Program-made: the position numbers and the translations under genes
Part shown: in pieces, positions 1-64,000 of the stretch
Position numbering within the stretch: the stretch's first letter is position 1
Layout: each line of letters starts with the position of its first letter
The notes under the pieces: generated by a model
Told to the model about the DNA's origin: nothing
The model's database searches: none
Seen by the model: only the letters and a program-made list of their open reading frames with translations
Assembly (NCBI RefSeq): GCF_029873635.1
Contig: NC_080428.1
Coordinates: forward strand, 63,297,957-63,361,956
DNA length: 64,000 nucleotides
Source: Malania oleifera
Taxonomy: Eukaryota > Streptophyta > Magnoliopsida > Santalales > Ximeniaceae
Reading direction: 5' to 3'

Positions 1-1344
1 TACTCATATTTTCATAAAAAATGTAATGTAGAAATAAACTCATGCCACACAATTTTTGTGTTAAAAATATATATAATTTTATTTTTGAATAGAAATAAAT
101 GCTAAAAATTTACCCGAGGGGATTAGAACATTTCTTAACCCAAAAATATATGCAAGTATATTAAAAATAGAACTAGTATAATTAAATACGCGTAAAAATA
201 AACTCATGAAAATTTTGTGGAACTAATTAACATAATTGAAATTTACTTATAAAATAAACTCGGGTATGAATTTTAAATAAAAAAAAAAACTAACATAATC
301 AAAATTTACTTACCTTCTTCTTTTACCGTGTGCTACGAACACAATAACTATCTTAAAGAAATGAGATTGGAAAGAGTGGGTGAGTGAGAACTTATTCAAA
401 AATTCTCTTTCCACCACAAATTCTTTCACTCACTAATCCTTCTCTTCCTTGGAAAATTGTTGTGAAAAATGAAGGTTGAGAGCTCCCTCTTTAGAGGAAA
501 ATTTTGGGGAAGAAATGAAATTTATAAAAGTGTGGGGAGATAGGTGAAATTATAATTTTTTAAAAAAATTAAAGAATGGGCAAGGTATGGGTTGAGTATG
601 GGATGGGGATGAAGGCCATGTGGGAGTGCTTGCCACCATTCCCATTAAATAAATTTTTAATTAATCACTTACCTAATTAATTAATCAATTAGTTAATTAA
701 TTATTTTATTATTTTATTATTTTTCTTAATCATTATTATCATTATTATTATCATTGTTATTAATTTTGAACCATTTTTAGTATTTATTTATTTTATTATT
801 TATTTTTGAATAAGAATTAAATTTGAATTTAGAAAACTCATATGGGCCCCACATGGTCTTGTGGGCCCCACACCACTTCGAGACCCAAACGGATCCTACG
901 TAACTCCAATAATCCTCATACGATTTTTTTTTAGCCCTACACAGCTTTGAGACTCGTGTAAACCTCCACACGGCTTCAGGACTCATGTGGGCCCCACACA
1001 GTCTTGAGGGCCCTGCATAGGATACCTATATTATTATTATTTTATCAAATATTTCTGCAAATTATGTCAGTCAAAATATTATTTTATGTATTTATTTATG
1101 TGTACAAACAGTGTCTATCCTGTTTATCCTATGAAATTCCATTTTGACCAGGCCGACCTCCAGGGAGTGACTGAGCCGCAATGGTCTCTGAACACTCGCT
1201 TAGACAAGGTCTTTCTTAGGCATCAAACATGGAATCAAGGATCCTATAGAAAAACACTTCTGTATTGATATTAACTCAATGACCATTTTTATTATTTTAT
1301 TATTATTGTGCTTTAATCATATATATATTTTTGGGTCATCACAT
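1..1344 (-). repeat. LTR-like AT-rich repeat end
   Basis: No coding sequence is recognisable. The stretch is AT-rich with ATT/TTA runs (660-780). It ends in a form that on the minus strand reads TGTGATGACCC, a plausible Gypsy LTR 5' terminus, so it may be an LTR in minus orientation entering from the left edge. Positions 840-1015 hold degenerate copies of a GC-rich motif with TGTGGGGCCC and 'ggcttcaggactcatg' pieces, spaced about 40 bp apart. Short ORFs here (60-69 aa) show no family features. The assignment to an LTR is inference. Confidence 0.4.
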
Positions 1345-1348
1345 ACCA

Positions 1349-1830
1349 AACTGCAATCAAGAAAATTTCAGGGATAACAACATACAGGTTAATTTACGGT
1401 AAGACATGTTATGTACTTGTTAAAATTCAGCATTATGTATAGGTTATAAAAAATATTGACTTTTTACTTGAAAATGCCATAAGGTTGAGAAAGTTGCAGG
1501 TGCGTGCGCTTACAGAATCCAAGAGGAAAGTCTATGACAAGGACCGCTTAATGAAGAAGCAGAGTTGCTGCACAAACTCAAGGATAAACAACTCTTCCCA
1601 AATCAGCAAGACCCTCTCTACACTTCTAGATATCGTCTGTTTCCTTGGAAGCTGTGATCCTGATGTGGCTCGTATATCGTTGAACATGCTCATTCCCACG
1701 GCATAGTAGAATTGGTGGATCCAACGAATGATAACAACGTCATGGTCAATGAACAGCTGCTCAAGCCTCCCGCGATCCCCTTCGATCCTAATAAAGAGGT
1801 CTTGCTTCGGCAAGACCCTAGGGGAGTCCT
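1349..1830 (+). pseudogene. Tat/Athila-type Gypsy pol 3' end, copy A
   Basis: This is the degenerate C-terminal end of a Ty3/Gypsy integrase of the Tat/Athila group. Conceptual reading gives fragments resembling the family tail: a K-x-YDKDRLMKK stretch near 1530, a 'YRLFPWKL' block near 1632, then HGIVELVDPTNDN (1697 on), VNEQLLKP and the terminal LLRQDPRG before a stop near 1830. Stops and frame changes break it, so it cannot be functional. The upstream part of the element (gag, protease, RT, RNase H) is absent; the sequence starts abruptly at about 1349. It is followed by the non-coding 3' region typical of this lineage. Confidence 0.7.
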
Positions 1831-3166
1831 CTGACCTTTCTATCTTAATGTTTTTCTTTTTCATTTTTTTTCTTTTCATTTTAATTGTTTTTATTTGTAT
1901 CTTTCTTTTCTTTTTCTGTCGCAATAGTTGGTAGTGATTTTCTATTAGTTGTTCACTTGTGCTCAATTTTTTTATTCTCCCTATGCTTTCACATTAAGGA
2001 CAATGTTTCACTTTAGTTGGGGGAGTGAGCATTTGCATGTGACACTATGCATGTATACTTGTTGGGTTTTATATATTAATTTGAAAAAAAAAACAAAAAA
2101 TAAAGAAAGAGCATTGAGGATAAACGATTATGTCATGATTAACACTGACATATACCCTTCACATACTTACATATAACCTAAGAATTACACACTTGAATCA
2201 TTTATGTGTAGTTTCTCTTTATATGACTTTGTAAATCCATGAAGAATTGATTGGTAGCACAATTGTGTTAATCTGGCTATATAAACTCTTGTATTTACAT
2301 GACATCTCATGAGGCTGAATAGACACATTCACGTGATTCATTACACTTAGGGTTCCTTGTGAGCACTGAGAGAACACTCGTGGCAACTATGACACCTTGT
2401 GAGGTATCCTTGAGCTATTTATCGTCCTTTTGAGTGTTAACATCAAATCAGAGTTCACAAAACTCAGTTCTCCTTTCTTCTGGATGATTCTTTGTACACT
2501 AGTCTCTGTTTTTGACTTGTTAGCCTAGAGGTGACACCTAGTGGAGAGATAGAAACCTAGGTCTTGTAACCTACTCAAGATGTGAAGCTTGAACCACCCC
2601 TAGAGATAGACTTACTTCATGGACCACTGTTCGAACTTAATTCCCATTGATGGTATGAAGACAACAAAAGAAGTGTAATGATCGTCCTAATTGACCAAGA
2701 AAAGACATAAATTAAAGAATGATCAGAAGAAAAAATAAGAAATAGAAATGCACGTGAAATGAAATGCTAATGCCTGCTCCACAGAAATTCCACAAAAAGT
2801 CAAGGACACGACACATGTTCTCCACATATGAAGATTCTTTAACCGTTTAATGCCTTATATGTATTCATGTCAAGTTTGTGAATAAGTTGATCTAGGGTGG
2901 TCTCGGTTGGACATGGCGAGTAGGTGAAAAGATGCTAGGGTGAAGGATCTGACACCTCACAAACAGGCTGGATCTTTTTCAGACTAGTCCACTCCATAAA
3001 ATTAGCATTTGTTCCTTGCAATATGTGGGATGTTTGATTGTGAAACTCCTCCTCACATATGATGAGCGAAACCATTCTTTTAGAGTTTTTTTGAGGGTAT
3101 ACTAGTTAGGGCGAGTCAAAATGACCGTTCTCTAAGTGTCCACTGGTATCTTAGGTGTAATGAGTC
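1831..3166 (+). other. Tat/Athila 3' non-coding region, copy A
   Basis: There is no gene. A T-rich stretch (1840-1925) is followed by a conserved block around 1990-2030, which includes 'acaatgtttcacttt' and then 'agttgggggagtgag', resembling the internal polypurine-like motif found after pol in Tat/Athila elements. The rest is unique-looking AT-rich sequence up to the nested Copia-like insertion. It aligns with 13881-15244 with mostly transition differences; 2885-3050 is more scrambled relative to 14940-15115. Confidence 0.55.
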
Positions 3167-3171
3167 AAACA

Positions 3172-5410
3172 TGTTAGCTTTGGTGTATTCCCAAGAGGGG
3201 GGGGGGTGAATTGGAATTTAAAAATTTATTACCTAGGTTAAACTAATCTAGCAGTAGTACATTCACAACCTAGAGTCTGTCTATGCAGTTCCAAATGCGC
3301 AGATAGATACAACATATGGAAATTAAAATCATGCACAACATTCACCGATCATAACATACATGTGCGGTAAATATAAAGAGCAGAAATATAAACAAGGAAC
3401 ACGATATGTTATCGGGGTTCGACCAACTATGCCTACATCCCCGCCTCGAGCTCACAAGCCCAAGGATTCCACTAATGGCTTAATTAACGGGTGGAGCGGC
3501 ACCGATTACAACCAGGTCAATTAGCACAGGACTGACCTCAACCTTAACCAGGTCAATTAGCTTTCCTAACCGGGTCTAATCCAATACGGGACTATTCCAG
3601 GGCTAGTCTCCCTCTTCAGGCCCGTGCCTGGAAATACAACAGTATTTTAAATACAATGAAATGGTACAGTGATTATGCTTTCATGTAAAGAATATATATA
3701 CCCAGTTACGCGCAATATCACATACACTGCCAATATGAAATAATATGTAAGCTCAGTGTGGTTTAAGATGTCTATTCTCAAATAGATTTACTATCGTTGT
3801 AATCAGTGTGTGAGAGTGCGAACACTACAATCTTTGTATCACAAGATGTATTCAATCTAAGTGCTCAAACAAAGAAATTTACCGAACAATATATATGTAT
3901 ATATTTATATATATGAAGCTTTAGCTATGTATAAGTTTGGTTTGCAAAAGAGTTTAACCTTTGTATTCAACTAGAGATATGAATCAATGAATATTGGAAC
4001 AAAGATTTTTCTCACACAAACAAAGATCTCTTTAAAGGTTTATCAAGATAAAGAACACTAGATATTTGAAAGTATTTTGAAAATATTTGCATCCAAAAAT
4101 AAATACAATCTTCTCAAGATGTTGCAATGAATTGCAATCTTAGAAGATCTGTCAAAGTCTTCTTAGGATAGACTTATTAACAAAGTCCCCTAAGAATCCT
4201 TAAGGTTTAGCTCTCAATAAAAAATAAATTAATCAATCCAAAGATAGGAGAGCAAACCAATCAAGACAAACACTCAAAACCAACTTACGAATGATGTAGG
4301 CAATATTGGAAGGTAGATTGAGTGTGTGGAGCTTGGAAATGAGTATTATAGGGTTTTGGATTTTCATAGAATTTTCCCTAATCAAATCTTCTAATCTCAT
4401 GCTAATTTGCACAAATGATCACATATATATAGACAATGGGATAAGACATGACCGTTAGGGACCTATTGGGTATTATAAGGAAAGTTTAATGACATTTCAA
4501 ATAAATTGACCCTTTTTAAAAATATTAACTGCGGTAAAAATGAGGTGTAAACCTGAGAGGTCCGGTTGACCAGAGAGGTTTCGGTCGACTAGATCTCATA
4601 TGGTTTAGTCGACGAGGAGGATTTGAACTAAATGGTTAGTCGACCGAAAGTGCCTTTCCAAAGGCGATTTTCCTATTTTACCGAGGTTCAGTCAATCAGA
4701 CCATTTTGAACTGGCTTGTTCAATAGACCAGACCGCTGGGATTTTCCCAAGAACCCTCGGTCGACCAGGTAGTTGGTGTACAATTTTTGTACGGTCGACC
4801 AGATGGTTAAATTGTTGACTAAAAGGGTTTCGGTCGACCGGGAGGTTTTGAACTGCATAGGTTTGGTCGACCAGGACCTTGGTCAATGGTTGACCTAGGT
4901 CTGGTTCGGTCGATCAGGCCAAAATGAATTGAGTTGGCCGGTCAACCGAAAGTGCACAATGTGTGCATTTTGGGTCCTATTTCAACAACTATTCACACCT
5001 CTGGAGGTCGCCGTTCCTAATACAGGCGAAGGCAAAGTTGAGTGTCCGAAGTCAGCGTGCTCAAAATAGAGACACCGAACGAATCCGGTGTAAGTCGATC
5101 GAAGGGAAAGCCCTAAGGTAGTCTATGCTCACTTTATTGGGGTGGACTATGGACATATAAACCATGCAGATGATGTGTAAGAAAGCTGATTAACAACCTA
5201 GACCTATTTACTATTACATGGGTACGACCAATTTGACCCACTGAAGATAGATTACACTACTGAAAACAGAACTGGTCGCAAACCCGTAAGTTGTTCACTG
5301 CCATCAAGGTATCGGTCCTGCTAATATAGACCGAACACATGACTAGAATAATTGCATTAGTACATAATATTTGTCATGGTCACAAAACCGGCGTGACCTA
5401 TAAAGGCCCC
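3172..5410 (-). repeat. Left (3') LTR of gag-only element, copy A
   Basis: Begins TGTTAGC and aligns with the left LTR of copy B (15250-17518), lacking about 60 bp near 3560. It carries a decayed set of GGTCGACC-like sites at 4555-4955. The right end reads 'taaaggcccc' where copy B has 'taaagtcaaca', so the terminal inverted bases are lost. The polypurine tract follows at about 5411-5423. Confidence 0.75.
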
Positions 5411-8400
5411 TTCTCCCCTTTTTGGGGGAATGATGACAAACTATGACCATCAAAAATAGTCGGTTACCCAAGAAGGACTCCCCTGTCAGATGCATTCAGG
5501 GAAATTCAAATTTTAAACCGTAACACCAAGATTTTTGCCGGTCGTCATCTCCCCTGTTTGCAATAAGCAAAAGGAGCCACTAAAGTAAAAACTCTAGGCA
5601 TGGGTGTGTTGGTGATATTTTAATACATTATAAGTTTGGAAAGGTTTTTTCGAAAATTTCCATAGAGTGCCGGTTTTAATTGGAGCTTCCAAACGCATAC
5701 TAAAGTAAAACCCATAACCTCTTTGAGTTTAAATTTTCTAAACAATTTATCCACCACTACTCAAATAGTTTCAGTTGATCACTGCTTAGAATAAGGTTAA
5801 CAGTTAGTCATTCAAAATATAATAGAGCCATACTTATTCAGCAAAGAATGGACAAAAGATAAACCCTCACAATTAACACACAACAATATAACTGGGTATT
5901 AAAAGTTCAAATTGAACCATAACAAACTGAGTAGAACTAGAAATATACACAAACCAGTTGCAGTTGAAATATCTCATTAACTCGGTGGAAGATTGAGTTT
6001 AAAGACAACATGTCATAAGATGATACCAAAAAGAAGGTTGTAGCGTAATAAGTCTAACTAGTTCACTGTATTTTCATATATTATCATGAGACCAGTTATG
6101 GTAATGCCAACATCCACTTTAGAGATTTCTGACATGAAAAATTTAATGTAGAGAACGCACAAGTCATGAAGGCATTTTAAAGCACACAAGCAAGACTAAT
6201 ATATGCTATAGAGTTTAGTTTCTTGCTTTCATAATGGATATATATCAGATATATATAGATATACACTGTATATATAAATATATATCCCCCTTTGATATTG
6301 GCAAAGTACTAGGAGGGCGCTTGTTGAAAAAGAAAACTTTAAAATTTTTAAAAAACAAGCAAGCAACATGTTCTAGTTTGTCAATTAGTAACTAGAAAAC
6401 CACACAACCATAATGATCTTAAAATTAAAATTCCATGCAAGGATCATATGGCAATCGAAGTGTGTTGCAACAACAGCTATTTTCAATTTATGAAACAAGC
6501 ATTTCATTTAAACACATGCCACACTTGATTCAATAGCAGAATCTACGCTCACAGATTTGTTGAGCAAACAAGATTATGTTTAGATGGCTCCCCCTAGTAA
6601 ATTTGAGTTTCGTGCTTTAGATTCTCAACTACTTATACTAACCCAAGATTAGTTTCATTAGGCTCAATAGTATTAGCCATCAATTCACACTGTAAAATCA
6701 GCTATAGTGAGTATTTTGTCAATTACAATTATCACTTGATTAGTAGTTGTCCCTAGAGACTGAATCCTCAAAAGATATATTTTAAGGCATGCAATAATGT
6801 TTATGACCCACGAACATTTCATATCAAACATAGCCTTTAAGCACTAGATATAATGTTTTTGGGTATCTCAGAGCCTCGATATTTAGTACAGCAACGAAAG
6901 TGATGCCTATGGATCATTTATAGCTTTTCTAGAGGGATGGAGGTAACTCCCATAAGAATGTGATATTAGCAAGGATGAAAGTGTATATTCTATTTAAGTT
7001 TTCACATCCATCCTTTCAAAAACATTTTTATCTTTTTATTATCATACTCATCCTTGTGTATCAAAGTTCTACTTTTAAAAAAATCTAACCGAAATTTCGG
7101 CAAATTCCTGTTGTAAATTGAACGTTTCCCAAAAAAAAAAATGTACCTGAGAAGGGTTTTTTCAATAGATAAAACATATAAAGCAAGCACAACCTAATTA
7201 TCCACAACTAGTCATGCAAAAGCTATCACTGGCCTCTGCCATGCAGGAGGCTATGTATACGAAGCATGCATTCCAGTAGTATAATCAACACAAGATATTC
7301 AATATATCTCAATAAAATTCGTGCTAGGAAAGAGATAAACTATCCATCAAAGACATTTTAAAATCATGTATTACTCAGGATAGTGGCGGTAAGGGCCTAT
7401 AATAGCCCATTATCATAAGGAAGGCATAGTCTATATAAGATATGAGAGGCATTCAAAGTTATATATAGGAAGAATAAAAGCTCCCCCTGATTCTGTATTC
7501 TACTCATTTTATGTCAAATTTTCAATTTCTAATTTCTTTTTCCAAGATTATAAGATTTTCAATGGTTTAATCTGGCATGAAATGCTTTAGGCTTCTTGAT
7601 GACCAAATTCACACGTATATTCGTTTAGGTGTGATAAGCCTATGTCTGCCTCTTTTCTTACATATTTTCAAACGGTGAGAGAGGCACAAGTTCAAATGGC
7701 ATGCAATATAAAAAGGCCATGCAATAGGTCTACTGAAGTTTTAATGCTTCATCTGAGTGAGACCTAAGCAATCAATTGAGCCATTCAACTCATCTCTAGG
7801 TATATAAACGCCAGCTGATATGATTTAACTTTGAGAGCTAGTGAGATTAATTAAATACTCTTAACAATAAAATTATTATTGAGTTCCGAAGAGTATTTAT
7901 TATGAGTGGACATGATTCAAAATAATTTTCATGAAGTGGATAGTCCCAAACAGAATAGTAAATGAGCGACTCATAATATAGTAGTCGTTTAGGATTACTA
8001 GTGCTTTAAGCCTAGAGTATGAAGCCCCTGATTTTTTATTTAGGCTGTTTATATTCAAAAGTGAGTTTATGGTACAGTGACATATGATATACGAAATAGA
8101 TCCCTAACACCATTTTTTGCATGGACACAGTTTGCTTAACTTAGATATTCATAGTGTAAGTGTAGTCAAGCAATTTGAATTACTTACCTGGCAATAATGC
8201 TATATCCATTCGGAAGTGGATTCGTTCAATTATGCCACACCATGTTTCACCTTTTAAATCCACTCATCTGATATTTCACTGCATTAAGTTATTAGATTGG
8301 ATTTTTTTCATGATTTTTGTATTGGCTAAATTTTTTCAAGGAATTTTACTTACGCCTCACCTCCAACCCATCGTATCACTACCCCCTAAACCTGGAATAA

Positions 8401-8419
8401 GGAATAAGTAATAATTATG

Positions 8420-9700
8420 TAATTTTTATGGCATCCCGATTTTCCTTGACCCGATAGGGTTTGCTTCATGATTACCCACATCATTTCTTTTCAACCCCTC
8501 TGGCACTTCGGATGAGAAAATAAATCGGTTGTCCCTTTTCTTTAAAATGGTAAGCGGTTTTTATAATAACGTGAAAGGATATGCTTACAATTCTTATGGT
8601 TGCTTGTTAAGGCATATAGTGGGAATTATCTGGTAATCCTACATCCTTTTTTGAACGATTTTCCTTAATCTTAAGGATTTATTATGAGTATTCTTCTCAT
8701 TTATGACTTTGGTGTAGCTCTAGACTATAATTGATCTCTTTCCCTAAGCGTGGTTGGTCAAGATCTTCTACTTTTTCTTTTCAAGGATACATGATACTTT
8801 TTTAATTTTTCCTTATTGATTTTTTCCACCTATTACTCTCTTTTTTCAAAGGTTTCTTCTTAGACATCCCGACTAGAAAACTATGGCATTTTAATTATTC
8901 ATTTTCTAGTGCTATATTGAGTTTTATCCCCCCATGCTTTCATTGTAAGATTCAATCACATGATTCAGCATAAAATTTAATCACTATAACATTCATAGGA
9001 ATCATGCCCAAGTATTTCATAGAACCGAATGATGACTCTCAACCAATATATCACGGGATTTGGCATAACAAGAGTCATCACAACATGCATCACATGATAT
9101 TGCATAGCGAAGATCACATTATCAACTATGGCAATCGGATGATTCAGTGCATGATATATTCCATTGATCAACATTAGACTCATCAAGTGCATCAATAACC
9201 GACTTCACACGAATATTCAACAGATGATTTAGCATAAGATACAACACAACGTTTACATATGAAGCGTCAATTGAGCTAGAGTGAGATTCATATACCGTTC
9301 TTTTTTGTTATTGTAATCACCTAATCATTTACCACCCTGAACATCAGAACTTGCATACTACAGAAGTGGTGATCTCTTCCTTCTTCTGGGTTCTCCATAT
9401 TTCTTTTCGAGCTGTTCCAGATTTCCTAGCCTAGCACAAGCCATGATCTCTGAAAATATCAGTCTCTAAAGCATTGTACAATCAATTCCATGGTATATGA
9501 AAAAAAATTTGCATGCATAAAAATTAATATCATTTTTCTATTGGCAAAACAAATTCCCTTATCCAATCACCCGGCATGCTCCTCAATTCATAGATTTTAT
9601 AAAATACGCTCATTCTAATTTTTCAGGTGGTGTATCGACAGCCACAAAATCAAAGGCCTAGCAGGTGTCTGTCCCTCATCGAATGGGGATACACCAAATT
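8420..9700 (-). pseudogene. Broken gag of gag-only element, copy A
   Basis: Aligns with the gag region of copy B (20510-21800) but is cut into short pieces by frequent one-base insertions and deletions. No reading frame longer than about 70 codons survives in the gag direction. It provides no independent coding evidence; copy B should be used as the reference for this gene. Confidence 0.6.
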
Positions 9701-9758
9701 GAGCCACCTCGATCTTAAGCCAAAACGTTAAGGGTCATGCCTACAGACTCTATCCCAA

Positions 9759-12014
9759 TTTTAGCTTTTGGTGTTTCCCAAAGGGGTGGAAATTGGAAAT
9801 TTAAAATTTATTGCCTAGGTTAACTAATCTCCTAGCAGTAGTACATCCACAACCTAGGTTATGGCTATACAATTCAATGCGCAGATGATACAACGTGCAG
9901 AAATTAAATCATTCGCACATTCCACCGATCATAACATACATGTGCGGTAAATATAGAAGAGCATAAATATAACAAGGCCACAATATTTTATCAGTTCGGC
10001 CAACTGTGTCCTACATCCACACAAGTCCCGCCTCCTAGCTCGCAAGTCCATGGATTCTACTATGGCTCATTAACGGGTGGAGCTGCACCAATTACACCAG
10101 TCAATTAGCACAGAGCCTGACCTCAACCTTAACTAGGTCGATTAAGCGTGCTGCCTTAAGATTCAACCTATATGCCTTAACAGGATGCGCACCTAGCTTT
10201 TACCTAACCCGAGTCCTAAATCCAATCCGTACTATTCTAGGCTAGTCTCCCCTCTTTAGGCCCGTGCCTCGAAATCCACATATTTGAATACATGAAATGT
10301 ACCTGATTATGACGTTCATGTAAAGCAGATATGTACCCAGTTACGCGCAATATCACATACCCACCAATATAAATAATATTACAAGCTTAGTGGGTTTAAG
10401 ATGTTTACTCTCAATAGATTTCTATTATTGTAATGTAGTTGCGTGAAGTGTGAACACTATCAATCTTTGTATCACAGATGGTATTCAATCTAAGTGCTCA
10501 AACAAGATATTTACCGAACAAATAGATATGTATAGATTTATATATGTGAAGCTCTCAGCTTGTATAAGTTTGGTTTTGCGAAACGAATTTACCCTTTGTA
10601 TTCACCTAGAGATATGAATCAATGAATATTGCAACCAAGATTTTTTCCTCACACAAACAAATATCTCTTTAAAGTTATCAATATCAGCACAATAATAGTT
10701 GAAATATTTTGAAATAAATTTTTAGCAACCAAAAATCAGTTCAATCTCTCAGATGTTGCCAGGAAGGTCATCTTATAAGATCTCTATCAAAGTCTTCTTA
10801 GGATAGACTTATAAACAAAGTCCCCTACGAATCTTAAGGTTAGACTCTCAATAAAAATAAATCAATCAATCCAAAATATGAGAGGCAACTAATCAAGAAA
10901 CACTCAAAAACCACTTACAAATGATTTAGGCAAAATGGGAAGGTAAGATTGAGTGTGTGGGAGCGTGGAAATGAGTATTCTAGGGTTTGAATTTTCAAAG
11001 ATTTTTCCCTAATCAAATCTCTAATCTCACATGCTAATTGGCAACAAATGATCACATATTATAACATGGGACAATATATGACTGTAGGGACCTATTGGGT
11101 ATTATTATAAAATTTTACTGACCTTTCAATATTTTAACCCTGTTTAAAATTTAACTATACGGCTGTAAAAAATGAGGTGCGAACCCGAGAGGTCGGTCGC
11201 CGAGAGAGTTCGTCGACCAATCTCATATGGTTTCGGTCAACGAGAGGATCTTGAATCTAAATGGTCGGTCGACCAAAGTGCCTCTCTCTAAAGAACGGTT
11301 TTTCCTATTTTATACCGAGGTTCGGTCGCCCGGGCCCATTTTTGAAACTGCTGGTTCGGCGGGCTCGACTAGGACCGCTAGATTTTTCCAGACGGAACCC
11401 TCGGTCGACCAAGTAAGTTGGTGTACAATTTTTGCACGGTAGCCCCAAATGGTCAAAGTTGTTTACCAAGAGGGTTTCGGTCCGACCGGAGGTTTTAAAT
11501 TGCAATAGGTTTTCGGTCGACCATGACCTTAGTCAACAGTTGACCCAGGTCTGGTTCGGTCGACCCAGCCAAAATGAAACTGAGTTGGCCGTGTCGACCG
11601 AAGTGCACAATGTCTGCATTCAGTCCTTTTTCACACAACAACCATTCATCATATTCAATTCCTAATACATGTCAAGTGCAAAGTGAGATCCTAGGGTCAT
11701 TTATGTTCAAACTAGAGACACTGAAAGAATCCGGAGGGAAAGCCTAAGGTTTATTCCTACGTCACGTTTTGTTTGAGCTACATAATAAACCCTGCTATGA
11801 TGTTTGAGCTTATTACAACCACAGACCTATTTAACTATTACATACCATTACCACGAATATATCTTTACACACTGAAAACATGAACTGGTCTTCAAGCCTT
11901 AGCTTCATGTGCCGTAAATGTATCTGGCTAATATTGACCTGCACATGAACTCGATATTCATTAAATACATGAATATTGGTCATGGTCAATATCGGCATGA
12001 CCGATAAGTCAACA
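9759..12014 (-). repeat. Right (5') LTR of gag-only element, copy A
   Basis: Aligns with 21866-24116 with dense small indels. It ends GTCAACA at 12014 and is followed by the AAACA target duplication. The GGTCGACC-type palindrome array is still visible at 11190-11600 but many sites are altered. Confidence 0.75.
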
Positions 12015-12355
12015 AAACACCTCACACCGCACCTCGAGATTTCAATCTGTTTAGACTCGAATTTATATGAATTGCGTTAACTCTGATTGTACCCGCTGGT
12101 TTAACTCATGTGGAGTATACTGTTCTTATTGCTATATAATGATGAAACGTGCATGAGTGCGTGCTTCGGATTAGGTTCATTTAATATGAAACGAACTTGT
12201 AATGAAATTCAGATTATATTCTTTTATGTGAGATGGTACGATGTTGTTGCATGGGCCCTTAAGTTCATGTTTTTTGGAGTTGGTAATTGTGAATCCCGCC
12301 CTAAATTCATTCATCGTTATTTTGCTAGCACTAGCATAAACGGTAGTTGAGGGGG
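12015..12355 (+). other. Tat/Athila 3' region and polypurine tract, copy A
   Basis: Continuation of the outer element after the nested insertion. It ends in the purine run 'gttgaggggg' (12346-12355), which directly precedes the LTR start TGATTA. It matches 24122-24452 of copy B with many indels. No gene. Confidence 0.6.
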
Positions 12356-13393
12356 TGATTACTGCGCTTAAGCCTGCATCGTTAGGCATTTTTATTCGTG
12401 CATTGGGGCTATATTTTTAATTAAAAACCTCATTATGCCGGCAATATGTTTAAACACGGTGTCATAATATAATCTCCGGGTTTTATTGAGGCAATTTAGG
12501 AAGTTTTGACATTTTTTTATCGCGGAAAATTTCCAGAAGCTGAACACCGTACCAGTTCATATTTGCGCATAATTTTCCTATCTGAGCTCCGATCGAGACG
12601 ATTTGAAATCTAGAGAAGATGAGAAGATTAACTCCAACTTTCATGCTTCGTCTTCGAGAGATACGGGCTCTAGTATGGGCAAGATTAGCCTCGTATTGTA
12701 AGAAATAAAAGAAGAATAAAGAAAAAAGAATATATATAATATATATATATAGTTTGTGTGACCTGGCCATGCAGCTGGGTCAGATATCCTTTTTTTTGGG
12801 TCTTCTTGTGGGCGTGCACGTGCGTAGGGCTCTTCTCCCCCTCCCCTGCATATTTTTCTCTTTCGACCCACAACCCGCCTAGTCCCCGCACCCTCTCTTC
12901 TCCTTGCTTTCGATCTCCTCTCCCTTCGCTTCCTTCTCTTCCCCTTTCCCTCTTCTCTTCCTTCTCCCCTTATCTTTCCCCTTACTCCCCCGAGTCTCCT
13001 TGCGCCATCTCTTCTGCGGAACTCTTAGCTACTGCGGCATCTCCAACACCCGAAGCTCAGCTCCACTCTCCTGCTGTGCTGGCCATCCAACTCCTATGGC
13101 GGTGCTGCTGTTGTTTCTCGGGAGCGCCTTGTGCCGCTGCCTGCCGCCTGTCCCTCCTCCAGCCTCAAACGGATACTCTAGACAGTTGCTGAACCTGCTG
13201 CCACACACAAGAACCTGAAGCCAAATCCCTCCACTGTCTATTGGCTTCAACAGCTGCTGGCCATAAACAACCCTGAGATTCCCACCACCAGCCACCCTCT
13301 GCGCCTCCTGCAACCAGTCTCCACGGCGGCTCTATTCTCTCTCTCCCGCTCTTCATCTCTCGATATTTTTGGTCATTTCCCCCAAAACATCCC
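12356..13393 (+). repeat. Truncated Tat/Athila 3' LTR, copy A
   Basis: Starts TGATTACTGCG, matching the LTR start at 24453. It runs through the pyrimidine-rich leader (12880-13000) to about 13370, then breaks into the pol fragment of copy B. The LTR 3' half present in copy B (25410-26384) is missing. Apparent ORFs here (for example 12758-13192) are low-complexity Ser/Pro/Leu readings of CT-rich LTR and are not genes. Confidence 0.65.
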
Positions 13394-13880
13394 AACTGCA
13401 ATCAAGAAATTTCAGTAATACACATACATGTTAAGTTTACGGTAAGGACATGTTATGTACCTTGTTAAATTCACATTATGTATGGTTATCACAAAATATT
13501 GACTTTTTACCTTTGAAAATTGCCATAAGTTGACTAAACTGTTGCAGGCTGCGTGCGCTATACAGAATCCAGAGGAAAGTCTAATGACAAGGACCTAGCT
13601 TAATGAGAGCAAGTGCTGACAAACTCCAAGGATAAACAACTCTTCGCAAATCAGCAACCCTCTCTACACTTCTAGATGTCCGTCGGTTTTCTGGAAGCTT
13701 GATCCTGAGTGTGGCTCGTATCTCTGTTACATCGCTCCATCTTTGCTTCTCCACGGCATGAGTAAATTGGTGGATCCATCCGAATGATAACAACGTCAGG
13801 GTCCGTGAACAGCTGCTTCCAGCCTCCCGCGATCCCGCTTCGATCCTAATAAAGAGGTCTTGCTTCGAGCAAGACCTAGG
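13394..13880 (+). pseudogene. Tat/Athila-type Gypsy pol 3' end, copy B
   Basis: Same pol tail as 1349-1830, with many more frame breaks. Pieces of the VDPSE/NDNN, QLL and LLRARP-like terminal blocks can be found around 13770-13880 in different frames. Not functional. It is joined on its left directly to a truncated LTR of copy A, an arrangement no intact retrotransposon has. Confidence 0.65.
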
Positions 13881-15244
13881 GGTAATAAAGTCTCATCTGA
13901 CCTTTCTATCTTATAGTTTTTTTCTTTTTCCTTTTTTTTTTTTCATTTTAATTGTTTTTATTATGTATCTTTCTTTTCTTTTTCTGTCGCAATAGTTTTG
14001 GTAGTGATTTTCTATTAGTCCGTTCACTTTTGCTCAAGTGTTTTTTAGTTCTCCCTATCGCTTTCACATTCAGAGCACAATGTGCTCCTATTTAGTTGGG
14101 GGAGTGAGCATTTGCATGTGACACTATGCATGTATACTTGTTGGGTTTTATATATTAATTTGAAAAAAAAACAAAAAATAAAGAAAGAGTATTGAGGATA
14201 GATGATCATGCCATGATTAACACTGACATATACCCTTCACATACTTGCTTATAACCTAAGAATTACACAGTCGAGTCATTTATGTGTAGTTTCTCTTTAT
14301 ATGACTTTGTAACTCTATGAAGAATTGATTGGTAGTACACTCGTATTAATTTGGCTATATAAAATCTTGTATTTACATGGTATCTCATGAGGTTGAATAG
14401 ACACATTCACGTGATTCATTGCACTTAGGGTTCTTTGTGAGCACCGAGAGAATACTCGTGGCGACTATGACACCTTGTGAGGTATCCTTGAGCTATTTAT
14501 CGTCCTTTTGAGTGTTAACATCAAATCAGAGTTCATAAAACTCGATTGTCCTTTCTTCTGGACGATTCTTGGTACACTAGTTTTTGTTTTTGACTTACTA
14601 GCCTAGAGGTGACATCTAGTGGGGAGATAGAAACCTAGATCTTGTAGCCTACTCAAGATGTGAAAGCTGAGCCACCCCTAGAGATAGACTTACTTCATGG
14701 ACCACTGTTCGAACTTAATTCCCATTGATGGTATGAAGACAACAAAAGAAGTGTAATGATCGTCCTAATTGACCAAGAAAAGACATAAATTAAAGAATGA
14801 TCAGAAGAAAAAATAAGAAATAGAAATGCACGTGAAATGAAATGCTAATGCCTGCTCCACAGAAATTCCACAAAAAGTCAAGGACACGACACAAGTTCTC
14901 CACATAAGAAGATTCTTTAACCGTTTAATGCCTTATATGTATTCAGGTCAAGTTTGTGAATAAGTTGAACTAGGGAGGTCTCGTTTGTAAAAGGCGAGTA
15001 GATGAAAAGATTATAGGGAGAAGGATCTGACAACAAAAAAAAAGGCTGGATGTAATTCTGACTAGACAACTCCAAAAAATTATAATTTGTTCATTTCAAT
15101 ATGTTGGATGTCAGATTGAGAAACTCCTCCTCACATATGATGAGCGAAACCATTCTTTTAGAGTTTTTTTGAGGGTATACTAGTTAGGGCGAGTCAAAAT
15201 GACCGTTCTCTAAGTGTCCACTGGTATCTTAGGTGTAATGAGTC
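13881..15244 (+). other. Tat/Athila 3' non-coding region, copy B
   Basis: No gene. Contains the same T-rich stretch and the 'agttgggggagtgag' block (14093-14107) as copy A. 14120-14640 differs from copy A mostly by transitions, 14680-14900 is identical, and 14940-15115 is locally scrambled with A-rich replacements. Confidence 0.5.
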
Positions 15245-15249
15245 AAACA
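15245..15249. repeat. Target-site duplication (left) AAACA
   Basis: AAACA immediately before TGTTAGC. The same five bases follow the right LTR at 24117-24121. Five bp is the usual Copia/Gypsy duplication length. Confidence 0.9.
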
Positions 15250-17518
15250 TGTTAGCTTTGGTGTATTCCCAAGAGGGGGGGGGGGTGAATTGGAATTTAA
15301 AAATTTATTACCTAGGTTAAACTAATCTAGCAGTAGTACATTCACAACCTAGAGTCTGTCTATGCAGTTCCAAATGCGCAGATAGATACAACATATGGAA
15401 ATTAAAATCATGCACAACATTCACCGATCATAACATACATGTGCGGTAAATATAAAGAGCAGAAATATAAACAAGGAACACGATATGTTATCGGGGTTCG
15501 ACCAACTATGCCTACATCCCCGCCTCGAGCTCACAAGCCCAAGGATTCCACTAATGGCTTAATTAACGGGTGGAGCGGCACCGATTACAACCAGGTCAAT
15601 TAGCACAGGACTGACCTCAACCTTAACCAGGTCAATTAGCGGAGCTAACCTCAACCTACACACCTTAACAAGATGGCGCACCTAGCTTTCCTAACCGGGT
15701 CTAATCCAATACGGGACTATTCCAGGGCTAGTCTCCCTCTTCAGGCCCGTGCCTGGAAATACAACAGTATTTTAAATACAATGAAATGGTACAGTGATTA
15801 TGCTTTCATGTAAAGAATATATATACCCAGTTACGCGCAATATCACATACACTGCCAATATGAAATAATATGTAAGCTCAGTGTGGTTTAAGATGTCTAT
15901 TCTCAAATAGATTTACTATCGTTGTAATCAGTGTGTGAGAGTGCGAACACTACAATCTTTGTATCACAAGATGTATTCAATCTAAGTGCTCAAACAAAGA
16001 AATTTACCGAACAATATATATGTATATATTTATATATATGAAGCTTTAGCTATGTATAAGTTTGGTTTGCAAAAAGAGTTTAACCTTTGTATTCAACTAG
16101 AGATATGAATCAATGAATATTGGAACAAAGATTTTTCTCACACAAACAAATATCTCTTTAAAGGTTTATCAAGATAAAGCACACTAGATATTTGAAAGTA
16201 TTTTGAAAATATTTTGCATCCAAAAATAAATACAATCTTCTCAAGATGTTGCAATGAATTGCAATCTTAGAAGATCTGTCAAAGTCTTCTTAGGATAGAC
16301 TTATTAACAAAGTCCCCTAAGAATCCTTAAGGTTTAGCTCTCAATAAAAATAAATTAATCAATCCAAAGATAGGAGAGCAAACCAATCAAGACAAACACT
16401 CAAAACCAACTTACGAATGATGTAGGCAATATTGGAAGGTAAGATTGAGTGTGTGGAGCTTGGAAATGAGTATTATAGGGTTTTGGATTTTCATAGAATT
16501 TTCCCTAATCAAATCTTCTAATCTCATGCTAATTTGCACAAATGATCACATATATATAGACATGGGATAAGACATGACCGTTAGGGACCTATTGGGTATT
16601 ATTAGGAAAGTTTAATGACATTTCAAATATTTTGACCCTGTTTAAAAATATTAACTGCGGTAAAAATGAGGTGTAACCTGAGAGGTCCGGTTGACCAGAG
16701 AGGTTTCGGTCGACTAGATCTCATATGGTTTAGTCGACGAGGAGGATTTTGAACTAAATGGTTAGTCGACCGAAAGTGCCTTTCCAAAGGCGATTTTCCT
16801 ATTTTACCGAGGTTCAGTCAATCAGACCATTTTGAACTGGCTTGTTCAATAGACCAGACCGCTGGGATTTTTCCCAAGAACCCTCGGTCGACCAGGTAGT
16901 TGGTGTACAATTTTTGTACGGTCGACCAGATGGTTAAATTGTTGACTAAAAAGGGTTTCGGTCGACCGGGAGGTTTTGAACTGCATAGGTTTGGTCGACC
17001 AGGACCTTGGTCAATGGTTGACCTAGGTCTGGTTCGGTCGATCAGGCCAAAATGAATTGAGTTGGCCGGTCAACCGAAAGTGCACAATGTGTGCATTTTG
17101 GTCCTATTTCAACAACTATTCACCCTATTCAAGTTCCTAATACATGCGAATGCAAAGTTGAGTGTCCTAAGGTCATCTATGTTCAAAATAGAGACACCGA
17201 AAGAATCCGGTGTCAGTCGATCGAAGGGAAAGCCCTAAGGTTATTCTATGCTCACTTTTTGGTTTGACCTATTTACATAATAAACCATGCATATGATGTG
17301 TATGAGCTTATTACAAACTAAAGACCTATTTACTATTACAGACCAATTTTACCACTGAATATATATTACAACTGAAAAACATGAACTGGTCTTCAAACCT
17401 TAAGTTTTCACGTGCCATCAATGTATCTGCTAATATAGACCTGCACATGAACTGGATATTCATTAGATACATGAATATTTGTCATTGTCAAAACCGGGCG
17501 TGACCTATAAAGTCAACA
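15250..17518 (-). repeat. 3' LTR (left) of gag-only element, copy B
   Basis: 2,269 bp, TG...CA on both strands (TGTTAGC...GTCAACA). It contains a partly decayed GTCGAC palindrome array at 16680-17085 and a TATA-like 'catatatataga' at 16549-16560 downstream of it on the minus strand. It differs from the right LTR mainly by C/T and G/A changes. Confidence 0.9.
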
Positions 17519-17531
17519 TTCTCCCCTTTTT
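17519..17531 (-). other. Polypurine tract of gag-only element
   Basis: On the minus strand AAAAAGGGGAGAA directly precedes the 3' LTR start TGTTGAC. This is the expected plus-strand priming site. The corresponding run in copy A is at about 5411-5423. Confidence 0.85.
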
Positions 17532-20509
17532 GATGATGACAAATATGACCAGCAAAAATATAGGTTTAAGCCCAAGAAGGCTCCCCCTGTCAATATGCAT
17601 TAAGGGAAATCAAATTTTAACCCAATTTTTGCCTCTTCATCTCCCCTTTTTGGCAATAGCAAAAAGGGCCCTAAGAATTAAAAACTCTAGGCAATGGGTG
17701 TGTGTGATATTTATACATTATAAGTTTTGGAAAGTTTTTTAGAAAAATTTCAGTAGAGTGCCGTTTGTAAATTGGACTTTCCAAACGGCATCCTATATAA
17801 ACATAACCTCTTTGAGTTTAAATTTTCTAACAATTTATCCACAACTACTCAAATAGTTCAGTTTGATCAATGCATAGAATAGAGGTATAACTTTCAGTCA
17901 TTCAAAAATATAATAGTCATACTTATGCACAAAGAATGACAAAGATAACCTCAACAATTAAGCACACAAACAATATAACTGGTTATTAAAAGGTTCAAAT
18001 GACATAACAAACATGAGTAGACCAAAAATATACACAAACCATTTGCAGTTGAAATATATCATAAGACTCGTGGAAGATTTGAGTTAAAGACACATGGCAT
18101 ATGATACCAAAAAGAAGGTTTGAGCATAAATATAGTCTAACTAGTTCACATGTATTTTCATATATTATCAATGAACCAGTTATGTAATGCAACACCCTTA
18201 AGAGATTTCATGACATAAAATTTTAATGTAAAGAAAGCACAAGTCATGAAGGCATTTAAGCACACAAGCAAGACATAAAATATATTCTATATGAGTTTAG
18301 TTCTTGCTTTCATAAATGGATATATATAAGTATATATATAGATATACACATGTATATAATAAATATATATCCCCCTTTGATATTTGCAAAAGGTACTAGG
18401 AGGGTCGCTTGTTGAAAAAGAAAACTTTAATTTTAAAACAAGCAAGCAACATTTTTCTAGTTTGTCAATTATAACTAGAAAAACCACAACCATAATGATC
18501 TTAAAAATTTAAAATTCACATGCAAGATCATATGGCAAATCAAGTAGCTGTGGCAACAACAGCATATTTCAAATTTATGAAACAAGCATTTCATTTAAAC
18601 ACATGCCACACTTGATTCAATAGCAGATCTAAGCTACACATATTTGTGAGCAAAACAAGATTATGTTTAGATGCTCCCCCTATAAATTTGAGTTCGTGCT
18701 TAGATTCTTCAACTACTTATACTAACCAAAGATTAGTTTCATTATGCTCAATAGTATTAGCCATCAATTCACATCTTTAAAATCAACTATATTGAGTATT
18801 TGTCAATTACAAATTATCACTTGATTAGTATAGTTGTCCCTATAGACCATGAATGCATCAAAAGATATATTTTAAGGCATGCAATAATGTTTATGACCCA
18901 AGAACATTTCATATCAAAACATAAGCCTTTAAGCACTAGATATAATGTTTTGGGTATTCTCAAGAGCCTCGATATTTAGTACACGAAAGTGATGCATATG
19001 GATCATTTATGAGCTTTCTATAGGGATGGAGCTGAACTCCCATAAGAATGTGATGATTATGCAAGGATGAAAGTGTGATATTTCTATTTAAGTTTTCACT
19101 CATCCTTTCAAAAACATTTTATCATTTTTATTATCATAATCATCTTTGTACAAAGTTTTACTTTTAAAAAAAATCTACCGAAATTTCGGCAGAATTCTGT
19201 TTGTAAATTGAACGTTTTCCCAAAAAAAAAAACTTGTACCTGATAATGGGTTGTTTTCAATAGATAAAACATATAAAGCAAGCAACAACCTAATATCCAC
19301 AACTAGCATGCAAAATATATCACTGCATCTGCCATGCAGGAGGCATTGTAGACTAAGCATGCATTCCAGTAGTATAATCAACACAAGATATTCAATATAG
19401 CTCAATAGAAATTCGTGCTAGGAGAAGAGATAAACTATCCATCAAAGACATTTTAATCATTTATTAACTCATGGATAGTGCGGTAATGCTATACACATAT
19501 ATGCATAAAGGCATAAGCGATATAAGAATATGAGAGCATTCAAATTTATATATATGAAGAATAAAAGCTCCCCCTGAGTTCTGTATTCTACTCATTTTAT
19601 GTCATTTTCAATTTCTAATTTCTTTTTCCAAGATTTATAAGATTTTCAATGGTTTAATCTTGGCATGAATGCTTTAGGCTTATTTGACCAAAAATTCACA
19701 ACGTATATTCGTTTAGGTGTGATAAGCCTATGTCTGCCTCTTTTCTTATAATATTTCAAAATGTGAGAGAGGCACAAGTTCAAATGGCATGCAATATAAA
19801 AATGCACATGCATAGGTCTACTTGAATTTTATGCATTCATCTAGATTGAGACCTAAGCAATCAATTTAGCCATTCAACTCATCTCTAGGTATATAAAGCT
19901 CCAGCTGATATGATTTAAAGTTTGAGAGCTAGTGAAGATTATTTAAATACTCTTAACAATAAAATTATTATTGAGTTCAGAAGAGTATTTATTATGAGTG
20001 GACATGATTCAAAATAATTTCATGGAAGTGGATATGTCCAAACAGAATAGTAAATGAGCACTCAATATATAGTAGTCGTTTATGATTAATAGTGCTTTAA
20101 GCCTAGAGTGATGACCTGATTTTTATTTAGGCTTTTTATATTCAAAAGTGAGTTTAGGGTACAGTGACATATGATATAAGATAGATCCCTAACACTCAAT
20201 TTTGTGCAATGGACAACAGTTGCTTAACTTTAGATATTCATATTTAAGTGTGAGTCAAGCAATTTGAATTACTTACCAGGCAAATAATGCTTTATCCATT
20301 CGGAAGTGGATTTCGTTCAATTATGCCACAACCAATGTTTTCACATTTTATCCAATCATCATGATATTTCTTCATTAAGTGATTAGATTGGATATTTTTC
20401 ATGATTTTTGTATTGGCTAAATTTTCAAGGAATTTTAATTACGCATCACTTCCCAACCCTATCGTCATCACTACCCCCTAAACCTAGGAACTAAGGAAGA
20501 ATTAAATAA
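17532..20509 (-). other. Non-coding interior of gag-only element
   Basis: About 3 kb between gag and the PPT. The longest readings are under 90 codons, lack family motifs and are not preserved in copy A. It contains AT microsatellite-like stretches (18315-18370) and A/T homopolymers. No trace of protease, integrase core, RT (YxDD) or RNase H was found in six frames. Confidence 0.65.
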
Positions 20510-21800
20510 TTATGTAATTTTTATTGGAATCCGATTTTCCTTAGACCCTATAGGGTTTGCTTTCATGATTACCCACATCATTTCTTTTTCAACCCCTCTG
20601 GCACTTCTGGATGAGAAAATAAATCGGTTGTGCCCTTTTCTTTTAAAATGTAAGCAGGTTTTATAAATACGTGAAAGGATATGCTTACAATTCTTATGGT
20701 TGCTTGTTAAGGCATGATAGTGGGAATTATCTGATAATCCTAAATCCTTTTTGAAAAGAATTTTCCTTTTAATCTCTAAGGATTTATTATGATTATTCTT
20801 CTCATTTATGACTTTGAGTGTAGCTCTAGAATAATAATTTATCTCTTCCTCTAAGCAGATGATTTTCAAGATCTTCTTAACCTTTTTCTTTTCAAGGATG
20901 ACATGATACTTTTTTAATTTTCCTAATTGATTTTCCAACCTATTACTCTCATTTTTCAAAAAGGTTTTCTTCTTAGACATCCCGACTAGAATCTTATGCA
21001 TTTTAAATGATTCATTTTCTAGTGCTATATGTGAGGTCATGCTTTCATTGTAAGATTCAATACATGATTCATCATAAAATTTATCACTATAACATTCATA
21101 TGAATCAATGCACACAGTATTATCATTAGAACCAATAGATGACTCATCATACAATATATCACGGGATTTGGCACAAGAGTCATCACAACATGCATCACAT
21201 GGAATATTGCATGAGCGAATAGCACAATTATCACTAGGGCAATCGGATGATTCATTGCATGATATATTCCAGTGATCAACATGAGAATCATCAAGTGCAT
21301 CAATAACAGAACTATCACAATATTCAACAGATGATTTAGCATAAGATACAACACAACATTTGACATATGAATCATCAATTGAGCTAGAGTGAGATTCATA
21401 TACCTTCTTTTTTGTTATTGTAATCACCTAATCATTTACCACATCTGGAACATCAGAACTTGATACTACAGAAGTGGTGATCTCTTCCTTCTTCTGGGTC
21501 TCTCCATATTTCTTTTCGAGCTGTTCCCAGATTTCCCTAGCACTAGCACAAGCCATGATCTCATGAAAAATATCAGTCTCTAAAGCATTGTATAATAAAT
21601 CCATGGTATATGAATTTGCATGCATAAAATTAATATCATTTTCTATTGGCATACAAATTCCCTTATCAATCACCTGCCAGGCTCTCCAATTCATAGATTT
21701 TATAAATACGCTCATTCTAATTTTTCAGGTGGTGTAATCGACACCACAAAATACAAGAGGCCTAGAAGGTGACTGTCCCTCATCGAATGGGGATACACCA
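20510..21800 (-). pseudogene. Copia-type gag with two in-frame stops
   Basis: The best-preserved gag of the gag-only element. Read from about 21800 down, it gives a leader with an FDEGQSPSRP segment, then the Copia gag N-domain: WKIRMSVFIKSMNWRAW-like (the first W is a TGA stop at about 21725), DKGICMPIEND, YNALETDIFHEIM and AREIWEQLEKKYGE (21715-21510). A TAG stop at 21428-21430 interrupts the same frame. The next 305 codons (21427-20510) include a Ser/Asp/Cys-rich spacer, a Lys/Glu-rich coiled-coil-like section and a degenerate zinc knuckle (CLHFKRKGHNRF, missing two of the CCHC cysteines) before the family-typical tail ending near PIKIT. Frame retention across about 400 codons is notable for an element without pol. 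Confidence 0.75.
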
Positions 21801-21850
21801 AATTGAGCCACCTCGATCTTTTAGCAAAAACGTTTAAGTCAATGCTACGA

Positions 21851-21863
21851 GACTCTGATACCA
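21851..21863 (-). other. Primer-binding site, tRNA-iMet type
   Basis: On the minus strand TGGTATCAGAGTC begins two bases after the 5' LTR end (...GCTAACA-AT). TGGTATCAGAG is the standard initiator-Met complementary PBS of plant Copia and many Gypsy elements. Confidence 0.9.
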
Positions 21864-21865
21864 AT

Positions 21866-24116
21866 TGTTAGCTTTGGTGTATTCCCAAAAGGGGGGGTGA
21901 ATTGGAATTTAAAAATTTATTGCCTAGGTTAAACTAATCTAGCAGTAGTACATTCACAACCTAGGTTATGTCTATACAATTCCAAATGCGCAGATAGATA
22001 CAACGTGCAGAAATTAAAATCATGCGCAACATTCACCGATCATAACATACATGTGCGGTAAATATAAAGAGCAGAAATATAAACAAGGCACACAATATGT
22101 TATCAAGGTTCGGCCAACTGTGCCTACATCCCCGCCTCTAGCTCGCAAGTCCAAGGATTCTACTAATGGCTCACTTAACGGGTGGAGCGGCACCAATTAC
22201 AACCAGGTCAATTAGCACAGAGCTGACCTCAACCTTAACTAGGTCAATTAGCGGTGCTGACCTCAACCTATATGCCTTAACAGGATGGCGCACCTAGCTT
22301 TCCTAACCGGGTCTAATCCAATCCGGGACTATTCTAGGGCTAGTCTCCCTCTTTAGGCCCGTGCCTCGAAATACAACAGTATTTTAAATACAATGAAATG
22401 GTACAGTGATTATACTTTCATGTAAAGCAGATATGTACCCAGTTACGCGCAATATCACATACACCACCAATATGAAATAATATGTAAGCTTAGTGTGGTT
22501 TAAGATGTTTACTCTCAAATAGATTTACTATTATTGTAATTAGTGCGTGAGAGTGTGAACACTACAATCTTTGTATCACAAGATGTATTCAATCTAAGTG
22601 CTCAAACAAAGATATTTACCGAACAATATATATGTATATATTTATATATATGAAGCTCTAGCTATGTATAAGTTTGGTTTGCAAAAAGAATTTAACCTTT
22701 GTATTCAACTAGAGATATGAATCAATGAATATTGCAACAAAGATTTTTCTCACACAAACAAATATCTCTTTAAAGGTTTATCAAGATAAAGCACACTAGA
22801 TATTTGAAAGTATTTTGAAAATATTTTGCAACCAAAAATAAGTACAATCTTCTCAAGATGTTGCAAGGAAGGTGCAATCTTAGAAGATCTATCAAAGTCT
22901 TCTTAGGATAGACTTATAAACAAAGTCCCCTAAGAATGCTTAAGGTTTAGCTCTCAATAAAAATAAATCAATCAATCCAAAGATATGAGAGCAAACTAAT
23001 CAAGAAAAACACTCAAAACCAACTTACAAATGATGTAGGCAAAATGGGAAGGTAAGATTGAGTGTGTGGAGCTTGGAAATGAGTATTATAGGGTTTTGAA
23101 TTTTCAAAGAATTTTCCCTAATCAAATCTTCTAATCTCATGCTAATTTGCACAAATGATCACATATTTATAGACATGGGACAAGATATGACTGTTAGGGA
23201 CCTATTGGGTATTATTAGGAAAGTTTAATGACATTTCAAATATTTTAACCCTGTTTAAAAATATTAACTGCTGTAAAAAATGAGGTGCGACCCGAGAGGT
23301 CCGGTCGACGAGAGAGGTTTCGGTCGACCAGATCTCATATGGTTCGGTCAACGAGGAGGATTTTGAACTAAATGGTCGGTCGACCAAAAGTGCCTCTCTA
23401 AAGACGATTTTCCTATTTTACCGAGGTTCGGTCGACCGGGCCATTTTGAACTGGCTGGTTCGGTCGACTAGACCGCTGAGATTTTTTCCCGAGGACCCTC
23501 GGTCGACCAAGTAGTTGGTGTACAATTTTTGCACGGTAGACCAAATGGTCAAATTTTTTACCAGAGAGGGTTTCGGTCGACCGGGAGGTTTTAAATTGCA
23601 TAGGTTCGGTCGACCAGGACCTTAGTCAACAGTTGACCCAGGTCTGGTTCGGTCGACCAAGCCAAAATGAACTGAGTTGGCCGGTCGACCGAAAGTGCAC
23701 AATGTATGCATTTCAGTCCTTTTTCAACAACCATTCATCATATTCAAGTTCCTAATACATGCAAGTGCAAAGGTGAGGATCCTAGGGTCATTTATGTTCA
23801 AAATAGAGACACTGAAAGAATCCGGAGGGAAAGCCCTAAGGTTATTCTACGGTCACTTTTTGGTTTGAGCTTACATAATAAACCATGCATATGATGTGTG
23901 TGAGCTTATTACAAACCAAAGACCTATTTACTATTACAGACCAATTTTACCACTGAATATATATTACAACTGAAAAACATGAACTGGTCTTCAAGCCTTA
24001 AGCTTTCATGTGCCATAAATGTATCTGCTAATATTGACCTGCACATGAACTAGATATTCATTAAATACATGAATATTTGTCATTGTCAAAATCGGGCATG
24101 ACCTATAAGGTCAACA
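21866..24116 (-). repeat. 5' LTR (right) of gag-only element, copy B
   Basis: 2,251 bp, TG...CA. A TATA box (TATAAATA on minus, 23164-23171) lies about 135 bp downstream of a 12-site GGTCGACC palindrome array at 23300-23692, so the array sits in the U3 promoter region. The left boundary is fixed by the PBS, the right by the AAACA duplication. Confidence 0.9.
23300..23692. promoter_or_regulatory. 12-site GGTCGACC palindrome array in Copia-like LTR
   Basis: Twelve near-palindromic sites with core GGTCGACC or one-base variants, centred near 23306, 23325, 23349, 23381, 23433, 23465, 23504, 23538, 23578, 23611, 23654 and 23686. Spacings are 19-24-32-52-32-39-34-40-33-43-32 bp. The array lies upstream of the LTR TATA box on the minus strand. 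Corresponding arrays are at 16680-17085, 11190-11600 and 4555-4955, more decayed. A regulatory role is inference. Confidence 0.6.
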
Positions 24117-24121
24117 AAACA
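24117..24121. repeat. Target-site duplication (right) AAACA
   Basis: Second copy of AAACA, directly after GTCAACA. Confidence 0.9.
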
Positions 24122-24452
24122 CATCACACACACCTCGAGATTTCATCTGTTTAGACTCGAATTTATATGATTGCGTTAACTCTGAATTGTACCGCTGGTT
24201 AACTTCATGTGAGTATACTGTTCTTAATTGCTATATAATGATGAAACTTGCATGAGTGACGTGCTTCGGAGTTATGTGCATTGAATATGAACGAACTTGT
24301 ATGAAATTCAGTTATATTCTTGTATGTGAAATGGTACGATTGTGTTGCATGGGCATTAATTTCATGTTTTTTGGAGTTGGTAATTGTGAATACCGCCCTA
24401 AAATTCATTCACGTTATTTGCTAGACACTAGCAAAACGTTAGTTGAGGGGTG
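24122..24452 (+). other. Tat/Athila 3' region and polypurine tract, copy B
   Basis: Outer element sequence resuming after the nested insertion. It ends in 'gttgaggggtg' (24442-24452), the PPT directly before the LTR start TGATTACG at 24453. No gene. Confidence 0.65.
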
Positions 24453-25435
24453 TGATTACGCGCTTAAGCTGCATAGTTAGGCATTTTAATTCGTGCATTG
24501 GGGCTTATATTTTTAATTAAAAACCTCATTATGCTCAATATGTTAACACGGTGTCATAATTATAATCTCCGGGTTTTATTGAGCAATTTAGGAATTTTTG
24601 ACATTTTTTTATCGCAGGAAAATTTCCAGAAGCTAAAACCGGTACCAGTTCATAATTTGCGCATAATTTTCCTATCTGAGCTCCGATCGAGACGATTTGA
24701 AATCTTAGAGAAAGATGAGAAGATATCTACAACTTTCATGCTTCGATCTTCGAGAGATACGGGCTCTAGGATGGTCAAGATTAGCCTCGTTTGTAAAGAA
24801 ATAAAAAGAAGAAGAAAGAAGAAAAAAGAATATATATATATATATATATATTGATGTGACCTGGCCATGCAGCTGGGTCAGATATCCTTTTTTTTGGGTC
24901 TTCTTGTGGGCGTACGTGCGTAGGGCTCTTCTCCCCCTCCCCTGCATATTTTTCTCCTTTCGACCACAACCAGACTAGCCCCGCACCCCTCTCTTTCTCC
25001 CTTGCTTTCGATCTCCTCTCCCTTCTCTTCCTTCTTCTTCCCCTTTCCTCTTCTCTTCCTTCTCTCCCTTATCTTCTCCCTTACTCCCCGAAGTCTCCTT
25101 GCTGCCATCTCTGCTGAAACTCTTAGCTACTGCTGCATCTCCAGAACACCCGAAGCTCCACTCTCCTGCTGTGGCTGCCATCCAACTCCTATGTCGTTGC
25201 TGCTGTTGTCTCGGGAAGCTCCTTGTGCCGCTGCTGCTGCTGTGCCATCCTCCAGCCTCAACGGATACTCTAGACAGTTGCTGAACCCTGCTGCCAACAC
25301 AAGAACCTGAGCCATCCCTCCACTGCTATTGTGCTGCACAGCTGCTGCCATACCCTGAGAGTCTCCACCAACAGCCACCCTCTGCTCCTACTGCAACCAG
25401 TCTCCACGGCTGGCTCTATTCTCTCTCTCTCTCCT

Positions 25436-25509
<74 letters not shown>

Positions 25510-26384
25510 CTTTTTTGTTTCTTTAGTTTTTTTTGTTGTTTTTCATTGCTTTTAGAGAATTGAATAATTGTTATATTTTTTTTCTTTGTCGAATTTATTT
25601 AAAGTTATAATTTTTATGCTTGTTGGGTGTTATTTTTGAAGTTTTTAATTTCCTTCCTTCTTAGTTAGTGTTAGTATTATATTTAATTGTGCTTGAATTA
25701 ATTTTAATAGCTTAAAGTTCGATTTGGTTCAATCTTCTAAAATACAAAAAATAAAAAAAATAAAAAAAATGTATTTTTTTTTTTAGAAATTCAATTAGTT
25801 GTTCTCTTTAAAATTTAAATTTTGTTGTAGTTCAATTTAGTTTAGGGTTAGTCTTATGAAAGTTCTTATTTTTATCGTGTTCAGTTATCATTTAAGTTGT
25901 TAAAGCGTTAAATTTTGTTGAGTTCTTGTTTGCGTTTAAGTTTGATTTTGATTCAAGTTCTTACTTTTGTTAAAGGTTCGATTTTTATCGTTCGCATTTG
26001 TATTTGATTGAGTTTTATTAGTGCGTGTTTTAAGTGAAGTGTTAAAGTTGCCGTTTTTAGTTTTATTCCAAAATTTAAATGCGTGTTTAAATTCTTGCCT
26101 GATTAGACGTAGGTTTTGTGTTTCTCGTTATTTAATTCAGTGCATGCTAGGATTAGGATTTAATTTGCATGTTCGTTTAATTTGTTGAAAGAAATCTCAA
26201 ACAATCCTAAAACCCGAAATCTGAACTGAGTTTAGTGACTTTTTATTTTTGATTGGAAATACATAAAATTTGGAATTTAAACCGCATTCCCTGAGTAGAC
26301 GATATTGCCTTTGGGCTGAATATTACACGATAAAACTCCTATACTTGGGATGGCTTCCGAGCTGCTCATCTTTTGAGTGAGTCA
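24453..26384 (+). repeat. Tat/Athila-type 3' LTR
   Basis: About 1.93 kb, from TGATTACGCGC after the PPT to ...GAGTCA. The start matches the solo LTR at 49724 and the LTR fragment at 53881. The end (26295-26384, with 'agacgatattgcctttggg' and 'gtgagtca') matches the minus-strand LTR end next to a PBS at 40549-40640. The interior has a pyrimidine-rich leader and a (CT)n run at 25424-25505. Serine/leucine-rich ORFs across the CT run are artefacts. The right boundary is set by comparison with the LTR at 40549. Confidence 0.7.
25424..25505. repeat. (CT)n microsatellite
   Basis: About 80 bp of almost pure CT dinucleotide inside the Tat LTR leader. The Tat LTRs at 41253-41306 (GA) and 54904-54981 have equivalent runs. 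Confidence 0.95.
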
Positions 26385-26875
26385 AGCAAGTTTGGACATT
26401 GTCCACGAAGACGGGCGACGGATCCCTACACCACGAGGAGGTCGAGTAGCTCCAATACAAGGCGGTCGAGCAGCTTTCTCCCGTTGTATAGGTGAAGTAC
26501 GTATTCGGGTCATCTGCACCGTATGCCCCATCGACATCCGCCGGTATTGCGGGCCCGTCCAGTAGACAGGTAGACGCCCCGTCTGACTCTATTGTCGCCC
26601 TGTCTATGTCATACCTGTTAGACAACCCTCTCAATGCGGAGGAGATGGATGCACCCACTTTGCCACCTCAGACTTGTCCAGAGACTTCATATGAGTTAGC
26701 TCCTTGTCCGCTTCGCATGGATATAGACGATGCAATACCTATGGGTGATGATGGACATGTAGCACATCGACGAGCCTGGACGCTAGACGCGGAGGAGCTG
26801 CTAGGAGAGGGCAAACGCAGACGCAAACGACAGCCACCCCGACACTGGAGACGACCTCCCTGCTGCACTAAGTAG
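26385..26875 (+). pseudogene. Fragment of unknown protein, Arg/Pro-rich C-terminus
   Basis: Not recognised with confidence. Base composition is higher in GC and codon-like compared with the flanks. One frame (26377-26565) gives an RRIPTPRGGRVAP-like basic stretch. A second frame (26492-26875) gives about 127 residues with an acidic DIDDAIPMGDDGH block and a basic tail GEGKRRRKRQPPRHW, ending at a TAG. The frame change suggests a decayed gene cut off by the LTR at its 5' side. The acidic-then-basic tail and the downstream repeats resemble transposase or plant-mobile-domain gene ends, but that is a guess. The long minus-strand reading over the same region is probably a shadow. Confidence 0.35.
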
Positions 26876-26978
26876 GAGATCATCATCGTATTATTTCACT
26901 TGTATAGCATGTATTTGTTCATTCTTTCATTTGAACATCATGTATTTGTTCATTATTTCATTTGTATAGATTATCGTA

Positions 26979-27482
26979 TTATTTAAAGTGGCAAGGATCT
27001 ATTTGTTCATTTTTTTAACTTGTATAGATCATCGTTGTATTAATTCTTCTGTACAGCATCAGGATGTCCATTCTTTCATTTTTATAGATGATTGTTCTAT
27101 TATTTCATTTGTGCAACATTATATTTTTTTTCTTTTTTCAATTGTAAAGAGCATCGTTGTATTATTTATCTATAATTAGAAATATTTATTCATTTTCCAC
27201 ATGATGTATATGTGAATGAAATTTGGTTATTATTTAAAGTGGCAAGCATCTATTTGTTCATTTTTTTTAACTTGTATAGATCATCGTTGTATTAATTCTT
27301 TTGTATAGCATCAGCATGTCCATTCTTTCATTTGTATAGTTGATCGTTCTATTATTTCATTTGTGCAACATTATATTTTTTTCTTTTTTCAATTGTAAAG
27401 AGCATCGTTGTATTATTTATCTATAATTAGAAATATTTATTCATTTTCCATAGGATGTATATGTGAATGAAATTTGGTTATG
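26979..27482. repeat. Tandem repeat, two units of 252 bp
   Basis: Units 26979-27230 and 27231-27482, each starting 'ttatttaaagtggcaag' and ending 'gaatgaaatttggtta'. They differ by a few substitutions and T-run lengths. No ORF. Confidence 0.9.
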
Positions 27483-27520
27483 ACTGATGTGAATGAACGT
27501 TTCGTATTGTTTCCCACGGA

Positions 27521-27818
27521 TGTATACATGAAAGTAGTGAATGTAACATTGTGAACATATTGGTATCGATTGTGTAGGATAAATGTTTTCTTTGAACATG
27601 TGCATGGATGGATATACTCAATTTTTAAAGGGGACTCTGCCGAAATTTTTATAGTAATTTGATAGGTTGGATGTGTATGAAAGTGGTGAATGTAACGTTG
27701 TGAACATACTGGCATCAATTGTGTTGTATAAACGTTTTCTTTGAACAGGTGCTTGGATGGGATATGCTCAATTTTTAAAGGGGACTCTGCCGAATTTTCT
27801 ACAATAATGATTCTTTAT
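27521..27818. repeat. Tandem repeat, two units of about 149 bp
   Basis: Units about 27521-27669 and 27670-27818. Both contain 'gtgaatgtaac', 'gttttctttgaaca' and 'aaggggactctgccgaa'. The last motif recurs in some plant DNA-transposon ends as I remember them, which would fit the fragment upstream; this is uncertain. Confidence 0.85.
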
Positions 27819-28854
27819 ATAATTGGACGCCCACACTATGCTAAATGTATATCAAATTTTGAGTTCCAATACTTAGATTACTATTATTCATATTATAGAA
27901 TATTGGGTTAACAACAACTAAAGAACTCAATATAACAATCATACGTTATAAATATACACTAACTCATTGGACATATACCTTAGTTAATGTGAAAACAATT
28001 CATGCATGCAAAGTAGGTCAAGAACTGCATACTTACCACAAAATAAATAAGAAAATGACGTGAAACTTCATGAATTGTGAATGAAAGTTGCTACCAAAAT
28101 GAGCGTAGCATATCAGTGCAATTGCATACATGAAGGTTGACAATAATTAGAGGGCTGAACTCTGTTCCTGAAATTTGAACCCTATATCTTCCTCCTCCAT
28201 CCACCCCCCCCCCCCCAAAACTAAACTCGACATGCATGCTCAAGCATGTACCAAACGAAGTCAAATTTCAAACCAGAAGGCTATCTTTGTTAGCCAACAT
28301 GCCTACACATATGAAACATTGTTAAAAAAATTTATGATCACAGATCTATTTCAAATTAATCCAATGAAATAGTGTGGGTAACAAGTGTAAAAAAAGGACT
28401 TGGATAAGCACAAACACCTCTATAATTTGATCCAGCTCAATGTTCAAAACCTAGTTGAACTGAGACTTGCAAACCCCATCCCTAAATAAAACAGGTAAGT
28501 AGCTAATGAGTGAAGATTATTCTAAGTTAATTAACTAATGGATCCAAAGGATAAAGATACTTGATGTTATCAAATATTAAAAGTCATATTTTAGTTTCCA
28601 TTTAGGCGAATGATTCAAGTAAGAAAAATGGATTTTTTTGGGCAGGTTTGAACATGCTAGTAAGGCCAAAAGATTATCTCATACACACATGGCGTACAAA
28701 CCTAGAAGACCACATCAAATGAGAGATGTCGTTTCGTGACACGTGGCAAATCTCGCTGGACCAAGTAGCGATATTACTTCAGAGTCATTTCAGGAATTAT
28801 TTGCCTAAAAAAGGTATAATTTAATATATTTTCCTAAAAAAAAGATAAACCGCA
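27819..28854. other. Intergenic, no gene seen
   Basis: AT-rich. Contains a C homopolymer-rich patch at 28203-28216. Short ORFs have no recognisable content. Confidence 0.6.
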
Positions 28855-29305
28855 AAAAATTTTCTGCAAGATGGTTATTTGTATTGCTTAATACTCTTAG
28901 CCTTAACGAGGGTAATCTTCACACACTTTACAATGAACCACTTCTCACAAATGTTGCAACCAATCCAAAACTCATCAGCATTGTAGTTTCCACTGTAGCT
29001 TCCATACAAAGGGTTTCACTATGTTCATCTTCATCTTCCTCGTAACTTTCATCTTCAAGTCTCGGGTTGCCTTTAACTTGTCCATCATTAATCATAAGTG
29101 CAGGTTAAGGAAGTGGAACTTCCTCTGCCAAAAGAGTAACTTCCCAAGTTTCATTCAGCTGTACATACAGACACAGGTTTTCCTTATCTGGATCACAGAG
29201 GCCATAACAATCATCAACATCATAGGTTAAGGTACGAACAAGGCCAGCTCGTCTACTGTTGTAATCCTTGGAGATCTCTTCTACAATTCGAGGATTGGAA
29301 GCCAT
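28855..29305 (-). pseudogene. Alfin-like PHD-finger protein retro-pseudogene
   Basis: The parent family (Alfin-like, AL) are nuclear readers of H3K4me3. From ATG at 29305 the frame reads [41 protein letters not shown], then [15 protein letters not shown], the AL N-domain. A TAA follows at about 29105, but the same frame continues with PAL-x-IN, then a jump to the acidic [15 protein letters not shown] linker. After a frameshift comes the C-terminal [31 protein letters not shown], a stop where a Cys belongs, then PSC. The middle of the protein (roughly 100-120 residues) is deleted. Family introns are missing, including at the CDP/ENLCLY junction where I expect one, so a retrocopy is the best reading. 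Several zinc ligands are lost. Confidence 0.85.
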
Positions 29306-29880
29306 TTCCATGGCGTACAAGATTAAAGTGATTCAATGGAGCTTGAATTCAAACAGAATGCCAAAACCTTTTAGGCATATTCGATGAACAGAGAGTGGCT
29401 TGTCGAGGCCGTGACCATGGTCATAGATCGAACTCTGCCAAAGAGGTTTGGGATAGATACCCTTCCCGTAACACTAACAAAACCCACCTATAAATAGGGC
29501 AACAGACAAGCCCATCTTCTCCATTCTTGAATTCAATCTCACTTCCTAATCTCTCCTTGAAGGCCTCTGCATCACTTCCCACTCTCTTTCTTTTGCCGGT
29601 AATTTCATTTCTTCATTTGCCGATTTCTTTCGAGTTTCGATCTTTGCTTTTTCATTGTGTTGGGAGGGTTTTGTGGTTCTTATTTTTGTTCTGATCGGTG
29701 TCTGCATTGGGTCTGCTAATTTTTTTTTTTTTTTTTGGGAACTCGATAGACCTGTTCTGTATTGCGAATCGGTGTGTATTGGAGTTAATTTCTTGGTGGG
29801 GGTTTTTTTTTTTGTGGAAAAAAGTGGTGAAATGGCTTGCAAGAAGATTTCCTCCCTAGGAGGTTGCTGAAGTAGTATTT
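29306..29880 (+). promoter_or_regulatory. Promoter-like segment, TATA box at 29490-29497
   Basis: TATAAATA (29490-29497) is followed about 30 bp later by a pyrimidine-rich leader (29515-29590) and a GTAATTT donor-like site near 29600. A short frame (ATG at 29832) encodes only 12 residues, MACKKISSLGGC, before TGA. It looks like the promoter and leader of a plant gene whose body is missing, or a promoter of a non-coding transcript. It points away from the adjacent Alfin-like pseudogene. No product can be named. Confidence 0.4.
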
Positions 29881-30954
29881 CAAAAGGCTCTCTAGGGCCT
29901 ATTTGACTATCAAATCAGCCCAAGTAATTGTCATTTACTATGGAACTGAGTTTTCCTTTTCTAAATTAAGGTCGTTGATCTCCAGTACACGGGTATGTTT
30001 TAAGATTAATTTCAATGAAAGATTTTGTATTAAAAAAAAAAAACTCATTTAAAAAATGATAACTTATTTTATACAATTAATAATTTAGAAAACTCAAATG
30101 TTGGTCATTTCTAAAATTATACTTTTATGCATTCTTTTGCTATACTTTTGTTTCCTCAATTTTAAAATGAAAATTAAATTCTCTTATATTTCTTTTACTT
30201 TTTTTCCCCATTTTTCATTTTCTAAATATGGCCTAAATAGAAGGTTGCTGTTATCAATTAATTAGTCTATATAATTGACTAACAATTTCAATAATAATTA
30301 TTTTAAATTAATATTTAAATATTTTCTACTCAATAAAATAATAAAATATTTCCCTATTTAATTAAATATAATTAGTGTATATTTATAATGTATAACTATT
30401 ATATTAATTTATGATAAAAATAATATTTTTAACTAAATTACAAAATTTAATTTATTTTATGTGAAAATTTAAATTAATAAATGATTTTTCCCTCCAATAA
30501 TTTATTTAATCATTATTATAATAAATAAATAAATAAGGAGAAAACAAAAAATTCTTTAAGCACATAAACGGGGAAAAAACTCAACTTTTTCTTCCCTCTT
30601 CTCCTAGCATAGTTAGAGGGCCCCATGTAGCCCATTAATTTTATAATCATTTTCAAATTATATACTATTTACTTTTTCTTCCCCCTTCTCCGAGCTAGAG
30701 GGCCCCATCTAGCCCACTAATTTTATAATCATTTCCAAAAATTTCTAAAATTTCTCTCTCCTTGATCTCATGTGAGCCCTACTAAAATTTTAAACATTAT
30801 TTATTAAATTCTCCTCACTCTCTCTACATTGATCCCATTAATTTTAATTTTAATTTTTAAAAATATTTATTTTCTTATTGGACAAAAAAAAAAAAAAAAA
30901 CACAACATGAATAAATTCAACTAAATAATTTTTTGAAAAAAATTTATTCTAACT
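29881..30954. other. AT-rich intergenic with a 90-bp tandem duplication
   Basis: No gene. 30588-30648 and 30679-30737 are related units containing 'agagggccccat', 'agccca' and 'taattttataatcattt'. Confidence 0.6.
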
Positions 30955-32506
30955 CAAGAACTTTGCATTACTTTCCTTTTCAATACTTTTACAATATAAA
31001 ATTAATTTAAATTTTTAATTCCTACTTTCTCTCTCATTATTTTATATTTATATTTACTAAAAGTGAAGAATTAATTTCAATTTATATAATTCAAAAGTAT
31101 AGAAATATATATACTATATTAGCATAGATGATTGAAATTGTTTTTAAAATTTAATACAATATACACAATACAATACAATTTTTTTTCATTAAAATCCTAG
31201 AATTAATTTTAATTGATATTATTCAAAATTATACAAGTATATAGACTGTGTTACTAAATAATGAATGAATAAATTAATCAAATAGGGTTGAATGCAACAA
31301 AAAAAAGCAGTTGGATTCTCTTCAATTAAAGCATGATGGAGGACCATTCTAGAGGGAGACTATGTGGGAAGCGCTTCATGTCCATGCAATAATTGTAAAG
31401 CTTCATGTTATTAATAGATTTAAACTTTAGGGTATTTTTTGGTAGTTTTCAAGAAGACAAAAGATGGAGTGTGAAAATGACCTTATGAATGACATGACAT
31501 AAAACATCAAAAAGAAAAATTTGTGAGTATAAGTTTTGGATAGGAGTTTGATGGATGGATAGTGTTTTAAATTTTTATGCCCCCTTCATAACTAATTAAT
31601 TTATGATTGTGATTGCCCAGGCAGTTTGATAAAAATTGATGAATAATTATTAATTAAAAGTAAATATTAGAATTTAGGTAAGTAATACGAAAAAACAGTG
31701 TTGGTTCGTGCAATCTTTAAGTTTTACAACATGGAATTAATATGATTGTAGAGGGTATTACATGGTACATCAATTAAAACGAATGAATATATATATACAC
31801 CAAGGTACTAAATAATGAATGAATAAATTAATTAAATGAAATTGATGGCAAAAAAATAAAAAATAAGAAAAAAAAGTGACTGGATCCTCTTCAATTAAGG
31901 CATGCTAGAGGTGCACTCTGGAGGGAGACCTTGTGGGAAGCGCTTCGTGTCCGTGCAATAATTGTAAATCATGTAGTTTTGCTGAACCCATTTTAGTCTT
32001 TCTTGACTTGTAGAATCCAACTCCTGAGTGAGCCACGAATTCGCTGTACCAGATGTTGAAGAAGATGGAGGTGAACTACATGAAGATGCTCCGGATGACC
32101 ACACACAAGCATCAGCATTGTAATTCCTGTAGGAGGCGGTGAAAGGTGCTTGGGTCCAGTCAGCCTTCACAAGCCCACCTCTTGTGGCCCAATCATCCGC
32201 ATTCCAAAGACTGGAGTATATTCTCATCGGCTGATTTTTAGGAAAGGGAACACCCATTGATTCCATGTTCTTGAATTCCCTAATAGGCGTGCCATCCACA
32301 GAGAAGCTGAAACAGAGACACGGTCAAGATGTTAAAAAACATATATTGAGATCGAACTGGGTTCGCTGGAACTGTACATATAATTAATTTTTTCACTTTA
32401 GTTGGGAGTACATGTACTTACATTATGGCTTGAGGATTCCAGAGGATGGAATAGGTGTGAAAGTCAGCAGTGGGATCAAACCACAAGTAGAATTGCTGCT
32501 CCCTAT
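30955..32506 (-). repeat. XTH duplicon, copy 1
   Basis: Homologous to 38093-39794. It covers an old XTH exon-3 tail, the intergenic spacer, exon 3, intron 2 and about 85 bp of exon 2 of the intact gene. Exon sequence is nearly identical between copies. The spacer shows small indels plus a unit of about 90 bp repeated in copy 2 (38587-38770) but absent here. Confidence 0.85.
31310..31400 (-). pseudogene. XTH exon-3 tail fragment, copy 1
   Basis: About 90 bp resembling the last codons of the adjacent XTH gene. The minus strand encodes a variant of [17 protein letters not shown] with substitutions, plus the same 3' flank 'tcttcaattaa'. The rest of that ancestral gene copy is gone. It shows that at least one earlier XTH duplicate existed here before the larger duplication. 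Confidence 0.75.
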
Positions 32507-33071
32507 TGCCTTTGCCTTGGCCGAAAACATTGGTATGAAGAATGTAGGGATCTCCACTCAAGTTCCCCAAGAATTCGAAGTCTATCTCGTCGTGGGTCGA
32601 TCCTTGGGACGACAACTGCAGCACATACTTGGTGCGTTAGTTAAACAAATTAACATTCCCAGGATGTAGATATAGCTAAATTTTATCCTACCTCTGAAAT
32701 ATTCCACACGTTTATTCCAAAATATTAATTAAAATTAAAAGCTGATTGAAAAGCTTGGACTAGCTACTTACATAGTAGGCAGTGACGGTGCCTGCGGAGT
32801 TACCGGGGACGAGCTTGAGCTGCATGTCGATCTTGCCGAATAGGTACTCCTGCTTGGATTGAAAACCAGAGCCAGAGGCTTTGTCGAGGGAAAGAGTGAG
32901 AAGGTCGCCATTGTTGAGAATTTGAGCACGACCGTCTCCCCAAGTGATGTCAAAGTTCTCGTAGAAGTTGGTTGCAGACGAGAGGAGTACTGCTGAAGAG
33001 CTGAACATAAGAGAGAACAGCAGCATCTTCACAACATTTGAAGAAGAAAGCAGAGACGAAGCCATGGACAT
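31895..33071 (-). CDS. XTH: Xyloglucan endotransglucosylase/hydrolase (XTH)
   Basis: A secreted GH16 enzyme that cuts and rejoins xyloglucan chains in the cell wall. Three exons: 33071-32772 (300 nt), 32615-32422 (194 nt), 32306-31895 (412 nt, TAA at 31895-31897). Introns of 156 and 115 bp both run GTAAGT...CAG. The product is 301 aa, usual for the family. Residues 1-33 form a signal peptide (hydrophobic [14 protein letters not shown]), then [12 protein letters not shown]. The catalytic block [11 protein letters not shown] spans 108-118, with nucleophile Glu110 and acid/base Glu114, followed by the N-glycosylation site NLS (118-120). Exon 3 carries the XET C-terminal domain with [17 protein letters not shown] and cysteine pairs ending [17 protein letters not shown]. 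The start is the first ATG in frame after the leader; a second Met at residue 3 is possible. It looks intact; group I/II-like. Confidence 0.95.
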
Positions 33072-33177
33072 GGTGATACTAAGCACGGGGAGGAATTGGA
33101 ATTTGTTGGTACCAATAATATTGGGATTAAGAGGAGGGATGGTATTGGAGTGTGTTTGGGATGGAAGGTGCGTTGGG

Positions 33178-33186
33178 TTTTTTATA
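33178..33186 (-). promoter_or_regulatory. TATA box of XTH gene
   Basis: TATAAAAAA on the minus strand, about 110 bp upstream of the start codon, which predicts transcription start near 33150. A CT-rich Y-patch-like tract lies just upstream of it (33186-33200, purine-rich on plus). Confidence 0.6.
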
Positions 33187-33259
33187 CGAGAGGGAGGGAG
33201 AAGAGGAAATGGGCATGAAGCTTCAGTTCAGCTGTGGACAGTTGGCATATGAATAGGAA

Positions 33260-34723
33260 AAAGTATAATAACCCAGTTGGCAAAATGGGAATAGCAGTTG
33301 GCGTTATCTTTTAACCCTGTAACGCGGTTTGGCATCATTTCAAGTTTTGGACGCCCATTGGCTCTAGACTCTAGAGAGAGATCTGTTTTTCACTATGGAA
33401 AAAAGCAGGGCCATGGGCTACCCAATTGAAAGACGTAACGGCAAGCAATAAAACTGGGTTTGGCTGGTGTTCCTTGTTTTAAGACGAAGTCATGACTCGC
33501 GACTTCCTTACCTACTTCAAATTTTACTTATATAATTTCCCCAAATATTATATTTTCTGGAACCAGAAGATTTGTTTCTAAAAAAATTATGAATAAAGTG
33601 GTCCTGCAGGCTATAACTTTTCATTTGAGTTAGTAATTTGACATTCAAGTGGAAAATAGTAGAAGTTCATTCCAGTAATAGATTAATTGAGCTTTCAAAA
33701 AGTTTTGGACACCATCATTTCTAAGAAAAAAATGTCTTATAAACTTGACTTGTAAGAATAGTAAAAAACATGACTTGTGGTGGTGGCGATATCATCCGTG
33801 ACTCATCAAGTAATATTAAGGTTGTTTTCTCTGAAAAATTTGAGGTTGAGCCGAGTTACAAGCTCTTACTAGTAGAGGTGACAAAATGGATTTACGAGCC
33901 GGGTTTGGACGGATTGTAAACAGGTCGGGTCATAAATAAGTCGAGATTAAATGGGTTAGAACCTAGTAGACCCTAACCCGCCCGTTTAAAAAACAGGCAG
34001 GTCACGGGTTACTCGTTTAAAAAATATAATTATTTATTTTAAAAAATTTTAAACATTTCATATTAGAGGAACCCCGCCCCACCCCCCCCCCCCCCCCATT
34101 ATGAAGACACACTAAATCAAATCGTGCCATTAACAAATCAAGTAGCAAGATCTACTACTTCAACACTCAACAGCTGCTGCTTCAACACTCACCAAAGCCA
34201 GTACAAATCAAGCAACGGTATCAACAAGACCGCAACTCGAGTATACCTACAATCCTACATCTAAACAAAACGAATCAAAATCATAGATGAGAGATCTACT
34301 ACTTCAACAGAGCCATTAAGGAGACCAAGTTTGAAGCACTGATGGCAGCTCTAGAGATCGCTATGGAGTATGCAGATCCAGTCTATCGATGGCGTTGGGG
34401 TCGAAGCCAAAGCATTGATGTCCTGCATCGATGCTACAATGGTTAATATCAGAACAGCTGCGACGAAGAGAATGACGACGACCTTTGATGAAACCGCAAA
34501 TAGAGTAGAAAACATAACAAAATGGAAATGAAGAAAATATTATTGAATTCTCCTCCACAATGCAATAATACAGCAACCAGGTGTATATAACAAAAAAACA
34601 TAATAATTGTTGCAACAGATTTCAGCCACAACAAATGAAATCTTTCCAAGTGTATAACTAAAATTATTCTATATCATTCTGAATTGGCACATGGCCTAAT
34701 GAGGTGTCCATTGAGAGTTGTTC
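33260..34723. other. Intergenic with repeat remnants
   Basis: No gene. 33870-34015 has 'tagaggtgacaaaatgg' followed by GGGTT/CCCG-rich words, resembling a hAT-type terminal repeat and interior, but no matching opposite end was found. A C homopolymer patch lies at 34081-34097. 34360-34723 (minus) follows the Copia pol and may be its 3' LTR; no boundary could be fixed. Confidence 0.4.
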
Positions 34724-36400
34724 CTATGTGGTGGAGGTAGTGCTAATACGCCCATGCGAGCTAGACATGTCTGGAAGAATAGTGAGGCTCAATCGAAGGG
34801 TTGAAAACTTGGATATAGACAAGGGCTTGGTAAATATATCAACAAGTTGATCCTCGCTTGAGAGAAAAGAAACTTGTAGAGGTTTAGCTTGAATTCGATC
34901 CCATACAAAATGATAGTCAATATCCACATGTTTGGTACAAGGATGTAGCACAGGATTCATGGATAGGTAAGTTGCTCCCATATTATCATAGTAAAGAATA
35001 AGAGGTTTTGATAAGTAGATTTCCAACTTTGATATGAGAGATTGAAGCCACAACAAGTCTCACGTGGCATGAGCAAGGGCCTTATATTTCACCTTCGTGC
35101 TCGAACTGAATATAATAGATTGTTTCTTGGAGCTCCATGAGTCCATGTTTTTCCCAAAAAATATACAATAGCCACCAGTTGATTTTCTGTCATCGGGGCA
35201 TCCTGCCCAATCGACATCGGTGTAAGCAGCCATACAAAGAGTAAAAAATGATTGTAGAAATAAACCATAATGAAGTGTATGCTTTAAGCAACGTAAAATA
35301 CACTTAACACTCTGCCAATGAGATAGGCATAGGGCATGCATGAACTGACAAACATGGTTGACAGAGAAAGCAGGGTCTAGCATGATGAAGAGCAAGTATT
35401 GCAAACCGCCCACTACACTTCAATATAAGGTAGGATCTTCCGCAGAGGTGGAGTCAAAAGTAGACAACTTAGTGGAAGGAGACATAGGACTGCCAACAGA
35501 CTTACAATTCAACATGTTCATCTTCCTGAGCAAATCCAAAATATATTTCCTTTGAGAAATCACGAGGCCAGTAGAATCATGGCGACATTCAAGACCCAAG
35601 AAATAATCTAAATCCCTCATATCCTTAAGGGGAAGATCAGCCTGCAAAACAGAGACAAGATGATTTAAAACACTTGGATTGGAACCAATAAGCAATATAT
35701 CATCCATATAGACTAGGAAATAGATAACCACAAATTGATGTCGATAAATGAATAGTGAGGTGTCAGATTTTGAAACAGTAAAACCCAACTCCAGTAGCCG
35801 AGTGCTGAGACGCGCATACCAGGCCCGTGGAGCTCGTTTAAGGCCATATAAAGCTCTATTGAGTTTGTCGACATAGTTAGGAAATTGAGGGTGTATAAAC
35901 CCAGGTGGTTGAGTCATAGAAATATGTTCATCAAGAGTCCCATGCAAAAAGGCATTCTTAACATCCAACTGGTGAATCGGCCAACCAGAAGATACTGCAA
36001 TGGAGAGAACTAACTTGATTGTAGTTGGCTTGATCACAGGGCTAAATGTTTCATTGTAGTCAAAACCTTCAAGTTGATTGTAGCCCTCAACAACCAGTCT
36101 TGCCTTTCTTCGATCAATGGAACCATTGGACAAGTGCTTGGTCTTAAAAATCCAGTGATAGCCAACAATATTTAGATTAGGATCAGGAGGAACGAGCAAC
36201 CAAGTATTGGTTGACATAAGGGCATCAAACTCCAGTTGCATCGCATGCCTCCATTTTGGAAATTTAGAGGCTTGAGTAATAGAGGAGGGTCCCTCGGAAG
36301 TAGCGATGGAAGTGGCATAAGCACGAGGCTGAGGCCAAGCAACAATGTCATCAGTCCTTATTTTAGGGCAAACTTTGTTGGCTTGGGCTCTGGTTTGCAT
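34724..36400 (-). pseudogene. Copia reverse transcriptase-RNase H, two stops
   Basis: One continuous frame of about 558 codons with in-frame stops at 35420-35422 and 35060-35062. RVT_2 features in order: KARLVVEGYNQLEGFDYNET, HQLDVKNAFLHGTL, NRALYGLKRAPRAWYARL, catalytic VYMDDILL, then DLPLKDMRDLDYFLG. RNase H follows with YTDVDWAGCPDDRKSTGGY, SSTKVKYKALAHAT and DIFTKPL near the C-terminus (about 34840). The catalytic motifs look preserved; only the stops and the missing 5' half make it inactive. Confidence 0.9.
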
Positions 36401-36444
36401 GGGATGAATAGAGGTGGAAGGGATTGCGGAGGGAGATGTGGGTG

Positions 36445-37258
36445 CTAGAGAGGGTGAAAATAAGGGTGCCCTAGAAGAGTTAATAGATTACCTAGAAGAT
36501 GGAAGGGATTCAGGTAAGACGATGGGAAGATGAGTTTTTGGGCCAAGAGTAGAAGCTTGAGATGGAGAGGAAAGGGTATTAGGGTGTGGAGATGGGTTGG
36601 GCCGAGTAGAGAGTTGATTAGAAGAAGGAGAAGGCACATGAGGCTGAGATGGATAAAAGAAGGGTAGCTGAACAAGGGACGGGTTGGGCCGAGATGGACA
36701 GGCTGAAGATGGACTAGAAAGTGAAGCAAACAATGGGAATTTGGTTTCATAAAAAAGAACATCCCTATAAATATGCATTCTGGTAGTAGGGACATAAAAA
36801 CACATATAGCCATGGTGAGAAGAACTATAGCCAAGAAAAACACACGGAGAGACTTAAAATTCATTTTATGATTATTAAATTGCCTAAGATTAGGCCAGCA
36901 TAAGCAACCAAAAGTTTTAAGAAACAAGTAATCTGGTTTTTGATTAAATAGAACCTCAAAAGGTGATTTGTGATTTAAAGGGGGAGTAGGAAGGCGGTTG
37001 ATTAAGAAAACCGTAGTGACAAAAGCATCGGACTAGTAAGAATGGGGTAATGAAGAATGTGCAAGGAGAGCAAGACCTGTTTCCACAATATGTCTATGTT
37101 TTCTTTCAACCGAACAATTTTGTGAACCTACTAAAGTCATCAACAAAAGAAAGATAATATTTAAAACCACCACAAGAAAGCATTGGAGCAAGACCCCAAA
37201 CGTCTGAAAACACAAGATGGAGAGGCGCAAGAGAGTGATTGGAGGATTGGTCATATGA
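36445..37258 (-). pseudogene. Copia integrase remnant
   Basis: Frameshifted pieces: SDVWG-type and YYLSFVDD-type residues near 37190-37130, ERKHRHIVETGLALLAHSSLP (37107-37040), LKTFGCLCWPNLR (36921-36880) and FYVPTTRMHIYRDVLFYETKFP (36800-36740), then a Pro/Ser-rich linker. The DDE core is largely deleted. Same strand and element as the RT. Confidence 0.8.
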
Positions 37259-38092
37259 GAGTTGATATTCGTATCATAATAATCTTACGCAAAATATCAT
37301 ATTCTCATTTTCACATATTTACTCAGTCAGTAATTTTCAAAAATGACTGCTATAATTTATTCTCCTTACCTAACTTATTGAGTGGCCTGCTAAAAACCTT
37401 AGATCCACGCCTGCGGCGTTCAGAACTCAAAATCCTGAAATCACATTTTCCCCAGTTCAATTAACTTAATCCTAGAATTACAATTATTTTAACATTTCGT
37501 AGGCCCCCACTCCCAATACTAATTAAACATTAAAAATAATTAATGGATATAATTCCACTATCCTTACCCTAGCCTTAGAGTGGTGTCTAAGAAACCCAAA
37601 TTAAAAATTTGCTCCGATTAAAATGACAAAGATCGATACTAGGACCCCGTGGTGGTATCTAATCGTCGATTTGACTAAATATTTGAGAAAAATTGAGGAG
37701 AGAGAGAGAGATTATCTTATCCCAGGAGTGGTGCCTACAACGCCCTAATCACAAATCCACTCCGATTAAAATGTTAGTGGCCGAGATTGGAACCCAGTGG
37801 TATTTTTTATTTTTTGATCGATCGACTATTAGAGAAAAAATTGAAGAGAGAGGGAGGTGGGTGGAGGAGAGAGAAAGTTGGCGAGAGAGAGAAGGGGGGC
37901 GCTTAAGGAAATAAAATTTCCTTCCTGAAGCCAAGGTTTATATATATATATATAATTTTATATTTTATTAATATATTGTTATATTATATTATATTATTTA
38001 ATTAATAATTATTATTAATTAATTAATTAATTTGATAAACTTTTTTTAAATCACTACATTCTCTTCTAATAATTATTTTTGGAGCGTTACAC
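37259..38092 (-). repeat. Gypsy LTR fragment
   Basis: On the minus strand it begins TGTAACGCTCC at 38092, a common Gypsy LTR start, and shares 'gtgatttaaaaaa' plus an AT/TAA-rich start with the LTR ending near 53390. The opposite LTR end is missing at the junction with the Copia remnant. No ORF. It directly abuts the start of XTH duplicon copy 2. Confidence 0.6.
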
Positions 38093-38174
38093 AAGAGTTT
38101 TGCATCACTTTCTTTTTGAATACTTTTACATTATAAAATTAATTTAAATTATTAGTTCCTACTTTATTTCTCAT

Positions 38175-38214
<40 letters not shown>

Positions 38215-38452
38215 ACTAAAAGTGAAGAATTAATTTCAATTTATATTATTCAAAAGTATAGAAATATATATACTATATTAGCATAGATGATTGAAATTGT
38301 TTTTAAAATTTAATATAATACGCACAATACAATTCAATTTTTATCCATTAAAATGGTAGAATTAATTTTAATTGATATTATTGAAAATTATAGAAGTATA
38401 TATACCGTGTTGCTAAATAATGAATGAATAAATTAATCAAATAGGATTGAAC

Positions 38453-38530
38453 CAATTAAGGCATAAATGGAGGAGCATTCTAGAGGGAGACCCTGTGGGA
38501 AGCGTTTCGTGTCCATGCAATAATTGTAAA
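38453..38530 (-). pseudogene. XTH exon-3 tail fragment, copy 2
   Basis: Counterpart of 31310-31400: 'agagggagaccctgtgggaagcg' on the plus strand corresponds to the terminal XTH codons. No other part of that gene copy remains. Confidence 0.75.
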
Positions 38531-39194
38531 ATTTCATGTTGTTAATAGATTTAAACTTCTGGGTATTTTTTGAAAGTTTTCAAAAAGACAAAAGGTGGAG
38601 TGTCGTATTTGAAAAACTTGGAAGATATTGTTAGATTTAACCTAAATATTAAAAGGACAAGTTAAAAAAGACAAAGGTGGAGTGTCGTGTTTGAAAAACT
38701 CAAAGGATATTGTCGGATTTTACCCAAATATTAAAAGGGTAAGAAAAAGTTGTCAAGAGTTGGGAAAATGACCTTATGAATGACATGACATAAAACATCA
38801 AAAAGCCAAATTTGTGAGTTTAAGTTTTGGATAGAAATTTGATAGATGGATGGTGTTTTCAATTTTAATGCTCCCTTCATAACTAATTAATTTATGATTG
38901 TGATTGCTTAGGGAGTTTGATAAAAACAAACGGTTAATTATTAATTAGAAGCAAATATTAGAATTTAGGTAAGTAATATACCCCAAAAACAGTGTTGGTC
39001 TGCACAATCTTCAAGTTTTACAACATGGAATTAATATGATTGTAGAGGGTATTACATCGTACATTAATTAAAATGAATGAATATATATACACACACACCA
39101 AGGTATTAAATAATGAACGAAATAAATTAATTAAATGGGATTGAAGGAAAAAAAATAAAAAATAAAAAATAAAAAGTGACTGGATCCTCTTCAA

Positions 39195-39794
39195 TTAAGG
39201 CATGCTGGAGGTGCACTCTGGAGGGAGACCTTGTGGGAAGCGCTTCGTGTCCGTGCAATAATTGTAAATCATGTAGTTTTGCTGAACCCATTTTAGTCTT
39301 TCTCGACTTGTAGAATCCAATTCCTGAGTGAGCCACGAATTCGCTGTACCAGAGGTTGAAGAAGATGGATGTGAACTACATGAAGATGCTCCGGATGACC
39401 ACACACAAGCATCAGCATTGTAATTCCTGTAGGAGGCGGTGAAGGGTGCTTGGGTCCAGTCTGCCTTCACCAGCCCACCTCTTGTGGCCCAATCATCCGC
39501 ATTCCAAAGACTGGAGTATATTCTCATCGGCTGATTTTTAGGAAAGGGAACACCCATTGATTCCATGTTCTTGAATTCCCTAATAGGCGTGCCATCCACA
39601 GAGAAGCTGAAACAGAGACACGGTCAAGATGTTAAAAACATAAATTTAGATCGAACTGGGTTCCCTGGAACTGTATATATAATTAATTTTGTCACTTTAG
39701 TTGGGAGTACATATACTTACATTATGGCTTGAGGATTCCAGAGGATGGAATAGGTGTGAAAGTCAGCAGTGGGATCAAACCACAAATAGAATAT
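39195..39794 (-). pseudogene. 5'-truncated XTH gene copy
   Basis: Exon 3 (39606-39195) is fully open and differs from the intact gene by only two residues (Pro to His in the Ser-rich stretch, Gln to Arg near LKWVQQ). Intron 2 keeps its GT and AG. About 73 bp of exon 2 (39721 to about 39794) survive, coding [14 protein letters not shown]; the catalytic DEIDFEFLG block, exon 1 and promoter are absent. The break joins directly to a decayed Tat/Athila gag. It cannot make an active XTH. High identity points to a young duplication. Confidence 0.9.
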
Positions 39795-40472
39795 ACTTGT
39801 CGGACACTTTCAACTACGTAATCAAAGAATAATGGTGTCTGATCCGATTCTTATTGAAGAGTTCTCCATTACACATGATTTGGATAAAGTACTTGCAATA
39901 AGGAGTAAGAGTTGTATAGAAAATAATTGACTTACCATCATGATTCAAACCCGTGATGTGGACAAGTACTTATCAGATCATTGAACCTCTCCTAACTAGC
40001 CTAAAAAATCTCGTTACCCTTCTGCATAAACTGAATGATCTATTCCTGTAAAAATTGACTTATCTGTGAGAGACAAAACTTATATAAAAATTCATACTCC
40101 ATATCAGCCCAATTAAAGATAGAGTGAGATTTCAAAGAATTAAATCACATTTTTGCCCTATCCTTCAAAGGGGTAAAAAATAAACAAAATATAGTAAATT
40201 CATCAGTTTTAGTATGAGAGAAAAAAAATATTGTAAGTCAACTCAAACTCCGTCAAGTGCCGATAAGGACACTAGGATTCTGTCCCGTAGAACTGAAGTA
40301 TCAATGACGTCCTCCCGCGCTGCATCATAAAGTTAAGTTCGTCATTAGGTAAAATAGTGTAAGATGACACAGTGGTGCATGTAGGCTGCAAAAAATCCAT
40401 AAGCGTGATTGGTGCACGTGTAGCCATATCTTCTTCAAAAGTCATTTTTTCGCTTTTCTTTTTTTTTTTCAT
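39795..40472 (-). pseudogene. Tat/Athila-type gag remnant
   Basis: Minus-strand frames with several stops. 40472-40272 reads MATRAPITLMDFLQPT, ILPNDELNFMMQRG and LILQFYGTES, the N-terminal signature of this gag group. Further on are PLKDRAKM, FNSLKSHSIFNWADMEYEFLYKF, QEQIIQFMQKGNE and the very typical ERFNDLISTCPHHGFES (about 39990). The reading ends at the XTH exon 2 junction. Gag lies next to its own PBS and LTR, so this is the 5' end of an element. Confidence 0.8.
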
Positions 40473-40524
40473 GAGAAAAATTAAACTAATGGGAAAAACA
40501 CTAGTTTGAAACTAAAACTGACAT

Positions 40525-40542
40525 TCTCCGACAACGATGCCA
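40525..40542 (-). other. Primer-binding site, tRNA-Asp type
   Basis: Minus strand TGGCATCGTTGTCGGAGA, two changes from the TGGCGCC-type PBS used by Athila/Tat elements, six bases inside the LTR end (40549). This supports the lineage call for the gag and for the LTRs at 24453, 49724 and 53881. Confidence 0.75.
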
Positions 40543-40548
40543 AAAGCT

Positions 40549-41251
40549 TGACTCACTTGAAAAATGTGCAATTCGGAAACTATCTCAAATATAAGAGTTC
40601 TGTCATGTAATATTTAACCCAAAAGACAAATCATCTTCTTAGGAATGCATTTTAATTTTAAACTTGTGTAATTCTAAAAGAAATTAAAAAAAGAAAAATT
40701 TACTGAATATAGTTCAAATTCAGTTTCCTGAAATTTTTGAGATTTTTGTAATAGAATTTAAGTTCTATCTAAAAATTAAATATGCATTAAATAACTTAAA
40801 TAAATACCAGTTTCAATGCCAGAATAATGAAAGAACTAAATTCCTACAATCATTCTATCAAATAAAAATACTAACTTTAAGCATAAATCCAAATAAGAAT
40901 ATACGCTAACTAAATAAAAACACTAACCTAAATAATAAAAACACCCAAGAACAATTTAAATTCTAATAAAGATTCTAAAGAAGAGAAACAAATTAAAAAT
41001 ATTTTTATATAATAAATAATAGCTCAAACAAATATTTAAGATTCCATGCAAGACTTTAAGAACAATCTATACTAAATAATTCAAAATAACCCAACCAAAA
41101 TAAAATCCAAAAAGAGTAGAAGAGAGAAAGATTCAACCTAAAACTAACTGACAATATTTAAATAACAAGGAAATTGAACTAATATTTTAATAATAAAAAT
41201 AAATCTGACAAGTGTTTAAGATTCAAATAAAAAATAAATAAATAAACAATA

Positions 41252-41310
<59 letters not shown>

Positions 41311-41535
41311 TGGAGAGATGGAGTTGGAGAGAAGAGTGCTGGCCATGTAGAAGTTGACAGCAAAACTACTGCTCCTTCCCCCCCCTCCTCCCACAACCTC
41401 CTCCTACCAGAACAAAGACAAAAATAAAAAAGAAAAAAAACTCCCAAAAACCTAACCCTCCTCCTTCCTTGACTTCCTCTTTTTTTTTTTTTTAGTTATT
41501 ATATCTAAATTTAATATATGCTACCCCCTTCTGAT
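40549..41535 (-). repeat. Tat/Athila 5' LTR, 5'-truncated
   Basis: The LTR 3' end (minus strand ...GTGAGTCA) abuts the PBS and matches 26295-26384. It runs through AT-rich sequence to a (GA)n run at 41253-41306 (CT on minus), as in the LTR at 24453. The TGATTACG start is missing; the sequence breaks near 41535. Ser/Leu-repeat ORFs over the GA run are artefacts. Confidence 0.65.
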
Positions 41536-41542
41536 TTCTCCT

Positions 41543-42001
41543 TGTAACGACCTACTTAATTTCCACATATTTTTTATTCTTAAATAATAAAATACAATAT
41601 TAACATATTAAATCTTGTAGGTCATAATCAACCTGAACCTGTGGGTTCAGGAATTTACCAGAAACACAAATTGGAAGTCTAAGCAGTGGAAACATAAAAT
41701 CATATAATATCATAAACTCAACATCACTCATCACAATACTAGAGTTACTACAACCACGGTATTTATGTATACATAATACACAACACAAAAGAAACCTAGG
41801 GTCACTTTCCACAAATCCATCTAACCCAACCAAAACACTTACCCTTCAAAAAGGGTAAAACCAACTGCGGTATCTATCTCAACGGAGCTTTATCCGCTCT
41901 CCTATCAAGGGCTCCTAAAATGATTATATAATTACGGGGTGAGACACCTCTCAATAAGAGAAATAAACTAATACTATTATGTGACAACATGAGTATTTAA
42001 G
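41543..42001 (-). repeat. Gypsy LTR fragment (outermost of the stack)
   Basis: Begins TGTAACGACC on plus, the reverse of an LTR 3' end, and contains 'ggggtgagacacctctc', which occurs in all Gypsy LTRs of this region. Interrupted at 42002 by another LTR; 53411-53880 is its likely continuation. Confidence 0.45.
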
Positions 42002-42896
42002 TGACGCCCCGATTTTCGTACAATTTTTTTTTTCATAAACAATAATAAATAAATTACACGTCATCGACAACATCCATAAATCGGCCACGTCAACAATCCT
42101 ACTATCATTCATACGACCCAACCCGCACTAGGTACCGGGTAAAAAGTTATTTTATTTATAAAACCTAACAGCGGAAGACAGTATATTCATATCATCCAGA
42201 ATGCAATATCCAGAGTACTAACATACATATTTACACAATACTATCTCATACCCAAAAACGATACAACCCTAGGGAATCACACCTCCCTAGTCCAAACTCA
42301 CCCTTCATATCAGTGTTCCAGCTCCCTACTATCACAGAGTTCTATCACCCGGTTGGTCTTTGTTCCCTGAAAAAAATTTAGATAAATTGGGTGAGACACA
42401 TCTCACTAAGAAGGAATAAATTATTTACAGTGTGTAGCCATATGAGTTCAATTATAATACATTTTACTTTTCAAATCATCGTTTCATCTAAGAAAATATA
42501 CTGATATACACATTCTCATAATCATATAAATACACAACACAAGCTTTTATAAGCTTTAAAACCATTTCTTAAATTCAATAATTTTCAACACATATTTACC
42601 GCGAAGTTCCTGAGAATAGGGAAGATTACTTGCTCATACAGGTAGCTTCTCTCTGCCCTAACACGTCATGCAGCCAAGTATGGTCACATCTAATACCTAT
42701 CAAGACACTCACCTTACTCAGTAAGCCCTCAGGCAGAGAATTTCACTTTGCCTCAATTATTTATTTTATAAAACATACATTCTTTCATTTCTCATAATCA
42801 TTTCCCACTCTAACTCATTACATATCTATGTATACATAAATTCACATTTTTGTACTTTACATAATAAAATAGATCACATAATTACAATTCTCAACA

Positions 42897-43140
42897 CATT
42901 CACCATTTCCATACTGAGCATACCTCCCCAACGGCATCAATAGGAACCTCATAACACAATTTCCATACTGAGCATATCTCCTCAACGACATTAGTAGGAA
43001 CTCCACCACACAATTTCCATACAGAGCATACCTCTTTAACGACGTAAGTAGGAACTTCATACACACAATCTCCCTACTGAGCATACCTCCCCAACGGCAT
43101 TAGTAGGAACTTCACACACACACAATCTCCATACTGAGCA
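42897..43140. repeat. Minisatellite of about 60 bp, left part
   Basis: Four imperfect units of 'catactgagcatacctcc...aacggcat...agtaggaacttcacac' type. The array continues at 51965-52110, so the Gypsy element landed inside it. Confidence 0.9.
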
Positions 43141-43822
43141 TGTCACGCCCCGAACCCTGAAATGGGACCCAGGGGTGAAAATGTAACCTAACTTGTCCTT
43201 GTATCATACAAATCATCCACAGATACTGTATAAAGGATGAGGGTCCGACCCCGTGGGGTTCCCTGACATCCTAAATACATCCAAACACAATCATATACGC
43301 AGCGAAAAAAGGTCATTCTATATATCCATATGCAGTACCATACCAGAGTCTATACAAAAGTAGAAACAAACTCTATCAAAACGTACAGACGGGTGCCCAA
43401 ATACATCTCAAAATGGCAACCCACAAAAATACAGTCCTAGCACTTACCCAAGCGCTAATCACAGTACACTGGCCACTACGCTCCCTACACCAGGATGCTA
43501 GTTCTGGTTACTCGAAGGACCTGTAAAAATGTATGTACAGTAGGGGTGAGACACCTCTCAGTAAGGAAGAACACAAGTTATATCGATGTGTGGCATTTGA
43601 ATGTTATCATGATGCAACATATACGCAGTTAAATGCAGTCCAGTACTAGTTTACACAGTGCATACATGCACATATACACATGATCAACAATCTCAGTGTC
43701 GTCACATCCTTCGGCCAGAAGCCAGCCCGCGACATACCGCGTTGGCCCGTAGCCAACCCGCGAACACGGCGCCACCGACACATGACTATTCCCTGACTCC
43801 TATGGCATCATACCGGCGCTAA
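43141..43822 (-). repeat. Truncated 3' LTR of minus Gypsy element
   Basis: Begins TGTCACGCCCC on plus (LTR 3' end, as at 48841 and, reversed, at 57247). It covers only the last third of the LTR, including 'gtgagacacctctcagtaag' near 43545, and stops at about 43822 in 'gttagcgccgg'-type sequence. It is then joined to the post-pol region. Confidence 0.85.
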
Positions 43823-44074
43823 CTAGTGAAATTTGTCATCTTTCATTCACAGACTCATACATACAATCGAACACATATATACCACTCTAGAGAAAAACTA
43901 GCGACCACAATAGCGTAGCCCCATCATACACATACACATACATATCCTCACTTATGGTGGAGGAATACCGTGGTTACATATATAACTATCTCAAGAGTTC
44001 ACAATACACACACTCCCGATGACTAACCACCTATCCCAACCCATAGTAGGATTATGTACAAATGCTCAAAATAA

Positions 44075-47000
44075 CTATGGATACTTACGTATTTCCGTTT
44101 CCAGTTCCCAAGAAGCTTCCTCAACCTCGTGGTTCCACCACAATACCTTCACTAGCGGGATATCTTTAATATGAAGCTTCTGAACTTTACGGTCCAGAAC
44201 CTGAATAGGAAACTCCTCATATGCTAAAGTATCCCCTATTTCCAACTCATCATAACTAATAACATGTGATGAATCCAGTACGTACCCTCTTAACATGGAT
44301 ACGTGAAATACATCGTGGACCCTCGAGAGTGCTGGAGGTAGCGCAACTCTATAGGCTACTGGACTCACTCGTTCAAGTACCTCGAATGGTCCGATATACC
44401 TTGGGCTCAGCTTGCCCTTCCTGCCAAATCTCATCACTCCTTTCATTGGAGCAATACGCAGAAATACCTTACCTCCCACTTCGAACTCTAACTCACGGTA
44501 GCGAACATCTGCGTAACTCTTCTACTGAATCTGAGCTGATCTAATCCTCTCCCAGATCAAATCCACCTTCTCAAATGCCTGCTGCATGAGTACAGGTCCT
44601 AACACCTAACGTTCACCAACCTCATCCCAATACAAAGGACATTGACACCTCCCACCATGCAAAGCCTTGAACGGTGTCATTCCGATACTAGCCTGGAAGC
44701 TGTTATTATAAGCGAACTCTACAAGTGGAATAAACTGTATCCAGCTACCACCAAAGTCTAACACACAAGCTCACAAAATATCTTCCAAAATCTATATCGT
44801 CCTCTCCGACTATCCATCCGTCTGGGGGTGGAACGCTGTGCTGAAAGTAAGCTTCGTCCCCAGTGCCTCCTGTAAACTCATCTAGAATCGAGAAGTAAAC
44901 CTCGGATCTCAATCTGACACAATGGACATTGGTACCCCGTGCATTCTCACAATCTCATGAACATACAACTCCGCCAGCCTACTTAAAGGATAGTTGACTT
45001 TCATCGGTATGAAATGGGCATATTTCGTCAATCTATCCACAATCACCCAAATAGCATTCTACCCGTGAAGTACTAGTGGCAATCTGATCACAAAATCCAT
45101 GGAAATATGCTCCCATTTCCATATCGGAATAGGCAAAGGCTCCAACGGCCCTGCCGGTCTTTGATGTTCAATTTTCACCTACTGACACGTCAGACACTGC
45201 TCCACGAACTGAGCAATCTGCCTCTTCATACTAGACCACTAGAAGGTCTTGCGCAAGTATCGATACATCTTTGTACTACTAGGATGTATCGTAAACAAAG
45301 AACGATGTGCTTCGTCCAGAATCATCCTTCTGATCTCATCATCGTTCGGAACACATAGTCTAGTCCCAAACCTCAACACACCTCCCTTAAAGATGTTAAA
45401 CTCCGTAGGTAGTCCCCGCTGTACCTTTTCCCTAACCTCTGCCAAGTCTGCATCACTAGCCTGCGCGGCTTTTATACGCTTAAACAAAGTCAGCTAGATC
45501 ACCAAGCTAACAAAGAAGGCCTGATGATCACCAGTCAATAACTCCACACCAAGGCTTCCTAGGTTTCGCTTGATATGATGCTGAGCTACAATCGTAGATA
45601 CAACTGCAGGTCTCGACTTCCGACTCAACGCATCAGCCACCACATTAGCCTTCCCTGGGTGATAACTGATCGTGCAATCGTAGTCCTTAATCAACTCTAG
45701 CCACCGCCTCTGCCTCATGTTCAACTCCTTTTGTGTGAAGAAATATCTAAGACTCTTATGGTTAGTGAAGATCTCACACTGCACCCCATACAAATAGTGT
45801 CGCAGCATCTTCAGTGCTTATACCACAGCAGCCAATTCCAAATCATGCATAGGGTAATTCTTCTCATACTCTTTCAATTGCCGAGAAGCATACGCCACTA
45901 CCTTACCTTGCTGTATAAGCACACATCCCAGACCTTTCAGAGACGTGTCGCTATAAATCACAAACCCACCATCCCCCGAATGAATGGTCAACACTGGAGC
46001 AATAACCAGCCGGTGCTTCAACTCCTGAAAACACTGCTTGCAATCACTGGTCCACTCAAACTGGACTCCCTTCATGGTCAATCGTGTCAGAGGTCCAGAC
46101 AGTTTAGAGAAACCCTCTACGAACTGACGATAGTAACCCGCCAGTCCCAAAAAACTCTAAACCTCCTACGCATTCTTCGGCCTTACCCAGTCGATCACAA
46201 CTTCAATCTTGCTAGGATCAACTGATATACCATCCCTAGTAACCACATGGTCTAATAACGCAATTTGACTTAACCAAAATTCACACTTCTTCAGTTTAGC
46301 TACAACTTCTTCTCCCGCAGAATCTGTAACACTAACCTCAAATGTTCCATGTGCTCTTCCGTACTCCTCGAGTATACCATAATTTCGTCAATGAATACCA
46401 CTACGAATCGATCTAGGTACTCATGGAAAACCCACCCTGTTCATAATATCCATGAACATTACCGGAGCATTTTTCAACCCAAAAGGAATGACCAAAAACT
46501 CATAGTGGCCATATCTGGTTCAGAAAGCTGTCTTTGCTACATCCTTAGCTCTAACCCTCACATGATGATATCTTGACCGCAAGTTGATCTTCGAAAAGAC
46601 CCGTGTCCCTTGCAACTGGTCAAAGAGGTCATCTATACGAGGTAAAGGATATCGATTCTTCATAGTTACCTTGTTAATCTCACGGTAATCAATGCACATC
46701 CGCATCGACCCGTCCTTCTTCTTCATAAACAATACTGGAGCTCCCTAGGGTGAAACACTAGGTCGAATGAAACCCCTGTCCAGTAATTCCTGAAATTGCT
46801 CATTTAACTCTCAAAGTTCGACTGAAGCCATCCGATACGGAGCTTTAGAGATCGGTGCCTTACTAGACAGCAACTCTATCGCAAACTCCACCTCACGATC
46901 TGGAGGTAAACTAGGTAAATCATCTGGAAACACATCCGGGAACTCGCTGATTACTCGAATGTCCTCGAGTATCAACTCATCCCGCGGCGGTTCCTTCATA

Positions 47001-47580
47001 CAAGCTAGGTACCCCGACATCCTTCCAAGAGTAGCCTCCTCGCCTATAGTGCAACAGAATCTATGGTGCTGGACGCACACACGATCCCACGAATTCATAC
47101 TCCTGTTCCCCAGGAGGTCTGAAAACTACCTCCTTCCTACAACAGTCGATCATAGCATAACTGGAGAACAACCAATCCATCCCCAGAATGACATCAAACC
47201 CAGACATGTCATATACAACAAGATTTGCCAGTAGCAACTTCCCCTAGGTCACCACTAGGCAGTCTTCCAACATCTTCCTACAGAATGATACACTCCCAGA
47301 TGGCGTAGTAATAGATAACACCTTGTTCATGACTCAGGTATCAAACCCACACCATCCCACAAAATTCATAGATATAAAAGAATGGGTTGCACCCGAATCA
47401 AATAAAGTAGAAGCCTTATTCGAAAGCAATAATAAGGTACCTGTCACCACATTCCCTGCATGCTCAATGTCCACTGGAGTAAGAGAATATACTATAACCG
47501 GAGCTGTATTCGTCTGAATGGTTCCCCGAGGTATCTGATTGCTCCCTCGGTTCCCATTGAATGCAGGCACATCTCACTTC
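44075..47580 (-). pseudogene. Gypsy pol (PR-RT-RH-INT-chromodomain), broken
   Basis: Domains in order along the minus strand: protease with FDSGATHSF (about 47400), RT entry [14 protein letters not shown] (about 46890), [19 protein letters not shown] and [15 protein letters not shown] (46735-46620), active site FIDEIMVYS (about 46400, second Asp changed to Glu), [12 protein letters not shown] region near 46150, RNase [14 protein letters not shown] and [25 protein letters not shown] (about 45760-45680). Then the integrase HHCC region and core in fragments (45487-44600), and a C-terminus GRKGKLSPRYIGPFEVLERVSPVAYR with chromodomain-like PLVKVLWWNHEVEEASWELE (about 44130). At least ten stops or frame breaks; several are TAG where the sister element has Gln or Trp. 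Confidence 0.9.
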
Positions 47581-47897
47581 GGTGCACAACAATCATGAGT
47601 CAAGTGACCAGCCAGACCACAGTTATAGTAGTTACCTTCAAAAGACCAACACTCACCCTCGTGCCGTCTGAGGCACCTGGTACAACGACCACTAGTCTGG
47701 TTCCCCTGAGAATCCTGGCGCTCGGTATTTTGGCGGTAGCCCAAGCCCTTATTCTTCTTCTTCCACGATCCCTGACGAGATCCTATCTGAGAACCAGAAG
47801 GTGCTGTCCTCTTCCTCGATTCCTAATCCACCTCATCCTCTTGGATACTAGTCTCAATCACCGTTACTTTATCCACCAGCACCGAGAACTCAAGGAT

Positions 47898-48560
47898 CTA
47901 AAGCATACCCACCAGTCTGTAGATATCCTTCCTCGGGCCCTTCTCAAACCTCCAAGTCTTCTTATACTTGCTCGAGATCAAATAGGGTACAAACCGAGAC
48001 AACTCTATGTATCGAGCTGCATATCCCTGCACCGTCATACTCCCCTGAGTCAGAGCAGAAAACTCATCTGCCTTTGCATCATGTACAGAAGCCAGGAAGT
48101 ATCTGTGGAAGAACACCTCCTTGAAACGACTCCATGTCATCTCCTCTAAACCGGCTCCTTGCTTCTCTAGCAGACTCACCGCAGTCCACCATCGACCCGC
48201 CTCCCCAGACAGCTGGAAGGTGGCATAAAGGACTTACTGTCTATCCGTGCAGTGCAGGACCTCCAAGATCATTTCCGTCTTCTCCACCGAGTCCTCCGCC
48301 ATCATTGGGTCAGGTCCTCCAGAGAACGTCAGAGGATGAATGCGTGTGAAACTCTTAATCGTGCACCTCGCAGCAGCAGGAGAGCACTCACATCTCCTCA
48401 CACTCCGCCCGATCTCCCGTAACACCTGCCTCGTCAAACCTTGAGGCACAGAAGGAGACTCATCACTCCCAGTCTCCTCGGAGCCACTTCCCATGTCATT
48501 ATCCTTGGGCTCCATTCTACAGCACAATAGGAATCCATCAGTATCTTTACGACACATACA
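47898..48560 (-). pseudogene. Gypsy gag, minus element
   Basis: Two main blocks: MEPKDNDMGSGSEETGSDE with LTRQVLREIGRSVRR and THPLTFSGGPDPMMAED-type retrotransposon gag start (48510-48234), then SRFKEVFFHRYFLASVHDAKADEF and LTQGSMTVQGYAARYIELSRF (48130-47990) from the conserved gag core. A stop separates the blocks. CCHC-knuckle residues continue at about 47690-47570 in another frame. A 229-codon plus-strand reading over 47460-48149 is an antisense shadow. Confidence 0.85.
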
Positions 48561-48817
48561 ATTAACACTATGATCTACACTAATCGTGTTAACTATTCCT
48601 TACTAGGTCTAGGTCTGTCCTATCACATCGACATGAAAGTCATCAATGATCTGCCCTACTTTTACTAGAATCGTCATCCCAGGAAAAACACAGAATACTG
48701 TTGACAAATCCTAGTCTAGCAACCGAACAACCCTCGACCAACTCTACCTATATCAAACATCCTATACTTTGGTATGTACTCACTGCTAAGCCTAACCAAG
48801 TCTACAAGACCTAATAA

Positions 48818-48837
48818 CCTGGTTAGCTCTGATACCA
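48818..48837 (-). other. Primer-binding site, tRNA-iMet
   Basis: Minus strand TGGTATCAGAGCTAACCAGG, three bases from the LTR end at 48841. Identical to the PBS of the plus-strand element at 57251-57270. Confidence 0.95.
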
Positions 48838-49718
48838 AGCTGTCACGCCCCAAACCCTGAAATGGGACCCAGAGGTGAAAATGTAACCTAACCTGTCCCT
48901 ATATCATACAAATCATCCACAGATATAGTACAAATGATGAGGGTACGACCACGTGGGGTTCTCGGGCACCCTAAACACATTCAAAAACAATCATATACGC
49001 AGCAGAAAAAGGTCATTCTATATATCCATATGCAGTACCATACCAGAGTCTATACAAGAGTAGAAACATCTATCAAAATGTACAAACGGGTGCCCAAATA
49101 CATCTTAAAATGGCAACCCACCAAAATACAGTCCTAGCACTTACCCAAGCGCTAACTGCAGTACATCGGCCACTATGCTCCCTACACCAGGACACTAGTT
49201 TCGATTACTCAAAGGACCTGTAAAAATGTACGTATAGTAGAGGTGAGACACCTCTCAGTAAGGAAGAATACATGTTATATTGGTGTGTGACATTTGAGTG
49301 TTATCATGATGCAATATACACGCAGTTAAATGCAGTCCAGTACTAGTTTACACAGTACATACATGCACACATACACATGATTAGCAATCCTAGTGTCTTC
49401 ACACCCTTCGACCCGAAGCCGGCCCGAGTCCGATTTCAAAAATAACCAATATAAACACAGTTCCCTTTACCTTTTCCCCTAATAGCAAATCCCAAACTCC
49501 AAGGCCCCTAAACAGCAAACTGATTTCCAAAACCTACAAATCACAGTACATAATATATTCACAAGACTATTTCCTACAAAACTACCAGATCAGAATTGAA
49601 AACCGAGTCTTACCTCGATTTTATGCCGAAACCTGAAAATCTCTGAAACGGGATTCCGATCCATAGAACTTGTAGAGAATCCTTCCACGATCCTCGTGGT
49701 AACTTTAGATTCATGATT

Positions 49719-49723
49719 CTAAC
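49719..49723. repeat. Target-site duplication CTAAC (left)
   Basis: CTAAC immediately before TGATTACG; repeated at 51570-51574 right after the LTR end. Confidence 0.9.
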
Positions 49724-51569
49724 TGATTACGCGCTTAAAATGCGTAATTAGGTGCTTTAATTCATGCATTGCAAATGATATTTTGTATTTAAATGCCTAA
49801 CTACTCTCAATATTCTAACATTGTGTTCTATTTATAAAATTTGGGTTTTATTGAGTAATGTATGAAATTTTGGTGTTTTTTATTGCAGAGCAACTGTTGG
49901 AAGCTAAAAAAAAAACAACGGTACTTTGCAATCTGTGCGTAACTCTCTCATCCAACCTCTGATTCAGATGATTCAAGACGCCGTAAAAAGATAAGAAAAC
50001 AATCTACAATTTTCGTGTTTTGTATTTTGCAAAATACTAGCAGCATCAAGGCCGAAATCAGACGTGAAGTTAGCATATGCCGTTTTATGGATTTTTTCAA
50101 CAATTCTTCGTAATCTTGGCGTAACTTTCTCATACGAGCTCTGATTGAGATGATTCAAAATTCTGGGAAAATATGAAAAAGAGCTCTACATCTTTTATGT
50201 TTTAAGCTTTGAGAGTTACGAGCTGTAAGAGGGTCGAAAGTGGGCTTGAAAGAGGAGGGCAGTTCATGTACCTTTGAAAAAAAAAAAAATCAAAAAATCA
50301 AAAAATGAGATGTGACCCAGCCATGCAGCCGGATCATCTCATAAAGGCAGTGTGCACTGGGTACATACAAAGGAAAGACAAAAGAATGGAAAGAAAAAAA
50401 GAAAGGAAAGAAAAGCAAAAAAAGAAAGGACAAAAGGAAAGGATGGAAAAGTCAACAAGGGAGGGTTTCCTTGGGAGAGTGCCGTGTGCAAGAAGAGAGG
50501 GGGAGAGAACAGCGTGCGCTGGGGGGCTAGAGTGAGAGAGGCCACACCATATAAAAAAAAGAAAGGATTTTTCTTGGAAAAAGGGGACACGAAGAAGAAA
50601 CAAAAAAAAAAGTTTCTGGGAAAAATTATTTTTGGGGAGTTTTCTTGTGGTTTTCTTTTGGGGGTGCTACGAAGATACACACATAGCCAGCAAGGGAGAG
50701 TTGGAAGCACGTGAAAATACTATCTTTTCAGAATCGAAAGGTGGCGAACAACGGCAGTGTTCGGGGTGTTCGTGACGCGCGACGGCGGTGCGGCGAGTGT
50801 TGATCTTTTCCGTACGCTCCAAATTGAAGAAAATATGGTAAAATCTGTTATGTTGGATTTAATTTTCGGAATAAACTAAATTTTTGAATTCTAGGAAAAC
50901 GATGTAGCCAGTTTCAAACTATGCTTGCTCTTTGATGCTAATCTGAAATAGTTTTCATTAATGTTTGTTTGAGTTATTCTGTGCCTAATGCTTTTAATTA
51001 ACTGGCCATTAATTAAATAATTTTAGTCTTGTGATTTGCTACCGAAAGGGGAGATTATAGGATAGATCTTGGATAATTCAGCGTAGGTAAATATAGAGAT
51101 TGAAAGACTTATATGAACCGACGTAGCATTAAAAATCGAGGGTCTTACTGCGTTCTTGCGTTATTAATTTGCATACTCTTATGTTAAATAATAAACAAGA
51201 ATAGGTTCCGATTGACTATCGAAAGAGGCTTTTAGAAAAATTGGCGATTTGCTAACAAACAGAGAAAACGAAGTTAAATTAGCTAAATGAGTAAAGCATA
51301 GTGAGAAACTAGGTGAAATCGGTTTCCTAGAAGTTTCACCATCATCAATTTGATACGCGGTATCCAGTTTTAAATTCTCCTGAATAGTTTATTTAAAGTA
51401 GCCTTGTTTAAATTTTGCAGTCTAAAATTATTAATTTTTCTAAATAAAATCAAGGTTAGTAAAATTTCGGTACTTGGTAAAATTAAGACATCAATCCCTG
51501 AGGACGATACTCTACACATCATTATATTATAAAACTACGATACTGTGCACTTGCAGTTTGCACCGGTCA
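49724..51569 (+). mobile_element. Solo LTR of Tat/Athila-type Gypsy element
   Basis: 1,846 bp, from TGATTACGCGC to ...CACCGGTCA, with perfect CTAAC flanks. 'atccctgaggacgatactc' near 51492 and 'gtgcacttgcagtttgcacc' near 51545 are typical of the 3' part of these LTRs. It has no internal region, so it arose by LTR-LTR recombination after insertion into the Gypsy 5' LTR. Lys/Glu-rich ORFs at 50305-50714 are readings of its purine-rich leader and are not genes. Confidence 0.9.
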
Positions 51570-51574
51570 CTAAC
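51570..51574. repeat. Target-site duplication CTAAC (right)
   Basis: Matches 49719-49723. Confidence 0.9.
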
Positions 51575-51704
51575 GATAAACGATGAAGGAATCTAGAGAG
51601 AGAGAGTGAATCCCGAGTTTCTAGAGAGAGAGAGAGAGAAACCATTACTTCACTACTAAGCAACTCAAAATATCCTTTTAAAGTGCCTTTGACCCGGGTG
51701 GATT

Positions 51705-51890
51705 CATCGACGAATTGGCGTCCTCGTCGACGAGTCCGCCATTGGCTTTGTCAACGAGACGGTAGCCTCGTCGACGAGCCAGATATTTCTAATTTCCCTG
51801 AACCTCTCGGCATTCCCTTGTCGACGAGCCTCTGAATTTCATCGACGAGAAGGACGAAGACTTCGTCAACGAAATCTGACTTCGTCGACG
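51705..51890. promoter_or_regulatory. Eight-site GTCGAC array, minus Gypsy 5' LTR
   Basis: Site centres near 51708, 51728, 51752, 51772, 51822, 51843, 51867 and 51886 (spacing 20-24-20-50-21-24-19). Cores are TCGTCGACGA or one- to two-base variants. On the minus strand a TTTAAAAGG TATA-like box follows about 25 bp after the last site. Confidence 0.65.
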
Positions 51891-51964
51891 AGACCTGCTC
51901 TTTTACCAAAATGCCCCTCTCTTTAAATATTTAAAAGCCACTTATCACAGTTTGGGTTCTTACA

Positions 51965-52110
51965 AAGCATACCTCCTCAACGGCATCAGTAGGAACTTCA
52001 CACAGACACAATCTCCATATTGAGCATACCTCCCCAACGACATTAGTAGGAACTTCACACACACACAATCTCCATACTGAGCATACCTTCCCAACAACAT
52101 CAATAGGAAA
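51965..52110. repeat. Minisatellite of about 60 bp, right part
   Basis: Two and a half further units of the array at 42897-43140, resuming exactly after the Gypsy element. Confidence 0.9.
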
Positions 52111-53316
52111 GGAATACCACCCACCCGCAATTATTGTGTGGCATTAGCATATCATCAATCATATTTCAGTAAATCACAATTTAGTTCAATATAAATATTC
52201 TCATCATTTTCTGTGCGCATTTCATCATCTTATAATAATATATATCATATTTCACGTATTTCCATATTTCCCAAATTTCTCATACAGTAATTTGTACAAG
52301 CTCATTTTTCATGCAAATAATCTCTACTCATGTATAAATATCATATTTCATTATTTTCCACTAATCACATCAATCATTCTCATTTCAATATTTTCTCAGA
52401 AAATACACATCGTTATATTTCACATTGCAAAACATCATAATTTAATATTACTCAAATGCCACACAATTTCTCTAATATTTATATCATAATAACTTTCAGG
52501 AAAAATACAATATGCTCATTTTCATATATTAATTTAAACGATAATTTTAAAAATACTGCTATAATTTATTCCCAAAAATACTACCCATCTAACCTTTCCT
52601 AGGCTCCATATATTCCAAATTAACATTTAAACCAATATTTGACACCCCCACTTAATTTTATGAATTTTACCTGTGGGTCCCAAAATTACACTTGCGGCGC
52701 TCACCCAGGCCCTAAATTCTGAAAATTCTACTTCAATTCTAGATGTTCAACATTTTAACATTTCTAAATTAATCTCAATTAATTAAAAATAAGCCCCTCA
52801 ATAACCCCTGTACCCGAAATTTGGGGTTTTGCCCATGACGACCCCACGAGAATTCTGTCCTACTAGACTTGTAGAGAATCATCCCTAGATTCTCATGGTA
52901 GTGTTCATTCATCAATCAGGCTTATAATTTTGCAAGAAATTAAAGAAAAAGCAAAAATTGACTTACCCCAGGAGATACGTCTAGGCCGCTTCTACCATCG
53001 ATTCGCTCTAGTAGAAATGACAGCAGTGAAGAATGAAGCTCAACGGTATCTTCTGATTCTCGATCAGGTGAGAATCCGCCATGAAATTGATGAGAGAAGG
53101 AGAGAGAATGAGAGGAGAGAGAGAGACTGTGCAGGTCTCCTGCACAGAATGAAGAAATGAAAAGAAAAAGGGTGGGGGAATCAATCTTCCTAAAGGATAA
53201 AGATCCTTCAAGAAGTTAACATTAATAATAATAATAATATATTTTTTTAATAAAAAATAAAAATAAATTTTAATTATTATTTTTTTCTTTTGTTAATAAA
53301 TTTAATTAACTAACTA

Positions 53317-53356
<40 letters not shown>

Positions 53357-53410
53357 TATTTTATTTTATTTTTTTAAATCACTCCATCAATCTTGTATAG
53401 CCCTTTTTGG

Positions 53411-53880
53411 GGTTATTACCATTTATGTGTTATACATACAATCATATACATAAACATATCCAGTAAAAATGTATGTATCATATATGGGAAAACATGTATA
53501 CTCATTTCAAAGCAGAACATAATGGATTTCTACAAGCATAATTCATCTCATACCATAATAATAATACGAAAACAATCCTGGTAGGTTAGATGACTGTTGT
53601 CATGTATTACCCCCACATGACTGAGTTATGTTGCCTGAATGCGGGACCTGACAATGGTTAATCGACCACTGCCAAACCCAAAGTACAATCTGTAAGTTCG
53701 ATGGGTCCACCAGACCTGATCCGTACACTAGGGGCTCTCATACTTCTTAAAACCACATCGACCATCCAACCTCACCCCACTCCGTATAGCAGCGCTAACA
53801 AAAATATCATGATAAATCATGAACACATAGCATCGGTACCGTACAAGTGCTAGCCTAAACTAATCGAACAAGGTTCTAAT
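53411..53880 (-). repeat. Gypsy LTR fragment, probable continuation of 41543-42001
   Basis: No gene. It resumes 'tttatgtgttatacatac', which fits the style of the sequence broken at 42001, and has 'gggacctgacaatgg' words of LTR type. Ends where a Tat LTR begins. Confidence 0.35.
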
Positions 53881-54900
53881 TGATTACGTGTCAAAGATGC
53901 GTAATTAGGCGTTTAAATTCATGCATTGATATAATTTTAATTAAATTCCCGATTATATTCAATATTTTAATTAGTGAGCTCGTTTGATAATTTTTAGATA
54001 ATTATTCCATTTTACAGTAAATTTACGTATCTTCATGTTTTATTGTTACATGATAATTTTTGGAAACTAAAGTCGAGATAAAAATGAAAGAAACTGAGCA
54101 CCGTGTGTGAAGGAACTGAACCATGCGTGCGTGAACTTGAATCCCGAAGAAGCTAAGAAGCCGATTTTAAAAGAAGTTATTTTTAACCTTGATGTGACAA
54201 CGTGAGTGGGCCTTAAAGCCCATGTAATAACGTGCCCAGTGTTGGAAGTCTTTAAGCTAAATTTTCACAAAAAAGGGAAGGGAATTAAAAGGAAATGAAG
54301 AAAAAGAAAAGTCAACATTGGTGGGCTTGAAAATAGGGAGTTGGGTTTGCCATGGCCGTGCGTGCATGAGTGGGCTGCTATGTGTGTGTGAGTTGAAAAG
54401 TAAAAATGGGTTGGCCGTGGATATGCTTAACAAACCAAAATGAAAAAAAAAAAAAGGATCATGCCTCTCACAAGGTCAGCGTTTGAGCCTCCCAGGTTCG
54501 ATTCTTCCACTAGGCTCCTGAATTTACATCCTCATGGTGATGTGGGGCCAGAATCATGGGATGTGGGATTAGTCATGGACCGCAAAACGAACGTGGACAC
54601 CCGGCGATATCCAAAAAAAAAAAAAGAGGCAAAAGAGGCACTGGGGTTTTTTTTTTTTAAATGAAGAAAGGTAGCAGCTAAAAGGAGTGGGGCGCTGGCA
54701 CGTGAAGGAGGGAGGTGCTGACAATGTGGCAAAAAAAAGAAAAAAAAAGAAAAGGGGAAAAGCCAAAGGAGAGGAGGGAGTCTGGAAGGGCTACGAGAGG
54801 CTAGGTTTTTTGGGGGTCTTGGGTAGTGCGCCGAAGGAGAGCAGCAACTTTGCTGCTAGAGAGGAACCCGAACAGCTCTCCCCATTCATCTCTACTACTA

Positions 54901-54946
<46 letters not shown>

Positions 54947-54948
54947 TC

Positions 54949-54979
<31 letters not shown>

Positions 54980-55383
54980 CATCTTTTTTGTTAGTTTGTT
55001 TGTTGTTATTTATTTTCATTTGTCATTTCAATACATGTTTTAATATTTAGTTTCAGTTAAGTATTATGAGTATTTTTGCTTAGAGTTAATGTTGGGTATA
55101 TTTATGTTAAAAATATTAGTGGATTAAGTTTATTTGCAGATTAAATTAATGCTGAGTTTGTTTTATTGATGTGTTTGAGTTACTTTTATTTTTGTTCTCA
55201 TCTCTTTGTTTACTTTTATTTTTGCTCTCATCTCTTTGTTCTTTCTCTTCTCTCTTCCTTGCCATTTTAGTTATTCACTTTAATGTTAGTTTAACGCTTT
55301 GTTTAAGTTTAATTCTCTTTAGCCATTATTGAAGCTGAATATTTTTTATTTGAGTTATTTTTATTCTGAGTTTAGTTTGTTAT
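53881..55383 (+). repeat. Tat/Athila-type LTR, 3'-truncated
   Basis: Starts TGATTACGTGTC, shares 'gcgtaattaggc' and 'aattcatgcattg' with 49724 and 24453, and has a (CT)n leader (54904-54981). It is broken at 55384 by the Gypsy element. The LTR end motif is absent. SLSLSL-type and EREREY-type ORFs are artefacts of the CT run. Confidence 0.65.
54904..54981. repeat. (CT)n microsatellite
   Basis: About 78 bp of CT repeat with a few CCC interruptions, inside the Tat LTR leader. Confidence 0.95.
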
Positions 55384-55454
55384 TGTAAGAACCCGACTCT
55401 TGATAATGGTTTTAAATATTTAAAGAGAGGGGAATTTTGGTAAAAGAGTAGGTC

Positions 55455-55643
55455 TCGTCGACAAAGCCATATTTCATCGACGAAGTCTTTGTCCTTCTCG
55501 TCGACGAAATTCAGAGACTCATCAACGAGGAGAAGCTGAGGAGTTTTGGAAACCGGGAATATCAAAATTCATCGACAAATTCCTTATCTCATTGATGAGA
55601 AAACTATAGGGCCTCGTCGACGAAGGCACCATTTCGTCGACGA
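55455..55643. promoter_or_regulatory. Eight-site GTCGAC array, plus Gypsy 5' LTR
   Basis: Centres near 55459, 55478, 55502, 55523, 55573, 55593, 55618 and 55638 (spacing 19-24-21-50-20-25-20). The last site is about 26 bp before the TATA box. Some sites are decayed (ATCAACGA, ATTGATGA) but still on the same grid. Confidence 0.65.
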
Positions 55644-55664
55644 GTTTGCCCAGGTCAAAGGGCC

Positions 55665-55673
55665 TATAAATAG
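55665..55673 (+). promoter_or_regulatory. LTR TATA box
   Basis: TATAAATAG directly downstream of the palindrome array; predicted start near 55697. The same box is at 62557-62565 in the 3' LTR. Confidence 0.7.
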
Positions 55674-55703
55674 AATATTCTTTACTTCTCAACTAAGAAA
55701 ACT

Positions 55704-55749
<46 letters not shown>

Positions 55750-57250
55750 GAACTCTCCCTACTCTCTATCTCTCTAGATTTCTTCACTGATCTTCATTGG
55801 AATCGTGAATCTGAAGTTACCACAAGGATTGTGGAAGGATTCTCTACAAGTTCTACGGATTGGAATCCCGTTTCGGAGATTTTCGGGTTTTGGCGTAAAC
55901 TCGAGGTAAGGCTCGATTTTCAATTCTGATTCGATAGTTTTATGGTAAATTGTCTTGTGAGCATATTCTTTACTGTTGATTGTAGGTTTTGGAACTCGGT
56001 TCGCTGTTTAGGGGCCTTGGAGTTCAAGATTTGCTGTTTTGGGAAAAGGTAAGGGGAACTGTGTTTATATTGGTTATTTTTGAAATTAGACTCGGTGAAA
56101 CTGTGGTTCACGGTCTTGTATGTGTTTTGGCTACTCATTTGGGGGGATCTAACGGGGAAAACTATGGGTTTTTCATTATTACAATTTTGGGAAAAAAGGA
56201 GCGACGGCCTGCATCCATGGTTTTGTTGAAAACCGAGGGTATATGTTGATTTGTACTGTGTTATTCGGATGACCGTGCCTTGACTTGTTTAAATTGTATT
56301 TTTTTGGAAAACCATGATTTAAATTACCAAATGGGTGTGATTTGTTTGGTTATATGAGCATGCATGTGTGTGTGATATGTTGAAATGCTAGTAAGAACGC
56401 GGTTGCAAAATTGTTCCAAGTACTGAGAGTGTCTGGCTCTATATCCGAGGGCGTGTGTTTTATCGCCTACCGCCTAGGCAAGAGTTCTTGGCTCTATATC
56501 CGAGGGCATGAGCCTATTCCGGCAAATCAGGTCGAAGGGTGTTGATCCACCAGTTAGTGTTGGTACGATGCCATGGGAGTCGGAGACTAGCTATGTGCCG
56601 GTGGCACCATGTTCGTGGGTTGGCTACTAGCCAACGCTGTATGTTGCAGGCCGGCTTCAAATCGAAGGGTGTGATGACACCAGGATTGTTGATAATGTGT
56701 ATGCGTATGTGTGCGCGTATGCACTATGTAAACTAGTACTGGAGTGCATTTAACTGCGTGTATGTTGCATCATGCTAACACTCAAATGCCACACAATGAT
56801 ATAACTTGTGTTCTTCCTTACTGAGAGGTGTCTCACCCCTACTATACGTACATTTTTACAAGTCCTTCGAGTAACCGGAACTAGCGTCCTGGTGTAGGGA
56901 GTGTAGTGGCCGGTGTACTATAGTTAACGCTTGGGTAAGTGCTAGGACTATATTTTGGTGGGTTGCCATTTTGAGATGTATTTGGGAACCCATTTGTACG
57001 TTTTTGATAAAGTTGTGTTCTACTCTTGTATAGACTTTGGTATGGTACTATATATATATATATATATAGAATGACTTTTTCCACTGCGTATATTTAGTTG
57101 TGTTTGGATGTGTATAGGGTGCCTGGGAACCCCATGGGGTTGGACCCTCATCCTTTATAATGTATCTTTGGATGTTTTATCGGATACAAGGAGAGGTTAG
57201 ATTACATTTTCACCCCCAGATCCTAATTCCGGGTTCGAGGCGTGACATCT

Positions 57251-57270
57251 TGGTATCAGAGCTAACCAGG
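57251..57270 (+). other. Primer-binding site, tRNA-iMet
   Basis: TGGTATCAGAGCTAACCAGG, three bases after the LTR end. Confidence 0.95.
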
Positions 57271-57500
57271 TTACTAGATCTTGTAGACTTGGTTAGGCTT
57301 AACTGTGAGTACATACCAGAGTATAGGATGTTGGATATGGGAAGAGTTGGTTGAGGGTTGTTTGGTTGCTAGAACGGGATTTTTTGACGGTATTTCGTGT
57401 TTTTCCTATGATGACAATTTCAGTAAAAGCAAGGAAGATCATTGATAACTTCCGTGTCGGTGTGATAGGACAGACTTAGACCTGGTCAGGAATAGTTAAC

Positions 57501-58640
57501 ATGATTAGTGTAGATCATGGTGGTAACTGTAGGTGTCGTAGGGATATTGATAGATTCCTATTATGTTACAGAATGGAGCCTAAGCATAATGACCTGGGAA
57601 GTGGTTCTAAGGAGACTGCGAGTGATGAGTCCCCTTCTATGCCTCAAGGTTTGACGAGGCAGGTATTACTGGAGATCGGGCGGAGTGTGAGGAGACGCAA
57701 GCACTCTCCTACTACTGCGGGGTGCACCATTGAAAGGTTCACACGCATGCATCCTCTGACGTTCTCTGGAGGACCTGGCCCAACCACAGCAGAAGACTGG
57801 ATGGAGAAAACTGAGAGGATTCTGGAAGTCCTGCACTGCATGGATAAGTAGTGAGTTCTCTATGCTACTTTCCAAATGACTGGGGAGGCGGGCCGATGGT
57901 GGACTGCGGTGAGTCTACTAGAGAAGAAGAGAGCTGGTCTTGAGGAGATGACATGGAGCCATTTTAAGGAGGTGTTCTTTGACAGATACTTCTGACAGAT
58001 ACTTCTCGGCTTCCATACACGATACGAAGGCAGATGAGTTTTCTACTCTGATTCAGGGGAGTATGACGGTGCAGGGGTATGCGGCTTGGTACATAGGGTT
58101 GTCCCGCTTTACACCATGTTTGATCTCGAGCGAGTATGAGAAGACTCGGAGGTTCGAGAAGGGTTTGAGGAAGGATATCCGCAGACTGGTGGGTATGCTT
58201 CAGATTCGTGAGTTCTCGGTGTTGGTGGATAAAGCCACGGTGATTGAGACCGGTATTTGAGAGGACGAGATGGATTAGGATCGAGGAAGAGGACAGTACC
58301 TTCCAGTTCTTAAACAAGATCTCGACAGGGATCGTGGAAGAAGAGGAGTAAGGGCTTGGGTTACCGTCAAAATATCGAGCTCTAGGATTCTTAGATGAGC
58401 CAGACTAGTGATCGTTGTACCAGATGCCACAGATGGCACAAAGGTGAGTGCCAGTCATTTAGGGGTCACTGCTACAACTATGGCCAGCCAGGCCACACGT
58501 CTCATGATTGTCGTGCATCGAAGCGATATGTGCCGACATTCAGTTAGAACCGAGGGAGCAATCAGATACCTCGGGGAATCACTCAGACGAATACAACTTC
58601 GGCCAGAGTATACTCTCTTACTCCAATGGATGCTGAGCAT
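57501..58640 (+). pseudogene. Gypsy gag, plus element
   Basis: First block 57572-57851 (MEPKHNDLGSGSKETASDE, LTRQVLLEIGRSVRRR, MHPLTFSGGPGP, EKTERILEVLHCMDK then TAG). Second block to 58260 (YFSASIHDTKADEF, LIQGSMTVQGYAAWYIGLSRF, RRFEKGLRKDIRRLVGML). A duplicated 'ttctttgacagatacttctgacagatacttctc' patch at 57973-58005 shifts the frame. A CCHC knuckle near 58470 reads CYNYGQPGHTSHDC, with the second Cys replaced by Tyr. Confidence 0.85.
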
Positions 58641-59060
58641 ACAGGGAACGTGGTGATAGGTACCTTATTGTTACTTTCAAATAAAACTTCTATTTTGTTT
58701 GATTCGGGTGCAACCCATTCCTTTGTGTCTATGAATTTTGTGGGACGGTGTAGGGTAGGGTTGAGACCCGAGACATGAATGAGGTGTTATCTGTTACTAT
58801 GCCATCCTGTAGGAAGCTATTGGTGGACTGCCCAATGGAACTTCAGGGAAAGCTGATACTAGTAAATCTTGTTGTATATAACATGTCGGGGTTCGATGTG
58901 GTTGTTTTCCAGTTATGCTGTGATCGACTATCGTAGGAAGGTGGTAGCTTTCAGACCTCCTAGGGAGCAGGAGTACGAATTTGTGGGATCGTATGTGCGT
59001 TCAGTGCCACAAATTCTGCCAGCCCTGTAGGCTAGGAGGCTACTCTTGGACGGATGTCAA
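58641..59060 (+). pseudogene. Gypsy aspartic protease remnant
   Basis: GTLLLLSNK, then the active-site block LFDSGATHSFVSMNFVG (about 58697-58745), frame-shifted soon after. Fragments of the flap region and of the following linker continue to about 59060. Confidence 0.75.
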
Positions 59061-59099
59061 GGGTACCTAGCTTGCATAAAGGAATCGCCATAGGATGAG

Positions 59100-60420
59100 T
59101 TGAGACTCAAGGACATTCGGGTAATCAGCGAGTTCCTGGATGTGTTTCCATATGATTTACCTGGTTTACCACCGGATCGTGAGGTAGAGTTTGCGATAGA
59201 GTTGTTATCTGGTAAGGCACAGATCTCTAAAGCTCCATACCAGATGGCTTCAGCGAAACTTCAAGAGTTGAAGCAACAGTTACAAGAATTACTGGACCAG
59301 GGATTCATTCAACCTAGTGTTTCACCCTGGGAAGCTCCAGTATTGTTTGTAAAAAAGAAGGACGGGTCGATGCTAATGTACATTGATTATCGTGAGATTA
59401 ACAAGGTAACTGTGAAGAATTGCTATCCTTTACCTCGTATAGATTATCTCTTTGACCAGTTGTAAGGAACGCGGGTCTTTTCGAAGGTCGACTTGCGGTC
59501 AGGATATCATCAAGTTAGGGTTAAAGCAGAGGATGTAGCGAAGACTACTTTTCCGAACCTGATATAGCCACTATGAGTTCTTGTTCATGCCGTTTGGGTT
59601 GACAAATGCTCCGACAGTGTTCATGGATCTGATGCACAAGGTTTTCCATGAGTACCTGGATCAGTTCGTAATGGTATTCATTAACGACATTCTAGTTTAC
59701 TCGAGGAGTACGGAAGAGCATGTGGAACATTTGAAGTTAGTATTACAGATTCTGTGGGAGAAGTTGTATGCTAAACTGAAGAAGTGTGAATTCTGGTTGA
59801 GTTGGATTGCGTTTTTAGGCCATGTGGTTACTAGGGATGGCATATCAGTTGATCTTAGCAAGATTGAAGCTGTGGTCGACTGGGTAAGGGTGAAGAATGT
59901 GCAGAAGGTTCAGAGTTTTCTAGGACTGGCGGGTTACCATCATCGGTTCGTAGATGGTTTCTCTAAACTGTCTAGACCTCTGACACGAATGACCAGAAAT
60001 GGAGTACAGTTTGAGTGGACCAGTGATTGTGAGCAGTGCTTTTAGGAGTTGAAGCATCGGTTGGTTGCTGCTTTAGTGTTGACCATTCCTTCGGGGGATG
60101 GTGGGTTTTTGATTTATAGCGATGCGCCTTTGAAAGGCCTGGGATGTGTGCTCATGCAGCAGGGTAAGGTGATAGCTTATGCTTCTCGGCAATTGAAGGA
60201 ATATGAGAAGAACTACCCTACGCACAATTTGGAATTGGTTTCTGTGGTGTATGCACTGAAGATCTGGCAACACTATTTGTATGGTTTGCAGTGTGAGGTT
60301 TTCACTAATCATAAGAGCCTTAGGTACTTCTTCACGTAGAAGGAGTTGAATATGAGGCAAAGGCGGTGGCTAGAGTTGATTAAGGACTATGATTGCATGA
60401 TCAGTTATCACTCGGGGGGC
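59100..60420 (+). pseudogene. Gypsy reverse transcriptase-RNase H, plus element
   Basis: RT reads [42 protein letters not shown] and [15 protein letters not shown], then a TAA at 59463. It resumes [24 protein letters not shown] and the active-site segment [12 protein letters not shown] (59660-59700), in which the first conserved Asp of the DD pair is Asn. RNase H follows: [52 protein letters not shown] then [21 protein letters not shown]. Stops at 59463, 60043 and 60338 are TAA, TAG and TAG at positions where the sister copy has Gln codons. Inactive. Confidence 0.92.
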
Positions 60421-60424
60421 TAAT

Positions 60425-61996
60425 GTGGTGGCTGATGCGTTGAGTCGGAAGTCAGGACCTACGGCTATATCTGCAATTGTAACTCAGTGTCACATCAGAT
60501 TGGATTTGGAGAGCTCAGGTATAGAGTTGGTAGTTGGTGATCATCAGGCTTATCTTGCTGGTTTGGTGGTCCAACCGACCTTATTGGAGCATATAAAAGC
60601 TACGCAGGCTAGTGATGCAGAGTTGGCAGAGGTTATGGAAAAAATACGGCAGGGACTGGCTACAGAGTTTAACATCTCTGAGGGAGGTGTGTTGAGGTTT
60701 GGGACCAAGTTGTGTGTTCCGAATGATGCTGAGATCAGAAGGACGATTCTAAAGGAGGCGCGTCATTGTTTGTATACAGTACATCCTGGTAGTACAAAGA
60801 TGTATCGGGACCTACGCGAGACCTTTTGGTGGTCTGGTATGAAGAGGCAGATTGCTCAGTTTGTAGAGCAGTGTCTGACGTATCAGCAGGTGAAAGCTGA
60901 ATATCAGAGGCTAGCAGGGCCATTGCAGCCTTTGCCTATTCTGGTGTGGAAATGGGAGCATATTTCCATGGATTTTGTAACCGAATTGCTGCCAACACTT
61001 CACGGGAAGAATGCTATCTGGATGATTATGGATAGATTGACGAAATCCGCTCATTTCATACAGATGAAAGTTGGCTATCCTTTAAGTAGGCTGGTAGAGT
61101 TGCATGTGCATAAGATTGTGAGAATGCACGGGGTGTCGATGTCTATTGTGTCAAATCGAGATCCGAGGTTTACTTCTCGATTCTGGACGAGTTTACAGGA
61201 GGCACTGGGGACGAAGCTTACTTTCAGTACAGCGTTCCACCCTCAGACTGATGGACAGTTGGAGAGGATGATATAGATTTTGGAAGATATATCACAAGCT
61301 TGTGTGTTGGACTTCGGTGGTAGCTGGATACAGTTTATGCCACTTGTAGAGTTTACTTATAATAACAGCTTCTAGTCTAGTATCTAGATGGCATCGTTCG
61401 AGGCTTTGTATGGTCAGACGTGTCGATCTCCTTTGTGTTGGGAGGAGGTTGGTGAACGTCAGGTGTTAGGACCTAAACTCGTGCAGCAGGTGTCTGAGAA
61501 GGTGGGTTTGATCTTGAAGAGGATTAGATCAGCTCAGATTCGGCAAAAGAGTTATGCAGATTTTCTCCGCTGTAAGTTAGAGTTCGAAGTGGGAGGTAAG
61601 GTATTTCTACATATTGCTCCGATGAAAAGGGTGATGAGATTTGGCAGGAAGGGCAAGTTGAGCTCGAGGTATATCGGACCATTCGAGGTACTTGAGCGAG
61701 TGGATTTGGTAGCCTACAGAGTTGCACTACCTCCAGCACTCTCGAGGGTCCACGATGTGTTTCACATATCCATGTTGAGGAGGTAGGTTTTGGATCCTTC
61801 ACATGTTATCAGTTATGATGAGTTGGAAATTAGGGATATTTTAGCGTATGAGGAGATACCTGTTCAGGTTCTAAACCGTAAAGTTCAGAAGCTTTGTACC
61901 AAAGAGATGCCGTTAGTGAAGGTATTATGGCGAAACCACGAGGTTGAGGAAGCTTCTTGGGAACTGGAAACGGAAATACGCTGGAAGTATCCCTAG
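60425..61996 (+). pseudogene. Gypsy integrase with chromodomain-like C-terminus, plus element
   Basis: The longest open piece (283 codons, 60425-61276). [10 protein letters not shown] linker, the zinc region with ARHCLYTVHPGS and CLTYQQVKAEY (second Cys of CxxC is Tyr), then the catalytic core with Asp in ISMDFVTELLP, Asp in SNRDPRFTSRFW and Glu in DGQLERMI. Stops at 61274, 61375, 61387 and 61784 follow. The C-terminal domain reads GRKGKLSSRYIGPFEVLERVDLVAYR (61638-61715). The final PLVKVLWRNHEVEEASWELE (61908-61970) is chromodomain-like, marking this as a chromovirus of the Tekay/Del type. Confidence 0.92.
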
Positions 61997-62262
61997 TTGT
62001 TTTGAGCACTTGTACATGATCCTACTATGTGTTGGGATAGGTGGTTAGTCATTGGGAGTGTGTGTATTGTGAACTCCTGAGACAGTTGTATATGTAACCA
62101 CAGTATTCCTCCGCCATAAGTGAAGGTATGTATGTGTATATGTATAATGGAGCTACGCTATAGTGGTTGCCAGTTTTTCTCTAGAGTGGTATATATATGT
62201 GTTCGATTGTATGTATGAGTTTGTGAATGAGAGATGGCAAATTTCGAGGATGAAATTTTTGT

Positions 62263-62275
62263 AAGGAGGGGAGAT
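62263..62275 (+). other. Polypurine tract of plus Gypsy element
   Basis: AAGGAGGGGAGAT directly before the 3' LTR start TGTAAGAA. Confidence 0.9.
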
Positions 62276-63541
62276 TGTAAGAACTCGACTCTTGATAATG
62301 GTTTTAAATATTTAAAAAGAGGGGCATTTTGGTAAAAGAGTAGGACTCGTCAAGGAAGCCAAATTTTGTTGACAAAGTCTTTGTCCTTCTCGTCGACGAA
62401 ATTCAGAGACTCATCGACGAGGAAAAGCTGAGGAGTTTTGAAAACCGAGAATATTAGAATTCATCGACGAATTCCTCATCTCATCGACGAGAAGGCTATA
62501 GGGCCTCGTCGACAAAGGCACCATTTCGTCGACGAGTTTGCCCGGGTCAAAGGGCCTATAAATAGAATATTCTTTACTTCTCAACTAAGAAAAGGTAAGG
62601 GGAACTATGTTTATATTGGTTATTTTTGAAATCGGACTCGGTGAAATTGTGGTTCACGGTCCTTTGTGTATTTTGGCTACTCATTTAGGGAGATCTAACA
62701 GGGAAAACTATAAGTTTTTCATTATTACAGTTTTGGGAAAAAGGGAGCAACAGGCTGCATCCCTGGTTTTGTTGAAAATCGAGGGTATATGTTGATTTAT
62801 ACTGTGTTATTGGGATGACCATGCCTTGACTTGTTTAAACTGTATTTGTTTGGAAAACCATGATTTAGATTACCAAATGGGTGTGGTTTGTTTGGTTATA
62901 TGAGCATGCATATGTGTTTGATATGTTGAAATGCTAGTAGGAACGCGGTTCCGAAATTGTTCCAGGTATTGAGAGTGTCTAGCTCTATATCCGAGGGTGT
63001 TTGTTTTATCGCCTACCGTGTAGGCAAGAGTGTCCGGTTTTATATCCGAGGGAGTGAGCCTATTCCAGCAGATCAAGCCGAAGGGTGTGGATCCACCAGT
63101 TAGCGCCGGTACGATGCTATAGGAGTTGGAGACTGGCCATGTGCCGGTGGCGCTCTGTTTGCGAGTTGGCTATGGGCCAATACCGTATGTCACAGGCTGG
63201 CTTTGAGCCGAAGGGTGTGACGACACCAGGATTGTTGATCATGTGTATGTGTATGTGTGTGCGTATGCACTGTGTAAACTAGTACTGGACTGCATTTAAC
63301 TGCGTGTATGTTACATCATGATAACACTCAAATGCCACACATGGATATAGCATGTGTTCTTCCTTATTGAGAGGTGTCTTACCCCTACTGTACGTACATT
63401 TTTATGGGTCCTTTGAGTAACCGGAACTAGCGTCCTAGTGTAGGGAGCGTAGTGGCCGGTGTACTGCGGTTAGCACTTAGGTAAGTGCTAGGACTGTATT
63501 TTGGTGGGTTGCCATTTTGAGATGTATTTGAGCACGCATTT
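62276..63541 (+). repeat. 3' LTR of plus Gypsy element, internally deleted and 3'-truncated
   Basis: Matches the 5' LTR but lacks the part equivalent to about 55687-56046 (CT run and leader). The junction 'aagaaaaggtaagg' sits at a shared GAAAA. The last part (after 'gatgtatttgagcac') is replaced by another LTR at 63542. The GTCGAC array is intact at 62348-62535 with the same spacing as the 5' LTR. Confidence 0.9.
62348..62535. promoter_or_regulatory. Eight-site GTCGAC array, plus Gypsy 3' LTR
   Basis: Centres near 62351, 62370, 62394, 62415, 62465, 62485, 62510 and 62530. TATAAATA follows at 62557. Confidence 0.65.
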
Positions 63542-63869
63542 TGTGATAACTCGAATAAAAATGGAATTTAAATAATAAAGAGGAAAGGAAATTACCATAA
63601 GACTCATCGACGAACACAGGTGATTCGTCAACGAGGGTATAAGCGAATTTGTTGATGAAGACAGGATTCGTCGACGAGGAAATATTGAGAGAGGTTTTGA
63701 GCCAACTTAATTTTGTCGACGAGGACTAAATTTCGTCAAAGAAATTATTAAAGGATTCGTCGAAGAATGACGTGGTTTGTCGACGAATCCTCTGTTCTAT
63801 AAATATCAAAATCTGAATTTTTAACTTCACCATTAAGCAAGCTCTCTCCTATCTCTCTCTCTTCCCTTA

Positions 63870-63932
<63 letters not shown>

Positions 63933-64000
63933 ATTTTGGGCCAGATTTACGCCGGATCGACAATCCAAAGTCACCACGACACTCCTGGGGAAGTTCTCTC
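63542..64000 (+). repeat. Start of a third Gypsy LTR, related family
   Basis: TGTGATAACTCG at 63542 begins a different LTR inside the preceding one. It has its own eight-site array (centres 63608, 63629, 63653, 63672, 63717, 63737, 63761, 63781), TATAAATA at 63798-63805 and a (CT)n run at 63868-63927. It runs off the window. Confidence 0.75.
63868..63927. repeat. (CT)n microsatellite
   Basis: About 60 bp of CT repeat, downstream of the LTR TATA box, at the same place as the CT run at 55711. Confidence 0.95.

Follow-up and report, generated by a model that had tools for sequence, protein, structure and literature searches.

The window, that is, the whole stretch of 64,000 bp analysed here, is plant DNA rich in LTR retrotransposons (Table 1). 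We identified a plus-strand Ty3/Gypsy element, named the 55384 element after the start of its 5' LTR, whose pol remains carry a Gypsy-type reverse transcriptase (RT) followed by an H2C2 integrase and a Tf2-type SH3 domain and which thus does not belong to the Sirevirus lineage of Ty1/Copia. The chromodomain of this pol is a weak match (Chromo, E 0.011; 16.1 bits, with the cut-off at 25.1), and the element probably belongs to the same broad lineage as the Del (Tekay) chromoviruses. Relatives of its integrase number 7380 proteins; among the matches listed (at least 120), they are spread over the angiosperms, one example being Vitis vinifera with 67% identity over 73% of the query. In addition, 15 loci with 31-36% identity to the integrase were found in prokaryote genome contigs, and none in viral contigs.

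The LTR at 63542 is a separate, divergent LTR that begins within the 3' LTR of the 55384 element (the 62276 LTR). A CT-rich stretch of about 340 bp in the 5' LTR (55702-56042) is missing from the 3' LTR of the same element (versus 62589). Elsewhere in the window, a Copia-type RT (RVT_2) lies within 30952-39792 on the minus strand, between the related repeats 30952-32493 and 38089-39792, which are probably LTRs, and a 255-bp tandem duplication with 95.7% identity occupies 26977-27481.

Table 1. Retrotransposon features and palindrome arrays of the window
Feature	Position	Strand	Remarks
Segmental copy of Sirevirus-like element	3171..12014	-	LTRs about 3171-5403 and 9758-12014; same arrays, more decayed
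Sirevirus-like element	15250..24116	-	LTRs 15250-17518 and 21866-24116
TATAAATA of Sirevirus-like LTR	23164..23171	-	
13-site GGTCGACC-like array in LTR 21866-24116	23303..23690	-	ends 131 bp upstream of TATAAATA
Eight-site array, minus-strand Gypsy element	51704..51891	-	TATA box degenerate
Minus-strand Gypsy element, relative of 55384 element	LTR start near 51965	-	
5' LTR (TG...CA) of plus-strand Gypsy element	55384..57247	+	
Eight-site array, 5' LTR	55455..55643	+	core starts 55455, 55474, 55498, 55519, 55569, 55589, 55614, 55634
TATAAATA of 5' LTR	55665..55672	+	21 bp past last core
tRNA-Met type PBS TGGTATCAGAGC of plus-strand Gypsy element	begins 3 bases past 5' LTR 55384..57247		
Gypsy pol remains, stop-broken	59100..61993	+	RT, integrase zinc-binding, Tf2-type SH3, weak chromodomain match
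3' LTR of plus-strand Gypsy element	62276..63541	+	interrupted at 63542
Eight-site array, 3' LTR of 55384 element	62347..62535	+	spacing as in 5' LTR
Divergent LTR, start only	63542..64000	+	runs off window
Eight-site array, divergent LTR	63604..63786	+	TATAAATA 11 bp past last core

Each of the four Gypsy LTRs carries eight sites with the core TCGTCGACGA, spaced at about 20-24-20 / 45-50 / 20-24-20 bp. A previous sequence-only reading had reported these four arrays, and we found all of them within 4 bp of the places it gave; recomputing its centre-to-centre spacings returned exactly the same counts, namely 19-24-21-50-20-25-20 in the 55384 and 62276 LTRs, 19-24-21-50-20-24-20 in the minus element (in its own direction) and 21-24-19-45-20-24-20 in the 63542 LTR. 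Its statement that the arrays precede a TATA box, TATAAATA, holds for three LTRs (gaps of 21, 21 and 11 bp) and not for the minus LTR, which has TTTAAAAGG instead. Compared with the 10-base core, each of the 32 grid positions agrees in 7 to 10 bases. Core matches of at least 8/10 occur at 50 positions in the window, 33 of them inside the four arrays (including 4 off-register overlaps), against an expectation of 7.7 from 20 first-order simulated windows. A scan for 8-base palindromes, with one mismatch allowed and A/T-only and two-letter palindromes excluded, returned six places with at least six copies in 300 bp, all of them GTCGAC-cored: three in Gypsy arrays (51705, 62391 and 63605) and three in LTRs of a second, Sirevirus-like family. 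Two simulated windows reached 4. The 55455 array and an array at 11.2 kb fell below this threshold, and no cluster was listed at the Copia-type element of 30952-39792.

The extended consensus of the Gypsy sites is YTCGTCGACGAR, in which an intact site contains three CpGs. T1, T4, A7 and A10 are invariant in 32/32 sites, and the bases flanking the core are Y and R in all 32; picking sites by resemblance favours such high counts, yet in an alignment of the four LTRs the sites occupy identical columns.

We also found an array that the sequence-only reading had not described. It consists of 13 GGTCGACC-like sites upstream of TATAAATA in a Copia element that appears to be Sirevirus-like, judging from a copia-type gag fragment at 21431-21724 (Retrotran_gag_2, E 4.3e-8, 98 residues), a primer junction and a poly-C run. 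The Sirevirus 5' LTR junction, CA-ATTGG + TATCAGAGC, is represented at the 21866 junction by ...AACA ATTGG TATCAGAGT, with 8/9 PBS bases (by eye), and the poly-C signal by seven consecutive C about 25 bases short of the LTR end (by eye). No pol-like ORF was recognised among the 13 ORFs listed. A 12-kb tandem segment duplication (1341-13361 and 13387-25447, 89.6% identity) contains this element, and its four LTRs, all with GGTCGACC-like sites, therefore derive from one ancestral element. The sample thus comprises four Gypsy LTRs, two of them belonging to a single element, plus an ancestral Sirevirus-like element; in both families all arrays sit upstream of the TATA position. In the best Sirevirus-like copy (D), whose array has a CpG observed/expected ratio of 1.21, GGTCGACC is exact in 8/13 sites, the right half-site CCG is present in 12/13, and the left half-site reads CGG in 3/13 and TGG in 6/13. 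The full decamer CGGTCGACCG, published as the RM box of Vitis Sireviruses (PMC2829016), occurs in 3/13 sites of this copy and is likely to represent the parent form of the second family's sites.

The layout of the Gypsy arrays is kept better than their bases, as the sequence-only reading had suspected. Between the 55384 and 63542 LTRs, the core T/A columns are identical in 32/32 cases and spacer A/T positions in 21/52 (Fisher p 2.8e-9); over all spacer columns, 41/101 are identical and 10 are gapped. When the four-site blocks of the 55384, minus and 63542 LTRs were compared with each other (the near-identical 62276 LTR being omitted from the pair table), only the first blocks of the 55384 and minus LTRs had similar spacers (24/28). 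Spacer identity was at chance in the other 14/15 block pairs (p 0.12-0.90), and no pair was significant when block spacers were compared as reverse complement. The middle gaps of the 55384 and minus LTRs are weakly alike (17/38, p 0.027), and this gap shortens from 50 bp to 45 bp in the 63542 LTR. Nevertheless, the five block types with sequence-unrelated spacers all have intervals of 19-21, 24-25 and 19-21 bp, so that intervals within blocks vary by at most 2 bp and their order is preserved (permutation p 0.00095). Four blastn alignments of the 55384/minus element pair contain 75 gap openings per 909 mismatches, and unrelated spacers would therefore be expected to drift in length. So little interval variance is unlikely under drift, with a probability of 0.028 for an SD of 1 bp and 0/20000 for an SD of at least 2 bp.

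A simple tandem duplication of a unit of about 22 bp with conserved flanks, which had been named as the outcome that would overturn the idea of a kept layout, is ruled out by these unrelated spacers. Spacers in mirror positions are non-complementary in 4/4 Gypsy arrays (p 0.13-0.87), which also rules out one inverted duplication as the origin of the array. The spacers of the second four-site block are unrelated between 51704-51891 and 55455-55643, though the surrounding LTR stretches are about 86% alike, and this suggests that whole four-site blocks may have been exchanged on the same fixed grid.

Helical phase was assessed in four arrays (minus, 55384, 63542 and one Sirevirus-like array with 13 sites) against control spacings with a jitter of up to 6 bp. 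The best period was 10.5 bp in three of these arrays and 10.8 bp in one. Based on this test, the proposal of the sequence-only reading that one DNA face is used stands for the minus Gypsy array (R 0.73, p 0.0045 at 10.5 bp; p 0.022 over 10.2-10.8 bp) and for the Sirevirus-like array (R 0.73, p 0.0001 at 10.5 bp; p 0.0008 over 10.2-10.8 bp), and is marginal for the 55384 array (R 0.66, p 0.017 at 10.5 bp; p 0.059 over 10.2-10.8 bp). The 63542 array conforms only at 10.8 bp (R 0.84; p 0.0022 over 10.2-10.8 bp) and is not significant at 10.5 bp (R 0.36, p 0.32). Under a uniform spacing null the Gypsy arrays gave p 0.0036 (minus), 0.0091 (55384) and 0.27 (63542), values of which the first two are not independent, since these arrays have block 1 in common; the 62276 spacings equal those of 55384. 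When the Sirevirus-like, minus and 63542 arrays were tested jointly at 10.5 bp, p was 5e-5. With the Sirevirus-like sites chosen in three other ways, p at 10.5 bp was 0.0001, 0.0003 and 0.011; with the eight perfect sites alone, a period of 8.2 bp (R 0.71) outscores 10.5 bp (0.66).

The observations to be explained are the sites, their grid, a largely common phase, CpG-type decay and the position before the TATA box. In the reading that we prefer, and to which we give slightly better than even chances, the array serves as an enhancer to which a dimeric DNA-binding protein of the host binds, with its dimers in common helical phase upstream of the TATA box. The eight two-fold symmetric sites YTCGTCGACGAR would dock a homodimeric, host-encoded protein, and the array would activate the LTR promoter from upstream. 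With sites near whole helical turns apart, the dimers would form two groups of four along a single side of the DNA and could act jointly on the TATA box just downstream. Cytosine methylation at the three CpGs of each site could turn the array off, and copies silenced in this way would then decay through deamination at the site CpGs. Against this reading stand the non-significant phase of the 63542 array at 10.5 bp, the marginal value of the 55384 array over 10.2-10.8 bp, the higher score of 8.2 bp with the eight perfect Sirevirus-like sites, the altered middle gap of 63542 and the small number of elements. CpG-dominated decay was also not seen in the Sirevirus-like arrays, where CpG transitions account for 13/57 substitutions, plus one gap, in the cores of four copies and CpG makes up two of eight core positions.

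An alternative is that the array acts as RNA: in transcripts through U3, site 1 would pair with site 8, site 2 with site 7 and likewise inwards, giving a long, imperfectly paired hairpin as a source for small-RNA silencing. A role of this kind has been proposed for the palindromes of maize Sireviruses. Those palindromes, CACCGGAC...GTCCGGTG, have been described as small-RNA hotspots (PMC5311732 and PMC10760457, on Bousios et al. 2016). They resemble the Gypsy array in forming clusters in the LTR cis-region within variable surroundings, and differ from it in belonging to Copia elements, in their motif and in being argued via RNA structure and small RNAs (PMC5311732, PMC10760457). Small-RNA matches on palindromes could, however, be a consequence of silencing rather than the purpose of the sites. 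For both strands of the four Gypsy arrays, folding z-scores ranged from -2.7 to -6.5. Two of the sense strands form nested pairs of mirror sites (1:8, 2:7, 3:6 and 4:5 in 63542; 1:8, 2:7 and 3:6 in 62276), but self-complementary sites fold whatever their order. When sites were kept and spacers shuffled, the real spacers were in the best 5% in 4/10 strand tests (62276 antisense, 63542 sense and both Sirevirus-like strands), and when sites were kept and spacing jittered, the real spacing was in the best 5% in 2/10 (62276 antisense and 63542 sense); the remaining 6/10 spacer and 8/10 spacing tests showed nothing at the 5% level. The Sirevirus-like control kept a 10-base word, and the palindromes there are longer, which may explain the spacer result in that family. 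With controls this mixed, and with mirror spacers that do not complement each other, we do not prefer the RNA hairpin and regard it as unlikely.

Somewhat less probable still is a reading in which a host silencing or chromatin factor recognises the sites, binds along one DNA face and brings in methylation. The 32 Gypsy sites show 34 departures from the core, of which 31 are CpG transitions, as fits heavy methylation, and 3 are other changes of C at position 8. CpG observed/expected ratios are 1.53, 1.54, 1.60 and 1.97 in the four Gypsy arrays versus 0.64 in the window. However, CpG positions make up six of the ten in the Gypsy core, and CpG decay also results from the ordinary silencing of any copy. 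Moreover, a target that survives so much sequence turnover should benefit the element, whereas one that only does harm should disappear. A functionless passive tandem repeat or slippage product is highly improbable. Short repeated words are common in LTRs, which would favour it, but here the spacers are at chance in 14/15 block pairs, no repeated unit extends beyond the palindrome and the non-CpG core positions hardly vary.

To return to the enhancer array, we tentatively extend it to both families, as a possibility that we rate clearly below the array reading itself: one host factor for GTCGAC-centred palindromes may be exploited by unrelated superfamilies (Gypsy and Copia) in the same plant, each with a helically phased array, so that the grid would be a promoter code under selection that lasts longer than the sequence around it. 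Leads for such a factor would presumably include DREB/CBF, IDD, WRKY and LBD. Earlier discussion has treated palindrome arrays in plant LTRs as promoter elements, as CpG islands or as triggers of small RNAs. A grid that stays rigid and largely in phase while spacers turn over offers a testable sign that a protein binds, and the core that the Gypsy and Copia elements of one genome have in common points to a shared host factor, which could be isolated.

The closest known system is the Sirevirus LTR, in which palindromic 'RM boxes' lie upstream of the TATA box (Bousios et al. 2010, PMC2829016). These number at least 8 in most listed elements, occupy the upper LTR half, are CpG-rich and end a short distance before the TATA box, and 12/13 listed RMs have a CGG-CCG signature; their authors found no common factor for them (PMC2829016). 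The accessible part of PMC2829016 holds no report of fixed spacing or helical phase. As described there, RM boxes resemble the Gypsy array in having many copies of one palindrome clustered before the TATA box (lost in one of our LTRs), and the Vitis RM CGGTCGACCG has GTCGAC in common with it (PMC2829016). On the other hand, the Gypsy sites TCGTCGACGA/YTCGTCGACGAR are without the CGG-CCG signature, and their host element is Ty3/Gypsy, whereas that of RM boxes is Ty1/Copia. The Gypsy array would thus work like an RM-box array yet lacks two defining features, the CGG-CCG signature and the Sirevirus/Copia lineage.

A second comparison is with the Del (Tekay) Gypsy chromoviruses, whose LTRs have 5' CpG islands (Cruz et al. 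2014, PMC4029996). These islands were reported from monocot groups and as absent from eudicot groups; like the Gypsy array, they are CpG-rich, lie in the 5' portion of the LTR and have fast-changing surroundings, but they are variable in length (PMC4029996), whereas the layout here is rigid. G+C content is 41-45% in three of the four Gypsy arrays, below the 50% that is the usual cut-off for a CpG island, and 54% in the fourth. The strings 'palindrom' and 'TCGA' have 0 occurrences in the main text of PMC4029996. Within the literature searched, mostly at listing level and with thin coverage of subscription journals, no Gypsy element with such an array came to light. What therefore looks new within that literature is a Ty3/Gypsy element whose RM-box-like architecture lacks the CGG-CCG signature and sits on a rigid, largely phased grid.

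Finally, the array reading frames (two queries) were used as bait for mispredicted plant proteins, and none were found. A scan of viral contigs for look-alikes of the array gave 74 stretches; among the 30 richest, two (L007 and L065) were read and the other 28 were judged by G+C alone. In these two viral-collection contigs, L007:1811-1900 and L065:6329-6410 have a stretch in common that contains four TCGTCGACGA-like sites about 20-30 bp apart (by eye).
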